From: Sphaerolaimus hirsutus
Lineage: Eukaryota; Nematoda; Chromadorea; Monhysterida; Sphaerolaimidae
Length of the DNA: 64,000 nt
Reading direction: 5' to 3'
NCBI GenBank assembly: GCA_964036195.1
Contig: OZ038453.1
Coordinates: 14,483,206 to 14,547,205, forward strand
In this document: positions 1 to 64,000 of the stretch, piece after piece
How the letters are laid out: every line of letters begins with the position of its first letter
How positions within the stretch are numbered: position 1 is the stretch's first letter
Notes under the pieces: model-generated
Databases searched by the model: none
Told to the model about the DNA's origin: nothing
The model's input: only the letters and a program-made list of their open reading frames with translations
Position numbers and translations under genes: made by a program

Positions 1-283
1 GCCGTCGAAAAAGTGTTCAAACGTTTCATGTGCGGAATTGAAATCGAGGGCGGTTCGGACGTTTTTTGAATTCCACCCCCGATTTTTATTCCGCCCTTTT
101 GAATTCCACCCTTGAAAAAGTGTTCAAACTGCAACTGAAAATTTGTGTGTGCCGTGCAACATTTTTTAACGATAACGTCAGGATGGTGTTTCGTTCAAAA
201 ATGCGGTCCGCCGAGTGTTTAACACAATTTTGAACCACAATTTTTCATTTACAGAAGAAATTTAAGCAGATTTCGCCACTGAC
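1..283. other. Cubilin intron or unfound exon
   Basis: No confident coding. GAAAAAGTGTTCAAAC occurs twice (7-23, 113-130) in a small repeat of about 105 bp with the GAATTCCACCC motif. Confidence 0.5.
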
Positions 284-417
284 CGTGCAGTGTGGTTGCT
301 CGATACGTCGAAAAGTCCAAAAACATCAACATCAAAATCCTCAGATGTATCAAATAATGGTTTGTAAATTACAGTGGCAACGCCGTCATCTGAAATACAC
401 AAATCGTCATTTTTAAT
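284..417 (-). CDS. CUBN: Cubilin-like exon 36: CUB11
   Basis: Encodes IKNDDLCISDDGVATVIYKP and FDVDVFGLFDVSSNHTAR. Acceptor ATTTTCAG, donor CG|GTCAGT. The gene must continue beyond the window. Confidence 0.72.
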
Positions 418-466
418 CTGAAAATTTGGGGAAAAAATGTCTTAAAAAATCACCAAATGTTAACAC

Positions 467-577
467 AACATCCTCGAAAATTTCGGCAGAACTTGCATCA
501 TACTGTGCGATTTGTTCACCAGATCGATCATAAAAAGTTAGTGATCCTGTATACAGCGCATCCAAAGCGAATTCAAG
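467..577 (-). CDS. CUBN: Cubilin-like exon 35: CUB11
   Basis: Encodes LEFALDALYTGSLTFYDRSG and AQYDASSAEIFEDV. Acceptor TTTTTGCAG. The donor is either GTT|GTGTTA or GAT|GTTGTG; both are phase 0. Confidence 0.75.
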
Positions 578-859
578 CTGCAAAAATGGAATTTAGAAGA
601 CAAATATTTTTTTATTATCACTTGCCAATCTAATTCATTGTACCCCGGCAGCCCATGTACAATATCGTGCTGCCAGACGATATTGCTCATATTTTATCGA
701 CTAGGTAGTTAGAGTATTGCCCAATCTGTCCCACCCTCCCTTCCAGGGGTCAGTATTCACCATATTTCTTCTAATAGAACGGCATACCTCCAATAGAACG
801 GCGCCTCCAATAGAACGGCACCTCCAATAGAACGGCAGGTAAAATTATGTTGAGAGTGT
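578..859. other. Cubilin intron
   Basis: No gene. A short tandem of TCCAATAGAACGGC (790-838), about three units. Confidence 0.6.
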
Positions 860-867
860 GCCAAAAC

Positions 868-2417
868 CAACGATGGGTAAGTTCTCAAATAAAAAACACT
901 TTCTGTGTTTTGAGTTTTTCAAAAATGAATACCTGTGTTTTGAGTTTTTTTCATGAAAAAAACTTGAGTTTCCGTGTTTTATTTCAGTGTTTTTTGAAAA
1001 AACTCAAGTTTTCCTGTAAAAACTCGAGTTTTTTGCTAAAAACTCAAGTTTTTTCGTAAAAACTCAAGTTTTTTTTTGGTAAAAACTCAAGTTTTCTAAC
1101 TAAAAGTTGCATTTTACAGCATTTTGGTGTGAAAACAGGGGTTTTCTTATCATACCGTATTACCTCGAAATACCCCCAGGGGGTTTATTATTTCGCCAGC
1201 AAAATTTGAGGGGGGGATAATTCGAGGGGGGGGTTTATTCGAGGGGGGGGTCTATTATTTTGCCAGAAATTTTCGGAAATTCCCCATACTCGGACGTAGA
1301 AAAATCGAACAATTACATAGATGTATATGTCTTTATAGGTATATATAACTGTATATACACATAAACCCTTCCCTAACGTCACTCAATCTTCAGTTTTAAC
1401 GTGTGTTCTGCATTGTACAGATCACAAACTGCGGTATTTGTCATGTAGGTTCTCTTTACACTCAATGTTAGGGGGGGTATTTCGAGGGGGGGGTTTATTA
1501 TTTCCTCAGCCGAATTTTAGGGGGGGTATTTCGAGGGGGGGGTTAATTCAAGGGGGGGGGATAATTCGAGGTAATACGGTATATAGGTTTTGCTATAGGT
1601 TTTGCTGATATAGATGTTCCACATATTGAGGATCTGCATATTTGTTCATGTGTCAAAAAGTCCTCAAAAATGTCCACTACAGTCCACAAAATCAAAAAAA
1701 TAAGCATGTCCACTCCACAGCATAAGCATCAACAAAATGTCAAAAAAACGACAATTCACACTGTACAATAAAATACTTCAATGGATGTGCACTGCATGTT
1801 GTACTGTGTGATTAAACTGCAACTGTACTTGAACATGCACATCGTTGAAGCCTTCAACGTATCTGAACTACTTACCCATCCCAAAACACCTCAACAATTT
1901 CAACAAAAAATCACGTTCAAGAGAAAATGGGTTCATATGGAGATGCCTAGTGTCCAATATCCTGGGCACTGGCTTAAGGGACCCTCCACACTGTCAGTGG
2001 ACACTGGCATGCTAAGTACACCGCCTTGTCTCCAAAACCACACCAAAACTTGACAGCAGCAAAATCTTTTTTTTATCAAATCATCACATTCTTTTGCAAA
2101 AACCATGTCAGCTCATCAGAAACATGTTTATTGAGAGCCTGATTAACTGACTCATGTAAATACATATAAAAATACTATACACACATACATTATGTATGTT
2201 CATACTCACATTGTTCAGTTCAAATCATGTGCCTGAAAAAAACTCAAAAAACATTTCCGTATTTTCTGTGTTTCCGTGTTTCCGTGTTCTCTGAAAAAAA
2301 ACTCATTTGAGTTTCCATGTTTTTCAAAATTGCTGAGTTTCCGTGTTTCCGTGTTAAACAAAAACACGGAAACTCATTGAGTTTCCGTATTTAATATGTG
2401 TGTTTTTGCCATCGTTG
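868..2417. mobile_element. hAT-like non-autonomous element, copy 1
   Basis: Ends CAACGATGG ... CCATCGTTG, flanked by the 8-bp direct repeat GCCAAAAC (860-867 and 2418-2425). The interior has palindromic AAAAACTCAAG/CTTGAGTTTT and GAGTTTCCGTGTTT blocks. No transposase. A TA-inserting MITE is nested at 1155-1579. An 8-bp target duplication is typical of hAT transposons. Confidence 0.85.
1155..1579. mobile_element. TA-inserting MITE (CCGTATTACCTCGAA family), with empty site known
   Basis: TIRs CCGTATTACCTCGAAATACC / TTCGAGGTAATACGG, flanked by TA. The uninterrupted hAT copy at 28211-30179 reads TTATCATATATAGG at the same spot, proving insertion at TA with TA duplication, as in Tc1/mariner-type MITEs. 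Between TIRs are GGGGGGGTATTTCGAGGGGG arrays and a conserved core (GTGTTCTGCATTGTACAGAT). Confidence 0.88.
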
Positions 2418-2821
2418 GCCAAAACACAAAAATACCTACTTAGAAAATAGATGGTGAGAACATTCAAAGCATTCAAATTGCTGCTAAATGTAAAATTGAT
2501 GCTCTTACATTAAAATATTGCTCAAGCTTTATAAAAATAAAAATAGACTGGCGTTTTTTATTAGAAGAAATACGGTATGTACGTACATCCAATATTTACA
2601 CATGTAAATATCTACGTTTTCTTATGTGCTGAGCTTCTTACGATGAGCCTTTCCTTCACACTGCACATGCGCTGAATTTGAACCAATCGATAAAAAAATG
2701 AACGTTGTCGCCCAGCCGCACAGTATTAAACAAGAGCCACCCGACAATTCACACAATTTCAGCACGTGCTCGCGTGCCAGGCACCTTGCACTCAAATAAT
2801 TGGATCTGGCAACCCGGTCAC

Positions 2822-2958
2822 AACTTGCATAAAAAGGATATAACGGACTGCATTTCCAGTGTGATTTGCAAGCAAAAGCCACTCGCAGACGGCTCCAGGT
2901 CCCAAATTTGAGTTGTGTGGAAAATTTGGCGAGTGTAGCGGCACCTTGTTCGAATCAA
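2822..2958 (-). CDS. CUBN: Cubilin-like exon 34: CUB11
   Basis: Encodes VDSNKVPLHSPNFPHNSNLG and CEWLLLANHTGNAVRYI, an unmistakable CUB start. Acceptor TCATTCACAG, donor GTT|GTGACC, the last usable donor before an in-frame stop. Confidence 0.82.
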
Positions 2959-3099
2959 CTGTGAATGAGATTAATTGGTGAACATCGGAACATATTGGCG
3001 ATAAAAGCTCATAAATCTTTGACTAGCAATGTAAAAAGGATCTCAAAAACATACAAACCAAGAAAACAGATGCATTTGACAAATGGTGACAGTAAAATA

Positions 3100-3578
3100 C
3101 CGTATTACCGCGAATTATCCCCCCCCCCTTGAATTAACCCCCCCTTGAATTAACCCCCCCCTCAAAATGGGCTGGGGAAATAATAACCCCCCCCCCCCCT
3201 CGAAATACCCCCCCCCCCCTTCGGAATGATGTACGTCATGTACATGATAAATACGTCATGTACATGATAAATACGTCATGTATGCAATGTACATGATGTA
3301 TATTACCGTTAATTTGCATTGCAGCTACACTTATACGCTCATTTGTGTACAGATGTATATCTAAAGCCCAAAAATAACCTATTTTCTCACGTTTATTACC
3401 GTTTTTGTGTATGAAAAAGCGTATTCTTTACTATGAATTTCACGAAAATTTCTGACGAAATAATAACCCCCCCCCCTCGAACCCCCCCCCCCTCGAACCC
3501 CCCCCCTCGAATTAACCCCCCCTCAAATTTTGCTGGCGAAATAATAAACCCCCATGGGGGTATTTCGAGGTAATACGG
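3100..3578. mobile_element. TA-MITE, G-run family
   Basis: CCGTATTACCGCGAATTATC ... TTCGAGGTAATACGG flanked by TA. Core has TACGTCATGTACATGATAAA direct repeats. Confidence 0.85.
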
Positions 3579-3890
3579 TAGATGTTTTTGTTGGCCTCCC
3601 TCGAGTAATTCCCTCATTTAGGCATATGATAAATTTGTTGTGCCCAATTTTAACAAAAATGGAATGTTATTTTGTTAATAAAGCACACCTATTTGTTAAC
3701 CGAAATTAATTGATAGAAACAAGCTTGGAAATTTCTATCAAATAATAACTCCCTACTGGAATAATTCCCCTTGAATAGTTCCCCTTGAATAGTTCCCCCT
3801 CAAAAATGTCTAATCAAATAATAATACCCCAGGGGCAAAGGCAGTATTTGAATATTTGAACCGCAAAAGTGTAAAAACAATGCCACACAC

Positions 3891-4131
3891 CAAAAATTTC
3901 TCCACCACACCCGGCGTTTTCCACAAAGGTCACCATCGCATCCAGGATCAATTCCCCATCTTGGTCCCAATCCAAATGATAGAATCCATTCGAGCCTACT
4001 GTGGCATCGACGGAATATAAAAGCGTCATTTGGTGGGCTGAAGATTGGATTTTTCCATTTTTAGCGCGGGTTGCATCGCAAAATGCGTGCGAGAATAATG
4101 TGGAATCGGTGATCGAGGGTCCGTTGAAGAT
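3891..4131 (-). CDS. CUBN: Cubilin-like exon 33: end of CUB10, start of CUB11
   Basis: Encodes IFNGPSITDSTLFSHAFCD, SSAHQMTLLYSVDATVGSNG, then AGCGGEIF opening the next CUB. Acceptor CCCCCGCAG, donor TTTG|GTGTGT. Confidence 0.84.
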
Positions 4132-4235
4132 CTGCGGGGGAGGGGGGTTTTAAGCGTTGCAAAATATAAAAAGCTACATGTAGAACATATAATAAAATAT
4201 AATCTCAGAAAATCCTAAAAAAGAAAAAACATATA

Positions 4236-4674
4236 CCGTATTACCTCGAAATACCCCCATGGGGGTTTATTATTTCGCCAGCAAAATTTGAGGGGGGGGG
4301 TTTATTCGAGGGGGGTTTATTCGAGGGGGGTTTTATTATTTCGTCAGAAAGTTTCGTAAGGATCGTAGTAAATAGTAGGCATTCGCGTACCCAAAATAGG
4401 TAATAAATGTGTCCAAACAGGATATATTTGGACATAAAAACGTAAATAGATAGCTACACAAACTAGTCTATGTGTAGCTGCAATGCAAATTAACAGTAAT
4501 ATACATCATGTACATTGCGTACATGACGTATTTATAATGTACATAACGTACATCATTCCGAAGGGGGGGGGTATTTCGAGGGGTGGTTTATTATTTCCCC
4601 AGCCCATTTTGAGGGGGGGTTAATTCGAGGGGGGGGGGGTTAATTCAAGGGGGGGATAATTCGAGGTAATACGG
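4236..4674. mobile_element. TA-MITE, G-run family
   Basis: CCGTATTACCTCGAAATACC ... TTCGAGGTAATACGG flanked by TA. Same core as the copy at 3100, opposite orientation. Confidence 0.85.
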
Positions 4675-4769
4675 TAATTGAACATCACATAATTAAAATA
4701 AATAACTAAATCTCCGATAAATATTACTTAATACATATAATTCAAATGATTCATAAAAATATAAAATAC

Positions 4770-4975
4770 CTTCAAAATATTCCATTTTTGTTGCAAAGTC
4801 TCGCTGCCGCACTGTATGCCCAAACTCCCCAGTGCAATTTCATTGATCTTTACTTCAATCCTGCTGCCCACAGGTGCTTCAATGATATATTCACAAATTA
4901 TTTGCTTGCCTAAATTTGGGTCATCTTTAAAGTGGGCAATTATCTTCCCTGGGGAGTTGATGTACCCACCGCAGC
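4770..4975 (-). CDS. CUBN: Cubilin-like exon 32: start of CUB10
   Basis: Encodes GCGGYINSPGKIIAHF, ICEYIIEAPVGSRIEVKI and GIQCGSETLQ. Acceptor AATTTACAG, donor AAG|GTATTT. Confidence 0.86.
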
Positions 4976-5329
4976 CTGTAAATTTTCATATTTGTAATTC
5001 ATGATATAAGTGGTGTATAAAGTGATTTTTACCTGGAAAATTTAAGTGTGGGTCAATCATTGAAAAGTGTTTTCTAACCCCCCTTGAAAAGTACCCTCTC
5101 AAAGAAGCCTGTCCAAAAATTATTGCCCAAGGGAACTTTTCGAGTATTTACAGCTAGTCAATCCATAAAAATGACTTCAAACCGCTGTGAAAAATGGGAT
5201 TTACAAGCAGTGTCTGATAATTAACACTACACACTTATTTCAAACACTCCAACTTTTAAACATCCCTCCATCACTTTCAGCTACTTAAAAATACCAACAA
5301 ATTGAACAATATCCAGAAATCGAACCCAC

Positions 5330-5521
5330 CCTCCGCATGCCAGTGCAGGGAAAAAAGGCTGTCCTTAAAAAATCCCGGAGCCGCAGAAAATTGTATATTC
5401 GCGTAATTCTGTTTCATTTCGACAGTCAAAGGTGCCGGGTCACTGGAACTACAAAAGGTCATTTCGTCGGTGGTGGCGTTGTGCCTGGTGCCGGGGCCGA
5501 TGCTGGTGGCCAGGTGGTGCA
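5330..5521 (-). CDS. CUBN: Cubilin-like exon 31: end of CUB9
   Basis: Encodes VHHLATSIGPGTRHN, FCSSSDPAPLTVEMKQNYAN and FSLHWHAEG. Acceptor GGCTTTCAG, donor GAGG|GTGGGT. Confidence 0.82.
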
Positions 5522-5766
5522 CTGAAAGCCCGATCTGTTGGATTTGGGTGCGTTTGTGTTTTTGGGCTTGTGGTGGAGTTTTGCAGAGAATGGTAGTTAA
5601 TAGTTGTGCAAAATAATATTTTCATGGTATTTTGCTCTGAATATTGTATTCAGGACTAGCAGGGTTCTCTGCGGACCTACGGTCAGGTTTCACAGTATTC
5701 AACACTCTCACACATATGTGAGAAATTTCACATAATACGAAAAAGCCAAAAATGTAAATACAAAAC

Positions 5767-5873
5767 CAACACGGAATCGTGTTTCTTCGCAGGTGCCTCC
5801 ACCCAAGTAAAAATGGTCAAAGTTTAGCACGAGTCTGTTTCCAGTCAAGCAACGAATGGTCCAAGAACATGAC
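5767..5873 (-). CDS. CUBN: Cubilin-like exon 30: CUB9 core
   Basis: Encodes SCSWTIRCLTGNRLVLNFDH and GGGTCEETRFRV. Acceptor AAACACAG, donor GTTG|GTTTTG. Both phases match. Confidence 0.86.
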
Positions 5874-6089
5874 CTGTGTTTGAATCGCAGGTTTTGTCTT
5901 GGGAAACTGTCATGTGTTGATTAAGGATGATGGGGAAAAAGTATTTTACTCTCTTATGCTCATGAGTAAAAGTAAAAAACTTTTACTTTACGCTTTCTGT
6001 ACACAGGGGTGCGTAAAACCAAAATGTGCATACTTTGAAAAAGTTTGGCACTTTTAACAACTCTGCACTGGCGTGTAAAATGCACTTAC

Positions 6090-6192
6090 ACAGGAGTAGA
6101 AATGTCATTAACATTCGAATCCTGTGAGTGATAACCATAGCCAGGTGATCTGAGAACCCCAGTGTTACCTTCCAACGTGATTCCACTGCACA
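6090..6192 (-). CDS. CUBN: Cubilin-like exon 29: start of CUB9
   Basis: Encodes VCSGITLEGNTGVLRSPGYG, the SPGY motif of CUB starts. Acceptor ATTTTCAG, donor GT|GTAAGT. Confidence 0.86.
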
Positions 6193-6259
6193 CTGAAAAT
6201 ACAAAAGTATAACTAAAACAAAAAAAACGTCAAACACAGTAAATAAAAACCACACTGAC

Positions 6260-6410
6260 CAGTAGTGTAATGTGCCAAAAAACCTGAAACGGGGTCATTA
6301 TTTCGATCTGTTTGTGCGTAATACACAATTGCACCATTGCTCAGTTTTGGCACTGTCTCATTTTCTATGCCAAGGCAGTATCTGGCAATCATTTGCTTTG
6401 ATGAGTAAAC
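6260..6410 (-). CDS. CUBN: Cubilin-like exon 28: end of CUB8
   Basis: Encodes VYSSKQMIARYCLGIENETV and SGFLAHYTT. Acceptor TTAACACAG, donor ACTG|GTCAGT. In frame on both sides. Confidence 0.86.
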
Positions 6411-6605
6411 CTGTGTTAATTTGTGTAGATGTGTATTATAAAACAAAAATATGAAAACAAAAATTATGTGCTTTTAAGCCTTAAAAATTCTTAAAAGATT
6501 AGTCTTTTTTGTTATCATTGCCTGTTGCGGACCGTTCTTGAGTCTTAAATATGTTTTAATTGGAAATTCCCAATGCCCAAAACTGCCAAAAATGGATGAA
6601 CTCAC

Positions 6606-6832
6606 AGTGAGTGCATTTTCCTTGTCAAAACACCTCATATTATCTTCACTCAGCACAGATCCTTCTGGTAAAGTATCCCCTGTCAAATCAGACAAATGGT
6701 CAATGGTCAGGTTTATCAGATTACCATCAGCCACAGAAATTTTGTAAGTGCAAGAGTACCTTTCAGTAGATTTGTGTGGGTATTGTGGGGATGAAAAAGA
6801 ACCTCTGTAGCCTGATAGTTCACCACCACATG
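6606..6832 (-). CDS. CUBN: Cubilin-like exon 27: start of CUB8
   Basis: Encodes ACGGELSGYRGSFSSPQYPH, CTYKISVADGNLINLTIDHL and MRCFDKENALT. Acceptor CCTCGCAG, consensus donor ACT|GTGAGT. Confidence 0.88.
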
Positions 6833-6881
6833 CTGCGAGGTTTAAAGTGAAATTGTGTTATGGAGATTTTGAGTGGTATTT

Positions 6882-7241
6882 ACCATATTAAAATTACCTC
6901 GAAGAAACCCCCGGTATTTATTTTTTCAGAGTTAGAATTTTGAGGGGGGGGGGGGTTAACGAGGGGGGTATTTTGAGGGTTTTTTAAATTCATAGTATCT
7001 ATTTATATTTTTTTTGGGGGGGGGGGTAAATCGAGGGGTATTTCGATTGCATATTTATGGACGCATTTATTGCCAGTATTGGGTAATGGGTACATATGTA
7101 ATAACCTATCGTTTACTACGGATTCTTCACGAAAATATCTGGCGAAAAAATAAACCCCCTCGAATAAGCCCCACTCGAAATAATCCACTCAAAATTCTCA
7201 CTCTGAAAAAAAACTTGTGGGTATTTCGACGAAATACAGTA
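6882..7241. mobile_element. TA-MITE, G-run family, decayed
   Basis: Tips altered (CCATATTAAAATTACCTCGA; TTCGACGAAATACAG) but G-run arrays and core remain. Confidence 0.65.
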
Positions 7242-7272
7242 CCCACATATTCCACCGCACATCCAGATTTAC

Positions 7273-7477
7273 CTGCTTCGAATCTTTCAAAGCCGATTGT
7301 AAAATTGTCAATAGAGCCAAACCATAGTTCATCGAGCACCGTAAAATGGATCTGTGCTGCATTTGAACTGGTTGTGAACTGGGGAACTGGTGAATTGCCG
7401 CATAATTGACTGAATAGTTGGTTATTTGCCACGCCAGGGGGTGAGTGTTCCGAGGGTCCGTCCCTGTGTTTTGACAA
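7273..7477 (-). CDS. CUBN: Cubilin-like exon 26: end of CUB7
   Basis: Encodes LSKHRDGPSEHSPPG, FSQLCGNSPVPQFTTSSN and NFTIGFERFEA, completing the CUB opened at 13063. The intervening intron contains the SMYD4-like gene. Donor GCAG|GTAAAT. Confidence 0.83.
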
Positions 7478-7733
7478 CTTTGTGGGTGTGAGTATCACAA
7501 AAAAGGGTTATTTTGGGTCAATGTAACATTAAATACATAGGTAGGTATGATAAAAGTGCACGACATATCAGAAAAATGATAAATATATGATGAGTAGTTA
7601 TTAAATTGATAAACATATCAGTTGTGAATGCGTTAGGTTATGGATAGGATTAGGTATGTTAGATGGGCCATATAACAGCAGATGCAATTTAGATGAATGT
7701 GTGAAACCATAAATCTTCTCACAAATTTATCCA
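7478..7733. other. Spacer downstream of SMYD4
   Basis: AT-rich, nothing recognised. Confidence 0.6.
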
Positions 7734-7739
7734 TTTATT
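7734..7739 (-). terminator. Putative polyadenylation signal of the SMYD4-like gene
   Basis: AATAAA on the minus strand, 67 bases after the stop codon, in an AT-rich stretch. Position and sequence fit; no transcript end can be seen. Confidence 0.5.
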
Positions 7740-7805
7740 TTTAAATTTTCAACAAATAGGAATATCCAACAAAATCAATGCTGCCAAAGAATGAGAACAA
7801 AAAAA

Positions 7806-8236
7806 TCATGGAAAGACAATAATATTGAGTTTCTTCCCTACTGCGCCATGATAACATTCTAGCCAGTACCTTGCCATAACAGGACCATATCTCACAGTCA
7901 ACAATTCATTCAGCTGTTTTGCACACTTCAAAAACATATCAGTTTCAATCAAAGAAGCTTTAAATAAAGCCAATGTTGTTTCAGCTAACACAGCTACATA
8001 TTGAACAGAAGAAGTTTGATAAACATTTGCATAGAATGTCAGTACTTTGTCAAAAAATTGTTGTGCCAGTATGAAGCCTGATTTTTGAGCCGTGTCCGTT
8101 GGTTCACCTTTAACAGTGTTTTTCTTGCCAATGATTCTGATTAGAGCTTCAGCACATTGCCACAGAATTATGTGCAGCCTTTCATTTTGCTCGTCAACCG
8201 AGACTTCATAATCAGCTATGAATGACTTCATTTTGC
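7806..8236 (-). CDS. SMYD4: SMYD4 exon 8: C-terminal helical region and stop
   Basis: Encodes DEQNERLHIILWQCAEALIR and CAKQLNELLTVRYGPVMARY, a TPR-like helical tail as in other SMYD proteins. Acceptor CCATTTCAG; TGA at 7806-7808. Confidence 0.87.
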
Positions 8237-8345
8237 CTGAAATGGGTAGAAATCGTGATGATTGATGTTAATGTCTCCCATTGTGTCTACAAAACCGATC
8301 AGAATTCAGAATGACGACGAAAAATTGTAAATGCTCAACACAGAC

Positions 8346-8446
8346 CAGCCAAAATATCCAGCTTGCCCACATCCACTTTCCCACTTTTACTCCCTTTCTC
8401 CCCATAGCCCTTCTGCACCAAATTCAGCACCATCTGTAATTTAGCT
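8346..8446 (-). CDS. SMYD4: SMYD4 exon 7
   Basis: Starts directly after the element's CTGCCCCCAG. Encodes AKLQMVLNLVQKGYG and SGKVDVGKLDILAG. The codon split across the element (AG|A) restores the frame exactly. Confidence 0.83.
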
Positions 8447-8639
8447 CTGGGGGCAGTCAAAGACCCTGTAAAATACCCTGTAAAATGTGAAATGTCATGC
8501 AAAGTGTCAAAAGTCATGGAAAATGCTCTAGAGAGTATTCAACACGTTCGACATTTTCCAGAGCATTTTACATGACTTGTGACACTTTGCATGACATTTG
8601 ACATTTTACAAAGCATTTTACAGGGTCTGGGACTGTCAC
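8447..8639 (-). mobile_element. Introner-like element copy 1, exactly one SMYD4 intron
   Basis: 193-bp foldback element. On the minus strand it starts GTGACAGTCCCAGACCCTG and ends GGGTCTTTGACTGCCCCCAG. The arms are inverted repeats of each other (CAGTCCCAGACCCTGTAAAA motif) with internal tandem GTCAAA/GTAAAATG words. Only the outermost bases differ: one end supplies GT, the other CCCCCAG. The flanking exons 6 and 7 of the SMYD4-like gene join in frame when it is removed. CCAG occurs both before it and as its last four bases. Confidence 0.85.
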
Positions 8640-8814
8640 CTGGCTTCCTCCACGACCACAGTGACACTTGCGCCGGTATCCTGATCTTGACACTGGATGC
8701 CGCAATCCGCGCAAGTTGGCTTGCTGCCAATTGAGCGATCGTTTCCCGCTGGCCCGCCACAGCGTTTGCAACGGTAAGCCCGCAAACGTGTTTCCGTCCG
8801 CTGGGAAGCGGGGT
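8640..8814 (-). CDS. SMYD4: SMYD4 exon 6: post-SET zinc region
   Basis: Encodes YRCKRCGGPAG, CADCGIQCQDQD and SVTVVVEEA. It ends GAAGCCAG, directly followed by the GTGACAG of an introner-like element. Confidence 0.87.
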
Positions 8815-9126
8815 CTGGATGGGGGAAACTGTTGAGTTTAGTGATGGTGTAAGCGATGAGTAAAAATGTTGCTTTTCACTGTTTAATATATTTATTTAGT
8901 ATTGATTTTCAGCGGCACAGCGAAAATTGTCAACGAAGACACACAACAAAAAAGTATTTTAGTGCATTTGATTACTGTTGTTGACATTTTTACAGGCTTT
9001 TTTTACTTTTTACCCATATTGTATCATAATTTGTCCAAAAAAGCTGTGATGTTTTACTTAGCAAAAAGTAAATTAAATATCACATAAGAAATCTTGTCAA
9101 AATATCATAAAAACACAAAAACCGAC

Positions 9127-9411
9127 CAGTGCACCTAAAACAGCTACAAGTAAATCCATGACTTCTCATTAACTGATTCTGTCTGCCATCCAGTGGAGTG
9201 CTGGGATACTCCACCCCATAAGAAATAAAAACTTCTTCACCAGGGTTTATATCCCTTATCGTGTACACCTCCAAAACTGCTCCTGGCTGTACATTTCTGT
9301 TTGACCCAGAATTTATGGGCCAAACCCTGTAGGCATTTGGTTCGCAACTGTGGTTCAGTAGGGATGCATAAGCGTACAGGGCATTGCCCACTGAAAGTTC
9401 CTGGCCGGCAC
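9127..9411 (-). CDS. SMYD4: SMYD4 exon 5: catalytic SET core and post-SET
   Basis: Contains SLLNHSCEPNAYRVWP, the NHSCxPN motif that binds S-adenosylmethionine, PGEEVFISYGVEYPST with the catalytic tyrosine, and FTCSCFRC of the post-SET zinc site. Acceptor TTCTCAG, donor ACTG|GTCGGT. Confidence 0.93.
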
Positions 9412-9782
9412 CTGAGAAAGATCATTATTGGCTTATGATGATTATGATGATTTGGCTTGTCGTTTCAGCTTTCTTGTCAGTTTCAGCTATAGTTAAAATT
9501 TTTATACCACTGTTCTATTTACTATGCAATGCATGTACAGTTTTTTATGTCGTACTGTACTATGGTACACTGGCAATGATAACTACCTAATGTTGGGCAT
9601 CTCTCACAGGGTCATGAGAAAGTACATTGTTGTAGAATGTAAATGTATTTACAGTGTTTTGACAGCAAACAAGATTTTTTTCTTAATTTTTAGTTTCATG
9701 TGTTTGCTTTGTTGGCATGCAGCCAGCATGCATGAACTGTGCAAGCATATTTTCTAGTAACCGTACTATCAGTGGAACTGAC

Positions 9783-10266
9783 CAGCTGCATTGAGAGTGT
9801 CCACAACCATTGAGTTTCTCCTCCATTTCAATGCAACATCAATTACTAATTTTATAACAATTGCTTTCCTATCATTCATGCTCATTTCCTCTGGCCAATC
9901 TTCTCTATCAAAATAGCCACATTGATTCAACCATTTTGCAGTTCTAGATGCAAAATGTGGCCATGAAGGGCCATGCGCAAATCCTAAGCCATAGACATCA
10001 TTTTCAGACTTTTTGTGTGCACCCAAGGTCAGTATGGAGTAGATATTCGAGCTGAAGTTGTCATTTGGCTTGCTGCCAAATGCATTTAGCTCATTTCTCA
10101 CTTTTTTATCGCTGTTCTCAGCATGCTCATAATATTTAATGACGTCAGCGATTGAACCTCTGAGAATAGTCCTGGCAACTTTGTAAACTTGTGGTGCGAA
10201 CAATTGATCCCTGGAACTTTCCGCACCTAGATCTTGTTGAAGGCCACATTCGAATGAATGGAAGGT
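9783..10266 (-). CDS. SMYD4: SMYD4 exon 4: end of MYND and middle region
   Basis: Starts TFHSFECGLQQDLGAE (the H-x3-EC close of MYND), then a long helical stretch including LGFAHGPSWPHFASRTAKWL. Acceptor CACATTTCAG, donor GCTG|GTCAGT. Confidence 0.88.
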
Positions 10267-10299
10267 CTGAAATGTGATGATACAATCCAAATATTTGTA

Positions 10300-10734
10300 C
10301 CGTATTTCCTCGAATTACCCCCGGGGGGTTTATTGTTTCAGAGCAGAAATTTTGAGGGGGGGGGGGGGTTAAACGAGGGGGGTATTTCGATGGGGGGTTA
10401 GTATTTCGCCAGAAATTTTTCGAAATCCCAGTACTAAATTGTTGTTTGAAACGTACACAAACATCGAAAAATGCAACAAAAACCGCCATTTATAACATTC
10501 TATGGACTTATATTTGTACATGACAGTATATAACATAACACAGTCATTGTTTTTAAGATGTGTTCTGCGTTTCCCCGATTACAAACCGCATTACGTTCTC
10601 TATACAGTAAATTGTGGGAGTGGGTATTTCGAGGGGCGGAGGGTTTGTAAGTTCATAGCGGCCATTTTGAGGGGGGGGGGGGTATTTCGAGATGGGATTA
10701 TTTCGAGGGGGGGGGGTATTTCGAGGAAAAACGG
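10300..10734. mobile_element. TA-MITE, G-run family, in SMYD4 intron 3
   Basis: CCGTATTTCCTCGAATTACC ... TTCGAGGAAAAACGG flanked by TA. Starts 33 bases upstream of the acceptor of SMYD4 exon 4. Confidence 0.82.
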
Positions 10735-10797
10735 TATTCAAATAAATAGCTTTTGCGTAATTTCTTCTGAAAATGTTCAGTAATCTGAGAAACTCAC

Positions 10798-10926
10798 ATT
10801 TTGGGCGTGTTTTCTGCAAGCTTCAGAGCAAAATCTCAATTCGCTGTCAGTGCATGTGGCGCAGGGCAGCCAGGCAGCTGACAGGCGATTCATACAACAG
10901 GCACAGAATGTCACTGGAATGTGTAC
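10798..10926 (-). CDS. SMYD4: SMYD4 exon 3: MYND zinc finger
   Basis: Encodes FCACCMNRLSAAWLPCATC and FCSEACRKHAQN. The C-x2-C ... C-x2-C ... FCS-x2-C pattern is a MYND finger inserted in SET, as in all SMYD proteins. Consensus donor AAT|GTGAGT. Confidence 0.9.
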
Positions 10927-11394
10927 CTGGGAATTATACCAGTTGGATTTAAATGCAGTGGATGGTAAAAACGTTTTTTTTTATGATCCCTTTTTTAAAC
11001 AACGTTTTTTTAAATTTAAAAAACGCTCAGGCTATTTCTAAAATACAGATAGTTACAGTACACACAGAATGTCATTGTTTTGATTTTCTTTTTGATGCAA
11101 ACACACCAGACTGATGAAAGGTCCAAAACTATCCGAGAAAACAGAACGTAATTCTACAAGTGGAAATGCAACATGAAAAGTGGTTGTATTATAAGTTGTA
11201 ATTGAACAAACAAGCAGACTCTCAAGTGTAACAAGTTGTCACTTTATCCGTTACTAATAGCTTCAGTTACCTACTTACTCTGTCACTTGTGCACTTGCAG
11301 CATCACCCCAGATAACTTTTTTTTCGAGTTCACAGATCAAAAATGCTGTTTTTCATCATAGTATAATCTGAATAGGTAAAATTAATTAGGTAAC

Positions 11395-11745
11395 CTTTTC
11401 ATCATTTGATCCCGTCGCCGACTGCAATAAAACGTGAGCAAATGGAGGCTCCCTGATTATCAAACTGCCTGCGGGGATTTTCTCCTTTGCAATCAAGCCA
11501 CGGCCAGATGTTTTCTTGAAACCAATTTTCAAGATTGGAGAAATGTTCTGCCCATTTTCTGATGAATTCTCGGGGGATAGGGTCTCATCATTGTCTGGTA
11601 AGCTGCCATTGCTTTGGATCCTTTTAAATAGCTCCATGGAACCTTTTTTATTTTGGTCGGGTAGTTTCTTCAGTTGGCTCTCTGCCAAGTTTTGCATTTT
11701 CACCAGTTGCTCCTTAAATTGCACTGGGATCAATCCCACACAATC
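11395..11745 (-). CDS. SMYD4: SMYD4 exon 2: linker and first part of SET
   Basis: Encodes a basic/acidic linker, then SGRGLIAKEKIPAGSLIIRE and PPFAHVL, the N-terminal SET motif G-R-G-L. Acceptor TCTGTGATAG, donor AAG|GTTACC. Confidence 0.87.
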
Positions 11746-11826
11746 CTATCACAGAAAAATGAAATTATAGACACTATGTATCAAAGAAATTTGAAAAGTC
11801 ATGTGTAAAAAACTTTGATTACCAAC

Positions 11827-12078
11827 TTCAATCAATTCAATGCATCTTTTGCAATCAGTAATGACTGCCTCATAATCACCCAGTTCACAATTCACCGCTG
11901 CTCTGTTATGCACACTGAGGCAAAAATCCACACTTTGGCACTGTGCCAAAATTATCGCCTGGTTATACTGTTCTAAAGCTGCGAGGAAATCCTTCTGCTG
12001 GAATAATTCATTTCCATTTAAACGACACGTTACCGACGTGCTCGTGCACTTGGAATTTGTGCCGTAATTTTGAGACAT
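11827..12078 (-). CDS. SMYD4: SMYD4 exon 1: start codon and TPR
   Basis: ATG at 12078. After a Ser/Thr-rich start it encodes a TPR pair: GNELFQQKDFLAALEQYNQA, then HNRAAVNCELGDYEAVITDC. The donor is ambiguous: GAA|GTTGGT keeps frame with exon 2, while the stronger-looking G|GTAATC four bases on does not. Confidence 0.8.
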
Positions 12079-12314
12079 AGTAAGTGAGAATGTCAGATTC
12101 ACAAAATTTCGTCGGATGTCTTCGACGTAATATACCTAAATTAACTTCTTACGCAAATATAGGATTTAATTATGTGTTAATGAATATAAATATATTTCCT
12201 GAAATATGTAAATATGTAAATAGATGTGAATGCGTCAAAATAGAACTACTGAATTGTTAATGAAAAGTGTGGAAGTCGTACAAATAAGATGTGAAAAAAA
12301 AACATTACGCTTCC

Positions 12315-12512
12315 TGCCACTCAAAGATCCTGTAAAATGTCAAATGTCGTGCAAAGTGTCAAAAATCATGTAAAATGTCCTGTAAAATGTCAAACGACCG
12401 GTAAGAAAAAAGAAACTTTGACATTTCCCAGGGCATTGTACATGACGTTTAATACTACATGACATTTGACATTTTACAAGGTGTTTTACGGGGCCTAGGA
12501 GTGGTTTCTGCT
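12315..12512 (-). mobile_element. Introner-like family copy, upstream of SMYD4
   Basis: Degenerate copy with TIRs CCACTCAAAGATCCTGTAAA and a matching inverted end at GGCCTAGGAGTGG. It lies in intergenic/intronic DNA, not between coding segments, so it has no splicing role I can see. Confidence 0.7.
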
Positions 12513-13062
12513 TAAAGCTGCAATACAAACTAAAATACAATGAAACACTACCAAATGGCAATGGAAAATGCGCAAAAGAAAATGTGTACATTAAACAGCC
12601 TAAAGCGAAGAAAGCCAGCTGCTAACACGGCGCAGTGCAACTATTATTGATTTGTGTATAGGATGGAATGTATAAATAAGTTGAATTGAAATGCAGAGAA
12701 TGAATAGAATCTCGAATAGATGAATAAAGAGGGAAGATTGGGGTGTGAATAAAATTTCAATGGATACAAACTGAGAGGGCTGCATTCTTTGCACAGAATG
12801 CTACCGTATTTTGATGAATAAAGTCATCTGAATATTGTGCACTGTGTAATGTCAAAGAGTAACTCAGGTATTTCGAGAAAAAATATTGCATTTATAGTTC
12901 GGTCATTATTCAGAATAGATAAGTGTGAAATTCAAAGTGCATAGTATCCAATCCGTAAAGTTAAATACATTCATCTGTTTGCATCCATTGTGATTTTGTG
13001 GCGGTATTGTGTAAACGCTAAATCGAAAAATCTAAATAAAGAAAAATTCAACAAAATGAAAC
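12513..13062. other. Cubilin intron upstream of SMYD4
   Basis: AT-rich, no coding or repeat recognised. The SMYD4 promoter should lie in 12079-13062 but no motif is distinctive. Confidence 0.5.
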
Positions 13063-13365
13063 CAACCAAATTTCAATGAGCAGTTGGTTGCAGGGAGGCA
13101 ATTTTTCAGACAGATTAAATTTAATTTTGCCCCCTTCCCCAGATTTCAACACGAGCGTCAGTGTGAAATTATCACATCCACTGTCCATCAAAATGACAGC
13201 GATGTCGATAAAGCCAGAATCTTGAATCAGTAGCTGAGTGCATTCGTTGTCCTTCTCAACCGTTTCTACTGCGGAAATTTGAGCTTCAAAGCCAAAACCA
13301 CGATCTACTATTAAATTCTCGTGAAATCTCAGCGTGAAATGTAGTTGACGATTGAAGCGCACCGG
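13063..13365 (-). CDS. CUBN: Cubilin-like exon 25: end of CUB6, start of CUB7
   Basis: Starts directly after the element's GCAG with PVRFNRQLHFTLRFHENL and GFGFEAQIS, finishing CUB6. Continues with ECTQLLIQDSGFIDIAVILM and LPPCNQLLIEIWL of CUB7. Donor TTG|GTTTCA gives phase 0, matching exon 26 5.6 kb away. Confidence 0.85.
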
Positions 13366-13545
13366 CTGCGGGCAGTCCCGGACCCTGTAAAATGTCAAAT
13401 GTCATGCAGGGTGACAAAGGCCATGTAAAATGCTGTGTAAACAGGCAACTCGGTTGCCATTTTACCGGGAATTTTACATGACTTTTGACACTTTGCATGA
13501 CATTTGCCATGTTACAGGGCATTTTACAGGGTCTGGGACTGGCAC
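13366..13545 (-). mobile_element. Introner-like element copy 2, exactly one cubilin intron
   Basis: 180-bp foldback. On the minus strand it starts GTGCCAGTCCCAGACCCTG and ends CCGGGACTGCCCGCAG. It separates FCEDDRTMIGQ from PVRFNRQLHF, which together form a continuous CUB ending. CAG precedes it and forms its last three bases. Confidence 0.85.
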
Positions 13546-13579
13546 CTGGCCAATCATAGTCCTGTCATCCTCGCAAAAG
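13546..13579 (-). CDS. CUBN: Cubilin-like exon 24: 34-base microexon, CUB6
   Basis: Encodes FCEDDRTMIGQ. It is this short because an introner-like element (13366-13545) splits what would otherwise be a 337-base exon. Acceptor AAATCTCAG; donor GGCCAG|GTGCCAG is the element's first bases. Confidence 0.8.
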
Positions 13580-13657
13580 CTGAGATTTTTAGATTTTACT
13601 CAAAAAAATGTGAGCAATTAAAAAAGAATAATGTCAGTGTGTGCAATTTGTGCCAAC

Positions 13658-13760
13658 CTTCCAATTAAGTGATCGACGCCGGGTGCAGTAATTTCATAAA
13701 TTTTAAGATCTACCGTGGAACATAACACTGGTACAGATACTTTAGGATGCATTACGTTGC
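13658..13760 (-). CDS. CUBN: Cubilin-like exon 23: CUB6
   Basis: Encodes VPVLCSTVDLKIYEITAPGV and DHLIG. Acceptor CCCGACAG, donor AAG|GTTGGC. Confidence 0.82.
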
Positions 13761-13827
13761 CTGTCGGGTAGGATAAACATAATTAGAAACATTATGGATG
13801 AAGCATAATGTGTAGGAAAAGAGTAGC

Positions 13828-14762
13828 TTATTTCCTCGAAATTACCCCAGGGGGTTTATTTGTTTCAGAGTGGAAACTTTGAGGGGGGGGGGGGGGTATT
13901 TCGAGGGGGGGGGGCTTATTCGAGGGGGAGGGGCGTTATTTTTTCGTCAGAAATTTTCATGAAATTCATAGTAAAGAGTACGCTTTTTTATACCCAAAAC
14001 CCGTAATCAACGTGTCCGAGTAATAGTATATTTGGACATATCAACATCCATCGCTACACAAACTAGTGTATATGTGTAGCATAGTTGTTAAAACGTATTT
14101 ACTTTTACTCGATAAATACGTATACTCGAGTACAGAGTAAATACGTTTACGTTTCCTCCGAAAAAAGTTCTGTTACTCGCTTTTACGTATACTTTTTGAA
14201 AGTACTCGAGTACAGAAAACGTATTTTAGAAGGTATATAGGTTTTCAAAGGCATAGAAGGGAAAAACGGAGAAAATTAGCTAAAAATACATGAAACTAAT
14301 TGAAAATGGGTATAGAACCAAAAATAAAGTAAAAAATTGCGTAAAAAGGCAAAAAGTTATGAAAATAGCTAATTTTGAGTGACATTTCTCAAACATTTTG
14401 GCGACATTTCTCAAAAGTACTCACGCTTACGTTTTCTGCGGGGCAAAGTACATTTACTCACGTTTACTCACGAGTAAAAGTAAAAAAATTCACTTTACGT
14501 TTTCTGTACTCAAGGGGTGAGTAAAAAATAAATACTTTACATTTACGTATACTTTGAAAAAAGTTCGGTACTTTTAACAACTCTGATGTGTACCTGCGAT
14601 GCAAACTGTGACCAATATATACACAATGTACATTGCATACATGATGTACATGATTCCAGATAGGGGGTATTTCGAGGGGGGTTATTTTTTCCCCAGCTCA
14701 AAAACACGTGGGGGTATGGCGAGGGGGGTTAATTCAAGGAGGGCTATTTCGAGGAAATGCGG
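13828..14762. mobile_element. TA-MITE, G-run family, split by a hAT-like MITE
   Basis: Left tip CTTATTTCCTCGAAATTACC, right tip TTTCGAGGAAATGCGG. The hAT-like MITE at 14080-14585 is inserted in its core. Confidence 0.72.
14080..14585. mobile_element. hAT-like MITE (CAGAGTTG family)
   Basis: Ends CATAGTTGTTAAAACG and CTTTTAACAACTCTG; flanked by ATGTGTAG/ATGTGTAC, an 8-bp TSD with one mismatch. Rich in ACTTTTACTC/GAGTAAAAGT words. It sits inside a TA-MITE copy. Confidence 0.78.
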
Positions 14763-15013
14763 TAATAGGAATTCCTGCTTTTTAGGTAGTATAGAACCGG
14801 GTTCACCCGCAGCTTTATTACCGCCTTATTTCGTTTGCATTCCACAAAAATGGTAAAAAATCGCATTTTTTGTCATCACAAAAAAACGTGTAAACGGGGC
14901 CTTAGGTGTCGAGTGCCTTAGTTTCTAGCTACCTAATCGTAATTATTTGGGGGAATAGTTGCGCATGGCAACACTAGCCAAAAGAAAAAAACATAGCAAC
15001 ATCCAAATCTCAC

Positions 15014-15223
15014 TGAAACTTGGAATGTGGTAGCGCTCAAACGTGAGCAACATGTCCCAATTTCGATGATCAGCATTGTAGACATTAAAATGACACTCAA
15101 ACTGAAAACTGCTCCTTGTGGTATCTAATTCGTTGAGCTTTGGCAGATCCAAATGTGACAATTGCAATATTGTTGACCTTAAGTCATTGCTTTCTGGGTA
15201 CATGTAGACAGTTTTGTTGCAAC
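15014..15223 (-). CDS. CUBN: Cubilin-like exon 22: start of CUB6
   Basis: Begins GCNKTVYMYPESND and contains FECHFNVYNADHRNWDMLL. Acceptor AAACTCTCAG, donor TTTCA|GTGAGA. In frame with exons 21 and 23. Confidence 0.82.
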
Positions 15224-15564
15224 CTGAGAGTTTAAAAGTTTTATCTCAGGTATTTTTCAGTTAGATACATTTTCGCAAATGAGAACTTTACATACACATA
15301 CATTTACTTACTTTACATACTTTTACATTTCTTTCACATTGAGTACAAACAAAAATTTTACTTTACATTTTAGTTACTCTGGCAGTGAGTAATTTGAAAA
15401 TACTTTACTACACAAGTTCAGCACCGTTAACCATAATTTTACTTATATTTATAGTCAGCAGGCATAACGCCGCCATACAAACATTTGCGCCAATCTCTCC
15501 AGTGTAGAGTGCATGACGTCATTATTGCGTCGCAATATTTTAAGGATTGGAACAGGGGTCAGAA

Positions 15565-15990
15565 GAATAAATTCCAATGCAGAACACATTTCTGTCGCGC
15601 AGTTTTAAAAACGAGTACTGCAGAACACACGTTTTGTCGCGATGATTTTGATTGGTTTTAGTGGATTGGAAGTGGTCGGAACGTGTTCCAATTCACAAGA
15701 AACTTGTGTTGCACAGTTTTTGCATGACACAAGTTTGTAGCGCAGGTAGTGATGGAATGGTGCCAGCGCTATGGTACCATTCCAGCACTAAGGCACCATG
15801 CCATCACTACCTGCGCTACAAACATGTGTCATGCAAAAACTGTGCAACACAAGTTTCTTGTAAATTGGAACATGTTCTGACCAGTTCCAATCCACTAAAA
15901 CCAATAAAAATCTTTGCGACAAAACATGTGTTGTGCAGTATGCGTTTTTAAAACTGCGCAACAGAAATGTGTTCTGCGTTGGAATTTACC
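15565..15990. repeat. About 420-bp palindrome
   Basis: The left arm starts AATTCCAATGCAGAACACAT, the right arm ends ATGTGTTCTGCGTTGGAATT. The centre is GGTGCCAGCGCTATGGTACC with its complement. A foldback MITE by structure; no clear TSD. Confidence 0.75.
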
Positions 15991-16799
15991 CTGAGCCTTG
16001 GAACAGATCGGGTCACGTATTAGAACTTGGCCCTCATCCCACTTACCAGTTGTGTATTATATGAATGTTAGTTGCGTATTATACAAATGAGAGTGAAAAC
16101 TCAAAGTTAGCAAAAAATCGTGAAAATTTGCTCCACTTTGCCAATTTCCACCTTCATAATCTCTATTTTCATTTATATACATCGTTATATAGCTAGTGTT
16201 AGCCTATTTTATTCATATTTATATTGGGTTTTGAAATTTTGGCTGGCTGCCAAGTCCTTATACGCTACTCTTCCATTGGAACGGAGCCAACAAATGGAAA
16301 AATAAAATAAAAACAAAGCAGTTTTAATGGTAAAATATGTTCGCTTGCAGCCAGCAATGTTGAAAATGTAGATAAATAAGGTGTGGCACGCACAGATGCG
16401 GTGAAATGTCCGTTTTTCTTTTAATATGGTATACTCCAGTCACTTTACACCTTGCACGCGTGGTTCCCGCTGGAAGCTGTTTTAGGCATGCGATTTTCAC
16501 AAAAAGTTGGAAAAAATCATCTCTGTTATAGGCTATATGTTAACTTATTCACAACAAAGATTTTTTCATATTTTCTACAATACTCACATGCTTTTATCAT
16601 CACTGGCATGCTTCCAACGTGAGACATAGGTAAGTGAGTGCGAGGGCAGAGTATCATGTCCGCCGAGTATATTTTCTTTTTCAATTCCGAGCGTCCGGGT
16701 GGAACACAAGTTTCGTGTTCACTCTATTCATGATCGAATTCTAACTCTCCGATTTTGTAGGATGAAATGTCCGCCGACTATACCGATATTTACACTTAC
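15991..16799. other. Cubilin intron
   Basis: Unique-looking AT-rich sequence. ATGTCCGCCGA occurs at 16657 and 16767 (direct repeat). No gene. Confidence 0.5.
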
Positions 16800-17022
16800 C
16801 CCTATATTCTGTTTTATACTGGACTGAAAATCCTTTGTTATAGTGCGAACCATCAGTAACAAATTTGATGTCCAGTTCATTTCCGACAGCCTTTATTGGC
16901 ACGATAGAATGAGCAGAATTGCCACCATTCGCTGATAATCCTTTTCCGTGCGAAAATGGCCATACAGTGTGCAGGTGGCAGTTTTCGTTAGAACGGATTG
17001 TCTGGCCGATTGAGTTGGTAAA
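16800..17022 (-). CDS. CUBN: Cubilin-like exon 21: end of CUB5
   Basis: Encodes FTNSIGQTIRSNENC, then VGNELDIKFVTDGSHYNKGF, the classic CUB C-terminal half. Acceptor TTCTTGCAG, donor G|GTAAGTG. The 4 kb intron before it is almost entirely repeats. Confidence 0.87.
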
Positions 17023-17048
17023 CTGCAAGAATAAAGGTGGGTTAAGAG

Positions 17049-18787
17049 CAGAGTTGCTAAAAGTACCAAACTACCCATTTTCGACTAGTTTCCCATATTT
17101 TTTGCATATATTCACCCTTTTTCCCTTCTATGCCTTTAAAAATCTACCTAAATAAAAGATGATCTAAAATACGTTTTCTGTACTCGAGTACATTAAAAAA
17201 TTATTCGTAAACGCGAGTACTGGAACTTTTTTCAGAAGAAACGTAAGCGTTTTTACTCTGTACTGTATACGTATTTATTGAGTAAAAGTAAACACCTTCC
17301 CGATCAAGTCCGGCCGCCTATTTGTTTTTTCACTTCGCAGGCCATATCTCCAGTTGTGGGAGGGGTGGAAAACTAAAACTTGGGTGGTATATAGGCGCAA
17401 CCCCCCACTATCCCGCATGAATAAATGGGGCAGCGGCGACTCACTATAGAGGGGGTCGCCATATACGTGAAAAAAATTTGCAGCGTTTTCACTGTCCCGC
17501 ACAGGTCCGGCCCCCTGTTGATTTCTTACACTGCGGGTCCCGTATCTCCACCTGTGGGAGGGGTATAACACTACAATTTTGGGGATGTGTCGCCAACACC
17601 CCTCCCCTACTATACATTGGCCAGGCAGTCTTTAGCAACTCACCACAGTGCGGGGTGCAAAGTTCAAAATTTATTAAAATGTTACTGTCCCACACAAGTC
17701 CAGCATCCAATTGAATTTCAAAAAATGAACACTTGTGTTGTTTTAACACTAATGTGGTTGACAATGTGAAATAAGCATGAAATATCCTCTAAAAAATATC
17801 TTATCCGACCTAAAACTGCCCACCACACAAACCCCTCCCCCCAAGTGGGTGACAAAAAAATTACTTTTTACAACTTTTTCATTAGACACTTGAACTGCTG
17901 GTTTACAATGATTTATAGAGGAGGGTTAAAGGTATCAAATTGTGTAAAAAACCTTACCTCAAAAATGCCTTCATAAGAAAATTTGCTGGGGGTGAATTTC
18001 AAATTGTAAAAATGACATCATTGCAGGAACAAAAAAAGGCAAAATTTACAATTTTAAATTTCCCCCCAGCAAATTTTCTTATGAAGGCATTTTTGAGGTA
18101 AGGTGTTTTACACAATTTGATACCTTTAACCCTCCTCTATAAATCATTGTAAACCAGCAGTTCAAGTGTCTAATGAAAAAGTTGTAAAAAGTGATTTTTT
18201 TGTCACCCACTTGGGGGGAGGGGTTTGTGTGGTGGGCAGTTTTAGGTCAGATAAGATATTTTTTAGAGGATATTTCATGCTTATTTCACATTGTCAACCA
18301 CATTAGTGTTAAAACAACACAAAAGTGTTCATTTTTTGAAATTCAATTGGATGCTGGACTTGTGTGGGACAGTAACATTTTAATAAATTTTGAACTTTGC
18401 ACCAAACACTGTGGTGAGTTGCTAAAAACCGCCTGGCCAGTGTATAGAAGGGGAGGGGTGTTGGCGACACATCGTAGAAAAATTGTAGATTTACACCCCT
18501 CCCACAGGTGGAGGTACGGCACCCGCAGTGAAAGAAATCAGTGGGGGCCGGACCTGTGTGGGACACTAAAAAAGCAGCAAAATTAGTTTGCACTCGGCGA
18601 CCCACCCTGTAGAGGGTCGCCGCGACCCCTTCAATTCATGCGAAGTAGAGGGGGGTTGCGCCAATATCTACCCCAAGTTTTAGCTTCTGGCGCGTCCTAG
18701 AACTGTAGATAGGACGGCAGAAGTAAAATAAAAAATTGGGGGCCGGACTTGATCGGGAAGGTGTTTAAATACGTTTTAACAACTATG
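17049..18787. mobile_element. hAT-like MITE (CAGAGTTG family) hosting a long palindrome
   Basis: Starts CAGAGTTGCTAAAAG, ends TTTTAACAACTATG, with perfect 8-bp TSD GTTAAGAG (17041-17048, 18788-18795). The 1.47 kb palindrome at 17292-18765 is inserted near its right end. Confidence 0.83.
17292..18765. repeat. 1.47 kb foldback palindrome
   Basis: Two arms of about 700 bp are inverted copies: CACCTTCCCGATCAAGTCCG at the left, CGGACTTGATCGGGAAGGTG at the right, with a spacer near 18020-18040. Probable target duplication TAAA. The apparent open frames on both strands are mirror copies and not genes. The arms differ at a few percent of sites. Confidence 0.85.
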
Positions 18788-19028
18788 GTTAAGAGTGTAA
18801 CGACAAAAAAAAAGTAAAGCGACAAATTCAGTGTCGACAAAAAAACAAATTAGCTTATTAGAGAAACACTTAAACAAAAACGCTTAGACTCCCAAATTGC
18901 GTATCACTTGTTCACTTGCGACAGGGATACCTTTTAGTGGTTAATTTGAGGTAAGTTGGTGAGTTGAATCGGACCGCTAAGAAGTAGGATATCAGGGCAA
19001 TTGAATTTCACGCAGTGTGAAGTGAATA

Positions 19029-19345
19029 CCGTATTTCCTCGAATTACCCCCGGTGGGTTTATTTTTTCAGAGTGGAAATTTTGAGGGGGTTAAACGAGGG
19101 GGAGTATTTCGAGAGAGGTTTTATTATTTCGGCAGAAATTTCGGCAGAAATCCCAGTACTAAATTGTCGCTTGAAACGTATGCGGACGTCGCAAAATGCA
19201 ACAGAAACGGCCTTGTACAAGACTTTATAGACTTGTAGACTGTATATGTATACACTGCTCTAACATAATGTATAAACAGTAACAATAATGGAAAAACAGA
19301 AGAGCCATGTATACCTACACTGTACAAAACTGTATCAATTTGCAA
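19029..19345. mobile_element. TA-MITE, G-run family, left part
   Basis: CCGTATTTCCTCGAATTACC start and core; the matching right part is at 20877-21050 (ends AGGAAATACGG). Insertions including the GCGCC element lie between. Confidence 0.65.
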
Positions 19346-19547
19346 GGGTTTTTACAATTCTGACGTTATTAGTGTGCGACACAACAACGCGCGATGTTGA
19401 TGATGCTTTTCTGGTAATGATGGAGTGATGGAAAGTGAAAAAGGATGATAAATGTGACTCTTGGAAAGGTCTGATGAGTAGTAAAATGACTCTGGAACTC
19501 TGGAATAGCAAGAGGAAAATTCTGCAGGGAAATTGGATCTTTGTGAC

Positions 19548-20486
19548 TAGTGATGGAAAAGCGCCATGGCGCTGGCGCTTGGCGCTAGCGCCAAAGCAAA
19601 AAGCGCCATGGCGCTTTTGGCGCTTGGCGCTAAAACGCTCTGGCGCCATTGGCGCTTGGCGCTGCAATCCTATAAAGCGCCATGGCGCTTTTGGCGCTTG
19701 GCGCTATAATGGACTGGCGCCATTGGCGCTTGGCGCTAGCATTTTAAAAAGCGCCAAAAAAGCGCCACACCATTTGCATATTTTTCAGGGGATTTACCAA
19801 ATATGCCACCAAAAATAAGAGATAACTATTGTTCAGTGATTCGTCCAAATGTTTTTCGTGTCCAGATGCCTGTAAACACAGTACCTAAATATTTATATCA
19901 ATGATTGCATATTTTCACCCGTTTTTCAACAGTCAGCTGCTGTATAGCTTTTTGTCCAATAAAATGAAAATATGTAACATGTCACGCTTTACAAGGAATC
20001 TTGCATACCATTCACACTACACCAAATGTCAACTGGTCCGAACCAATGTAAATTAAGCTTGAGGAGGAGTTGACAAATGATGTTCAAATGCAACAGTATT
20101 GATTGCAACCTTTAGCATTCCAAAAATCTCTGGGAGATTTATATTTTAAAAATATAATTAAATATAAAAAATCTCTTATTTAATTATATAAGACGTTGTA
20201 AAGACATAAAAGTGTAATACATAATACATGTACCTATTTATATACATACATGGCTAGTTAGGTAGTAATATGTTCGAAAAATGTTGGCGCTGGCGCTATT
20301 GGCGCTTGGCGCCATTGCCTCTGGCGCCATTGGCGCTTGGCGCTATGGTCTGAAAAAGCGCCATGGCGCTTTTGGCGCTTGGCGCTAAAATCGTCTGGCG
20401 CCATTGGCGCTTGGCGCTGGATCCTGAAAAGCGCCATGGCGCTTTTGGCGCTTGGCGCCGAAACTGTGGCGCTTTTTCCATCACTA
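19548..20486. mobile_element. hAT-like element built of GCGCC/GGCGC repeats
   Basis: Ends TAGTGATGGAAAAGCGCC and GGCGCTTTTTCCATCACTA, TSD TTTGTGAC (19540-19547, 20487-20494). Each terminal 200 bp is a dense array of AAGCGCCATGGCGCTTTTGG-type palindromes; the middle is ordinary AT-rich DNA. Related decayed repeats are at 30449-30597, 32430-32505 and 39085-39205. Confidence 0.82.
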
Positions 20487-20876
20487 TTTGTGACTAATTA
20501 GACTTTCTAATGATGATTATGATTTTCACTTAACATCAGAATATAGCCTGTTGATTTTCCTTTTTTATCTACGTTTTTTGCTCAAACACTGTCAATTGTT
20601 TTTAAGCGTGGACAAACCCGGGTCGTGGGGTGCTAGAGTGTTTTGTTTTTCAGTGTTCTTGGCAATGTTGTCTGCCGCTCACTCTATAGTAAGGTAGTAA
20701 GTAGATTAGGTGTTTTCTCTATATTTTGTCTCGCCAACTGTGTTTACAACGCGCACCAAAACTCACCTATTAGGACCGCAAATAGGAATAGTCGATGGGT
20801 ATGAATTGTGTATTTTACTTGCATTTGGCTTTTGTGGTCTGAGTCAAGCAAACCTATTTGATTTGATTTGATAATA

Positions 20877-21050
20877 CAGTCATTGTTTTCACGTGTGTTC
20901 TGCATTCCCCAGATGACAAACCGCAGCTTTTGTTATTTACGTTCCCTATACACTCAATTTTTTTTGGGGGGGGGGGGGATTTCGAGGGGGGGTGGGGTAA
21001 TAAATTTATAGTGCCCATTTTGAGGGGGGGGGGGTATTTCGAGGAAATAC
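20877..21050. mobile_element. TA-MITE, G-run family, right part
   Basis: Contains CACGTGTGTTCTGCATTCCC of the core, G-run arrays and the tip TTTCGAGGAAATACGG followed by TA. Confidence 0.65.
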
Positions 21051-21068
21051 GGTACCTATTGTACTAAC

Positions 21069-21343
21069 CTCAACATAATTCAGAGTGCAGTGCCTTTTTC
21101 TCTGTTCCAAACTCATCTCTTTCGCAAATTCCGGCGCCAACAAACTGAGATAATTCAACCTGACTTCAGTTTCATCTTTATCTGAATCTGTAGCGACACG
21201 AATTTTGTAGACACACTCCGTCTGGCCGCTGAATAAGTTTGTATTCACGGAAATTATGTCGCTGCGCTGGCTATAGGTATGCCTGCATGCTGTGAGCAAA
21301 AAGATTTTGAATTTTTTTGATGTTTGATCGTATTCGTGTGTAT
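21069..21343 (-). CDS. CUBN: Cubilin-like exon 20: CUB5
   Basis: Encodes ACRHTYSQRSDIISVN, then ECVYKIRVATDSDKDETEV and HCTLNYVE. Acceptor GTAATCTCAG, donor GAG|GTTAGT. Long linker before the first cysteine. Confidence 0.84.
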
Positions 21344-21376
21344 CTGAGATTACCAATGTCCAATTTATAAAGAATA

Positions 21377-21489
21377 CCGTATTTGCTTGAATAATCCCCC
21401 TGGAGGATTATTATTTCGTCAGACATTTTTGAGGGGGAACTATTCGAGGGGGGGAATTATTCAAGGGGGAACTATTCAAGCAAATACGG
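21377..21489. mobile_element. Short TA-MITE (CCGTATTTGCTTGAA subfamily)
   Basis: 113 bp, tips CCGTATTTGCTTGAATAATC and TTCAAGCAAATACGG flanked by TA. A compact variant lacking the core. Confidence 0.8.
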
Positions 21490-21743
21490 TAAGTACAGTA
21501 TTACCTCGAATTACTGCCCTCGAAATACCCCCAGGTCTGAGAGAGCTAGGGAAAAAATATCCCAAGTCCCCCCCCCCCCTCGAAATACCCCCACTAAACT
21601 CGAACATGTACACGACAAATACCCCAGTGTGTGATCTGTATAATGCAGAACACACGTAAAACTAATGAATGAGTGACGGGCAGGGTTTATGCGTATATAC
21701 AGTTACAATTTATGTTCACAAGCACATATGTCTCTGTGATTGG

Positions 21744-22927
21744 TAACGATGGCAAACAGTCGAAAAAAAAGTATTTAAATTTTTAAGTGTTTTTTCTGAA
21801 ATGAATTTTCGAATTTTCGAATTTTTCCTAAAAATAATTTTCGAATTTCGAATTTAATTTTCGAATTTCGAATTTTCGAATCTTTTTTGGCAATTTTCGA
21901 ATTTTTTTGGCTAGTTTTCGAATTTTTTCAAATAATTTTCGAATCTTTTTGGAAAAATACTGAATCTTAAGCTTTAAACACAGAATTTGGACTGTCTTCA
22001 TGTTCTGCTCAGTTGTTATGACCTTATTTTAACCATAAATTAGCATGAAAAATGGTGGAATGAGTTATGCAAACCAGTGTGCTGCTTCTTCATTTAATTA
22101 ACACATTGATACATTTAATTCACCAACAGAGCAAAGGCAATAAAAACAACAATTTAAAAATTGGCGTCAAATAAAATATCAGCATAAAATACAAAATTGG
22201 CTTTAAATACCGTATTATTTTTTCAGAGTGGAAACTTGGGGGGGGGTAAACGAGGGTGGGTATTACGAGGGGGGTGTATTATTTTGCCAGAAATTTTTCA
22301 AAATCCCAGTACTAAATTGTTGTTTGTAGGTAACACAGATGTCAAAAAATGCAACAAAAACTGCCTTTTATAAGACTCTATATACTTATATAAGTACGTA
22401 GATGGTACAAACCCTGTTCTACACAACACAGTCATTGTTTTTAACGTGTGTTCTGTGTTTCCCAGATCACAAACTGCATTACGTTCTCTATACACCAAAT
22501 TGGGGGGGGGGTGGTATTTCGAGGAGGGTTTATGAATTAATAGTGTAAATTTTGAGGTGTGTATTTCGAGGGGGGGGATATTTCGAGTGAATACAGTATA
22601 AAAAACGGATGTGTCGAAGTCCGCCTCTTCCGCCATGGAGACATTTCAACGTTTTTTTGTTACGTTTCACTTTTCCATCCGCGCCACGTATCAATTGTTG
22701 ATTTATTTAGCACGTTGAACTTAACAGTGTGTTTTATTGCCTTGAATTCCTTAAAAAATTCGAAAACTATTTTCGAATTTTAGAATTTTCGAATTTTCGA
22801 ATTTTTTGAAAAATAAATCGATTTTTAAGTGTTTTTTCTAGGGACGAAATAAAAATTCGAAAATTCCGAAAAAATTCGAAAATTCGAAAATGTTTTCGAA
22901 TTTTCGAATCTTTTTTTGCCATCGTTA
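21744..22927. mobile_element. hAT-like element with TTCGAATTTT arrays
   Basis: Ends TAACGATGGCAAA and TTTGCCATCGTTA, TSD GTGATTGG (21736-21743, 22928-22935). Subterminal arrays of ATTTTCGAATTTTCG on both sides. It is inserted in a TA-MITE copy whose halves are 21496-21743 and 22936-23019, and itself hosts a TA-MITE at 22209-22600. Tips resemble the CAACGATGG family. Confidence 0.82.
22209..22600. mobile_element. TA-MITE, G-run family, nested in a hAT-like element
   Basis: Tips CCGTATTATTTTTTCAGAG and TTCGAGTGAATACAG, both decayed. Core and G-runs present. Confidence 0.65.
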
Positions 22928-23132
22928 GTGATTGGTACATTTTTCTACACCAAATTAACCTCCTCAAAATTTGCCGGCGAAATAATAAACCCCCATGGGG
23001 GTATTTAGAGGTAATACGGTAAAATATGGCACTGGATTGTATCGGACAACCCAGAAAGTAATTCAAGCTAATTTCAAACATGATCAAACATTTCAAACAA
23101 AACAGTTCAACAACTTCGCAATATCCACCAAC

Positions 23133-23316
23133 CAGCCCTGTATTCCAAAACAAATTTCATTGGGATATCTCGCATTCCATACCTCCAAGTTGGATAAATT
23201 CCATGGACGAAGTAGGAGGATACAGAAAGTGTATTTTTCTGGCTTTGAATGGCATCCCTCCATGGGTGATTGCAGTCATATGTATGGCGCACGCCCCCTG
23301 CAGCAGGGTCTTTAAT
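23133..23316 (-). CDS. CUBN: Cubilin-like exon 19: end of CUB4
   Basis: Encodes IKDPAAGGVRHTYDCNHPW, then QSQKNTLSVSSYFVHG and MKFVLEYRA. Acceptor ATCTACACAG, donor GCTG|GTTGGT. In frame with both neighbours. Confidence 0.82.
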
Positions 23317-23457
23317 CTGTGTAGATTAATCCGTGCTTTGTATGGTGGCAAAATAGGTACTTTAAAATCTCTATTAATATGACTGTCACGTTATTGTTTG
23401 CAGCAAATTTTTAGGGGTCACACTATTGCTGAAGAACACAATGAATGACAGAAATAC

Positions 23458-23519
23458 CTCCAGAGCATCCCTCGCAGCTGTAGCGTTGCCCCCGTGACCA
23501 CAGGTAAACTGTACTCGCA
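23458..23519 (-). CDS. CUBN: Cubilin-like exon 18: CUB4
   Basis: Starts right after the element's CCCCCAG. Encodes VRVQFTCGHGGNATAARDAL. The junction with exon 17 splits a codon (G|TG) in frame. Donor GAG|GTATTT. Confidence 0.82.
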
Positions 23520-23813
23520 CTGGGGGCAGTCCCAGACCCTGTAATATGAACTGTAAAATGTCAAATGTCATGCAAAGCGTCAAAAGTCGTGTAAAATGCC
23601 CTGCAAAATAGCAAATGTCACGCAAAGTGTCAAACATGTAGGTAGGTAAATATAATGCCCTGTGAAATGGCAAACTTCGTTAACATGACTTTTCACACGT
23701 TGCATATGACATTTGCTATTGTGCTGGGCTCATTAATGACTTTTGACACTTTGGATTGGATGACCTTTTATTTGACATTTTACAGGTCATTTTACACGGT
23801 CTGCGAGTGGCAC
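23520..23813 (-). mobile_element. Introner-like element copy 3, exactly one cubilin intron
   Basis: 294-bp foldback. On the minus strand it starts GTGCCACTCGCAGACC and ends GGTCTGGGACTGCCCCCAG. It splits a valine codon between MAVIITP and RVQFTCGH of CUB4. The inner part is longer than in copies 1 and 2, from extra tandem TGTCAAA units. Confidence 0.85.
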
Positions 23814-23930
23814 CAGGTGTGATAATTACTGCCATATTTTCGGGTGCCATAAATCTCCACGCGCAATGTAATTCCAATGGTCGATTTACTGCCGCTCGAC
23901 CAAATGATGGGTCAGTGTCTGAGGTTAAAC
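23814..23930 (-). CDS. CUBN: Cubilin-like exon 17: CUB4 core
   Basis: Encodes LTSDTDPSFGRAAVNRPLEL then HCAWRFMAPENMAVIITP. The start could be 23930, directly after the MITE (TG acceptor), or 23918, after CTCAG; both keep frame. The donor CCTG|GTGCCACTC is the first base pair of an introner-like element. Confidence 0.8.
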
Positions 23931-24146
23931 CAGGGGCCAGTTCCGCAAGTGGAGTAGTGAAAGCGCAAACGGCAAAAGCCAAGTAAAATGGCAAGTAAAT
24001 TGGCAAAGGCGGAGTAAAATGGCAAGTCAGGTTAAAAACAAATTCACTTCTCACTTCTCATTTCACTCCGCTTTTGCCAATTTACATGCCATTTCACTTC
24101 GTTTTTGCCGTTTGCGCCTTCACTATTCCGCTTGCGGAACCGGCAC
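23931..24146 (-). mobile_element. Sister MITE (CCAGTTCCGC family) inside CUB4 coding sequence
   Basis: 216-bp foldback with arms GTGCCGGTTCCGCAAG and CTTGCGGAACTGGCCCCTG, inner words of AAGTGAAATGGCAA type. It interrupts CUB4 between NPPG and the downstream LTSDTDPS, with CCTG on both sides. Removing it from GT to the last G restores frame, but the last two bases are TG. A CTCAG 12 bases downstream is an alternative in-frame acceptor. Confidence 0.75.
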
Positions 24147-24224
24147 CAGGGGGGTTGGGTTCATGATCACTTGATGAAAATGTTCCAACTGTGGTTTTCA
24201 CTTGAATGTCGCCGCCACAAGCAA
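24147..24224 (-). CDS. CUBN: Cubilin-like exon 16: start of CUB4, cut by a MITE
   Basis: Acceptor CCCCTCGCAG. Encodes ACGGDIQVKTTVGTFSSSDH, a clear CUB start, and ends at PNPPG where a second copy of the same MITE family begins with GTGCC. Confidence 0.82.
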
Positions 24225-24369
24225 CTGCGAGGGGGTGAAACGAGCGCCTTTGGGGAACTGACCAGTTAGTAGCAAATATTTCTTATAGCATTTAGAATAT
24301 CTGTGATACACTACTATTTTATTGTTCCACCATCTTCTCCACGTGCGAAAATTGGGGGTGCACTGTTTC

Positions 24370-24570
24370 GCACATACGCCTGTTTCGCACAAACGCCCGT
24401 TTCGCACACGCATGAAACCTGTGTCGCACAAACGCCCGTTTCGCACACGCATGAAACCTGTGTCGCACAAACGCCCGTTTCGCACACGCATGAAACCTGT
24501 GTCGCACAAACGCCCGTTTCGCACACGCATGAAACCTGTGTCGCACAAACGCCCGTTTTGCACAAAAATG
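24370..24570. repeat. 39-bp minisatellite
   Basis: About five tandem units of the type GAAACCTGTGTCGCACAAAC + GCCCGTTTCGCACACGCAT. Because 39 is a multiple of three and the unit lacks stops in several frames, long repetitive open frames appear on both strands. Diverged units continue to 24630 and inverted ones at 25085-25230. Confidence 0.85.
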
Positions 24571-24724
24571 ATGCCTGTGCGAAACAGGCGTATGTGCGGT
24601 ACAGGCGTATGTGCGAAAGAGGCATATGTGCGCGTCACTGGTGCGTGTCCGGGCACCCGAACTTTACCCCGCCCCCTTCCCCGCTGCACAATGAGTTCCA
24701 GGCGGCGCTGCGCCGGCTGTCTGA

Positions 24725-24800
24725 GTTTTCATTTTGCAAGAAATTTTCCATGAATTTTGACACTTTGCATGACATTTGACATTTTACAGGGTCAAAGGTG
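24725..24800 (+). mobile_element. Partial introner-like repeat
   Basis: One arm only: GACACTTTGCATGACATTTG followed by ACATTTTACAGGGTC. Confidence 0.5.
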
Positions 24801-24828
24801 TTAGAAAATGCCCTGCAAAATGGAAACT

Positions 24829-25042
24829 CAATTCTGCAAACAATGCGGAACTAGCGTTGGGAAACTGGAACCGAACTTTCGGTACCCGAAAAAGTTTTGG
24901 GTTTCGTTTAGTTTACCAATGCTAGTGCATCCAGAACATGGAACGTGCACTAGCGTTGGTAAACTAAACTAACCCAAAACTGTTTCGGGTACCGAAGTTT
25001 GGTTCCGGTTTCCCAACCCTAGTGTCGCATTGTTTGCAGAAC
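24829..25042. repeat. Hairpin between two minisatellite blocks
   Basis: Palindrome with arms CTGCAAACAATGCGGAACTA and its inverse, containing GTTTTGGGTTTCGTTTAGTT. The flanking minisatellites are themselves in inverted orientation, so 24350-25230 forms a larger inverted structure. Confidence 0.75.
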
Positions 25043-25369
25043 AGTGGGGTAAAGTTGGGGTGCCCGGTCACACGCTCGACTCACACGCACAGACGCCTGT
25101 TTCGCACATACGCCTGTTCCGCACATAGGCCCGTTTCGCACAGGCATCATTTTTGTGCGACACGGGTTTCATGCGTGTGCGAAACGGGCGTTTGTGCGAA
25201 ACAGGCTTATGTGCGAAATAGGCCTGGCCCGCGAAAATTGTCTTTAGATTTAGAAAACCTGTGTAGAATTCAGTTTTTGATGGGCGGGTTTTTTTCAGGT
25301 TCAAACACGCCGTCATATTCAATTTCTTTGAGACATTTAATGCTCCTTACATATGTTTTTGCATACTGT

Positions 25370-25457
25370 ATTTCCTCGAAATACCCCCCTCTCTTTTAAC
25401 CCCCTCAAAATTCCCACTCTGAAAAATAAAGCCCCGGGTGTATTTCGAGGAAATACG
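25370..25457. mobile_element. Short TA-MITE
   Basis: CTGTATTTCCTCGAAATACC ... TATTTCGAGGAAATACGG. No core. Confidence 0.72.
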
Positions 25458-25802
25458 GTAGTTTCCATATAACTCATACCCATTACATAACTCCTGCCCT
25501 TTTGCTTTTCCATTAGAAAAAGTATTTGTGATAAAGATGACAATGTGCATATAATTATTTTCTGTATATATGAACTCCGCTAAGGATTATTTTTCTCATT
25601 AGGCTTATGATAATTTGTTGGTAGTAGTTTATTTTTTATCAGTGTGCATCTGTCTGGATGTACGATGTTACTGCATAAATTGAAACGAATCATTCCCGAT
25701 CCCTTGAAAAGTTCAATCTAGTTGTCCACTCCGCATTTTCCCGCAACCGGAATTTTTGAAATTTTTACAAGTAAATCGATTGCACATTGTCAAGCACCAA
25801 AC

Positions 25803-25912
25803 CTTCCATTAATCTCATATCCGCGTTAAATGACTTCACGCCTTGATCATATCCCTTTTCCCCGGGCATGAAGACTATCTTCAGACTTTTAGCGCCGTTT
25901 ATCTCGCCGCAC
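25803..25912 (-). CDS. CUBN: Cubilin-like exon 15: end of CUB3
   Basis: Encodes CGEINGAKSLKIVFMPGEKG and VKSFNADMRLME. It starts immediately after the MITE's terminal CCCCTG. Donor GGAAG|GTTTGG was chosen over a later GTAAAA because only the former is in phase with exon 16, giving LME-VACGG. Confidence 0.78.
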
Positions 25913-26144
25913 CAGGGGCCAGTTCCGCAAAATGAGAAGTAAGAAGTGAAATGGCAAAGGCCAAGTAAAAGCGCAAGGGCGAAGTGAAACGGCGAGTGAA
26001 TAGGCAAAAGCGAAATAAAAAAATTAAAATAAAAAGTAATTTCTCTTCGATTTTGCCAATTCACTTGCCATTTCACTTCGCCTTTGCGCTTTTACTTCGC
26101 CTTTGCCATTTTCCTTCTCACTTCTCATTTTGCGGAACTGGCAC
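25913..26144 (-). mobile_element. Sister MITE (CCAGTTCCGC family) inside CUB3 coding sequence
   Basis: 232-bp foldback with arms GTGCCAGTTCCGCAAAATG and CATTTTGCGGAACTGGCCCC. It splits a tryptophan codon between MSPW and CGEINGAKS. CCTG flanks both ends. Exact removal requires a GT...TG intron; the only in-frame AG found, AAAAG 34 bases on, would delete CGEINGAKS. Confidence 0.75.
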
Positions 26145-26215
26145 CAGGGTGACATTTGGCTCGGATGGCAGACCTTGCATTTATTCCGCGGCGGCTCGCT
26201 CGTGGTGTCAAAGAT
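26145..26215 (-). CDS. CUBN: Cubilin-like exon 14: CUB3, cut by a MITE
   Basis: Encodes IFDTTSEPPRNKCKVC and ends at SPW, where a 232-bp inverted-repeat element starts with GTGCC. The domain resumes with CGEINGAKS right after the element. See the finding on the GT-TG junction. Confidence 0.78.
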
Positions 26216-26574
26216 CTACGAAAATAAGGTGCCGCATTTAGTCGATTAGTACACCTTGAATACCCCCCCCCCTGTCACGCGAATGGAAAAAAAATCCAGT
26301 TTAATAATCCCATCAAAGCTCAATTAATATGGTTGGTGATGGTGAATACTGTACACACGAGAAAACAGTTGATGAAGCACAAAAAAGAGCATAAAAACTT
26401 CGGCGGAACCGATTCATTAAATGCAAATGCAGTAAATCTTTCATTTTACTCCACCGACAGCACACTATGCATCCGCGCATACTTATGTCTTACGTGTCAA
26501 AGCATCAACACGATACTTATGCACGAATTACACAAAAAAGAACAAGATTTTAAGGAATTCTAGAAAAAACTACG

Positions 26575-26622
26575 TTTGCCATTTTACGGGCATTTTACAT
26601 GACACAGTGAGGGCGGACACAC
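26575..26622 (-). mobile_element. Introner-like half copy at the donor of cubilin exon 13
   Basis: Begins at the donor GTGTGT and contains the family words CATGTAAAATGCCCGTAAAA before losing similarity. Probably the 5' remnant of a former introner inside a now longer intron. Confidence 0.5.
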
Positions 26623-26801
26623 CTGCAACATATTGAATTTTCCATCATCACACGCGGAAATATTGAATGGGTCACCCCTGTCTGTCCTGTCTGGCAAGAA
26701 TGTAATTTCCAGCTCCAATTTGATATCCAATTTGAACTTGTCACTTTCAGAAACTGCTATGGTCCAGACACATGGGTAGCCTGCGTTGTTTAGAGATATA
26801 C
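26623..26801 (-). CDS. CUBN: Cubilin-like exon 13: CUB3
   Basis: Encodes NNAGYPCVWTIAVSESD and LELEITFLPDRTDRGD, a textbook CUB core (PC-x-W-x-I). Acceptor TTGAATAG, donor TTGCAG|GTGTGT. The intron begins with a half copy of the introner-like repeat (26575-26622). Confidence 0.85.
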
Positions 26802-26818
26802 CTATTCAATGGACCGAC

Positions 26819-26964
26819 ACACACTAGTTGACACAGACAACAAATGTCAACTGGTTCCCAATTCGAAGATTGCAGACAAGCCAACGAACGACGTTCAAAT
26901 ACAAACTTCGAATTGGGGTTGGAACCAGTTGACATTTGGTGTCGATGTCAACTAGTGTGTGTGT
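26819..26964. repeat. Hairpin MITE before cubilin exon 13
   Basis: Inverted arms CACACTAGTTGACA ... TGTCAACTAGTGTG with inner ATGTCAACTGGTTCC repeats. It lies 17 bases upstream of the exon's acceptor. Confidence 0.7.
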
Positions 26965-27106
26965 GGGCGTGGGGGGTCAATGAGGTTAGCGACACACGTA
27001 AAGTGTTGGTTTGAGCATAACGTGGGTAGCTAAAATGCTTTTCATTTCTGAATTTGTGTTCCAGTGGCAAAATATCTTGTAAATATAAAGTTGAAGAAGG
27101 TCACAC

Positions 27107-27230
27107 AAAACAAACTGTGCACTGTTCCATCAGTGTCAATTACATCATATCTCAATTCTTCGCGTTTTTTATCGCCCAGAATTATCAAGTCTCGACCACA
27201 ATCTGAGTATTCATATGAAACAAACAAAAA
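27107..27230 (-). CDS. CUBN: Cubilin-like exon 12: CUB2/CUB3 junction
   Basis: Encodes FLFVSYEYSDCGRDLIILG, crossing from one CUB to the next, then TVHSLFC. Donor TTTT|GTGTGA gives phase 1, matching exon 13. Confidence 0.8.
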
Positions 27231-27303
27231 CTGATTCGAAATTTAATGCGGATGTGAAAAAGTTGTGAAAAAGGACATAAAACTAACGGGACTTTTGGGA
27301 CAC

Positions 27304-27457
27304 CAATTGAGCTTCCAAAGAGAAAAGAGAATTCATAGTAGCATCACCCCCACGTTGCATTTCCGCATGCAGAAAAATGGCCAAATTTTGACTGCTACTG
27401 ATTGTGGAAAATGCTGGCTGATGTTCTTCATTCACCAGGGTGTAGTTGCATATTTCC
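27304..27457 (-). CDS. CUBN: Cubilin-like exon 11: end of CUB2
   Basis: Encodes AFSTISSSQNLAIFLHAEM then NSLFSLEAQL, the usual CUB ending (serine run, L-x-I-x-F strand, F-x-A strand). Acceptor GAATGCCAG, donor TTG|GTGTCC. Confidence 0.82.
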
Positions 27458-27523
27458 CTGGCATTCAGATGGGTATTCAAAAAATTTCAGTGCTTTAAAC
27501 GGATTTTCAGTGCTGCAACTGGT

Positions 27524-27718
27524 GTGTCAAACTATTTTTCTACGGAAAATGGAAAATGGAAAGGGCAAAATTTTTCAGCTGCCAGAAACGGGAAAACGGA
27601 AAGGGTAAAAAATTTTATTGGCCAGAAAATGGAAAACGAAAAGGGCAAAAAATTTCATCTGCCGGAAAACGGAAAGGGTAAAAAAATTGCGGAAAACGGA
27701 AACCGGAAAGTTGACACC
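27524..27718. repeat. GGAAAACGGAAAGGGTAAA array element
   Basis: Bounded by TGTGTCAAA and GTTGACACC, filled with GGAAAACGGAAAGGG-type tandem units. A short relative of the element at 33641-35611. Confidence 0.65.
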
Positions 27719-27771
27719 ATGGCTGCAGCCATGCATTTGCAGTGAGACTGTGCAAAAAAGTATGAACGAAC

Positions 27772-27921
27772 CATGTGTGCAAGGCATATGGATCAACGAT
27801 TTGCAACCGGATATTTTCGCACTCATCTTTGGGTACACGAATTAGATCGCTGATTGACACATTCAGACGTTGAAACTGGAGTGGATTTTGGCGACAATAT
27901 TTAATCCGGACGGAATTTTTC
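27772..27921 (-). CDS. CUBN: Cubilin-like exon 10: CUB2
   Basis: Encodes VSISDLIRVPKDECENIRL and QIVDPYALHTW, the middle of a CUB domain. Acceptor ATTCTACTAG, donor TG|GTTCGT. Continues in frame into exon 11 despite a satellite-like element in the intron. Confidence 0.75.
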
Positions 27922-28210
27922 CTAGTAGAATCACAATTCCCCAACACTATCACATTTCAGCACCTTAAATAAATATGCCAAAAAGAACTAGCTAAAGGGG
28001 CACGGGCGCACAGGGCAACTCCGCAACGGGCAACCACAGCTATTTTTGTACGTCTGGCATCTGTCACACTAAGAGTAGTCGTGTAGTCGGACGAAACCAA
28101 AAAAAATGAATATGTACCGAAAAATGTACGCAAAAGTTTGCTCAGACGCATTGGACCAAACTCACAATATCAACTCGATCATAATGATTGCATGAGTAGT
28201 GACACCTGCC

Positions 28211-30179
28211 CAACGATGGGTAAGTTCTCAAATAAAAAACACTTTCTGTGTTTTGAGTTTTTCAAAAATGAATACCTGTGTTTTGAGTTTTTTTCATGAA
28301 AAAAACTTGAGTTTCCATGTTTTATTTCAGTGTTTTTTGAAAAAACTCAAGTTTTCCTGTAAAAACTCAAGTTTTTTGGTAAAAAACTGAAGTTTTTTAC
28401 TAAAAACTCAAGTTTTTTTGGTAAAAACTCAAGTTTTCTAGTAAAAAGTTGCATTTTACAGCATTTTGATGTGAAAACAGGGGTTTTCTTATCATATATA
28501 GGTTTTGCTATAGGTTTTGCTGATATAGATGTTCCATATATTGAGGATCTGCATATTTGTTCATGTGTCAAAAAGTCCACAAAAATGCCCACTACAGTCC
28601 ACAAAACCAAAAAAATAAGCATGTCCACTCCACAGCATAAGCATCAACAAAATGTCAAAAAAACGACAATTCAGACTGTACAATAAAATACTTCAATGGA
28701 TGTGCACTGTATGTTGTACTGTGTGATTAAACCGCAACTATACTTGAACATGCACATCCGTTGAAGCCTTCAACATATCTGAACTACTTACCCGTCCCAA
28801 AACCTCATATAAAATTTCAACAAAAAATCACGTTCAAGAGAAAATGGGTTAATATGGAGATGCCTAGCGCCCAATATCCTGGGCACTGGCTTAAGGGACC
28901 CTCCACACTGTCAGTGGACACTGGCATGCTAAGTACACCGCCTTGTCTCCAAAACCACACCAAAACTTGACAGCAGCAAAATCTTTTTTTTTAAATCAAA
29001 TCATCACATTCTTTTGCAAAAACCATGTCAGCTCATCAGAAACATGTTTATGGAGAGCCTGATTGACTGACTCATGTAAATACCAGAGTTGCGAAAACGT
29101 ATTTACGTTTACCCGAAATACCCGGTTATTCGGGTATTTATACTTACATTTACGTTTACGTTTTCCAAAAATACCGTTACGCTTTGTTACGTTTTCCTGG
29201 CACAATTACCCGGGTACCAGAGAAAACGTAAAAATATGCTACACGGAACCATATTGTTTGACAAATATAGTGTATTATGATGAGTTCAACATGTTCTAAT
29301 GTTGAGGAGTTCTAATTCCGCAATTGTTTGGAGAACTCAAACATCAATTTGCAAGTGAAAAGTAAAAAGTTGAAGGAAAGTATTTTTGTGAGGGAAAACT
29401 GAAGTGCAAAAAAAAGTCAAAAACATTTTTAGCGTTTTCTCATGACTGACCATTTGTCTTTTAACTAGTCATTTCACTTACAAATTTACTTTTCTTTCAA
29501 TTTTTACTTGCCATTCAACTTGCCATTACTTCTCACTCATAATTTTTTAGTTTTCCTCTTACGAAATTGGCACCTTATGGCCCTACACCCAGTAGTTGAC
29601 AACAATGCAAAATGTCAACTCCAAGCCCAATTCAATATCCCGATCCCATCATTCTAAATAGGTATATATATAAAATACAGGTAAGCAGGAAATGTTGATG
29701 GAGATCATACGAGCATCCATATTGTTTAAAAAACATTGTGTTTTTGTATTCTCTGATAGCGGAAGCACTTGATATAATTTTTACGTTTACGTTTTATTTT
29801 ACGTTTTCCCCAGTATTTTAAAAATACCTTACGTTTTAGTATTTATACTTTTGATTTGGAAAAGGTATTTACGTTTACGTTTACGTTTTCCAAAAATACC
29901 AGTATTTGTACAACTCTGGTAAATACATATAAAAATACTATACACACATACATTATGTATGTTCATATTCAGATTGTTCAGTTCAAATCATGTGCCTGAA
30001 AAAAACTCAAAAAACATTTCCGTATTTTCTGTGTTTCCGTGTTTCCGTGTTCTCTGAAAAAAACTCATTTGAGTTTCCGTGTTTTTTAAAATAGCTGAGT
30101 TTCCGTGTTTCCGTGTTAAACAAAAACACGGAAACTCATTGAGTTTCCGTATTTAATATGTGTGTTTTTGCCATCGTTG
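28211..30179. mobile_element. hAT-like non-autonomous element, copy 2
   Basis: Near-identical to the copy at 868-2417, with the same CAACGATGG ends and 8-bp TSD CACCTGCC (28203-28210, 30180-30187). It lacks the TA-MITE of copy 1 and therefore shows that element's empty site. It carries another nested element at 29084-29918. Confidence 0.87.
29084..29918. mobile_element. hAT-like MITE (CAGAGTTG family) nested in copy 2
   Basis: Ends CAGAGTTGCG ... ACAACTCTG, TSD GTAAATAC (29076-29083, 29919-29926). The copy at 868-2417 shows the empty site (GTAAATAC once). Inside are TTTACGTTTACG words and a decayed CCAGTTCCGC-type foldback at about 29340-29575. Confidence 0.85.
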
Positions 30180-30334
30180 CACCTGCCTTATCTGACATGA
30201 TCCTATTGTACTTATGTTTTATCCACATCAAATGTGTCGCACTCAATTCCTGCTTTTCGTTCATTCCATTGCATTAGCTGCCTTATAACTTTGCCCTACT
30301 AATTACTCGGTTGCCCTATGCGGGGTTGCCTCAC

Positions 30335-30448
30335 ACCATGCAGCCGCTAAAGGCGGGCGGAATTATTCGCGGTGTCTCGATCAGCGATTGCAAAAGCGCC
30401 ACGGCGCGGATCTCTTTTTGCATCACGCCAGGAACAAATTGTCTGGCG
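30335..30448 (-). CDS. Cubilin-like exon 9: end of CUB1 (tentative)
   Basis: Open stretch encoding QFVPGVMQKEIRAVALLQ and ETPRIIPPAFSGCM, resembling the late part of a CUB domain. Donor GT|GTGAGG gives the phase that exon 10 needs. The acceptor would lie within GCGCC-rich repeat sequence, so the start is weak. Confidence 0.45.
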
Positions 30449-30597
30449 CTGGTGTTTGGCGCTACCGCCAGAGTAAAAAGCGCAATGGCGCTCTTGGCGC
30501 CGTGCGCCATTGTTCCCTGGTGCCATTGGCGCTGGGCACTTGAGATTAGAAAAATGCCATGTCGCTTTTTGCACTTGGTGCTGAAGTGCTGGTGCAA

Positions 30598-30765
30598 TCC
30601 CTGACCCTGTAAAATCCCCTGTAAAACGTCAAATGTCACACTAAGTGTCGAAAGTCGTGTAAAATACCCTGCAAAATGGCAACTCTTGCCATTTTGCAGG
30701 GCATTTTACATGACTTTTGACACTTTGCATGACATTTGGCATTTTACAGGGTCTGGGACTGCCGC
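30598..30765 (-). mobile_element. Introner-like element copy 4, start of the intron after cubilin exon 8
   Basis: On the minus strand it starts GCGGCAGTCCCAGACCCTG and ends near GGGATTGCACCAG. Its first two bases are GC, a usable minor donor. It is followed by a GCGCC-rich repeat, so the intron would be composite. Confidence 0.7.
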
Positions 30766-30988
30766 CAGGCTATTTTCACATCAGTAGTCTTGGTTCCTTG
30801 AAGCCATCCAAAACTCACAGAAGCATCGGGCGCAGTCAACAACCAGTGACAAGATACTTCGCTAGTGTTTGAAAACATTGAATCGTCATAGATGTCATCA
30901 TTTTGAGCCGGCACTGGTTCGACAGTTTGCGGCAGCACGAGTTTCACAGAATTGTGCGTTGAATTGAGATTGAATGTGCCACCACAGC
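30766..30988 (-). CDS. CUBN: Cubilin-like exon 8: start of CUB1
   Basis: Begins GCGGTFNLNST, the canonical CUB opening, and contains CHWLLTAPDASVSF. Acceptor ATTTTCAG. It ends at CCTG|GCGGCAGTCCC, the edge of an introner-like element (30598-30765), so the donor would be GC rather than GT. Either a natural GC donor or a decayed GT. Confidence 0.75.
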
Positions 30989-31343
30989 CTGAAAATGTTG
31001 TCGTGTTTCTGATATGTTATGTTATGTTCATAAATAAAGTATGCTTAGCGGACCGCATGCGTTTCACTGAAGGAAACACTACGTTTACATTCTTCAAAAA
31101 TACCAGTATTTTAAAAACACTGCTTTGCAGTACGCCTTGTATTTTCTGTATTTGCTGGAATAATCCCCCCTGAACAAATTCCCCATGTTGAATAATTCTC
31201 ACCTGCTTGACTAGTGATGAAAAATAAGTCCCACCTGTCAGACGAGTGATGGAAAAATTATTCCCCCCTCCTCAAATACCCCCCCCCCCCTAGTGTGGGG
31301 AACGAATAATATACATATTTAACCCAGTAACGATGTAACGAAC

Positions 31344-31563
31344 CAGTGTTCCATTGTTCACAATACCTGCCGCTGAAAACTGAACCATCCATTGGGCAGA
31401 CGCATTTGAAACTGTATCCCATCACATCATAATGACTCAGTGGTACACAAGTGCCGCCATTTTGACATAAATCTGGTCTGGTAATGCATTCACTTGTTCT
31501 TTCGCACCTGGGACCTAAGTATCCGTGGAGGCAGGTGCAGTTGTATGATGTGCGGGACTGGAC
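31344..31563 (-). CDS. CUBN: Cubilin-like exon 7: last EGF repeats
   Basis: Encodes CTCLHGYLGPRC, CQNGGTCVPLSHYDVMG and CVCPMDGSVFSGRYC. The donor chosen is ACTG|GTTCGT because it includes the last EGF cysteine and gives phase 1, which the first CUB exon needs. The earlier CAG|GTATTG would lose both. Confidence 0.8.
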
Positions 31564-31936
31564 CTGGAAAATTGATCATTGTTTTTGTATAGTAAAATAC
31601 ACTAAATACCGCATATGCTAAAGCAAGTCCCCACGGGAGTTTTTTTGTCAGACTTTTTACTGGGAAGTTTTTCGGGGGGGGGGGTTAATCGAGGTGGAGG
31701 TACTTTTTCTCAGCCAGCTAACAGGGAGAGTTATTCGAAGTGGATGCCTTATTCGAGGATAGACAAATGCATCTTATGGAAGAGTTACCCAATCAACCGG
31801 AAAGTTGAATGCTACGAAAAACAATGATTTTTAAGAAACCGAAAAATGAAATTATCAAGGCAAAACACTTTTCATCCAAAAAATAGGAAAAACCGTTAGC
31901 ACAGATAAACTGAAACCCCCCCCCCCCCAAACAAAC

Positions 31937-32045
31937 CTGACAAGTTCCATGAACGCAAGGACTTGGCGAGCACACTGTACTTGCTGGCAACTGACATCCA
32001 TCACGTCCAATGCCATGTCCAACCATACCAGCTGGGCAGTCACAA
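31937..32045 (-). CDS. CUBN: Cubilin-like exon 6: EGF
   Basis: Encodes CDCPAGMVGHGIGRDGC and then CSPSPCVHGTCQ. Acceptor AATCCACAG, donor CAG|GTTTGT just before a run of G on the minus strand. In frame with both neighbours. Confidence 0.85.
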
Positions 32046-32112
32046 CTGTGGATTGTAAAATGGAAAAAATTATTATTTCTATTTAACAAATAAAAGTGAA
32101 ATGGAAAAGTAC

Positions 32113-32230
32113 CTGAATCCATCATCAGCCAAACTGCCAGCTACATCAGTGACACAAGTTGCGTCTGGATGACAAGGACTTTTTGAACACGGGTCATCCG
32201 ATTTACACGTGATCCCGTCGCCGAGCCAGC
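32113..32230 (-). CDS. CUBN: Cubilin-like exon 5: EGF
   Basis: Encodes GWLGDGITC, closing the preceding EGF, then CSKSPCHPDATC opening the next. Acceptor CATTTTCAG, donor CAG|GTACTT. In frame with exons 4 and 6. Confidence 0.85.
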
Positions 32231-32576
32231 CTGAAAATGAATATTTATACCATTTATCTAGATAATTGAATCAATAAATCTGAATTCAGAAACGTCTCTT
32301 CTAATTTATCTTACTAAAACTACAGTATGCTGAAAGACCTGAAATGACTGAACATTTGTATACATACTTCCACTCCCATTGGAATAATGCTTGCTGTATG
32401 TATGCTTCCCCTGTAGGCAAAATGCTTAGAAAAATGGCGCCATGGCGGATGACGCTTACAGGAATCATGGCGCTAGGCGCCAGACAAAATTAATGCCGTA
32501 ACACCACACTAGCGCTCACGATTTCCCTATTGCCTCCCTCAAATCCAACGAAAAACAAAAACACGAGTGAGTAAAC

Positions 32577-32722
32577 CTGGAGGGCAATGTCCGCACACAC
32601 ATCCGCCATAGGTATTGATGCATCGAACCAAGGGATGACAATAATGCAGCCCAGTGGCACATTCGTCAATATCGATGCACGCCGAGCCAGATTTCTCCAA
32701 ACCGTGGGGACACGCGCCGCAG
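32577..32722 (-). CDS. CUBN: Cubilin-like exon 4: EGF-Ca
   Basis: Encodes CGACPHGLEKSG, then DIDECATGLHYCHPLVRC and CGHCPPG. The doubled CxxCP spacing is typical of cubilin EGF4/5. Acceptor CATTTTTAG, donor CAG|GTTTAC. Phases match both neighbours. The 5.7 kb intron before it contains the large inverted-repeat DNA transposon. Confidence 0.85.
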
Positions 32723-33640
32723 CTAAAAATGGGGGATGTTTTGGGTAGGAGGATGGCTGGTTTATTTTCCGTGGGATCGATTGAAAAGTTTGTCTGAATT
32801 CAGTCTGAATGCTGAGACAAAAGTTTCATATTTTTCTGAACAAAATACAATGCACAGCAAAAAAAATTGGTATGTGATGCGTCGTGAAGTTTCTTCACGG
32901 CGACACGTCACGACGCTGTGAAGGGCTAGTTACACAGGTCCCGGCCGGGGACCGGGACCCGGCAAAAAATAAAAAAATAAAAAATTGGCGTGTATAGGTT
33001 GTTTGCATGTTAATTAGGTGAATCATCACCAAATTAGCATGCACAAAATTTTTGCAAGACGGTTACACCTGCCAATGCATATTTTTTTGGGCAGGTGTAT
33101 AAAATGTTGCGATTCAACTCAAATTTGGCATGCGTGTACTCCTTTGTTTAGTGAGTACGCATGCCAAATTTTAGCTCCGGGCGGTTACCGGGTTTTTTTA
33201 AATTTTTACTTTGATTTTTTTCGATCACTATATTTTTGTATAGTGATCGAAATTTTGCTGGGGTCCGGTCCCCGGCAATTTTGAAATGGCCCCGACCGGG
33301 GTCAAACGTCCCCGGTGAGGAACTTTTTTTTCAGTAAACAAATGATTTTGGTCCCCGACCGGGGTCGTTTGGCCCCGGTACCACACAAAAATTTGTGGTA
33401 CTTTTTGGGACTTTGTGGTAATTGTCCCCGGTCGGGGCCAAACGACCCCGATGAGAAAAAATATTTTTTCAGTAAGTATTTTTTGTGATTTCACTGAAAT
33501 ATGCATGGTCGGGCTGAAAAGTCCCTGGACAGTGCTCGCCATTCACGCTAGGGGTAAGCTACAGTCATAAAATTATAAAACGTATACATATCAGGTGTTT
33601 TGAGTTTTCACCCAAAGTTTCACCCCTCTAGCTCCACCTA

Positions 33641-35611
33641 GGGTGTCAAAAAATTTTTTTTACGGAAAACGGAAAACGGAAAGGTAAAATTTTTTTCACT
33701 TTACGGAAAACGGAAAACGGAAAGGTAAAAAAAAAATTTCTGCCGGAAAACGGAAAACGGAAAGGTAAAAAAATTTCACTCAGCGGAAAACGGAAAACGG
33801 AAAGGTAAAAAAAAATTGTCGGCCGGAAAACGGAAAACGGAAAAATGAAATGCCGGAAAACGGAAAACGGAAAGCAAAATTTTCACGGAAACGGGAAAAA
33901 AATAAAGTGAAATTAGCACGGTAATAGACAAATTTGCAGAAGGAAAACCTGCATGCAGGTTTGCCTGTTTGGCTTTGATTGTGGTAGCTGTACATTCTGC
34001 AACTATGGATCATGCCTGTAACTTCACTTGTAGTTCAAGCTTAACTGAACCAACAAAAAATCATCAAAAAGTAGCCATAGTGGCCATAGGAAAGGAAACA
34101 CTATGACAATTTCACAGTCTAGAAGCAGTGGGAATCACTGATGACCCCTATGCAATTGATGACAACATTGCAGAGGAGATGATAATAAATAGCATAAAAT
34201 TCGACAACAACAACAAACGATACTATATTGACTGGCCATATAAAGAGAGTATCAGTGACCTGCCCACGGGAAAAGCAGAAGCCTTGGTGCGGTTTAAATC
34301 ACTGATAAGAAGATTCAACAAAGATCCAAACTTATTTGAACAATACCGGAAAGTTTTGGACAACCAACTAGAAAAGGGAATAATTGAGATCTGTGACAAC
34401 AAAACAGATAACAAGGGGATTCATTACCTGCCACACCAGCCAGTAATCACACCGGGCAAACCGACATCATGCAGAATTGTGTACGATGGGTCGGCAGGTA
34501 AGCCCAGTTTCAATGAGTGCCTTTTTAGAGGACCAATTACAACACCATTAGCACTGGGCCTACTTCTGAGGTTCAGGGCAGGCAATCTAGCATTAATTAC
34601 CAGTATTGAAAAGGCATTTTTGCAAATAGGATTGCATGACCAAGCTAGAGACTACACACAATTTTTCTGGCTGAAAGATGCCTCAAAACCAGTAACTGAA
34701 AATAACTTAATAGTACTTTGTTTTAAACGTGTACTGTTTGGACTTGTCTGCAGCCCAGCAATTTTGGAAGCAGTCATAAAATACCATTTTAATGTGACAA
34801 TAAACAACATGAATGAATATGAAGAAAATGAAGGGGAACAAAACCAGTTGGTGATGATAATAAACAACATTTACGTTGATAACTTCATCATGAGTGTCAC
34901 GAATGAAGTTGAAGCTTTAGAACTATATTACAAAGTCAAAGCTTTATTTAACCAATGTTCTATGAACATGAGGGAATGGCTGTCAAACTCCAGATCAGTC
35001 ATGAATGAAATAGCAGAAAACGACAGGAGTCCAAAGGTGAATAAAATTGTCGCAGTAATGGGCATGAAATAAAATCACCGAACGGACATGCTGGCAATAT
35101 CAACACCAAAATTGCAAATTGACAGCATCACAACACCAACCAGATGAAACTTGAAACAATTATTGGTGTCAGCATATGACCCAATTGGGTTCACAGCACC
35201 TGTTTCACTGACCCTGAAATCCCAGTTGTCAATGCTGCTCCAAGAGACAAAAACAACACAATGGGATGAGCCAATTGAAGATAAATACAGATTGGAAAAA
35301 CAATGGAAAAATGCCAGAAAACTGAAAATCAAGCCAGAAAATGGAAAAATGGGCTGGTAAAACGGAAACGGAAAGGTAAAAATTTTTCAGTCGGAAAACG
35401 GAAAAATGGGCCGGAAAAACGGAAACGGAAAGGTAAAAAAATTTCAGCTGCCGGAAAACGGAAAACGGAAAGGTAAAAATTTGTCAGCTGCCGGAAAACG
35501 GAAAACAGAAAGGTAAAAATTTTTTGGCTGCCGGAAAACGGAAAACGGAAGGGTTAAAAATTTACCTGCGGAAAGGCGGAAACGGAAAACGGAAACGGAA
35601 ATTTGACACCC
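33641..35611. mobile_element. TA-inserting element with GGAAAACGG arrays and a captured BEL/Pao fragment
   Basis: Ends GGGTGTCAAA ... TTTGACACCC between TA dinucleotides (33639-33640, 35612-35613). Subterminal arrays of CGGAAAACGGAAAGGTAAAA on both sides (33660-33900, 35335-35610), in the same orientation. Between them is a BEL/Pao pol fragment without LTRs. Confidence 0.75.
34070..35285 (+). pseudogene. BEL/Pao reverse transcriptase fragment
   Basis: Open from 34128 to 35072 (314 codons). Closely similar to the RT of the element at 40404-63145: DDPYAIDDNIAEEM, PHQPVITPGK, SIEKAFLQIGLHD, NIYVDNFIM. Homology starts near 34070 (with a stop before 34128) and ends about 35285. No LTR, gag, RNase H or integrase. 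A dead captured piece of an element of the same family. Confidence 0.85.
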
Positions 35612-36285
35612 TAGCTCCACCCACTGCGGAACTGTGGGGGTTACAATTTCGGTCCATGTACTTATGTACACATGGTGCTCTATCTCAACGCTGCTTTAAG
35701 TTGTGATCATGAAACTTTGGCCAGTGTAAGCCAGTGTGTTGGCAATGTGCTGATAGTATTCAACACTTTCATCAACATCATTGCTATTAAGGTAAAGTTA
35801 ATATGCAAATCAGGGTGATGTGCAAGAAACGTGTGAACTGTGATGGATGTTTTGGTGATCATCTGAGATCATGTTGTATTGCAGTGATTTTAATGTTGTT
35901 TTGAAATGTGCAGTAAATAATTATATACATTAAATTTCATTTGTGTTGTGACCAAATATTTTTGGTTGCTCAAATAATCCCCCAGTCCTGAGATTAGGGC
36001 GTCTATTCAAGGTGTTCATTTTGTATGCCTTATCTGGACATTGATTTTGAAGCTTAATAAGGTGGTCATTATGGGCTGTTTATGAGCGGTTGACGATTAA
36101 AATGATCAGGACAGCATGCAGATTCAATTTTTGTGGTCGGGCTGATTTGGTCCAGTTGAATGAAAACGCATGCAATTTCAGAACTCAATAACTCAGCTAT
36201 TTCTCAGCCGATTTTCACCAATAAACACTTAAAATGATCAGAATCACCTGGAGCTTCCATACTTATGTTCTGATTATCAGCTGCC

Positions 36286-36345
36286 ACTCCTAGACCCTGT
36301 AAAAAACCCTGAAAAGTGTCAACGACCCTGTATAATATCATGTGT
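36286..36345 (+). mobile_element. Partial introner-like repeat
   Basis: Contains GCCACTCCTAGACCCTGT and truncated GTGTCA words. No partner arm. Confidence 0.45.
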
Positions 36346-36349
36346 CATC

Positions 36350-36743
36350 ACCCCCCCTCCCTATCTTGAAACCACTATGAAACAATCACCCCCCCCTTGA
36401 AATACCCCCCAGATTGAGTATAAAGAGAACGTACATGACAAATACTGCAGTTTTTGTTCTGCGTAGTGCAGAACACACGTTGAAACAATGTCGTAATCAT
36501 GTTAGAACAGTGTTTATACCATCTACATACTACTATTAGTCTACAGGAGTCTATACATGTCAGTTATTGATGCATTTTTCTACCCCAGTGTACATCACAA
36601 ACGATGATTTTGTACTAGGATTTGAAAAAATTTCTGGCAAAATAATAACCCCCCTCGAAATACCCCCCCCCCTTGTTTAACCCCCCCTCTCGGGACCACT
36701 ATGAAACAATCACCCCATGGGGGGTATTTCAAGGAAATACAGT
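36350..36743. mobile_element. TA-MITE, G-run family, left tip degraded
   Basis: Core (GCAGAACACACGTTGAAAC) and right tip TTTCAAGGAAATACAG are present. Confidence 0.6.
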
Positions 36744-36756
36744 AATCAAACATTGA

Positions 36757-37020
36757 CTACTCAATCGCATCAATGTGAACTTTTTTCAATTGCGAAATGT
36801 GTCCCATTGGAAAATACAGTTTATGCCACAATAAATACCCCATTGTGAAAAACAATTCTAACAACAATCTGTCACTGACATAGCCATTCAAAGTAATTAT
36901 TGCTGTGCACCACAGATCATCATAAATCACAATCTCGATCATTTGGAGATCAAAAGATGTTGCTGCAGGCCATATGCAAAATAATAATAGTGTGTAAACT
37001 AGAAAGGGCATAGACCACAT
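36757..37020 (-). CDS. Unidentified 87-codon open frame in the 5.1 kb transposon
   Basis: Starts MWSMPFLVYTLLLFCIWPAA, which looks like a signal peptide or membrane segment, followed by FDLQMIEIVIYDDLW and more hydrophobic sequence. It lies directly after the 3' tip of an introner-like element. It could be a captured exon or chance. No family recognised. Confidence 0.3.
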   Translation of the reverse strand: MWSMPFLVYTLLLFCIWPAATSFDLQMIEIVIYDDLWCTAIITLNGYVSDRLLLELFFTMGYLLWHKLYFPMGHISQLKKVHIDAIE

Positions 37021-37240
37021 GCTGGGGGCACTCCCAGACCCTATAAAAGAACCTGTAAAGTGTCAAAGACCCTGTAAAATGTCATGTGTCATGTAAAAGA
37101 CCCTGTAAAAGACCCTGAAAAGTGTCAAAGACCCTGTAAAATGTCATGTATCATGTAAAAGACCCTGTAAAAGACCCTGAAAAGTGTCAAAGACCCTGTA
37201 AAATGTCATGTATTATGTAAAATACCCTGTAAAGTGTCAT
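37021..37240 (-). mobile_element. Introner-like element copy, 3' end intact
   Basis: The minus-strand 3' end GGGTCTGGGAGTGCCCCCAG directly abuts an 87-codon open frame (36757-37020). The rest is tandem GACCCTGTAAAA/AAGTGTCA words without a clear second tip. Confidence 0.6.
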
Positions 37241-38394
37241 GTGTATCCAAATCTTATTTTATCATATCCCAATCTTATGTTTTTGTATCCAAATCTAGGT
37301 GGAGCTAGAGGGGTGAAACTTTGGGTGAAAACTCAAAACACCTGATATGTATACGTTTTATAATTTTATGACTGTAGCTTACCCCTAGCGTGAATGGCGA
37401 GCACTGTCCAGGGACTTTTCAGCCCGACCATGCATATTTCAGTGAAATCACAAAAAATACTTACTGAAAAAATATTTTTTCTCATCGGGGTCGTTTGGCC
37501 CCGACCGGGGACAATTACCACAAAGTCCCAAAAAGTACCACAAATTTTTGTGTGGTACCGGGGCCAAACGACCCCGGTCGGGGACCAAAATCATTTGTTT
37601 ACTGAAAAAAAAGTTCCTCACCGGGGACGTTTGACCCCGGTCGGGGCCATTTCAAAATTGCTGGGGACCGGACCCCGGCAAAATTTCGATCACTATACAA
37701 AAATATAGTGATTGAAAAAAATTAAAGTAAAAATTAAAAAAAACCCGGTAACCGCCCGGAGCTAAAATTTGGCATGCGTACTCACTAAACAAAGGAGTAC
37801 ACGCATGCCAAATTTGAGTTGAATCGCAACATTTTATACACCTGCCCAAAAAAATATGCATTGGCAGGTGTAACCGTCTTGCAAAAATTTTGTGCATGCT
37901 AATTTGGTGATGATTCACCTAATTAACATGCAAACAACCTATACACGCCAATTTTTTATTTTTTTATTTTTTGCTGGGTCCCGGTCCCCGGCCGGGACCT
38001 GTGTGACTAGCCGCTGTGAAGAGCTGACCAGCGCTTCCCGGCGCTTCACGAAGTTTGTTGTGAAGACACTTCACATCACAGACTGCGTCACAATGCTGCG
38101 AAATGTTTTGAGAAGTGTTTTCACTTTGTCCGTGTCGGGAAGCGCGTTTCACGAATGATGATGATGGGTGAAGTGTGTGGAAGCCACTTCACCAAAAATT
38201 TCGTGATGTGTGAGGCTGCTTCACGCACATCCAGCCCGCTTCCACACGCTTAAGAACCTATTTTTTGATGTGATGTGGTGCTGAAGAAAAGTGACAAAAG
38301 GTATTTACCAAACAAAATTTCGAGCAATTGAATTTGGCACCAAAAAGCAAGCCTCGTGCAGAATACAAATCTAATCATATTCAAAAAATCCCAC

Positions 38395-38578
38395 CCAACC
38401 AACAAAAATCCACCCTCAGTATTAACACATTCAGCGGGACCACAATTATCCAATTTCTGATGGCACTCGTCCAAATCTATGCACACAGGATTTTCACTAT
38501 CTGGTGACTGGGTGTAACCAATGTCACAGACACATTTAAATGGGGGCACTTTTGGTGCTGGGGTTGTATTTGTGGTGC
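38395..38578 (-). CDS. CUBN: Cubilin-like exon 3: EGF-Ca
   Basis: Acceptor TATTCACAG. Begins with a Thr/Pro linker, then CVCDIGYTQSPDSENPVC and the calcium-binding start DLDECHQKLDNCGPAECVNT. The donor is uncertain: GG|GTGGG at 38394 gives the right phase for the next exon, while G|GTGGAT at 38413 lies closer to the usual EGF boundary but breaks phase. Confidence 0.78.
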
Positions 38579-38729
38579 CTGTGAATATATTGGATTGAAT
38601 GTGTAATTTGGGAAATGAATTAATTTCAAGATAAGATAAACTCAATTATCGAAATGCACAATCGAAAAACCACCCTTGAAAAACAACCGAGACAAAACCA
38701 TTGCAAAAATGGCTCCCTTGAGGAATTGC

Positions 38730-38825
38730 AGTATTTCCTTGAAATACCTTTAATCCTTCGACTAACCCCCTTAAAATTTGCACTCTGAAATATAAACCCC
38801 CTGGGGGTATTTCGAGGAAATACGG
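38730..38825. mobile_element. Short TA-MITE next to cubilin exon 2
   Basis: CAGTATTTCCTTGAAATACC ... TTTCGAGGAAATACGG, 35 bases from the exon's donor. Confidence 0.68.
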
Positions 38826-38860
38826 TAATCATTCATTTCAAGCCCCAAGCAAATGCACAC

Positions 38861-39036
38861 CATTATCAAACTGCCCTCTCAAAACATCAACCAAATCGGA
38901 AGCGTCAAAGATTTCATCCACAGCATTTTCAACCGCCCTAAGTGGATTGTCATTTTCAGTGGGCACGCAAATGCCATGAGATCCGCATAGCAAGTGCGAT
39001 GTTGCCGTATTGCAACTGGTTGAACTTTGTGTGCAA
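38861..39036 (-). CDS. CUBN: Cubilin-like exon 2: EGF with long insert
   Basis: Encodes CNTATSHLLCGSHGICVP followed by an acidic insert (ENAVDEIFDASDLVDVL). Cubilin EGF3 has the same peculiarity, a C..RCVHGIC start and a long loop before the last cysteines, which here are in the next exon. Acceptor CGCACGCAG, donor G|GTGTGC. Ends in phase 1 and joins exon 3 in frame. Confidence 0.72.
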
Positions 39037-39205
39037 CTGCGTGCGGAATTTGTGTGGATTTTGGGGAGGCGATTTGTGAAGAGGTTTGTAAGTGATGGAA
39101 TGGCGCCTTTTTCCTGCCGCTACGCCTTTTCAGGATGGCGCAAAATGGCCTTTGTAGTTTAACGCTGGCGCCGTTTGACTGTGCGCCTTTAAGCGCCATC
39201 ATTAA

Positions 39206-39857
39206 ACGTTAATCATGATTTTCACAGCATGGTTCTAACAATGACTCAAATCTAGAATCAAATTTGAAAGTTTGTGTGATCTGCCGTGAAACGGGGTGAA
39301 CTCGTTTGCATCAGTGAATGTTACCTACTGTGCATTGAAGTTATTTGCCTTCACAAATCTAATCTAACAAATCTGTATGTACGTCACAATGAGATCGAGC
39401 CCATTTTGAATAGGTTCAGTTGTAAACTCATTTTTCCTTTGATTGACAAAAAAATGTGAAAAAATTCACTCGAACCGAAACCAACCGTTCACCCACAAAT
39501 CCATCATCACAATGACAATAATGAGTGGAATCGAATTCAGAATTGACACAACTGCCGTGAACACAATCCCAGGGGGTGTTGTGGATCATTGTGCAAGGGG
39601 GTACCCGTTCGGTGCAGTTTTTGCCCTGTTTTAATGGGGGTGTCTATGGAACGAAATAATGTAGGTATATTCGACTGACCGCACGCTATGCATTTTTCCG
39701 GAGGAACCACTCCATCATGACGTCATCTTTAGAAAAATAAAAATAATTCCAGCAAAAAATAAAAAACATTTCGGGAAAAACATTCCTTGTTTGTACGCGA
39801 CTCTGCCTTTTCTTTTTCCAAAATATTTTTCTTTTTGTGAAAGTGCATACATAAGTA
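39206..39857. other. Cubilin intron
   Basis: No gene recognised on either strand. A missing EGF exon may be here or between 40282 and 40398. Confidence 0.4.
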
Positions 39858-40281
39858 CCGTATTACCTCGAATTATCCCCCCCTGAATTAACCCCCCCTC
39901 GAAATACCCCCCCTAAATTTCGGCTGAGGAAATAATAAACCCCCCCTCGATATACCCCCCCTAAAATTGAGTGTAACGTGAACGTACATGACAAATACCG
40001 CAGTTTGTGAGCTGTACTATGCAGAACACACGTTAACACTGATGATTAATTGACGTTAGGGAAGGGTTTTTGTGTATATACAGTAATATATGCCTATAAA
40101 CACAAATAAATCTATGTGATTGTCCGATTTTTCTACGTCTGCGTATGGGGAATTTCCGAAAATTTCTGGCAAAATAATAGACCCCCCTTGAATAACCCCC
40201 CCCCCCCCCCTCGAATTATCCCCCCCTCAAATTTTGCTGGCGAAAAAATAAACCCCCTGGGGGTATTTCGAGGTAATACGG
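39858..40281. mobile_element. TA-MITE, G-run family
   Basis: CCGTATTACCTCGAATTATC ... TTCGAGGTAATACGG flanked by TA; full core. Confidence 0.85.
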
Positions 40282-40403
40282 TATCCAGCCTGCGCGTTCT
40301 CGACCTAAATAAATAAGACATAAATAATTTTGGGCGCATACTTTGCGGTTCGCCGAGTATAGGTACATGATGAATACTTCCACAGACATTTCTATGTTTA
40401 GGC

Positions 40404-40869
40404 TGTAAAGTTTCACACTAATTGGGGTTACGTTTTCCTGCGTTTACAGTGCGGAAACCTTAGCTTTTATCCAACAGTTTTATTCAAGTTCTTTTGGGTT
40501 TTATACTTTATTTTATTCAATCAAACAAAGAAATCATAAATTCAGAAATCAGTAGTTGTAGACTGGGGCCATTCTTCGGCAAGAACGGCCTTACGGACAA
40601 TTTAACCTTCAAAACGCGAGCAAATTGCTTATTGTGTCTACTTTAAAGCAAATATCAGGTTTTGCACCTGTTGCATGTCGTTAGAAAACGGGTTGACATA
40701 AAGAATTATAAAGACTAATAAAAACATAGATTAAATATTATAAATGTTGTTACTTTTATCACCCGTTGTTTACAGCAGGCAAGAAAAGGCAAATATTTTC
40801 TAAGTGAAATGGGAATTATTCAAGTGAAACAAAAATGCAGGTTACGGTAATTTTAGGCGGAACCGCACA
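40404..40869 (-). repeat. 3' LTR of element A
   Basis: 466 bp, on the minus strand TGTGCGGTTCC ... GTGTGAAACTTTACA. A purine-rich tract (CTGGGGAG) lies just inside, as expected for the polypurine tract. Confidence 0.93.
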
Positions 40870-40961
40870 CTCCCCAGAAATTAAAAGAAAATTTCAAAAT
40901 CACAAATTTAAATTTTTTTACGTTTAATTAAAAAAGAGGCTTTACGAATGAAAAAGAGGTA

Positions 40962-41225
40962 TCATTCTGGGGGCAGCAAATCATCGGTGACAGCTCCGTT
41001 GGTCCCATCTGTCTCCATTGGCTCTGTGTTGTCTTTACTGTTGTCTGTAGAGCCTGTTGTAGAGCTCGTGCTCGAGCTACACTCACCATCAGAAGATGGG
41101 GTTGGGGATCTTTTCTTCGACTTTTTATTGCTCTTCCCTGCAGGAAGATTTGGAGATTTCCCACTGATGCATGTTGTCCCCACTGTTGTTGTTGTCTTCT
41201 GGTAGTGAAAATCATTTTTGCTCAA
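40962..41225 (-). CDS. Ser/Thr-rich acidic open frame at the 3' end of element A
   Basis: 87 codons overlapping the env stop: KSNKKSKKRSPTPSSDGE then a Ser/Thr run and an acidic end. Could be the original env tail in another frame or an accessory frame. Not recognised. Confidence 0.3.
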   Translation of the reverse strand: MSKNDFHYQKTTTTVGTTCISGKSPNLPAGKSNKKSKKRSPTPSSDGECSSSTSSTTGSTDNSKDNTEPMETDGTNGAVTDDLLPPE

Positions 41226-43189
41226 AGGCTTGTTGTTATTTGTCGTAGCTGTGGCTTCAGTATTGTTAGCGATATCATTGACTCGGTGCTTTCAGCTAAC
41301 TTTCGGCTGTGTGTTGTCAGCCTTGCTGTCGGTGTCATAGGTGTCTTCATTGTCATGGCTTCGTGATGTTGTAGATCTTCTGTCCCTTCGGCGTCGGGAG
41401 GAGGGGGACCTCCTTGACCGTGACCGGTGTTGTCTTGGCAGGGTTCTAGGCTCTGGAGGGGGTGGTGTACGAGGCCCTCGTTGGACTGGTTCGCGCATCC
41501 CTTGCTGGGTGCTGCAACTCCTGTAGTCTTCTGGCGCGCTCGCCAGGCGTTTAACTGGGCGCGAAGTCGTGTTGTAGAACGTGCAAGCTTCGGCATGATG
41601 GCGCGGCCCGTGACTGCTCGCCACTGCAAATATAAATAAATACAGTAGCTTATCACTGCAATTATCAACATTATCATTACAATATTCACTGTTGTTTGCA
41701 ATGGCCCAGTCAGCAAGGTGTCTAGTGCTGAAGCACTTCCTTCTGCTGTCCCGCTTACTATGTGTCCTAGTTCTTTTCCTACACCCTCAAAGTAGGCTCC
41801 GACCCCTTGCCCTATTCCAGCCACAAATGCTTGGATGGCCTTGGGGTCGTTTGACATTGTTGAGAAATATTGTACAGTTTTATCTAATTTTTTCTCAATG
41901 TTGTGTAGTTTGTTGAACTGGTGTCGTGCAGCTGTTATACTGAATGCTACATCTGTCATAGTGTGACTTGGCATTCCAGTGACATTCAAGTGGAAGGGGC
42001 TCCAAGTCCCGTTCCAGATGAGTTCCAACGGGAGTTTTGTCACATGCAAGTTTGTTGGTCCATTTTCGTTTGCCCATTTGTCGTTTTTCAACATGTAATA
42101 TTTGTGATCTTTGTAATGACAATTCTCCTCAGGTGACTGTGTAATAAGGTCGCTTCCTCCTGGGGACACAAACATAATATGCCTGTGTCCCGGAAGTCTC
42201 ACTGGCAAGAATCTGTAGCACGTGTTGTTTATTTTGTGATCAAAGTAAATATGTTCTGGTGTCACTGTTTGGCATTCCCAGAACATCAGTACATCTCCAT
42301 GCCATTCTGCATAAATGTTGTTGCGGCCCAGTAGGGCTCTCAATCCCAAGGTGGGATCCAATGTTATGAATTGATTGATTATGTTTATTTGGTTTTGTCT
42401 CAAATAACATAATTGTTGCCATATCATGGAGAATTGTTGTTTTTCTAAATTTGCAATTTTATATATGACATATTGTCTCTGTTCCGTCCTGAAATATTTC
42501 AGATTTACGGAATTAATCTGCTGTGCGGTCATGCTATCTTTCTCTGACTTTGCAAATTCAATGAATGTCGAGCCTTGTTCTGTATATTTCGCATGTTTGG
42601 GGACGCATTCAGAATTTTCTGGTCGCTCTTGTTGTATTGTTATTGTGAAGGCTGCTTGTAATTGTTGTATAACAATGTGTCGTTCGGATATCTGAGCTTC
42701 AAAATTTCCGAAATTTTCATATGCGCATTGTCCTTCAAATTTTGTGGCATCCCACACTGACACTGCATTATCACTGTCAAAGCAGTAGCCAGCGGCTGGC
42801 GCGCAATGCGATAAATCTTGAATTTCTGATACAATACGTTTGCCATCTAAACTTGCTACCGTGCCGATTTCAATGTGAAAGTTTGTCACTTCATTTGTGA
42901 AATTTTGACAAAAGTAGCAATATTGTATCGTTAAAGTGTTGTTTGTGCTCCATAAAGCTTTATTTATTTGTGTTAGATTTTGTCCTTTCCACCTTTTTGT
43001 TTCCATTGCTTTCATGCATTCAGCCAGGGTTACTACCTTGTTGTTCAGAATTTCCGGTGGCAGCATTGCTTTGCCTCCAACCAGGCTCATGTAGGTAATT
43101 ATGGCGTGTTGTTGTTCGTAACACCGGTATACTTGTGTTTGTTGTGGTTCCGTCTTCAATGCCCACACTCTCACTCCCTGTTTAGTCAC
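41222..43189 (-). pseudogene. env: Element A env-like glycoprotein
   Basis: 655 open codons with many cysteines and N-glycosylation sites. Landmarks shared with element B: GTVASLDGKRIVSEIQD, SECVPKHAKYTEQG, DPTLGLRALLGRNNIYAEW. A membrane segment TVNIVMIMLIIAVISYC near the C-terminus and a basic cytoplasmic tail. An old genomic copy with the N-terminus out of frame. Confidence 0.78.
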
Positions 43190-44693
43190 CTTTTGTGGTT
43201 CCGGGAAAATGACAGTTGACTGTTTTCAGGATTTGTACCGGGTGTCCTGTCCTTGTTTTATGACACACATTGTAATTTCTGTTGTATTTGTTTATCCATG
43301 TTTGTTGTTCTGCATTGGCTGCCATGACGTTTGCCACCGTGACTATCCCCATTGTTGCCCAAAATGCATATGATCCTGCATATCTGCAACCTCGTTTTGG
43401 TCTTTCTTTAATGGGTGTTGTTTCAGTCTTTTGTTTGGGGATTTGTTGTGGATTTTCATTTTCATCTTTTTTCATATTTTCTCGTTCTTGATATTTTCCA
43501 CTGATTTCTAGTGGGCACAGTTGTGTCGGTGACCTCTCTATCTCTCTTTGAGTGTTTGTTTTCAAGGTCACGCTTCTAATTTTGTTGTCTGTTGATCTGT
43601 TAACCTTTGTTATCTTTCCCATTTGCCATGCTCCTCTTGGCATTTTTTCGTGTTGTACTAACACAACTTGTCCCACTACTGGTTCTTCTTTCACTTTTCC
43701 TCTGTTATTTATTTTCCTTGTTGTCCCTCTTAGCATATCCACGTATCCTTTGGACCATGCATTCCATAATTTTTCTCTGTTATCACTTATTGTTTGCCAT
43801 AATTCTATCATGTTGTCTCTCTCTTTCTCATTAATTGTTGTTAATTCAATTTTATCCATGCATGTTATTCTTTCGTTTTTGTCCAAATTTTCTTCCACTC
43901 CATCAGGGGGGGTTCCCCACAAAAAATGGACGGGGCGGAGAATTTTTGTGGAAATGTCGTCATTCGATACGTAAGTAATTGGTCTGGTGTTGACAGCAAA
44001 TTCTATGTCTAGAATTACTGTATGTATTGCTTTCCATGTTAACAATTGGCGCCCGCTTGCTTTCTTTAAAAGATTTTTTACAAGGCCGATCATGCGCTCA
44101 TACACACCTCCTTGCCATGGGCAGGTGGCTGTTGTGAATCTCCATTTTATTTCTGGAACCGATTTTGCGCATGTTTTAAATGCTCCCGCATTGTCGGACC
44201 AGATTGACTTCGGCATGCCTCTTCTGCAGAAGAAGCGTTGCAAGGCCATCAGTGTGTCGTTTGTTGCCACTGTGTCAGAAAATTCTAGATGTACAGCTCT
44301 CGTTGAGAAGCATGTAATCAGAAGTATGTGGAATTTGTGTCTTTTGTTGTTGTGCATGTATTGTAGCGGCCCCATGTAATCAATACCGCAGTGTTGAAAG
44401 GGTTTTATTTTTGCTTGTAATCTTGTTATTGGCAGCGTGTGGAAGTCTGGCATCGCGAACGTGCCTCCCGTTGCTTTTCTGCATGTTGTGCATTTTCTGA
44501 GTTCTGAAGCAACTGTTCTCCGGCCATCCGGTATCCAACATTGTTCCCTTATTTCTGCTAGTGTGTGCACTGCTCCTTCATGTTGTACATATTTGTGGTA
44601 ATGGTTTATGACTAATGTTGTCAGGTATGCATGTTTCGGCAGATAGTACAGTACTATCGGCGTTCTGTCTGCATCCTTTGGTAGTCTTGTCAC
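43182..44693 (-). pseudogene. pol: Element A integrase and start of env
   Basis: Zinc-binding HHCC region (HKYVQHEGAVHTLAEIREQC ... CTTC), catalytic core starting CGIDYMGPLQY, with SDNAGAF and WQGGVYERMIGLVKNL, then a DUF5641-like tail (VLVQHEKMPRGAWQMGKI). The frame runs on into a hydrophobic segment (AFWATMGIVTVANVMAANAE) that would start env, then breaks by a frameshift near 43185. Confidence 0.85.
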
Positions 44694-46628
44694 TCAGTAC
44701 AGGATGTCAACGTTGTTGTTGTAGGCTAGTTCTTGATGGCTTTCCTTTCGTACCTGTTGTATCAATTTGCGACACTGTTGTTGCTGTGCGATTCTCACAA
44801 CGTGTTGCCATGCTGCATTTCTTTCTTCTGGCTCCAGCGGTCGGGATAAAAATCCTCTCACTTTTCGGTTTAAGCTGTTGCTGAAGAATTTATGCTGTCT
44901 GTTCAGTCTGATGATGATATTCAGTAACTTCGTTAAGCTACTGTATCGTTCAAAGTTCAGGTCGTATGGGTTGTAATTTCTCTTTGATTCTTCTACTAAG
45001 TAGTGCGCTTTGTTCTCTGTTGTGGCGCCAGCCCATATCGGCCTGTGTATTATTGTTGTTCCTTTTGCCAGTTCTGTTGTGGCCTTTTGATATTGTGACA
45101 CATCTTTCATTTCTTTTATGATTGGTACTTTCATGAACTCTGGTCCGCTTTTCCACAAAGTTGACCGGGCCGGGTTTACCTCCGTGGCAACTTTAGCTAC
45201 CAGGAATTCGCATTTGTTGCTAAGTTCATTTATCCTTTTAACTCGGTTGTTTACGAATGTAGCAAGCAGTTTGGCTGTCTTCAGCCAACCAATGACCACT
45301 GTACTATCTGTCCATAATATTGTTGATTTTATTTTCCACCCTCCAAGCTGCTTCAGCTCTTCATGGATATAATTGACTAATTCTGTGCCAATTGTCACTG
45401 AGAGCAGTTCCAGCCTGGTTATTGGTGTTGTGGCCCCGGATTTAGATGGTAACGGTGCCAATTTTGTTCGAGCTGTCACAAATGCTGTGTTGTAGTCTCC
45501 CCCTCCTTTCTTCTTCTGTTGTCGGATGTATGCACATGCTGTGTATCCTAATTTTGATGCATCGCTAAACACGTGCAACTCCAGGGGTTTGTCGTCGTCA
45601 AACACGTTTATGCCCATTCTTTGAAAAGAACGTGGAAACTCCACTCTGTCAATTTTTGCCAGGTGATGTTTCATAGTTGTAATTAGTTCAAGCGCTCTTT
45701 CATCTTCAATTAATTCATCCCATTGTGTTGTTTTTGTTTCTTGCAGCAGCACTGACAGCTGAGCCTTCAGGGTTAATGTCACTGGTGCTGTGAATCCAAT
45801 GGGGTCATATGCTGATGCCAACAATTTGTTCAGATTTTGTCTTGTGGGTATTGTAATGCTGTCGATTTGTAATTTTGGCGTCGATATTGCCAGCATGTCT
45901 GTTTTGTGATTATATTTCATTCCCATGACTGCTACAATTTTGTTCATCTTCGGGCTTCTGTCGTTTTCTGCTATTTCGTTCATGACTGCTTTAGAATTCG
46001 ACAGCCATTCTCTCATGTTCATTGAACACTTGTTGAAGAGGGCTTTGACCTTGTAGTACAGCTCCAGCGCCTCGTTTTCGTTGGTGACGCTCATGATGAA
46101 GTTGTCGATGTAAATGTTGTTAATTATCATCGCAATTTGGTTTCGTTCAACTTCGTTTTCTTCATACTCGTTCATGTTGTTTATTGTCAAGTCTAGATGG
46201 TATTTTATAACTGCTCCCAAAATTGATGGGCTGCAGACTAAACCAAACAATACTCGTTTGAACCGGAGTACTATAAGATTGTTTTCTGTTATCGGTTTTG
46301 AGGCATTTTTCAGCCAAAAAAATCGAGTGTAATCTCTTGCCGGTTCATGTAATCCAATTTGCAAGAATGCTTTTTCAATGTCCGCAATTAATGCTAAGTT
46401 GCCTGCCCTGAACCTCAGGAGCAGGCCCAAAAGTAGCGGTGTTGTAATTGGCCCTCTGAATAAACATTCATTAAGGCTGGGCTTACCTGCCAATCCATCG
46501 TATACAATCCTGCATGACGTGGATTTGCCCGGTGTGATAACTGGTTGGTGCAGCAGGTAATGGACTCCCTTGTTGTCTGCTTTGTCCTCACAGATCTCAA
46601 TTATTCCTTTTTCTAATTGGTCGTCCAA
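44694..46628 (-). pseudogene. pol: Element A RT, RNase H and Pao region
   Basis: 644 open codons between two in-frame stops. RT motifs PHQPVITPGKS, ADIEKAFLQIGL and NIYIDNFIMS; RNase H ELHVFSDASKLGYTACAY and ILWTDSTVVIGWL. The RT active-site box reads YIDN, not YVDD. Ends before integrase at a TGA. Confidence 0.85.
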
Positions 46629-46631
46629 AAC

Positions 46632-47403
46632 TTACCGGCATTGTTCGAATAAGTTTGGATCCTTTGTAAATCTTCTTATCAGCGATTTGAACCTTGCCAG
46701 GGCTTCAGCTTTTCCTGTTGGCAGGTCGCCGATGTTCTCCTTGTATGGCCAGTTGATGTAATATCGTTTGCCGTTGTCGTTGAATTTAATGCTATTTAAT
46801 ATCATTTCTTCCGCGATGTCGTCATCAATCGCATAAGGGTCATCGGTAATTCCTACTGCCTCTAGGCTGTGAAATTGTTGTAGGGTTTCTTTCCCAATGG
46901 CTACCGCGGTCAAACCACACGTGGCAGACATTGCGAAATCCATGTTGTTGTTGTCTATTTGTTGTTCACTCGCTCCTGCTAGCATGAAGCCAAGCGTGGA
47001 GCTTACCACTAACAGGCCTGATGGTAATTGGAGTCCAGTTTGTTTTATATCAAATTTCCAAAAATTGTCTTGACCAATTACAACAGCTGGCTGTCGCAAT
47101 TTGCTTCCCGTTAATTGTGTCGCCGTTTCAAATTTCTTGGCAAACAGTTCATCGGCATTTATTCCCCATGTGTTGTATATCATGTTTTTGTTGTTTATTG
47201 ACAGCGGAGGGGGTTGGCAATAGGTTGCTAGTTCAGGGACTGCCCTTACTAGCATGCTCAAATCCTCATGTCCTAAGTGTTGTTGTGGTATTGTGATTTC
47301 TACCAGTTTTGCTTTCACTTTAAGCGGGTGGGGGGTTGTGAACACGTTCATGCTCAGCATGAGGTCCCCTTTGTTGTCTAGTTCTATTTCATGTGCTAGA
47401 TCT
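46632..47403 (-). pseudogene. pol: Element A protease end and RT start
   Basis: Open from the MITE to an in-frame TAA near 46632. Contains LPSGLLVVSSTLGFMLAGAS (DUF1758-like protease end) and ITDDPYAIDDDIAEEM at the RT start, the usual BEL/Pao order. Confidence 0.8.
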
Positions 47404-48067
47404 CACAGGGAAGAGTAAAACGCTGACAGCTCGCTGACAGCTCGCTTGCCAACCAGTAGAAAAATTTTCAGCTTGCTGACAGCTCGCTGACAACTCAGCT
47501 GAACTATTATGTAGCTCGCTGACAGCTCGCTGACAAAAATGTTAAACATGATGTTTCATTTGACCCAAAAGAAAATGTAAATGTCATTCAGTGCAAGAAG
47601 TGTGGACTTCTAACTGCAGTGCAGTACCAATCAAAATGAGACCCTTTCTTCTCAACAGCGATGTACTTGCAATGAATTATTAGAAAGTGTTTCTTGAACA
47701 GTAAAAGTGTTTTTCAATGCTCATGAGGTGACTTTATTTACTTTATTTACATGAGGAATAGTGATTTGATGTTTTGCTGCATGTTTGAACAGAGCATTGA
47801 GTCGTCTGTTTGTTTACTCAGATTGATTTTGGGTCAAAAAATGAATTGTACATCACTCACAAAATTGCACATCATGAAGATACTCACTAAGCTGACAGCT
47901 CGCTGACAGCAAGACTGTTCATTTTTCAAAACTGCTGCAGCTCGCTGCCAACCGCTGACAGCTCGCTGACAGCAGGCGGCCAACCGCTGACAGCTTGCTG
48001 ACAACTATAAACAATTGGTTGTCAGGCTTGCTGTCAGCGAGCTGTCAGCGTTTTACTCTTCCCTGTG
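47404..48067. mobile_element. MITE of GCTGACAGCTC repeats inside element A protease
   Basis: Ends CACAGGGAAGAGTAAAACGC and GCGTTTTACTCTTCCCTGTG, flanked by TCT on both sides. Filled near both ends with GCTCGCTGACA units. It separates the protease active site from the rest of the protease. Confidence 0.82.
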
Positions 48068-48070
48068 TCT

Positions 48071-48732
48071 TGTCGTATGTAAGAATATTCACACCCAGTG
48101 TCAAAGAAAATGTTCACATGCTCTGACATGATTCCAGTCTCTTTATTTAGAATTGGTGACTGGGCCATTTGCAACCTCACGACTTTAAAAGACAAAGACT
48201 CACTGTTGTCTTGGTGGGTCGACTTTGTGGTCGCGGCAGCCGTCTCTTCTCGGTGATGCGGTCTGCACTCTGGTTCCGGCGTGAGCTCTTCATAGTAGTT
48301 TGTCGCTGCATTTGCTGTTGTTTTTTGTTCTTTTGTGTTTGAGCTGCTGCTGGATGTTGTTTTGTTGTTGGAGCCTCTGTCAAACTGGTTGGGGCACAAG
48401 GTGCTGTGGTGTTTGTCTTTCGCTCGGCAGTAATAACAGCTTAGCTCCGATTGACAATTAGCTTTGTTGTGTCCCAATTTTGTGCACCTCGGGCATCTGT
48501 CCGGCATTGCTTTCAGCGCCATTTTGTGATCCTTGATCGACGGGTACTGGTCGCAGTCGGTCGTCCAGTGTTCATTGCCAGAGCAAAATAAACACCTGTA
48601 GCTCGGGTGTGGTTTTGTTTGCTTCTGTTGTTGTCGTGGTTGCGTGTTTTTAGAATTTTCGTAGGTGCGCGGTGCTGGGCGTTGTGTTGTAGCGGCTGCG
48701 CATGTGGTGTTGTCCTCGTCTTCCTCCTCCAC
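48071..48732 (-). pseudogene. gag-pro: Element A zinc knuckles and start of protease
   Basis: Basic region, then zinc knuckles CPRCTKLGHNKANC and CYYCRAKDKHHSTLC (nucleic-acid binding), followed by FFDTGCEYSYI with the D-T-G aspartic protease motif near 48086-48107. Broken just after by the 664-bp MITE. Confidence 0.82.
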
Positions 48733-48810
48733 TCGTTTCTCGGAGCTGGAATAGGCGACGGTACTATTATTGTGAGCTCCTTTAGCTTTTGTTTTGTTGT
48801 CATGTTGTTT

Positions 48811-49906
48811 TTAAGTGCTATCATTTTCTTTTGTTGATTCTGTTGTTTGGCATTCTAGTCGAGCTTGGGCCACATTTCCCAAAGCTTTAACAAACGTTTT
48901 GACGGTCATTGCCGGTCCATCTTCGTCGTCATCATCGTCGTCATGCGGGTTTTCTCTCCTGAAGTCTTCGGTCACCGCCAAGCGGATTGCTGGGCTGAGG
49001 TATTTCCTCAGTTCACGCAGCACAGCCCCAGACTCTGTGTTCTCTCCGCGCTCTGCGAGTTGACTCAGTGTTGTACCGACATCCCGTCTAAAAGTCATGA
49101 GACTGTCACCTCTCATTGTTGGGGGTTGTAAATTGTATAGTTTTTCCCATAATGTGTTGGTTACATATGTTGTATTGCCAAAATTGGATTTTAACAATTT
49201 TATTGCTGTCAAGTAATCAGCACCATCCATATTTAATCCGCCAAGTAATTTTTTGGCTTCACCTTTGAGTGAGTCATTCAGGTAGGTGAATTTTAAGGTG
49301 GCGTTCATTTTCTTTCGTTGGTGGATTTGAGATATTCCACCACCGGGTCCATTCTAGCAGATCGCCCGAGTATTTTGGCACGTTTATCTTCGGTAATCTC
49401 ATTAATTCTTCATCATCACTAGAGCTATCTAAGTGTTGTAATTTCTTTTCTAAGCCACCCGTTATACCTTCTTTCAGGTCTTTTATTTGTCATTCCGTGC
49501 TGCTTTTCAAGGCGTCCAGCTGGCTTTGTCGTTCTTGCATTTTTGCCAGTATAGCCATAATGCCATCCTCGCGGTATAATTTGTCATTTAGTTTGTCGTT
49601 TTCCTTGGCAGCCGCAGTTTTCATGTCCGCCGTAGCATTTGGCCCATTGGCCGTTTTTAGAATTTCTGCCACAGCTTCTTCATATTTGTCCATAGCCGTT
49701 TGTAGCAATATTGTTTTATCCCGTATTTTTGTGAGTAGCATTTGTTGTTGTGTTGTAGCTGCTTCTGCAGTATCCCTGTTGTGGTGGTAATCTTTGTCGT
49801 TATCCACTTTGAAATACGGCACCTCAGCCTGTAGGATCTTCAAGGCGTCGGTCCTGTAGGCGTTGAGCCTCATCCTGAGCGGTCCAGTGGGGGTGACTTC
49901 GCTCAT
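48811..49906 (-). pseudogene. gag: Element A gag, frame-broken
   Basis: ATG at 49906 (MSEVTPTGPLRMRLNAYRTD). The first frame stops at 49490; the capsid-like DUF1759 region resumes as LPKINVPKYSGDLLEWTRWW and, in another frame, TYLNDSLKGEAKKLLGGLN at 49308-48811. At least one stop and one small deletion. Role in life: capsid assembly and RNA binding. Confidence 0.8.
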
Positions 49907-50077
49907 GATGTTATGCGCTTCGCTTTAGATTTAAATTTAGCTTCTGCGTTATAAATTTTTATTAATTGATGTTGATTTATATTTTTTGTAAAAAATTGGA
50001 TGTTGTTGGGGTTTCTGTTGTGCAGGTTGTATATTTTGCAGGACTTAATTATTAATTAAATCCTGCCCACTGCACCA

Positions 50078-50230
50078 TGTAAAGTTTCACACGAATTGGG
50101 GTTACGTTTTCCTGCGTTTACAGTGCCAAAACCTTAGCTTTTATCCAACAGTTTTATTCAAGTTCTTTTGGGTTTTACACTTTATTTTATTCAATCAAAC
50201 AAAGAAATCATAAATTCAGAAATCAGTAGT
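50078..50230 (-). repeat. 5' LTR of element A, part 1
   Basis: Matches the end of the 3' LTR copy. Followed on the minus strand by TGGTGCAGTGGGCAGG, the presumed primer-binding site (50062-50077). Confidence 0.92.
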
Positions 50231-51542
50231 TGTGCTGACCGTGGCAAAATGGATGGATAAAGAAATACAGAGAATTGATAATTAGGCTCATATTTGCACA
50301 TTTACTTATTTGCACTATTTTACATTTTATGCACTATATTAATTTACCACGCAAATTGTATTTCCTGCACTATATTATTTACCCATGGAGAATATTCGAT
50401 TAGGAAAGTGTTCTATAAGTTATTGATAGGTTTATGTGGAATGTTTAGGTTAAAAGGTCAAATAAGTTATTATTAGGTGTATTAACATGTAATTAGGCTC
50501 ATTCGACTCGCCGTAATTTTCTGATCATTATTATATATACATTTACATGGTTTACTTGTAAGTTGATAAAGTTAAATCTTGTGAATATTTATGTGCTGCG
50601 TAATTATCTAGGCCAGCGTCCTAATAGAGAAATAGTGCCCTGTGTGCAACTAGCATTTACTGTACGTATTTATGAAGCCCTTCGCGTAGGCATAATTATT
50701 ATAACCCTGCTCACAAGTTATATTATACTTACTTTGATATTATGGTAAATACCCTGCTCAAATTATACCAAAGAATATATTACAAACCCTGTTCAAATAT
50801 TATACCCATTTACTTGAATAAGTTCCAATTTATCCATTATGAAATATACGTTTCCAGGAAGTGATTATTATTATTATATCGAATATACCCTACTCTATTT
50901 ACGTCATTAGGAACATTTGCACTACTATTTACAGTTTTCAAACCCTATTATATTAGTCCCAATGTGCGTCAAGGTTTTCTGACAAATTGGACCAAATTAG
51001 TAAATCGGCCGAGTTTGCCGACTTCGCGCCTCTCAAGATTAATAGTTTTTCTATTAGCCCAATTTGTACTTGGTATTTCTTTACCATAATAGTTTGAATG
51101 TATGCACGCGCAGTATAATGCAACTGTTTCGGCTAGATGTGTTTATTTGTTGCATTTGTGAATTATTTGTGTATTTGTATTAGGAAATTACTGTAGCTGT
51201 TTTTCTATACATGATTTCCGTGTCTTAGCTACTTTGGAAGTTTTTACTTCAGTCTTCTGACCCCAAGCTTCTGAACGAAAATAAGCTAGCGATAGAAACT
51301 TCGACTAGGAAGCTCGCTAGGCTTTGCGCTTTTATATTTGGCTGTATCTGATCAAATAAAGTACCTGAAACAATTTCGAACCCCTTTCAACACGCAACCA
51401 CGAAATAAACTCAACTTGGCTGTCGACAAGTGGACGTTTGGCTACAACGGGAAATCAACCACTCTAAAGGCCGTTTCTCACTACGGTCTTGAAGCAGCCG
51501 GATTTGGTGGTAGAAGACGCTGACTTCGGTGGCTTCATCACA
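50231..51542 (+). repeat. 5' LTR of element B
   Basis: 1312 bp, TGTGCTGACC ... TTCATCACA. Strong AT bias. A polyadenylation-like AATAAA occurs at 51355-51360. Short open frames inside are identical in both LTRs and not genes. Confidence 0.95.
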
Positions 51543-51560
51543 TGGCGCAGCGAGCAGGGT
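51543..51560 (+). promoter_or_regulatory. Primer-binding site of element B
   Basis: TGGCGCAGCGAGCAGGGT begins directly after the LTR; a TGG start there marks a tRNA-primed PBS. The tRNA was not identified. Confidence 0.65.
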
Positions 51561-52770
51561 GATTGCATGACATTGTGCTATCACCAAGCCGGAACGAACA
51601 TTGTGCGGCAGCTGGCAGAACTTCAAAAGTCCTGCTGAACATCAATTGGCCTTGGCTGAGCGTTGGCGGTTGATTTGCAGACAGCATTGTGCCAAAGTCA
51701 CAGCACTCCTGTCTACATCCTGGGAGCGGTTCTACGCTCACGCGCGGAGGACACTGGAGTTCTGACAAGCCTGTCAGGATTTCAGGCAGCTTTCACCAGT
51801 GTTCTGGCAAGGTGCTAGACGCTGGGCGGCACCGGCATTTGACAAGGAGTCATTGTCGGACGGTGGTCAAAATTTCGCTGGACGCTCCTGGACATCCGGA
51901 CGCCAGTGACCGCTCGCACGTCCTTCCTATGCCAAGGGAGGGTGACCTGACGGAGACAGGATCGCCACAGAGCCACGCTAGTCAAAGGGCTGTTTTTTGG
52001 GCATTCGCGGAGGTCCCTCGCTCCACTAGGTAAGAGTGGACTCATACCTCGGAAGTGCAAAAGTAGGGGTATCAGTGTACAAAGGGCTGTAGCTGACAGA
52101 GGGCTGTAGCTGACAGAGAGTGGATTTGAAAACCAAGTATTAGGATACTTGGTAGCGTGTAGGGGCTTTGCGGAGCTCCCATCAAATATACACGCTGTGC
52201 CTGCTCGGTACCATCAGATCAGACAGCACAAAAGTGCCAGAATACTGCATTGCACAGGCGCAATTGCAGAGCAGTGTACAGAAACACTGCCCAGAATCAG
52301 AAAGTGCACCAGAGTGCACAGAAACGTGTCACAGGTGACACGGCAAGCGCAGCACTGCGCACAGCGGCACAGGAGCCGCTCAGGAAAGCAAGTGGCCGGC
52401 GTGGTCACAAGGCACACAGGTGTGCCAGAAAGAGCGCCAGAGCGCTCAGAAAGAGTGTGTACGGACCCCCTTTGGGCGCACACTGCTGGGCAAATAAATT
52501 GTTTATTGTCCAGGTGGATTTGACCGGTGTGTTGAAGTCAACGCGTGTGAACAATCACGTCAGGGGCTTTAGGAACACACCTGGTGCCAGTGCAGTAAAG
52601 GTCAACGCGTGAGAACACGTCAGGGGCCTGTAGGACTGCATTGGTATTGTGCGTGGCACAACAAATCCGTAGTGCACAGAGCACTACATCGAAAGACGCA
52701 GAGAAGCGTCACAGGCGTCACAGGAGACGCACTATAAAGAGAAACAGTGAAGGAAAATTCATCAGCAAAA
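51561..52770 (+). other. Leader of element B
   Basis: 1.2 kb between PBS and gag. Several short open frames without recognisable similarity, and repeated AGGGGC / GTCACAGG words around 52315-52720. Probably untranslated leader with packaging or translation signals. Confidence 0.5.
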
Positions 52771-55671
52771 ATGGTTTCGCCAACGGGTCACATCAGAAAG
52801 ACCCTGGGGCCAGCAAAGCACAGGGTGGAAAGTAGATTGGCAAGAGAATTTGCCAAATATGACCTGGAACTATTTGCGGAAGCATCAAAGGATGATAAGA
52901 GAACAGAAATGAGAAGAGTGATTGCATCTATCAAACAGGAGGGTGCAAAATTAGAAAGTGCAATGACTGCAGTGAGAACTCAATTTGACGCATGGAGGGA
53001 TATCGTCAAGGACATTGACGAACCCGACCAGATGGAACAAGAACAGAAGATATACCAAGACTCATATGAGGAATATGCAAATATGTCAGACTTGGTGACA
53101 CAGAAAGTAGTAGCCATGAATGTGTATATCGAAGAGTTGCAAGATATGATCCAGCAACAGAGCGGAAATACCATGTATGAAGTCAATACAGCATTCATAC
53201 AGCAGATGGCTGCCCAGATGGCTTTGACAGCTCAGGGAGCTGTTCAGGGAGCCAGTTCAACCAATGCAACCACAGCAAAAAGCGTCAAATTGCAAAAACT
53301 GGAAGTGGAACAGTTTACTGGGGAAACTGTCAAATTTCGATCATGGTGGCAAATGTTCGAATCCCACATTCACAATCGGACAGATTTGGAGGACATTTCC
53401 AAGTTCTCATACTTGAGGAGCTTGCTGAAAGGCTCAGCATTTGGCATGATCAGTGGATTGAGTGTGACCGCAGAGAATTATGCACCCGCAATTGCAATGC
53501 TCAAGAAAAGATATGACCAGCCAGTTGTGGTCAGAAACACGCTGATGAGTAATATCATGAAGCTGCGACAGGCCAGGAATACCTGTCAGGATATGAGAAT
53601 TTTGTTTGATGCAATTGAAAGGCTGCTCCAGCAGTTGGAGTCACTGGGTGAATCAGTGGAACATCCAATGCTGTTGAGCCAGCTGCAACAGAAAGTACCA
53701 CCCGAGGTTCTCAGAGAAATCCAGAAGGAACAGGGAACTGAGGAAGCCTTGACGGTGGAGATATTCAGAAAGCTGTTTGGCAAGCAGCTAGCGCTCAGTG
53801 AGGCTGTACAGCATGCACAGCAAACTGAGGCACCAGTTCAGCAATCGCGCCAGGGATTCGGGAATAATCCACGCGCACAGCAATTCAATAATCGATTCCA
53901 AGGCAATGGGAATCGATTCAGAGGGCCAGAGAACCCAAGGACCAGCACAGGGAGCATGTCTGTGATCCAGAATGGTCAGAGTGCACCACAGGCTGGATTC
54001 ATGAATCCTGGGAGGCCGTGTGTGTTCTGCAATGACACACAGCAATTACACTTTAATGATAAGTGTCCAAAGTTTAAAACTGCCAGAGAAAGGAGAGTGA
54101 TTTTGTCAAAGGCAGAGCGATGCCTGAGATGCCTGCAGAAAGGGCATTACATGAATCAATGTCAATTTACAAGAAGTTGTTTCTATTGCAAGTCCAATAG
54201 GCACCACACTGCGGTGTGCCCAGAGAAATTTGGTGACAATGGCAGTGGAAACGCTGGACGGCAAACTCCAGCATTTAGAGCAAATGGTCAACAGAATGGC
54301 CAGCAATCAGCAAACAATGGCAGAAAGTCTGTGCCGACGGTCGGTCGACCAGCACAGAGCCAACAGAGAAAGGCCACAGTGAATTGTGTCACTGTGGAAG
54401 AAGCTGGACCAGAAGTGGTAGAGACAGAAACCATATCCAGCACAGTGGTTACAGAACCAAATACAAAGAAAGAAAATACGTCAGTGAACCTGTCAGTAAA
54501 CAGGAATATGTCAATGCTGATGACAGCCAGAACCGTGATTGAGGCTTCAGAAATGGATACAGAGATGGAGCCTGAACAGCCACCACTACAGATTCAAGCG
54601 TTCCTGGACACAGGATCCCAGGGAACATACATGTCAGAGAAAGTGGCCAAGAAACTCAATTTGAAGAGTACAGGTGAACACCACATCCAGGTGTACACAT
54701 TCGGAAATGAAAAGCCGCACTATAAAGTAGTACAGCAAGTGCAATTCAGAATGCGGCTTAGAAATGGCCAGAAAGTTGATATGGTGGCTGATGTGGTCCC
54801 GACGTTGACCACAGAACAAGTCAAAGTGCCTGTGTCAGAACAGGACGAAAAGTACCTGCAGAAGTACTTCCCGGATGAGAGTTACTTTGCAGACAGAGTT
54901 CCCAAGGAAAAAGGGACAGAGTGCAAGTTCAAGCCAGACATTATAGTGGGCTTGAATTATTTCTGGGACTTGATGTCCAGAAACACCAGCACCACCAGAC
55001 TTCCGTCAGGATTGTATGTCATTCCATCAGAATTGGGATTGCTGATGGGAGGTGGGCAGCTGACGAGCAACAGAAATCAATGGACCACGGATGGTGCATA
55101 TCCGGTGGTGGTCAACACAATTGTGCATCAAATTCAGAGAGAAAAGTGGTACGAGGAAGCACCGTTGTCAATTGCTCCTGTACCAAATGTCAAAGACATG
55201 GATAGACTGGATACCATTGGCATAATGGACCAGCCAGACCTCGTCGAGGACGATGAGGCCATCAAGCAATTCAATGAGAGTGTACAGAGAAACCCAGATG
55301 GACGGTACTCTGTAAAGTTCATGTACAAACCAAATTTGCATGAACTCCCAGATAACAAAGCAATGGCGTTCAAGAGGTTCAGATACCTCACCAACAGGCT
55401 CAAGAGAGACCCAGAATTACTGGAGAAAATTCAGGCAATCATGAAAGCACAAGAGGAGCAAGGAGTGATTGAGAAAGTCCAAAAGGATATTATGGATGGC
55501 AGAAAATTCCATATATTGCCTCATCAACCAGTGATAACGCCAGAGAAAACTACCACAAAGGTCAGAGAGGTATATGATGCCTCAGCGAACCCGCCAGGCA
55601 TGCCAAGCTTGAATGAGTGCATGTACCGCGGTCCAGTTATACTACCACAGCTGGTAGGGATGCTGATGTGA
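52771..55671 (+). CDS. gag-pro: Element B gag-protease-RT(start)
   Basis: ATG at 52771 in context AAAAATGG. N-terminal charged helical region; capsid-like DUF1759 (LEVEQFTGETVKFRSWWQMF); Gln-rich stretch; zinc knuckles CLRCLQKGHYMNQC and CFYCKSNRHHTAVC; aspartic protease QAFLDTGSQGTYM with Asp codon near 54607; DUF1758-like end; RT start PHQPVITPEKTT. The frame ends at TGA 55669-55671, inside the RT, where element A reads on. Confidence 0.9.
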   Translation: MVSPTGHIRKTLGPAKHRVESRLAREFAKYDLELFAEASKDDKRTEMRRVIASIKQEGAKLESAMTAVRTQFDAWRDIVKDIDEPDQMEQEQKIYQDSYEEYANMSDLVTQKVVAMNVYIEELQDMIQQQSGNTMYEVNTAFIQQMAAQMALTAQGAVQGASSTNATTAKSVKLQKLEVEQFTGETVKFRSWWQMFESHIHNRTDLEDISKFSYLRSLLKGSAFGMISGLSVTAENYAPAIAMLKKRYDQPVVVRNTLMSNIMKLRQARNTCQDMRILFDAIERLLQQLESLGESVEHPMLLSQLQQKVPPEVLREIQKEQGTEEALTVEIFRKLFGKQLALSEAVQHAQQTEAPVQQSRQGFGNNPRAQQFNNRFQGNGNRFRGPENPRTSTGSMSVIQNGQSAPQAGFMNPGRPCVFCNDTQQLHFNDKCPKFKTARERRVILSKAERCLRCLQKGHYMNQCQFTRSCFYCKSNRHHTAVCPEKFGDNGSGNAGRQTPAFRANGQQNGQQSANNGRKSVPTVGRPAQSQQRKATVNCVTVEEAGPEVVETETISSTVVTEPNTKKENTSVNLSVNRNMSMLMTARTVIEASEMDTEMEPEQPPLQIQAFLDTGSQGTYMSEKVAKKLNLKSTGEHHIQVYTFGNEKPHYKVVQQVQFRMRLRNGQKVDMVADVVPTLTTEQVKVPVSEQDEKYLQKYFPDESYFADRVPKEKGTECKFKPDIIVGLNYFWDLMSRNTSTTRLPSGLYVIPSELGLLMGGGQLTSNRNQWTTDGAYPVVVNTIVHQIQREKWYEEAPLSIAPVPNVKDMDRLDTIGIMDQPDLVEDDEAIKQFNESVQRNPDGRYSVKFMYKPNLHELPDNKAMAFKRFRYLTNRLKRDPELLEKIQAIMKAQEEQGVIEKVQKDIMDGRKFHILPHQPVITPEKTTTKVREVYDASANPPGMPSLNECMYRGPVILPQLVGMLM

Positions 55672-58600
55672 TTCCGATTGCATGGAATTGCACTGGTCGC
55701 AGACATAGAGAAAGCGTTTCTGCAGATTAGTCTGCAGGACAGTGACAGAGATGTGACAAGATTTCTGTGGTACAAGGATCCCACGAAACCATCTATGGAG
55801 GACAACATTCAGATTTACAGATTTGCCAGAGTACCATTTGGTATAATCTGCAGCCCAGCGCTGCTGGCGCTGACAGTCAGATACCACCTGAATCAAGCTG
55901 GCACAGAAAATGCAAAATTGATCGATGAAAATCTGTATGTGGACAATTTGATCCTCAGTGTGGACACAGAGCAGAAAGCAATTGAATTGTACCAGGAATC
56001 CAAAGTGCTGTTCACAGAGGCACAGATGGATCTGAGAGAATGGAACAGCAACAATAAGAGCTTTACTTGGCAATTGGCAGAGTCGGATGTGGCCAAGGAA
56101 AATGTCACAACAGTCCTAGGAATGAAATGGGACATAGAAAGCGACCAGATGTGGCTGAAAACGCCAAAGACAGTTCAGCAATCACAATTATCAGAAACTG
56201 ACCAGAAAATCAAACTTCCCACGAAAAGGACAGTTGCAAAGGTGACTGCGGGATGTTTTGATCCAATGGGACTCGTCAGTCCTGTCCTACTGCCAGCAAA
56301 GAGATTTTTGCAGACATTATGGCATTCAGGACCAAGTGCCAAAGAGTGGGATACTCCCCTGTCTGAGGAACAGACAGCAATTTGGCAGCAATTGGAGACA
56401 GAATTGCTCAAAGTTGGACAGATCAAGTTCAACAGAAATTTGAATTATCAGAGTGGTGCAGATGCACAACTGCACATTTTCGTTGATGCCTCAGCAATGG
56501 CATACAGCGCAGCGGCATACATATGCCAGAAAACGGAAAATGACAGCGGCACATCAAGCCTGCTGTACTCCAGATTGAGACTAGCTCCAAAGAAACCAGA
56601 AGTGACAATTCCACGGCTGGAATTGTTAGCAATGTTGATCGGCAGCAGAATGTCAAAGTTTATTCACAAAGAGCTCAAGGACGTCAAATTCAGTCAAACA
56701 GTTGTATGGTCAGATTCAACCTGTTGTCTGAAGTGGCTAACAACAGTGAAGCCACTGGCATGTTTTGTCAAGAACAGATTGGATGAAATCAGGAAAATTC
56801 AGAGTGAGACAGAGAACATGCACATCAGACACATCGCAGGACTGGAGAACCCAGCTGACATGGCCACAAGAGGCATGAATATGTCAGAGTTGGAAGGCAG
56901 TAACCTGTGGTGGAAGGGGCCAGAATGGCTAATGACTGGAGAGTGGCCAGAGCCGAAAGTGGAGCCAGTTACGCCAGAAGTAATGGCAGAAATCAAGAAA
57001 GAAGAGCTCAAGTTCCCAAAAGCCAGTCCAATTTACCTGGGCACCACACAGCAAGTGGTCAGTGACCCAGATGCCAGCAATGTGCAAGCTGATGAAAGCA
57101 AGCAAAGCAACCCATTGGGAATTGAGATTCAGAGATTCTCATCACTGACAAAGTTACTGGATGCAACAGTATACGTGATGAGATTTGTGCGACAGATGCA
57201 CAAAAAGCGCAGAAAAAATGACAGTCAGAATGGATTGTCAGAAATCATGAAAAGTATCTGTGGTACAATAAAACCACAGGGAATTATCAGTATTGAAGAG
57301 AGAGAGATTGCGTTGAAATATTGGATCAAAGTGACGAAACAAAATCATTACAAAAGAGTGGCAGAGATTCTAGCAACAGGCCACAGCAGAGGCAGCCAGA
57401 ATAGCAAGAAAACAGCTGCAGACCAGCAGTTGATCAAATGGCTCAATGTGCAAATGCATCAGGATGGAATCCTGAAGTGCCACGGCAGAATGGAGCATAC
57501 AGACCCACAGGAGGTCACAGTGCCACTCATACTGTTGCCAGCAACGGCTACAGTGACTCAGCTGATCGTCAAAGACCAGCATGAGAAGTTGATGCACGCA
57601 GGAGTGCAACACACATTGGCAGCGATCAGACAAAAGTACTGGATTACACAGGGCAGACGGGTGATCTACAATGTGACCAGAACCTGCCCAATCTGTAAGA
57701 AATTGGGAGCGAAGCCGTACCAGCTTCCACCAATGCCAGATTTGCCAGAAACCAGAGTTCAGAGAGCCAGACCGTTCCAGTACACGGGCTTGGATTATTT
57801 GGGACCAGTTTGGTACAAAGTGGACAAAGATCACAGGAAAATGTGGATCTGTTTGTTCACATGTATGGTGACACGTGCAGTTCACCTGGAAAGTGTGCTG
57901 GACATGACAGCACAGGAATTCCTGAACGCAGTCAGGAGATTCGTCGCCAGGCGTGGAAAGCCTGAGGCAGTGATTTCAGACAATGCTACGCAATTCAAAT
58001 TGACAGAGAAAGTGCTCAGCACGAGCACTGACAAGGCCATCAATACTGGAAAGGAATGGTCAGAAATGGTCAAAAGTGGAGCAGTACAGACTTACTGCTC
58101 ACAGCAACAAATCCAGTGGAACATGACGACTCCTATGGCACCATGGCAAGGGGGAGTCTATGAGAGAATGGTGGGCATCACCAAGAAACATTTCAAGGCA
58201 GCTGTGGGGCACAGAATGTTAACCCTGCAAGAATTGTTGACACTTCTGCCAGAAGTCGAGGCAGTGATCAACAGCAGGCCAATCTCTTACATCTATGGTG
58301 ATGTGAAGAGCCTCAGAGTGCTGACACCGAAAGACTTCCTGACAGGGGAAGGTCAGATTGGAGCACCACAGTTTGATGCAGACAAAGATGGAGAATTTGT
58401 GCCCAGAATGGATAATGCAGCGAAACTGCAGAAATATTGGGAGACAACCCAACAAACTTTGGATAAGTTCTGGGACTTGTGGCATCAAGAGTATATCCCG
58501 AGCTTGAGGGAAAGAACTCAGGTGATGCACAAACATGGCAGATTGACAGCGACTCAAGAACCCAAAGTGAATGAAGTTGTGCTGATTTATGAAGAGAACA

Positions 58601-61473
58601 TGCCCAGAGGTGCATGGAGGATGGGTCGCATCGAGCAGTTAGAACCTAGCAAAGATGGACAGATTCGCTCAGCAAAAGTCAGAACTGCCAACAGAAATGT
58701 GGTCAGCAGACCACTCAATCAATTGTATCCGCTGGAAATCAATTCAAAGACAATGGATATCCCAGAGACAGCAGTGACAGTCAAAGTGGATTTACTGGAC
58801 CCAGCAATTGTCCAGAAACATGTCAGAAATCAGAGCTCGAACAAAGACTATGTACAAAACCCTGCTCAGAGGAACTCAGCATCGGATAGTGTCCTGAGGA
58901 GTGCAACAGGGAAAACCACGGCAACCACTAGCAGTCTGGTTATTGGAATGCTGTGTATGGTGTTTATGCTGACAGGCATGTCAGAGTCAGCAACGCTAAG
59001 AGAAGCCGGCAAGGCTTACAGCGAAGTATTTTCCAGAACATACGTTCTAGAAACCTCGACAGTAAGGCCACCATCATTGGCAGCGCATCATGGATTGCCG
59101 CCTTTGCCTTCAGAATGGCCACCAAAATCTGTCAGAGAAATGCAGACTTATGAGAGATTCAAGGATGCAATCAAAGATCATCCTGTGGAACAGGTGATCA
59201 GTTCACAAAGCCAGAAGTACCAAATTTGTACCAGTGAGAGGCATGGACATGCGCTTACGGTTCCTGAAGAAGTGCAGTGCCATATCCCACCAAGGAATTT
59301 TGTCAAGGCAATGAAAGTTACACTTTACGCACAAAGACAGATTCCACAGAAAGAGAAAGCATACAGATGCTATATCAGAATCAGAGAGATCATCACACAC
59401 ACCAGTTTCTGGGGAGCGAAAAACATTACAGGCAATTTTGAGAAATACCAGCAAGTTGGCGTGGTAGCCTGTAACTATGCAAGAATTCACAAAATGTTCA
59501 GAGGAACACCTTTAGTGGAAATGGAGCCCAGAGTGTGGACAACCAATCAGACCTTGAATGTGGAATATTCATGGTGTTGCCATGACAAAGAGAATGTCGT
59601 CAGTAACTTCTACATGGAAGAAGGAACCGTGGCTTCACTTGATGGAAAGACTGTAATCAGCGACTTGCAAGATTTCAGCCAGTGCAGAGCCATGATGGGA
59701 CATTGCAGAGATCACAATTATGGAATCACAGTGTGGGATACAGAGAACTTCAAGCATCAATGTGCATATGAGAGAATTGGCAGATTCAAATCAGAGATAT
59801 CTGGCCAAACAATTATTGTGTCAAAATTGCAAGCAGCATACTCCCACAGCAACAAGACAAAGAGGCCAATTGGTTCAGAATGTGTTCCGGGAGACACATA
59901 CTACACCGATCAAGGAGGTGTATTCATCCAGTTTGACAGAAGAGAAGATGTGCCTGTAGAATGGGCAATGCCAGGAAAGATAGTGGAGGCGAGTGAGTCG
60001 ACAATCAGTGGAACATTGTATGCCAGATTGGACGACAGAAACTCCAAGTTTCAGTTCCTGCAACATGTGGTCAGAGAAATGACTCAGGCACAATTTGCGA
60101 TTGTATGGCATCAGCTATGTCAACTTCGCAAGAACCAGCTGGACATGTTGACTCAGCTTTTCCGCATCGATCCAACATTGGGGATTCGAGCCATGCTGGG
60201 AAGACAGGATGTTCATGCAGAATGGGCTGGAGAAGCAATTATGTTTTGGGAATGTAAGGAAGTGCAGCCATACATAATTTATCAGACAGGAAAAGTGGGA
60301 GAGACATGTTACAAGTACACACCAATGAGATTGGACAAAGACGGGCCCTTGTGGTTCAAGAGCCCAGGCAGCAGAGACTTGGTGGAGAAATCACCAGAAG
60401 AGGACTGCAGCCACACCACACCGCACCTGTACAGAAATGAACATGGACAATGGAAGTCCGCACATGGAATGGTGCACGTCACAGAAACACCGATTGAAAT
60501 GACATGGAAAGGACAGTGGCAGGCCTTCACGTTTGACGCGCCTCACCTGTTCACCAACATTGTCAACAGAGCGACCAATTTCATGGATGTCAGAGGCCAG
60601 ATTCAGAGACTACAGAATTTGGAGCATGTGCAGAACCAGTTGATCGATTACACAGCAGACATGTCATTGGATCCCAGAGTGATCAGAAATTCAATAGAAG
60701 GCATTGGAGCTGGAATTGGACAGACAGCGGCAGGAATCGGCAAAGCATATGGTCACTACATATCTGGAGTATCAAAAGGATACACCAACTTTATGGGAGG
60801 AATGCTGAAAGGACCCTTTCAAGTGATCATCAACACAATCGCAATGCTGCTGGGGATCACAATCCTGATAGCCGGAATTGTAGCTGCAGGATACCTGTGG
60901 TACAATTGGAGGATTGCCACAGGGAAACCAGTGATTCCACCATGTGTATACACATGCATATGGAAATGCATAGTGTGTCCGTTCAAATGCATATGGCTAT
61001 GCTTCAGAGCCATCAGATATACTATCAAGAAATCAACTCAGAAAGAGACCAATTATCCACAAAGGAAAGTACGCAAAACAGAGTTGAGACCAGCAATCAA
61101 GAGGAGAGCCAGATCCAACTCAACACAGTCCGTCAGATTTGCCAGGAGAGCAGAAACAGAGAACAGAATGGCAAAGTCACTATCAGCATACGTTCAGCCA
61201 GATGAAAGTTCAGCTGATGAAGGACAAGTCAGAGCCAGGAACAGAGACAGTGTTTACATGCCTGATATCCGCAAATTCACCGCACGCGAACGCGCAGTAA
61301 GCGATACGGGCAACTACCTGCTTCATCATCAGGCTAGGTCGGCGTTGGCATCACCCGCAACCGGACCTGCAACTTCACGCACACCCACGACTTCTCGCAC
61401 GACCACGTTCACCACCGAGGCGACTGTGGAAACGCCACTCATCACGTTGGCGCCCACCACCACCAGCATGTGA
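55672..61473 (+). CDS. pol-env: Element B RT, RNase H, integrase and env in one frame
   Basis: About 1930 codons. RT: DIEKAFLQISL, active-site YVDN at 55936-55947. RNase H: HIFVDASAMAYSAAAY, VVWSDSTCCLKWL. Pao-type linker. Integrase: HAGVQHTLAAIRQKYW ... CPICKK, core GLDYLGPVWYK, SDNATQF, APWQGGVYERMVG. DUF5641-like tail. Then a hydrophobic segment (VIGMLCMVFMLTGMSES, about 58940-58990), a cysteine-rich ectodomain, a membrane segment (IAMLLGITILIAGIVAAGYL, 60838-60900), a Cys-rich juxtamembrane stretch and a basic tail. Env is fused to pol without its own start; processing by a protease is inferred. Confidence 0.9.
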   Translation, partial: FRLHGIALVADIEKAFLQISLQDSDRDVTRFLWYKDPTKPSMEDNIQIYRFARVPFGIICSPALLALTVRYHLNQAGTENAKLIDENLYVDNLILSVDTEQKAIELYQESKVLFTEAQMDLREWNSNNKSFTWQLAESDVAKENVTTVLGMKWDIESDQMWLKTPKTVQQSQLSETDQKIKLPTKRTVAKVTAGCFDPMGLVSPVLLPAKRFLQTLWHSGPSAKEWDTPLSEEQTAIWQQLETELLKVGQIKFNRNLNYQSGADAQLHIFVDASAMAYSAAAYICQKTENDSGTSSLLYSRLRLAPKKPEVTIPRLELLAMLIGSRMSKFIHKELKDVKFSQTVVWSDSTCCLKWLTTVKPLACFVKNRLDEIRKIQSETENMHIRHIAGLENPADMATRGMNMSELEGSNLWWKGPEWLMTGEWPEPKVEPVTPEVMAEIKKEELKFPKASPIYLGTTQQVVSDPDASNVQADESKQSNPLGIEIQRFSSLTKLLDATVYVMRFVRQMHKKRRKNDSQNGLSEIMKSICGTIKPQGIISIEEREIALKYWIKVTKQNHYKRVAEILATGHSRGSQNSKKTAADQQLIKWLNVQMHQDGILKCHGRMEHTDPQEVTVPLILLPATATVTQLIVKDQHEKLMHAGVQHTLAAIRQKYWITQGRRVIYNVTRTCPICKKLGAKPYQLPPMPDLPETRVQRARPFQYTGLDYLGPVWYKVDKDHRKMWICLFTCMVTRAVHLESVLDMTAQEFLNAVRRFVARRGKPEAVISDNATQFKLTEKVLSTSTDKAINTGKEWSEMVKSGAVQTYCSQQQIQWNMTTPMAPWQGGVYERMVGITKKHFKAAVGHRMLTLQELLTLLPEVEAVINSRPISYIYGDVKSLRVLTPKDFLTGEGQIGAPQFDADKDGEFVPRMDNAAKLQKYWETTQQTLDKFWDLWHQEYIPSLRERTQVMHKHGRLTATQEPKVNEVVLIYEENMPRGAWRMGRIEQLEPSKDGQIRSAKVRTANRNVVSRPLNQLYPLEINSKTMDIPETAVTVKVDLLDPAIVQKHVRNQSSNKDYVQNPAQRNSASDSVLRSATGKTTATTSSLVIGMLCMVFMLTGMSESATLREAGKAYSEVFSRTYVLETSTVRPPSLAAHHGLPPLPSEWPPKSVREMQTYERFKDAIKDHPVEQVISSQSQKYQICTSERHGHALTVPEEVQCHIPPRNFVKAMKVTLYAQRQIPQKEKAYRCYIRIREIITHTSFWGAKNITGNFEKYQQVGVVACNYARIHKMFRGTPLVEMEPRVWTTNQTLNVEYSWCCHDKENVVSNFYMEEGTVASLDGKTVISDLQDFSQCRAMMGHCRDHNYGITVWDTENFKHQCAYERIGRFKSEISGQTIIVSKLQAAYSHSNKTKRPIGSECVPGDTYYTDQGGVFIQFDRREDVPVEWAMPGKIVEASESTISGTLYARLDDRNSKFQFLQHVVREMTQAQFAIVWHQLCQLRKNQLDMLTQLFRIDPTLGIRAMLGRQDVHAEWAGEAIMFWECKEVQPYIIYQTGKVGETCYKYTPMRLDKDGPLWFKSPGSRDLVEKSPEEDCSHTTPHLYRNEHGQWKSAHGMVHVTETPIEMTWKGQWQAFTFDAPHLFTNIVNRATNFMDVRGQIQRLQNLEHVQNQLIDYTADMSLDPRVIRNSIEGIGAGIGQTAAGIGKAYGHYISGVSKGYTNFMGGMLKGPFQVIINTIAMLLGITILIAGIVAAGYLWYNWRIATGKPVIPPCVYTCIWKCIVCPFKCIWLCFRAIRYTIKKSTQKETNYPQRKVRKTELRPAIKRRARSNSTQSVRFARRAETENRMAKSLSAYVQPDESSADEGQVRARNRDSVYMPDIRKFTARERAVSDTGNYLLHHQARSALASPATGPATSRTPTTSRTTTFTTEATVETPLITLAPTTTSM

Positions 61474-61515
61474 CGTTGCTGCAACAACGGGGTGCAGCAA
61501 CTCTTCCGCCCGGAG

Positions 61516-62827
61516 TGTGCTGACCGTGGCAAAATGGATGGATAAAGAAATACAGAGAATTGATAATTAGGCTCATATTTGCACATTTACTTATTTGCAC
61601 TATTTTACATTTTATGCACTATATTAAGTTACCACGCAAATTGTATTTCCTGCACTATATTATTTACCCATGGAGAATATTCGATTAGGAAAGTGTTCTA
61701 TAAGTTATTGATAGGTTTATGTGGAATGTTTAGGTTAAAAGGTCAAATAAGTTATTATTAGGTGTATTAACATGTAATTAGGCTCATTCGACTCGCCGTA
61801 ATTTTCTGATCATTATTATATATACATTTACATGGTTTACTTGTAAGTTGATAAAGTTAAATCTTGTGAATATTTATGTGCTGCGTAATTATCTAGGCCA
61901 GCGTCCTAATAGAGAAATAGTGCCCTGTGTGCAACTAGCATTTACTGTACGTATTTATGAAGCCCTTCGCGTAGGCATAATTATTATAACCCTGCTCACA
62001 AGTTATATTATACTTACTTTGATATTATGGTAAATACCCTGCTCAAATTATACCAAAGAATATATTACAAACCCTGTTCAAATATTATACCCATTTACTT
62101 GAATAAGTTCCAATTTATCCATTATGAAATATACGTTTCCAGGAAGTGATTATTATTATTATATCGAATATACCCTACTCTATTTACGTCATTAGGAACA
62201 TTTGCACTACTATTTACAGTTTTCAAACCCTATTATATTAGTCCCAATGTGCGTCAAGGTTTTCTGACAAATTGGACCAAATTAGTAAATCGGCCGAGTT
62301 TGCCGACTTCGCGCCTCTCAAGATTAATAGTTTTTCTATTAGCCCAATTTGTACTTGGTATTTCTTTACCATAATTGTTTGAATGTATGCACGCGCAGTA
62401 TAAGGCAACTGTTTCGGCTAGATGTGTTTATTTGTTGCATTTGTGAATTATTTGTGTATTTGTATTAGGAAATTACTGTAGCTGTTTTTCTATACATGAT
62501 TTCCGTGTCTTAGCTACTTTGGAAGTTTTTACTTCAGTCTTCTGACCCCAAGCTTCTGAACGAAAATAAGCTAGCGATAGAAACTTCGACTAGGAAGCTC
62601 GCTAGGCTTTGCGCTTTTATATTTGGCTGTATCTGATCAAATAAAGTACCTGAAACAATTTCGAACCCCTTTCAACACGCAACCACGAAATAAACTCAAC
62701 TTGGCTGTCGACAAGTGGACGTTCGGCTACAACGGGAAATCAACCACTCTAAAGGCCGTTTCTCACTACGGTCTTGAAGCAGCCGGATTCGGTGGTAGAA
62801 GACGCTGACTTTGGTGGCTTCATCACA
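61516..62827 (+). repeat. 3' LTR of element B
   Basis: 1312 bp, same ends and length as the 5' LTR, with about six substitutions seen by eye (for example 61628 and near 62376). Confidence 0.95.
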
Positions 62828-62832
62828 GTAGT

Positions 62833-63145
62833 CGTAGACTGGGGCCGTTCTTCGGCAAGAACAGCCTTACGGACAATTTAACCTTCAAAACGCGAGCAAA
62901 TTGCTTATTGTGTCTACTTTAAAGCAAATATCAGGTTTTGCACCTGTCGCATGTCGTTAGAAAATGGGTTGACATAAAGAATTATAAAGACTAATAAAAA
63001 CATAGATTAAATATTATAAATGTTGTTACTTTTATCACCCGTTGTTTACAGCAGGCAAGAAAAGGCAAATATTTTCTAAGTGAAATGGGAATTATTCAAG
63101 TGAAACAAAAATGCAGGTTACGGTAATTTTAGGCGGAACCGCACA
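62833..63145 (-). repeat. 5' LTR of element A, part 2
   Basis: Remaining 313 bp of the LTR, displaced 12.6 kb by element B. A few mismatches to the 3' LTR copy. Confidence 0.92.
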
Positions 63146-63158
63146 TAGGCATAATTAC

Positions 63159-63213
63159 CACAATACTGTGTCATCAACTCAAAAGTATCTTGCCAACTGC
63201 CAGTGATAATTTT
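63159..63213 (-). CDS. Tentative small cubilin-like exon
   Basis: Open in phase with the preceding exon, with an acceptor TTGTCAG and a donor GTAATT. It would encode KIITGSWQDTFELMTQYC, offering the missing terminal cysteine of EGF1. The donor lies only nine bases from the target site of the large LTR element. Its phase does not connect to the next clear exon, so at least one more exon would be needed. Confidence 0.25.
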
Positions 63214-63358
63214 CTGACAAGTGACGTTGAAGTGTAAAGTGGGGTATTTTACAGGTTTTACCCAGCCATTTTCCAACGATAAACGTTGTAGAGATGTAAA
63301 AGGCTACCTAGGTACAATACTAAAAATATCTTTAACAATCAAAGCGCTCAAAGCGTAC

Positions 63359-63565
63359 CTGGTATCCGTTGGGACACAAACAATGATAGTCCCTCAGGAC
63401 ACCAACACAGGTCCCACCATTTTTGCACGGTTCCTCTGTGCTACACACTTTTCCGCTAGATTTATACACTCGTCCAAGTATCCTCCCCATGGTTCTGAAT
63501 GAGTCCATTTTCACCCTTCTCAACTTTCGATTGGTTTCTTTTAGTTGATTTTGTAGCTGGATGAC
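63359..63565 (-). CDS. CUBN: Cubilin-like exon 1: coiled coil and EGF1
   Basis: Bounded by an acceptor CAG at 63566-63568 and a donor GTACGC. It encodes a heptad-like stretch (VIQLQNQLKETNRKLRR) directly followed by an EGF start, CSTEEPCKNGGTC...CLCPNGYQ. Cubilin has the same arrangement: an N-terminal coiled-coil trimerisation region running into EGF1. The last EGF cysteine must lie in another exon. The true first exon with a signal peptide is not visible. Confidence 0.75.
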
Positions 63566-63878
63566 CTGCGTTTGCGTTGTTGTTGTTGTTGTTGTTTGTT
63601 TTGTTTTTTTTTTGGGGGGGGGGGGTGTTAGTGTGATCGAGATTTGGGTGGTTTTCAATGACAGATTTTTCGCATGTTGCCAGTGAATTACAGGGTGTTG
63701 TCTCGCAGCCTGTTAAGTGTTTTTCCTTTGTTAACTGATGAATTTCAGACAAAATTTGCAACTTTCAAATTTGCATTAGCGCTTGGCCCCTTTTTTCCTT
63801 GGCTATGTTTGCACTCATTCCTGGTGAGCCACTTTTCCTCGTGTTTTTCAATCACCGCACCTGCACACTTTCCATCTA
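63566..63878. other. Region upstream of cubilin exon 1
   Basis: CA-type and poly-A/C tract upstream of the acceptor, then a minus-strand stretch reading GCETTPCNSLATCEKS that has EGF-like cysteine spacing. It is not connected to exon 1 by a good splice site. Confidence 0.35.
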
Positions 63879-64000
63879 CCGTATTTCCTCGAAATACCCC
63901 CTGGGGGGTGATTGTTTCATAGTGCTTCCGAGAGGGGGGGGTTAAACGAGGGGGGTATTTCGAGGGGGGGTTATTATTTCGCAAGAACTTTTTTGAAATC
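63879..64000. mobile_element. TA-MITE, G-run family, cut by window end
   Basis: CCGTATTTCCTCGAAATACC preceded by TA, then G-run arrays to the end. Confidence 0.75.

Follow-up and report, generated by a model that had tools for sequence, protein, structure and literature searches.

A foldback transposon family in the nematode Sphaerolaimus hirsutus very likely creates introns, some of them predicted to end in TG

We analysed a 64,000-nt stretch of the Sphaerolaimus hirsutus genome (GCA_964036195.1, contig OZ038453.1, 14,483,206-14,547,205 of the forward strand; hereafter the window), in which a SMYD-like gene on the minus strand carries a foldback element between two of its exons. The features at this locus, in window coordinates, are:

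8640..8814, minus strand: SMYD-like gene, upstream exon (open frame; SET and SMYD2 matches upstream of the junction)
8640..8642, minus strand: upstream copy of the CAG target duplication, at the end of the upstream exon (sequence)
8450..8639, minus strand: foldback element proper, 190 bp, GTGACAG...CTGCCCC (sequence, arm comparison, target duplications)
8638..8639, minus strand: predicted GT donor, the left tip of the element (sequence)
8447..8449, minus strand: downstream copy of the CAG target duplication, source of the predicted AG acceptor (sequence)
8346..8446, minus strand: SMYD-like gene, downstream exon, joined in frame as AG|A (open frame)

Read along the minus strand, the context is ...GAGGAAGC CAG|GTGACAGTCCCAGACC...GACTGCCCC CAG|AGCTAAATT..., such that the interval 8639-8447 starts with GTGACAGTCCC, ends with GACTGCCCC CAG and is flanked by ...GAAGC CAG and AGCTAAATT. 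An earlier note on this DNA had described the interval as a transposon that is exactly one intron. The GT...AG stretch is indeed there, but its final CAG is the target duplication and lies outside the element. The AG acceptor of the predicted intron would be duplicated host sequence, with the intron consisting of the element plus one target copy; because the AG derives from the target duplication, removal of such an intron restores the empty site. The split-codon exon join (AG|A) that the note proposed is borne out: 8814-8640 and 8446-8346 form one open frame, and translation of the predicted model with the element retained reaches a stop straight after the junction. The note's statement that the arms are inverted repeats except at the tips nearly holds for the family consensus (below) but not for this copy, in which 83% of the 95 bases in each arm (8449-8543 and 8546-8640) are complementary, so that differences occur elsewhere as well.

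For the joined model, matches were obtained to Pfam SET (E 1.4e-10) and to SMYD2 (E 3.5e-8), consistent with a SMYD protein in general; the more specific name SMYD4 was the earlier note's own. Both matches lie upstream of the element junction, which no protein alignment crosses, and the protein collection searched returned no SMYD homologs. The case for the window copy is therefore made by frame and codon score, the latter being modest (13.8 sense against 4.0 reversed with a first score, 10.1 against 9.1 with a retrained one; see below). A tRNA scan and an Rfam search of the window at the gathering threshold gave no matches.

The element belongs to a large family. The genome searched has animal-like genes, among them those for laminin, a nicotinic receptor and thrombospondin repeats. 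Across it (348 Mb, 762 contigs), the exact 22-base left tip with an adjoining CWG occurs 1,273 times (686 with CAG, 587 with CTG), and a reversed control pattern does not occur at all. Similarity searches gave 2,718 candidates with the window element as query and 4,223 with a second copy as query. Forty candidates were scored from each search. We read all 40 loci from the first and, of the 36 that the second added, 20, as well as the window itself and eight arbitrarily placed 10-kb stretches; those 80 kb held one full copy. The resulting 73 full copies were reduced to 71 by removing the window copy found again (L001) and a duplicate of L018 (L021), and 60 of these could be oriented whereas 11 could not. 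This sample is non-random, since copies were chosen mostly as best matches to two intronic queries.

A consensus built from 42 copies is 189 bp long and near-palindromic, with individual copies diverging by 4 to 17%. Its left tip is GTGCCAG and its right tip ...CTGCCCC. The two arms mismatch at the tips (GTGC at one end, GGGG read from the other) and at two inner positions, and the consensus folds near-completely, with four unpaired bases at each end. Paired tips on C1 are sometimes 150 or up to ~350 bases apart, so the family's tips also bound members of other lengths. Three further copies lie within the window:

13369..13545, minus strand: second copy, 177 bp, flanked by CAG duplications (13366-13368, 13546-13548)
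30592..30765, strand ambiguous: third copy, tips GTGCA and GCGGC
12314..12507, no strand assigned: decayed fourth copy without a GT tip

Exact joining across the second copy gives a 123-codon open frame, with a codon score under the threshold and no Pfam domain passing. CUB-type, extracellular-looking translations were seen by eye beside two copies (~13050-13400, and on the minus strand near 30600-30900); the CUB-like pieces searched there gave no Pfam domain above cut-off. BLAST also finds partial arms and arrays of the family at 23520-23816 and 37022-37239.

We next asked whether the copies coincide with coding junctions, as the earlier note had suggested checking. For each oriented copy, the flanks were joined with one target copy kept, and frames spanning the junction were codon-scored with GT first in the sense direction and in reverse. 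By this measure, 34 of the 60 oriented copies are called coding in the GT-first sense direction, none is called coding in reverse, and the other 26 receive no call (binomial p 1.2e-10 if every copy is treated as independent; L009 and L020 each contribute two of the 34, and L076/L077 are a probable duplicate pair). Since the sample was picked by similarity, 34/60 is not a genome-wide rate. The codon score was trained on 11 of the coding-call exons, and its coding threshold was fixed after the first scores were known. In a second set outside the training, 15 of 19 oriented copies were called coding in sense. Retraining on seven second-set exons gave 21 sense calls, none reversed and 20 without call among the 41 other copies. 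At every one of the 34 coding copies, a join displaced by 1 or 2 bases scores below the exact one. C also fills the final four element positions more uniformly in coding copies (134/136 cells) than in others (90/104; Fisher p 0.0003). Among the sampled copies, then, the proposed introner reading is upheld at frame-preserving coding junctions. The sense-only orientation could instead reflect strand-biased insertion rather than selection. Two genes, at L009 and L020, each hold two sense copies, both L020 copies lying within a BCKDHA-like gene. A further copy, L007:1504-1693, has GC rather than GT at its sense tip and coding-like flanks (10.0 sense, 5.0 reversed), which may indicate a GC donor; it was counted as unorientable and is outside the 60.

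Protein domains point the same way at about half of the junctions. Pfam was run on 30 junction proteins (29 sense, one reversed), and in 14 of the 29 sense proteins an above-cut-off domain runs across the junction: TSP_1, Peptidase_M24, E1_dh (twice), Laminin_N, SSF, PIP49_C, Trypsin, PhoLip_ATPase_C, BRK, PK_Tyr_Ser-Thr, HCO3_cotransp, UCH and Na_Ca_ex, the last crossing by only ~4 residues. In the other 15, no domain that clearly spans the junction exceeds the cut-off: L023 has a Mito_carr match above it that passes the junction by only 2 or 3 residues, L012 (7tm_1, Srw) and L071 (PI-PLC-Y) have matches below it, and the rest have none of note. As a control, we searched ten reversed frames, nine of them the top scorers, trimmed to 60 residues per side; a single domain exceeded the cut-off, Neur_chan_memb in L010. 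This copy, one of the unorientable ones, has an ATG duplication, ends CACATG and carries GT at both tips, so GT still leads in the sense of its gene; its protein aligns without gaps across the junction to nAChR alpha-7. Junction alignments are likewise gapless for SPT16, laminin beta-1 and BCKDHA. Solved structures gave no match for the SLC25A3-like or the PLC-like fragment.

The flanking triplets reveal both a target preference and an unexpected class of intron ends. CAG or CTG stands at both ends of 54 of the 60 oriented copies. Among coding copies, C precedes 13 of the 15 CAG/CAG sites and G follows 17 of the 18 CTG sites, which suggests CCAG/CTGG as the preferred site, CCAG and CTGG being one site on opposite strands. 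We considered a splice constraint as the source of the G after CTG, and set it aside because target preference fits better given the C before CAG. The 34 coding copies comprise 15 CAG/CAG, 10 CTG/CTG and 8 CTG/CAG pairs and one GTG/CTG, so that 11 of 34 have CTG at the predicted intron end. For copies ending in CTG, the sole frame-preserving removal we found is GT...TG. No cyclic shift of the cut yields an AG in these copies, and use of the nearest upstream AG, in an ACAG 19 bases before the end (its position also in the consensus), would break the frame. Junction alignments at putative TG ends are gapless for laminin beta-1 and BCKDHA, as well as for the unorientable L010 copy in its nicotinic-receptor gene, and, for a P4-ATPase, reach just past the junction. 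These predicted introns probably use TG as their only acceptor.

Mismatched target duplications are one-sided. Among the 60 oriented copies, 11 are CTG/CAG and none is CAG/CTG (Fisher p 0.0003), and genome-wide CAG is commoner at exact right tips (815/1,372) than at left tips (686/1,273; Fisher p 0.005). In the SPT16 copy, the upstream CTG codes for a Cys aligned to a Cys of the solved structure, so CTG is likely the original triplet and the downstream CAG the changed one. Together, the one-way mismatches suggest that TG acceptors mature to AG, although the mismatch may be a quirk of insertion. An elevated CTG-to-CAG rate in coding copies was considered and dropped (8/18 against 2/13 among C1 pairs with both tips; not significant). 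On balance, we lean towards the view that the family regularly makes introns with TG as the sole frame-preserving acceptor and that these mature to AG through the downstream target copy. The AG 19 bases upstream would also allow a two-step use, with AG for recognition and TG for joining.

The most serious alternative, possible though in our judgement the less probable, is that the coding CTG/CTG copies are not spliced at TG and instead represent young harmful alleles, insertions in pseudogenes, or introns spliced with a frameshift at the AG 19 bases upstream. In favour of this alternative, divergence from the consensus does not date an insertion, and the human TG acceptors described in the part of PMC2374985 cited here always stand beside an AG, never alone. 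Broken insertions should, however, ignore orientation, and all 10 coding CTG/CTG copies have GT first in sense with none reversed, which favours TG use unless insertion is strand-biased. These copies also interrupt conserved genes, such as those for laminin beta, BCKDHA and an SLC25A3-like protein. On C1, the first 100 left and first 100 right tips listed include 25 close pairs of exact tips (12 CAG/CAG, 11 CTG/CTG, 2 CTG/CAG, 0 CAG/CTG), and of four CTG/CTG pairs read with their flanks, three are sense coding (one with a close reversed score) and one is not.

Removal without the spliceosome, guided by the hairpin or acting on the DNA itself, would account for exact excision of CTG/CTG copies with no AG required, and would suit a consensus that folds on itself almost fully. 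We regard it as very unlikely. A symmetric hairpin should work in both directions, yet coding copies are GT-first only; folding energy does not differ between coding and other copies (Mann-Whitney p 0.38), so that the hairpin looks no better preserved in the former; and the SMYD-like gene has six further introns, located by eye, that read GT-AG. Still less likely is an RNA-borne introner spread by reverse splicing, a route by which fungal introners have been read (in the part of PMC9860276 cited here) and which would make the sense-only orientation of exonic copies a product of the route rather than of selection: target duplications and a near-palindrome are marks of DNA transposition, the same duplication flanks copies without a visible coding frame, and such a route would not leave CTG or ATG duplicated at both ends. 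Equally improbable is an ordinary MITE that sits in a pre-existing intron and merely happens to end near the splice sites. Introns often contain MITEs, and no coding call was made for 26 of the 60 oriented copies, but in the 34 others the exact join restores the frame and outscores every shifted join tried, with no leftover intron sequence between element and exon, a coincidence with coding junctions that an introner predicts and a transposon in older introns does not.

We conclude that the window element and its family are very likely an introner, namely a non-autonomous foldback DNA transposon (MITE) that would make spliceosomal introns in exons. Similar predicted introns occur at many loci with similarity reaching both splice boundaries (34 of the 60 oriented copies), and inverted repeats with target duplication mark transposition. 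Counting against this reading, an acceptor seemingly better than CCCCCAG is available in the ACAG, 19 bases before the end, although its use would break the frame.

Foldback-like transposons likewise give rise to introns in the introner elements of Micromonas and Aureococcus and in the transposon-derived introns of the larvacean Fritillaria. The part of the introner survey cited here (Gozashti et al. 2022, PMC9860276) names two animal groups with introners and describes, as in the present family, whole-intron transposons with target duplications and inverted repeats, including a Chrysochromulina type that carries its own 5′ splice site and takes the 3′ site from the duplication. The present family differs from the introners described there in being almost wholly palindromic, in its CWG targets and in the roughly one third of coding copies with putative TG acceptors; rare 5′ sites (GC, GA) figure in that part of the survey, but not TG ends. 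The human TG 3′ splice sites in the cited part of PMC2374985 serve as alternatives, with an AG at most 28 bases away. Here too a TG would end a U2 intron with an AG nearby, 19 bases upstream and within that distance, but TG would be the sole frame-keeping site, and would be so in many putative introns of one origin. PMC searches, which covered little and missed a 2025 introner paper, returned no description of this foldback family.

Among transposons, the closest likeness we found is to NuwaI of the PHIS superfamily, described in the cited part of PMC4482050 as having CWG duplications and tips that usually begin with GGG, and as recorded so far from animals. Of the 60 oriented copies, 54 carry CAG or CTG on both sides. 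The 3-bp CWG target duplication is shared, and the right tip begins with GGG, while the left tip has GTG. NuwaI inverted repeats are given there as 12-61 bp (a reported range, not a strict definition), a range that the present arms of ~94 bp exceed, and unlike NuwaI this family is a short foldback without coding capacity. An autonomous NuwaI-type partner would have a DDE transposase and a Myb/SANT gene enclosed by the family's tips; a PF13359 profile search gave other Harbinger elements, with no transposase between family tips among the matches read. Given the arm length and the missing transposase, we do not file the family under NuwaI.

The PF13359 matches were considered as an autonomous partner and rejected, as the matched family that we read has unrelated tips. 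It is a Harbinger-type transposon of ~2.67 kb (L051:319-2991 and 19 other loci of L049-L068), whose copies are mostly 97-99% identical (L055 at 89%, L064 partial) and whose transposase frame is broken by short stop-bearing stretches resembling introns. The ~192 extra bases spanned by the PF13359 matches are not the foldback element, and a second, weaker group of matches is also present.

The mechanism we propose begins with insertion at CWG, preferentially CCAG/CTGG, with duplication of three bases, as read directly from the copies; mobility most likely comes from a NuwaI-like (PHIS/Harbinger) transposase, judging by the duplication and the right tip. An insertion with GT first in sense reads CWG|GTGCCAG...CTGCCCC-CWG|, and the intron would be the element plus one target copy. 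Splicing it out would return the original frame, as the joined flanks do. A CAG target would supply an ordinary AG acceptor; a CTG target would supply TG at first, and the downstream CTG would become CAG once its T mutated to A. Reversed exonic copies, which would lack a GT start, are presumably purged by selection, and we saw none.

How introns originate is a long-standing question, and animal cases are few (two groups in the cited part of PMC9860276). With 1,273 exact left tips, this family offers a simple, readable route to new introns and, if it is an introner as its sequence suggests, would catch them at birth, often with TG in place of AG at the end. Its near-even use of CAG and CTG means that about half of insertions start with a proper AG and half with TG, which makes the family a natural experiment in the 3′-end requirements of the spliceosome. 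Comparing CAG and CTG copies in RNA would reveal whether TG serves alone and how fast selection makes AG. If our reading of the TG ends is correct, the spliceosome takes TG over a large intron set, perhaps with the upstream ACAG defining the intron first.

Other repeats also populate the window. An interspersed repeat rich in TCGAAATACCCCCC was seen by eye near the SMYD-like gene (~6900-7240, 10300-10720 and 13840-13960), and 24198-24779 is a tandem repeat stretch with repetitive reading frames on both strands. Two retroelement-like sets of gag/pol/env-like frames, of BEL/Pao type by eye, occupy 41222-49906 on the minus strand and 52747-61473 on the plus strand.
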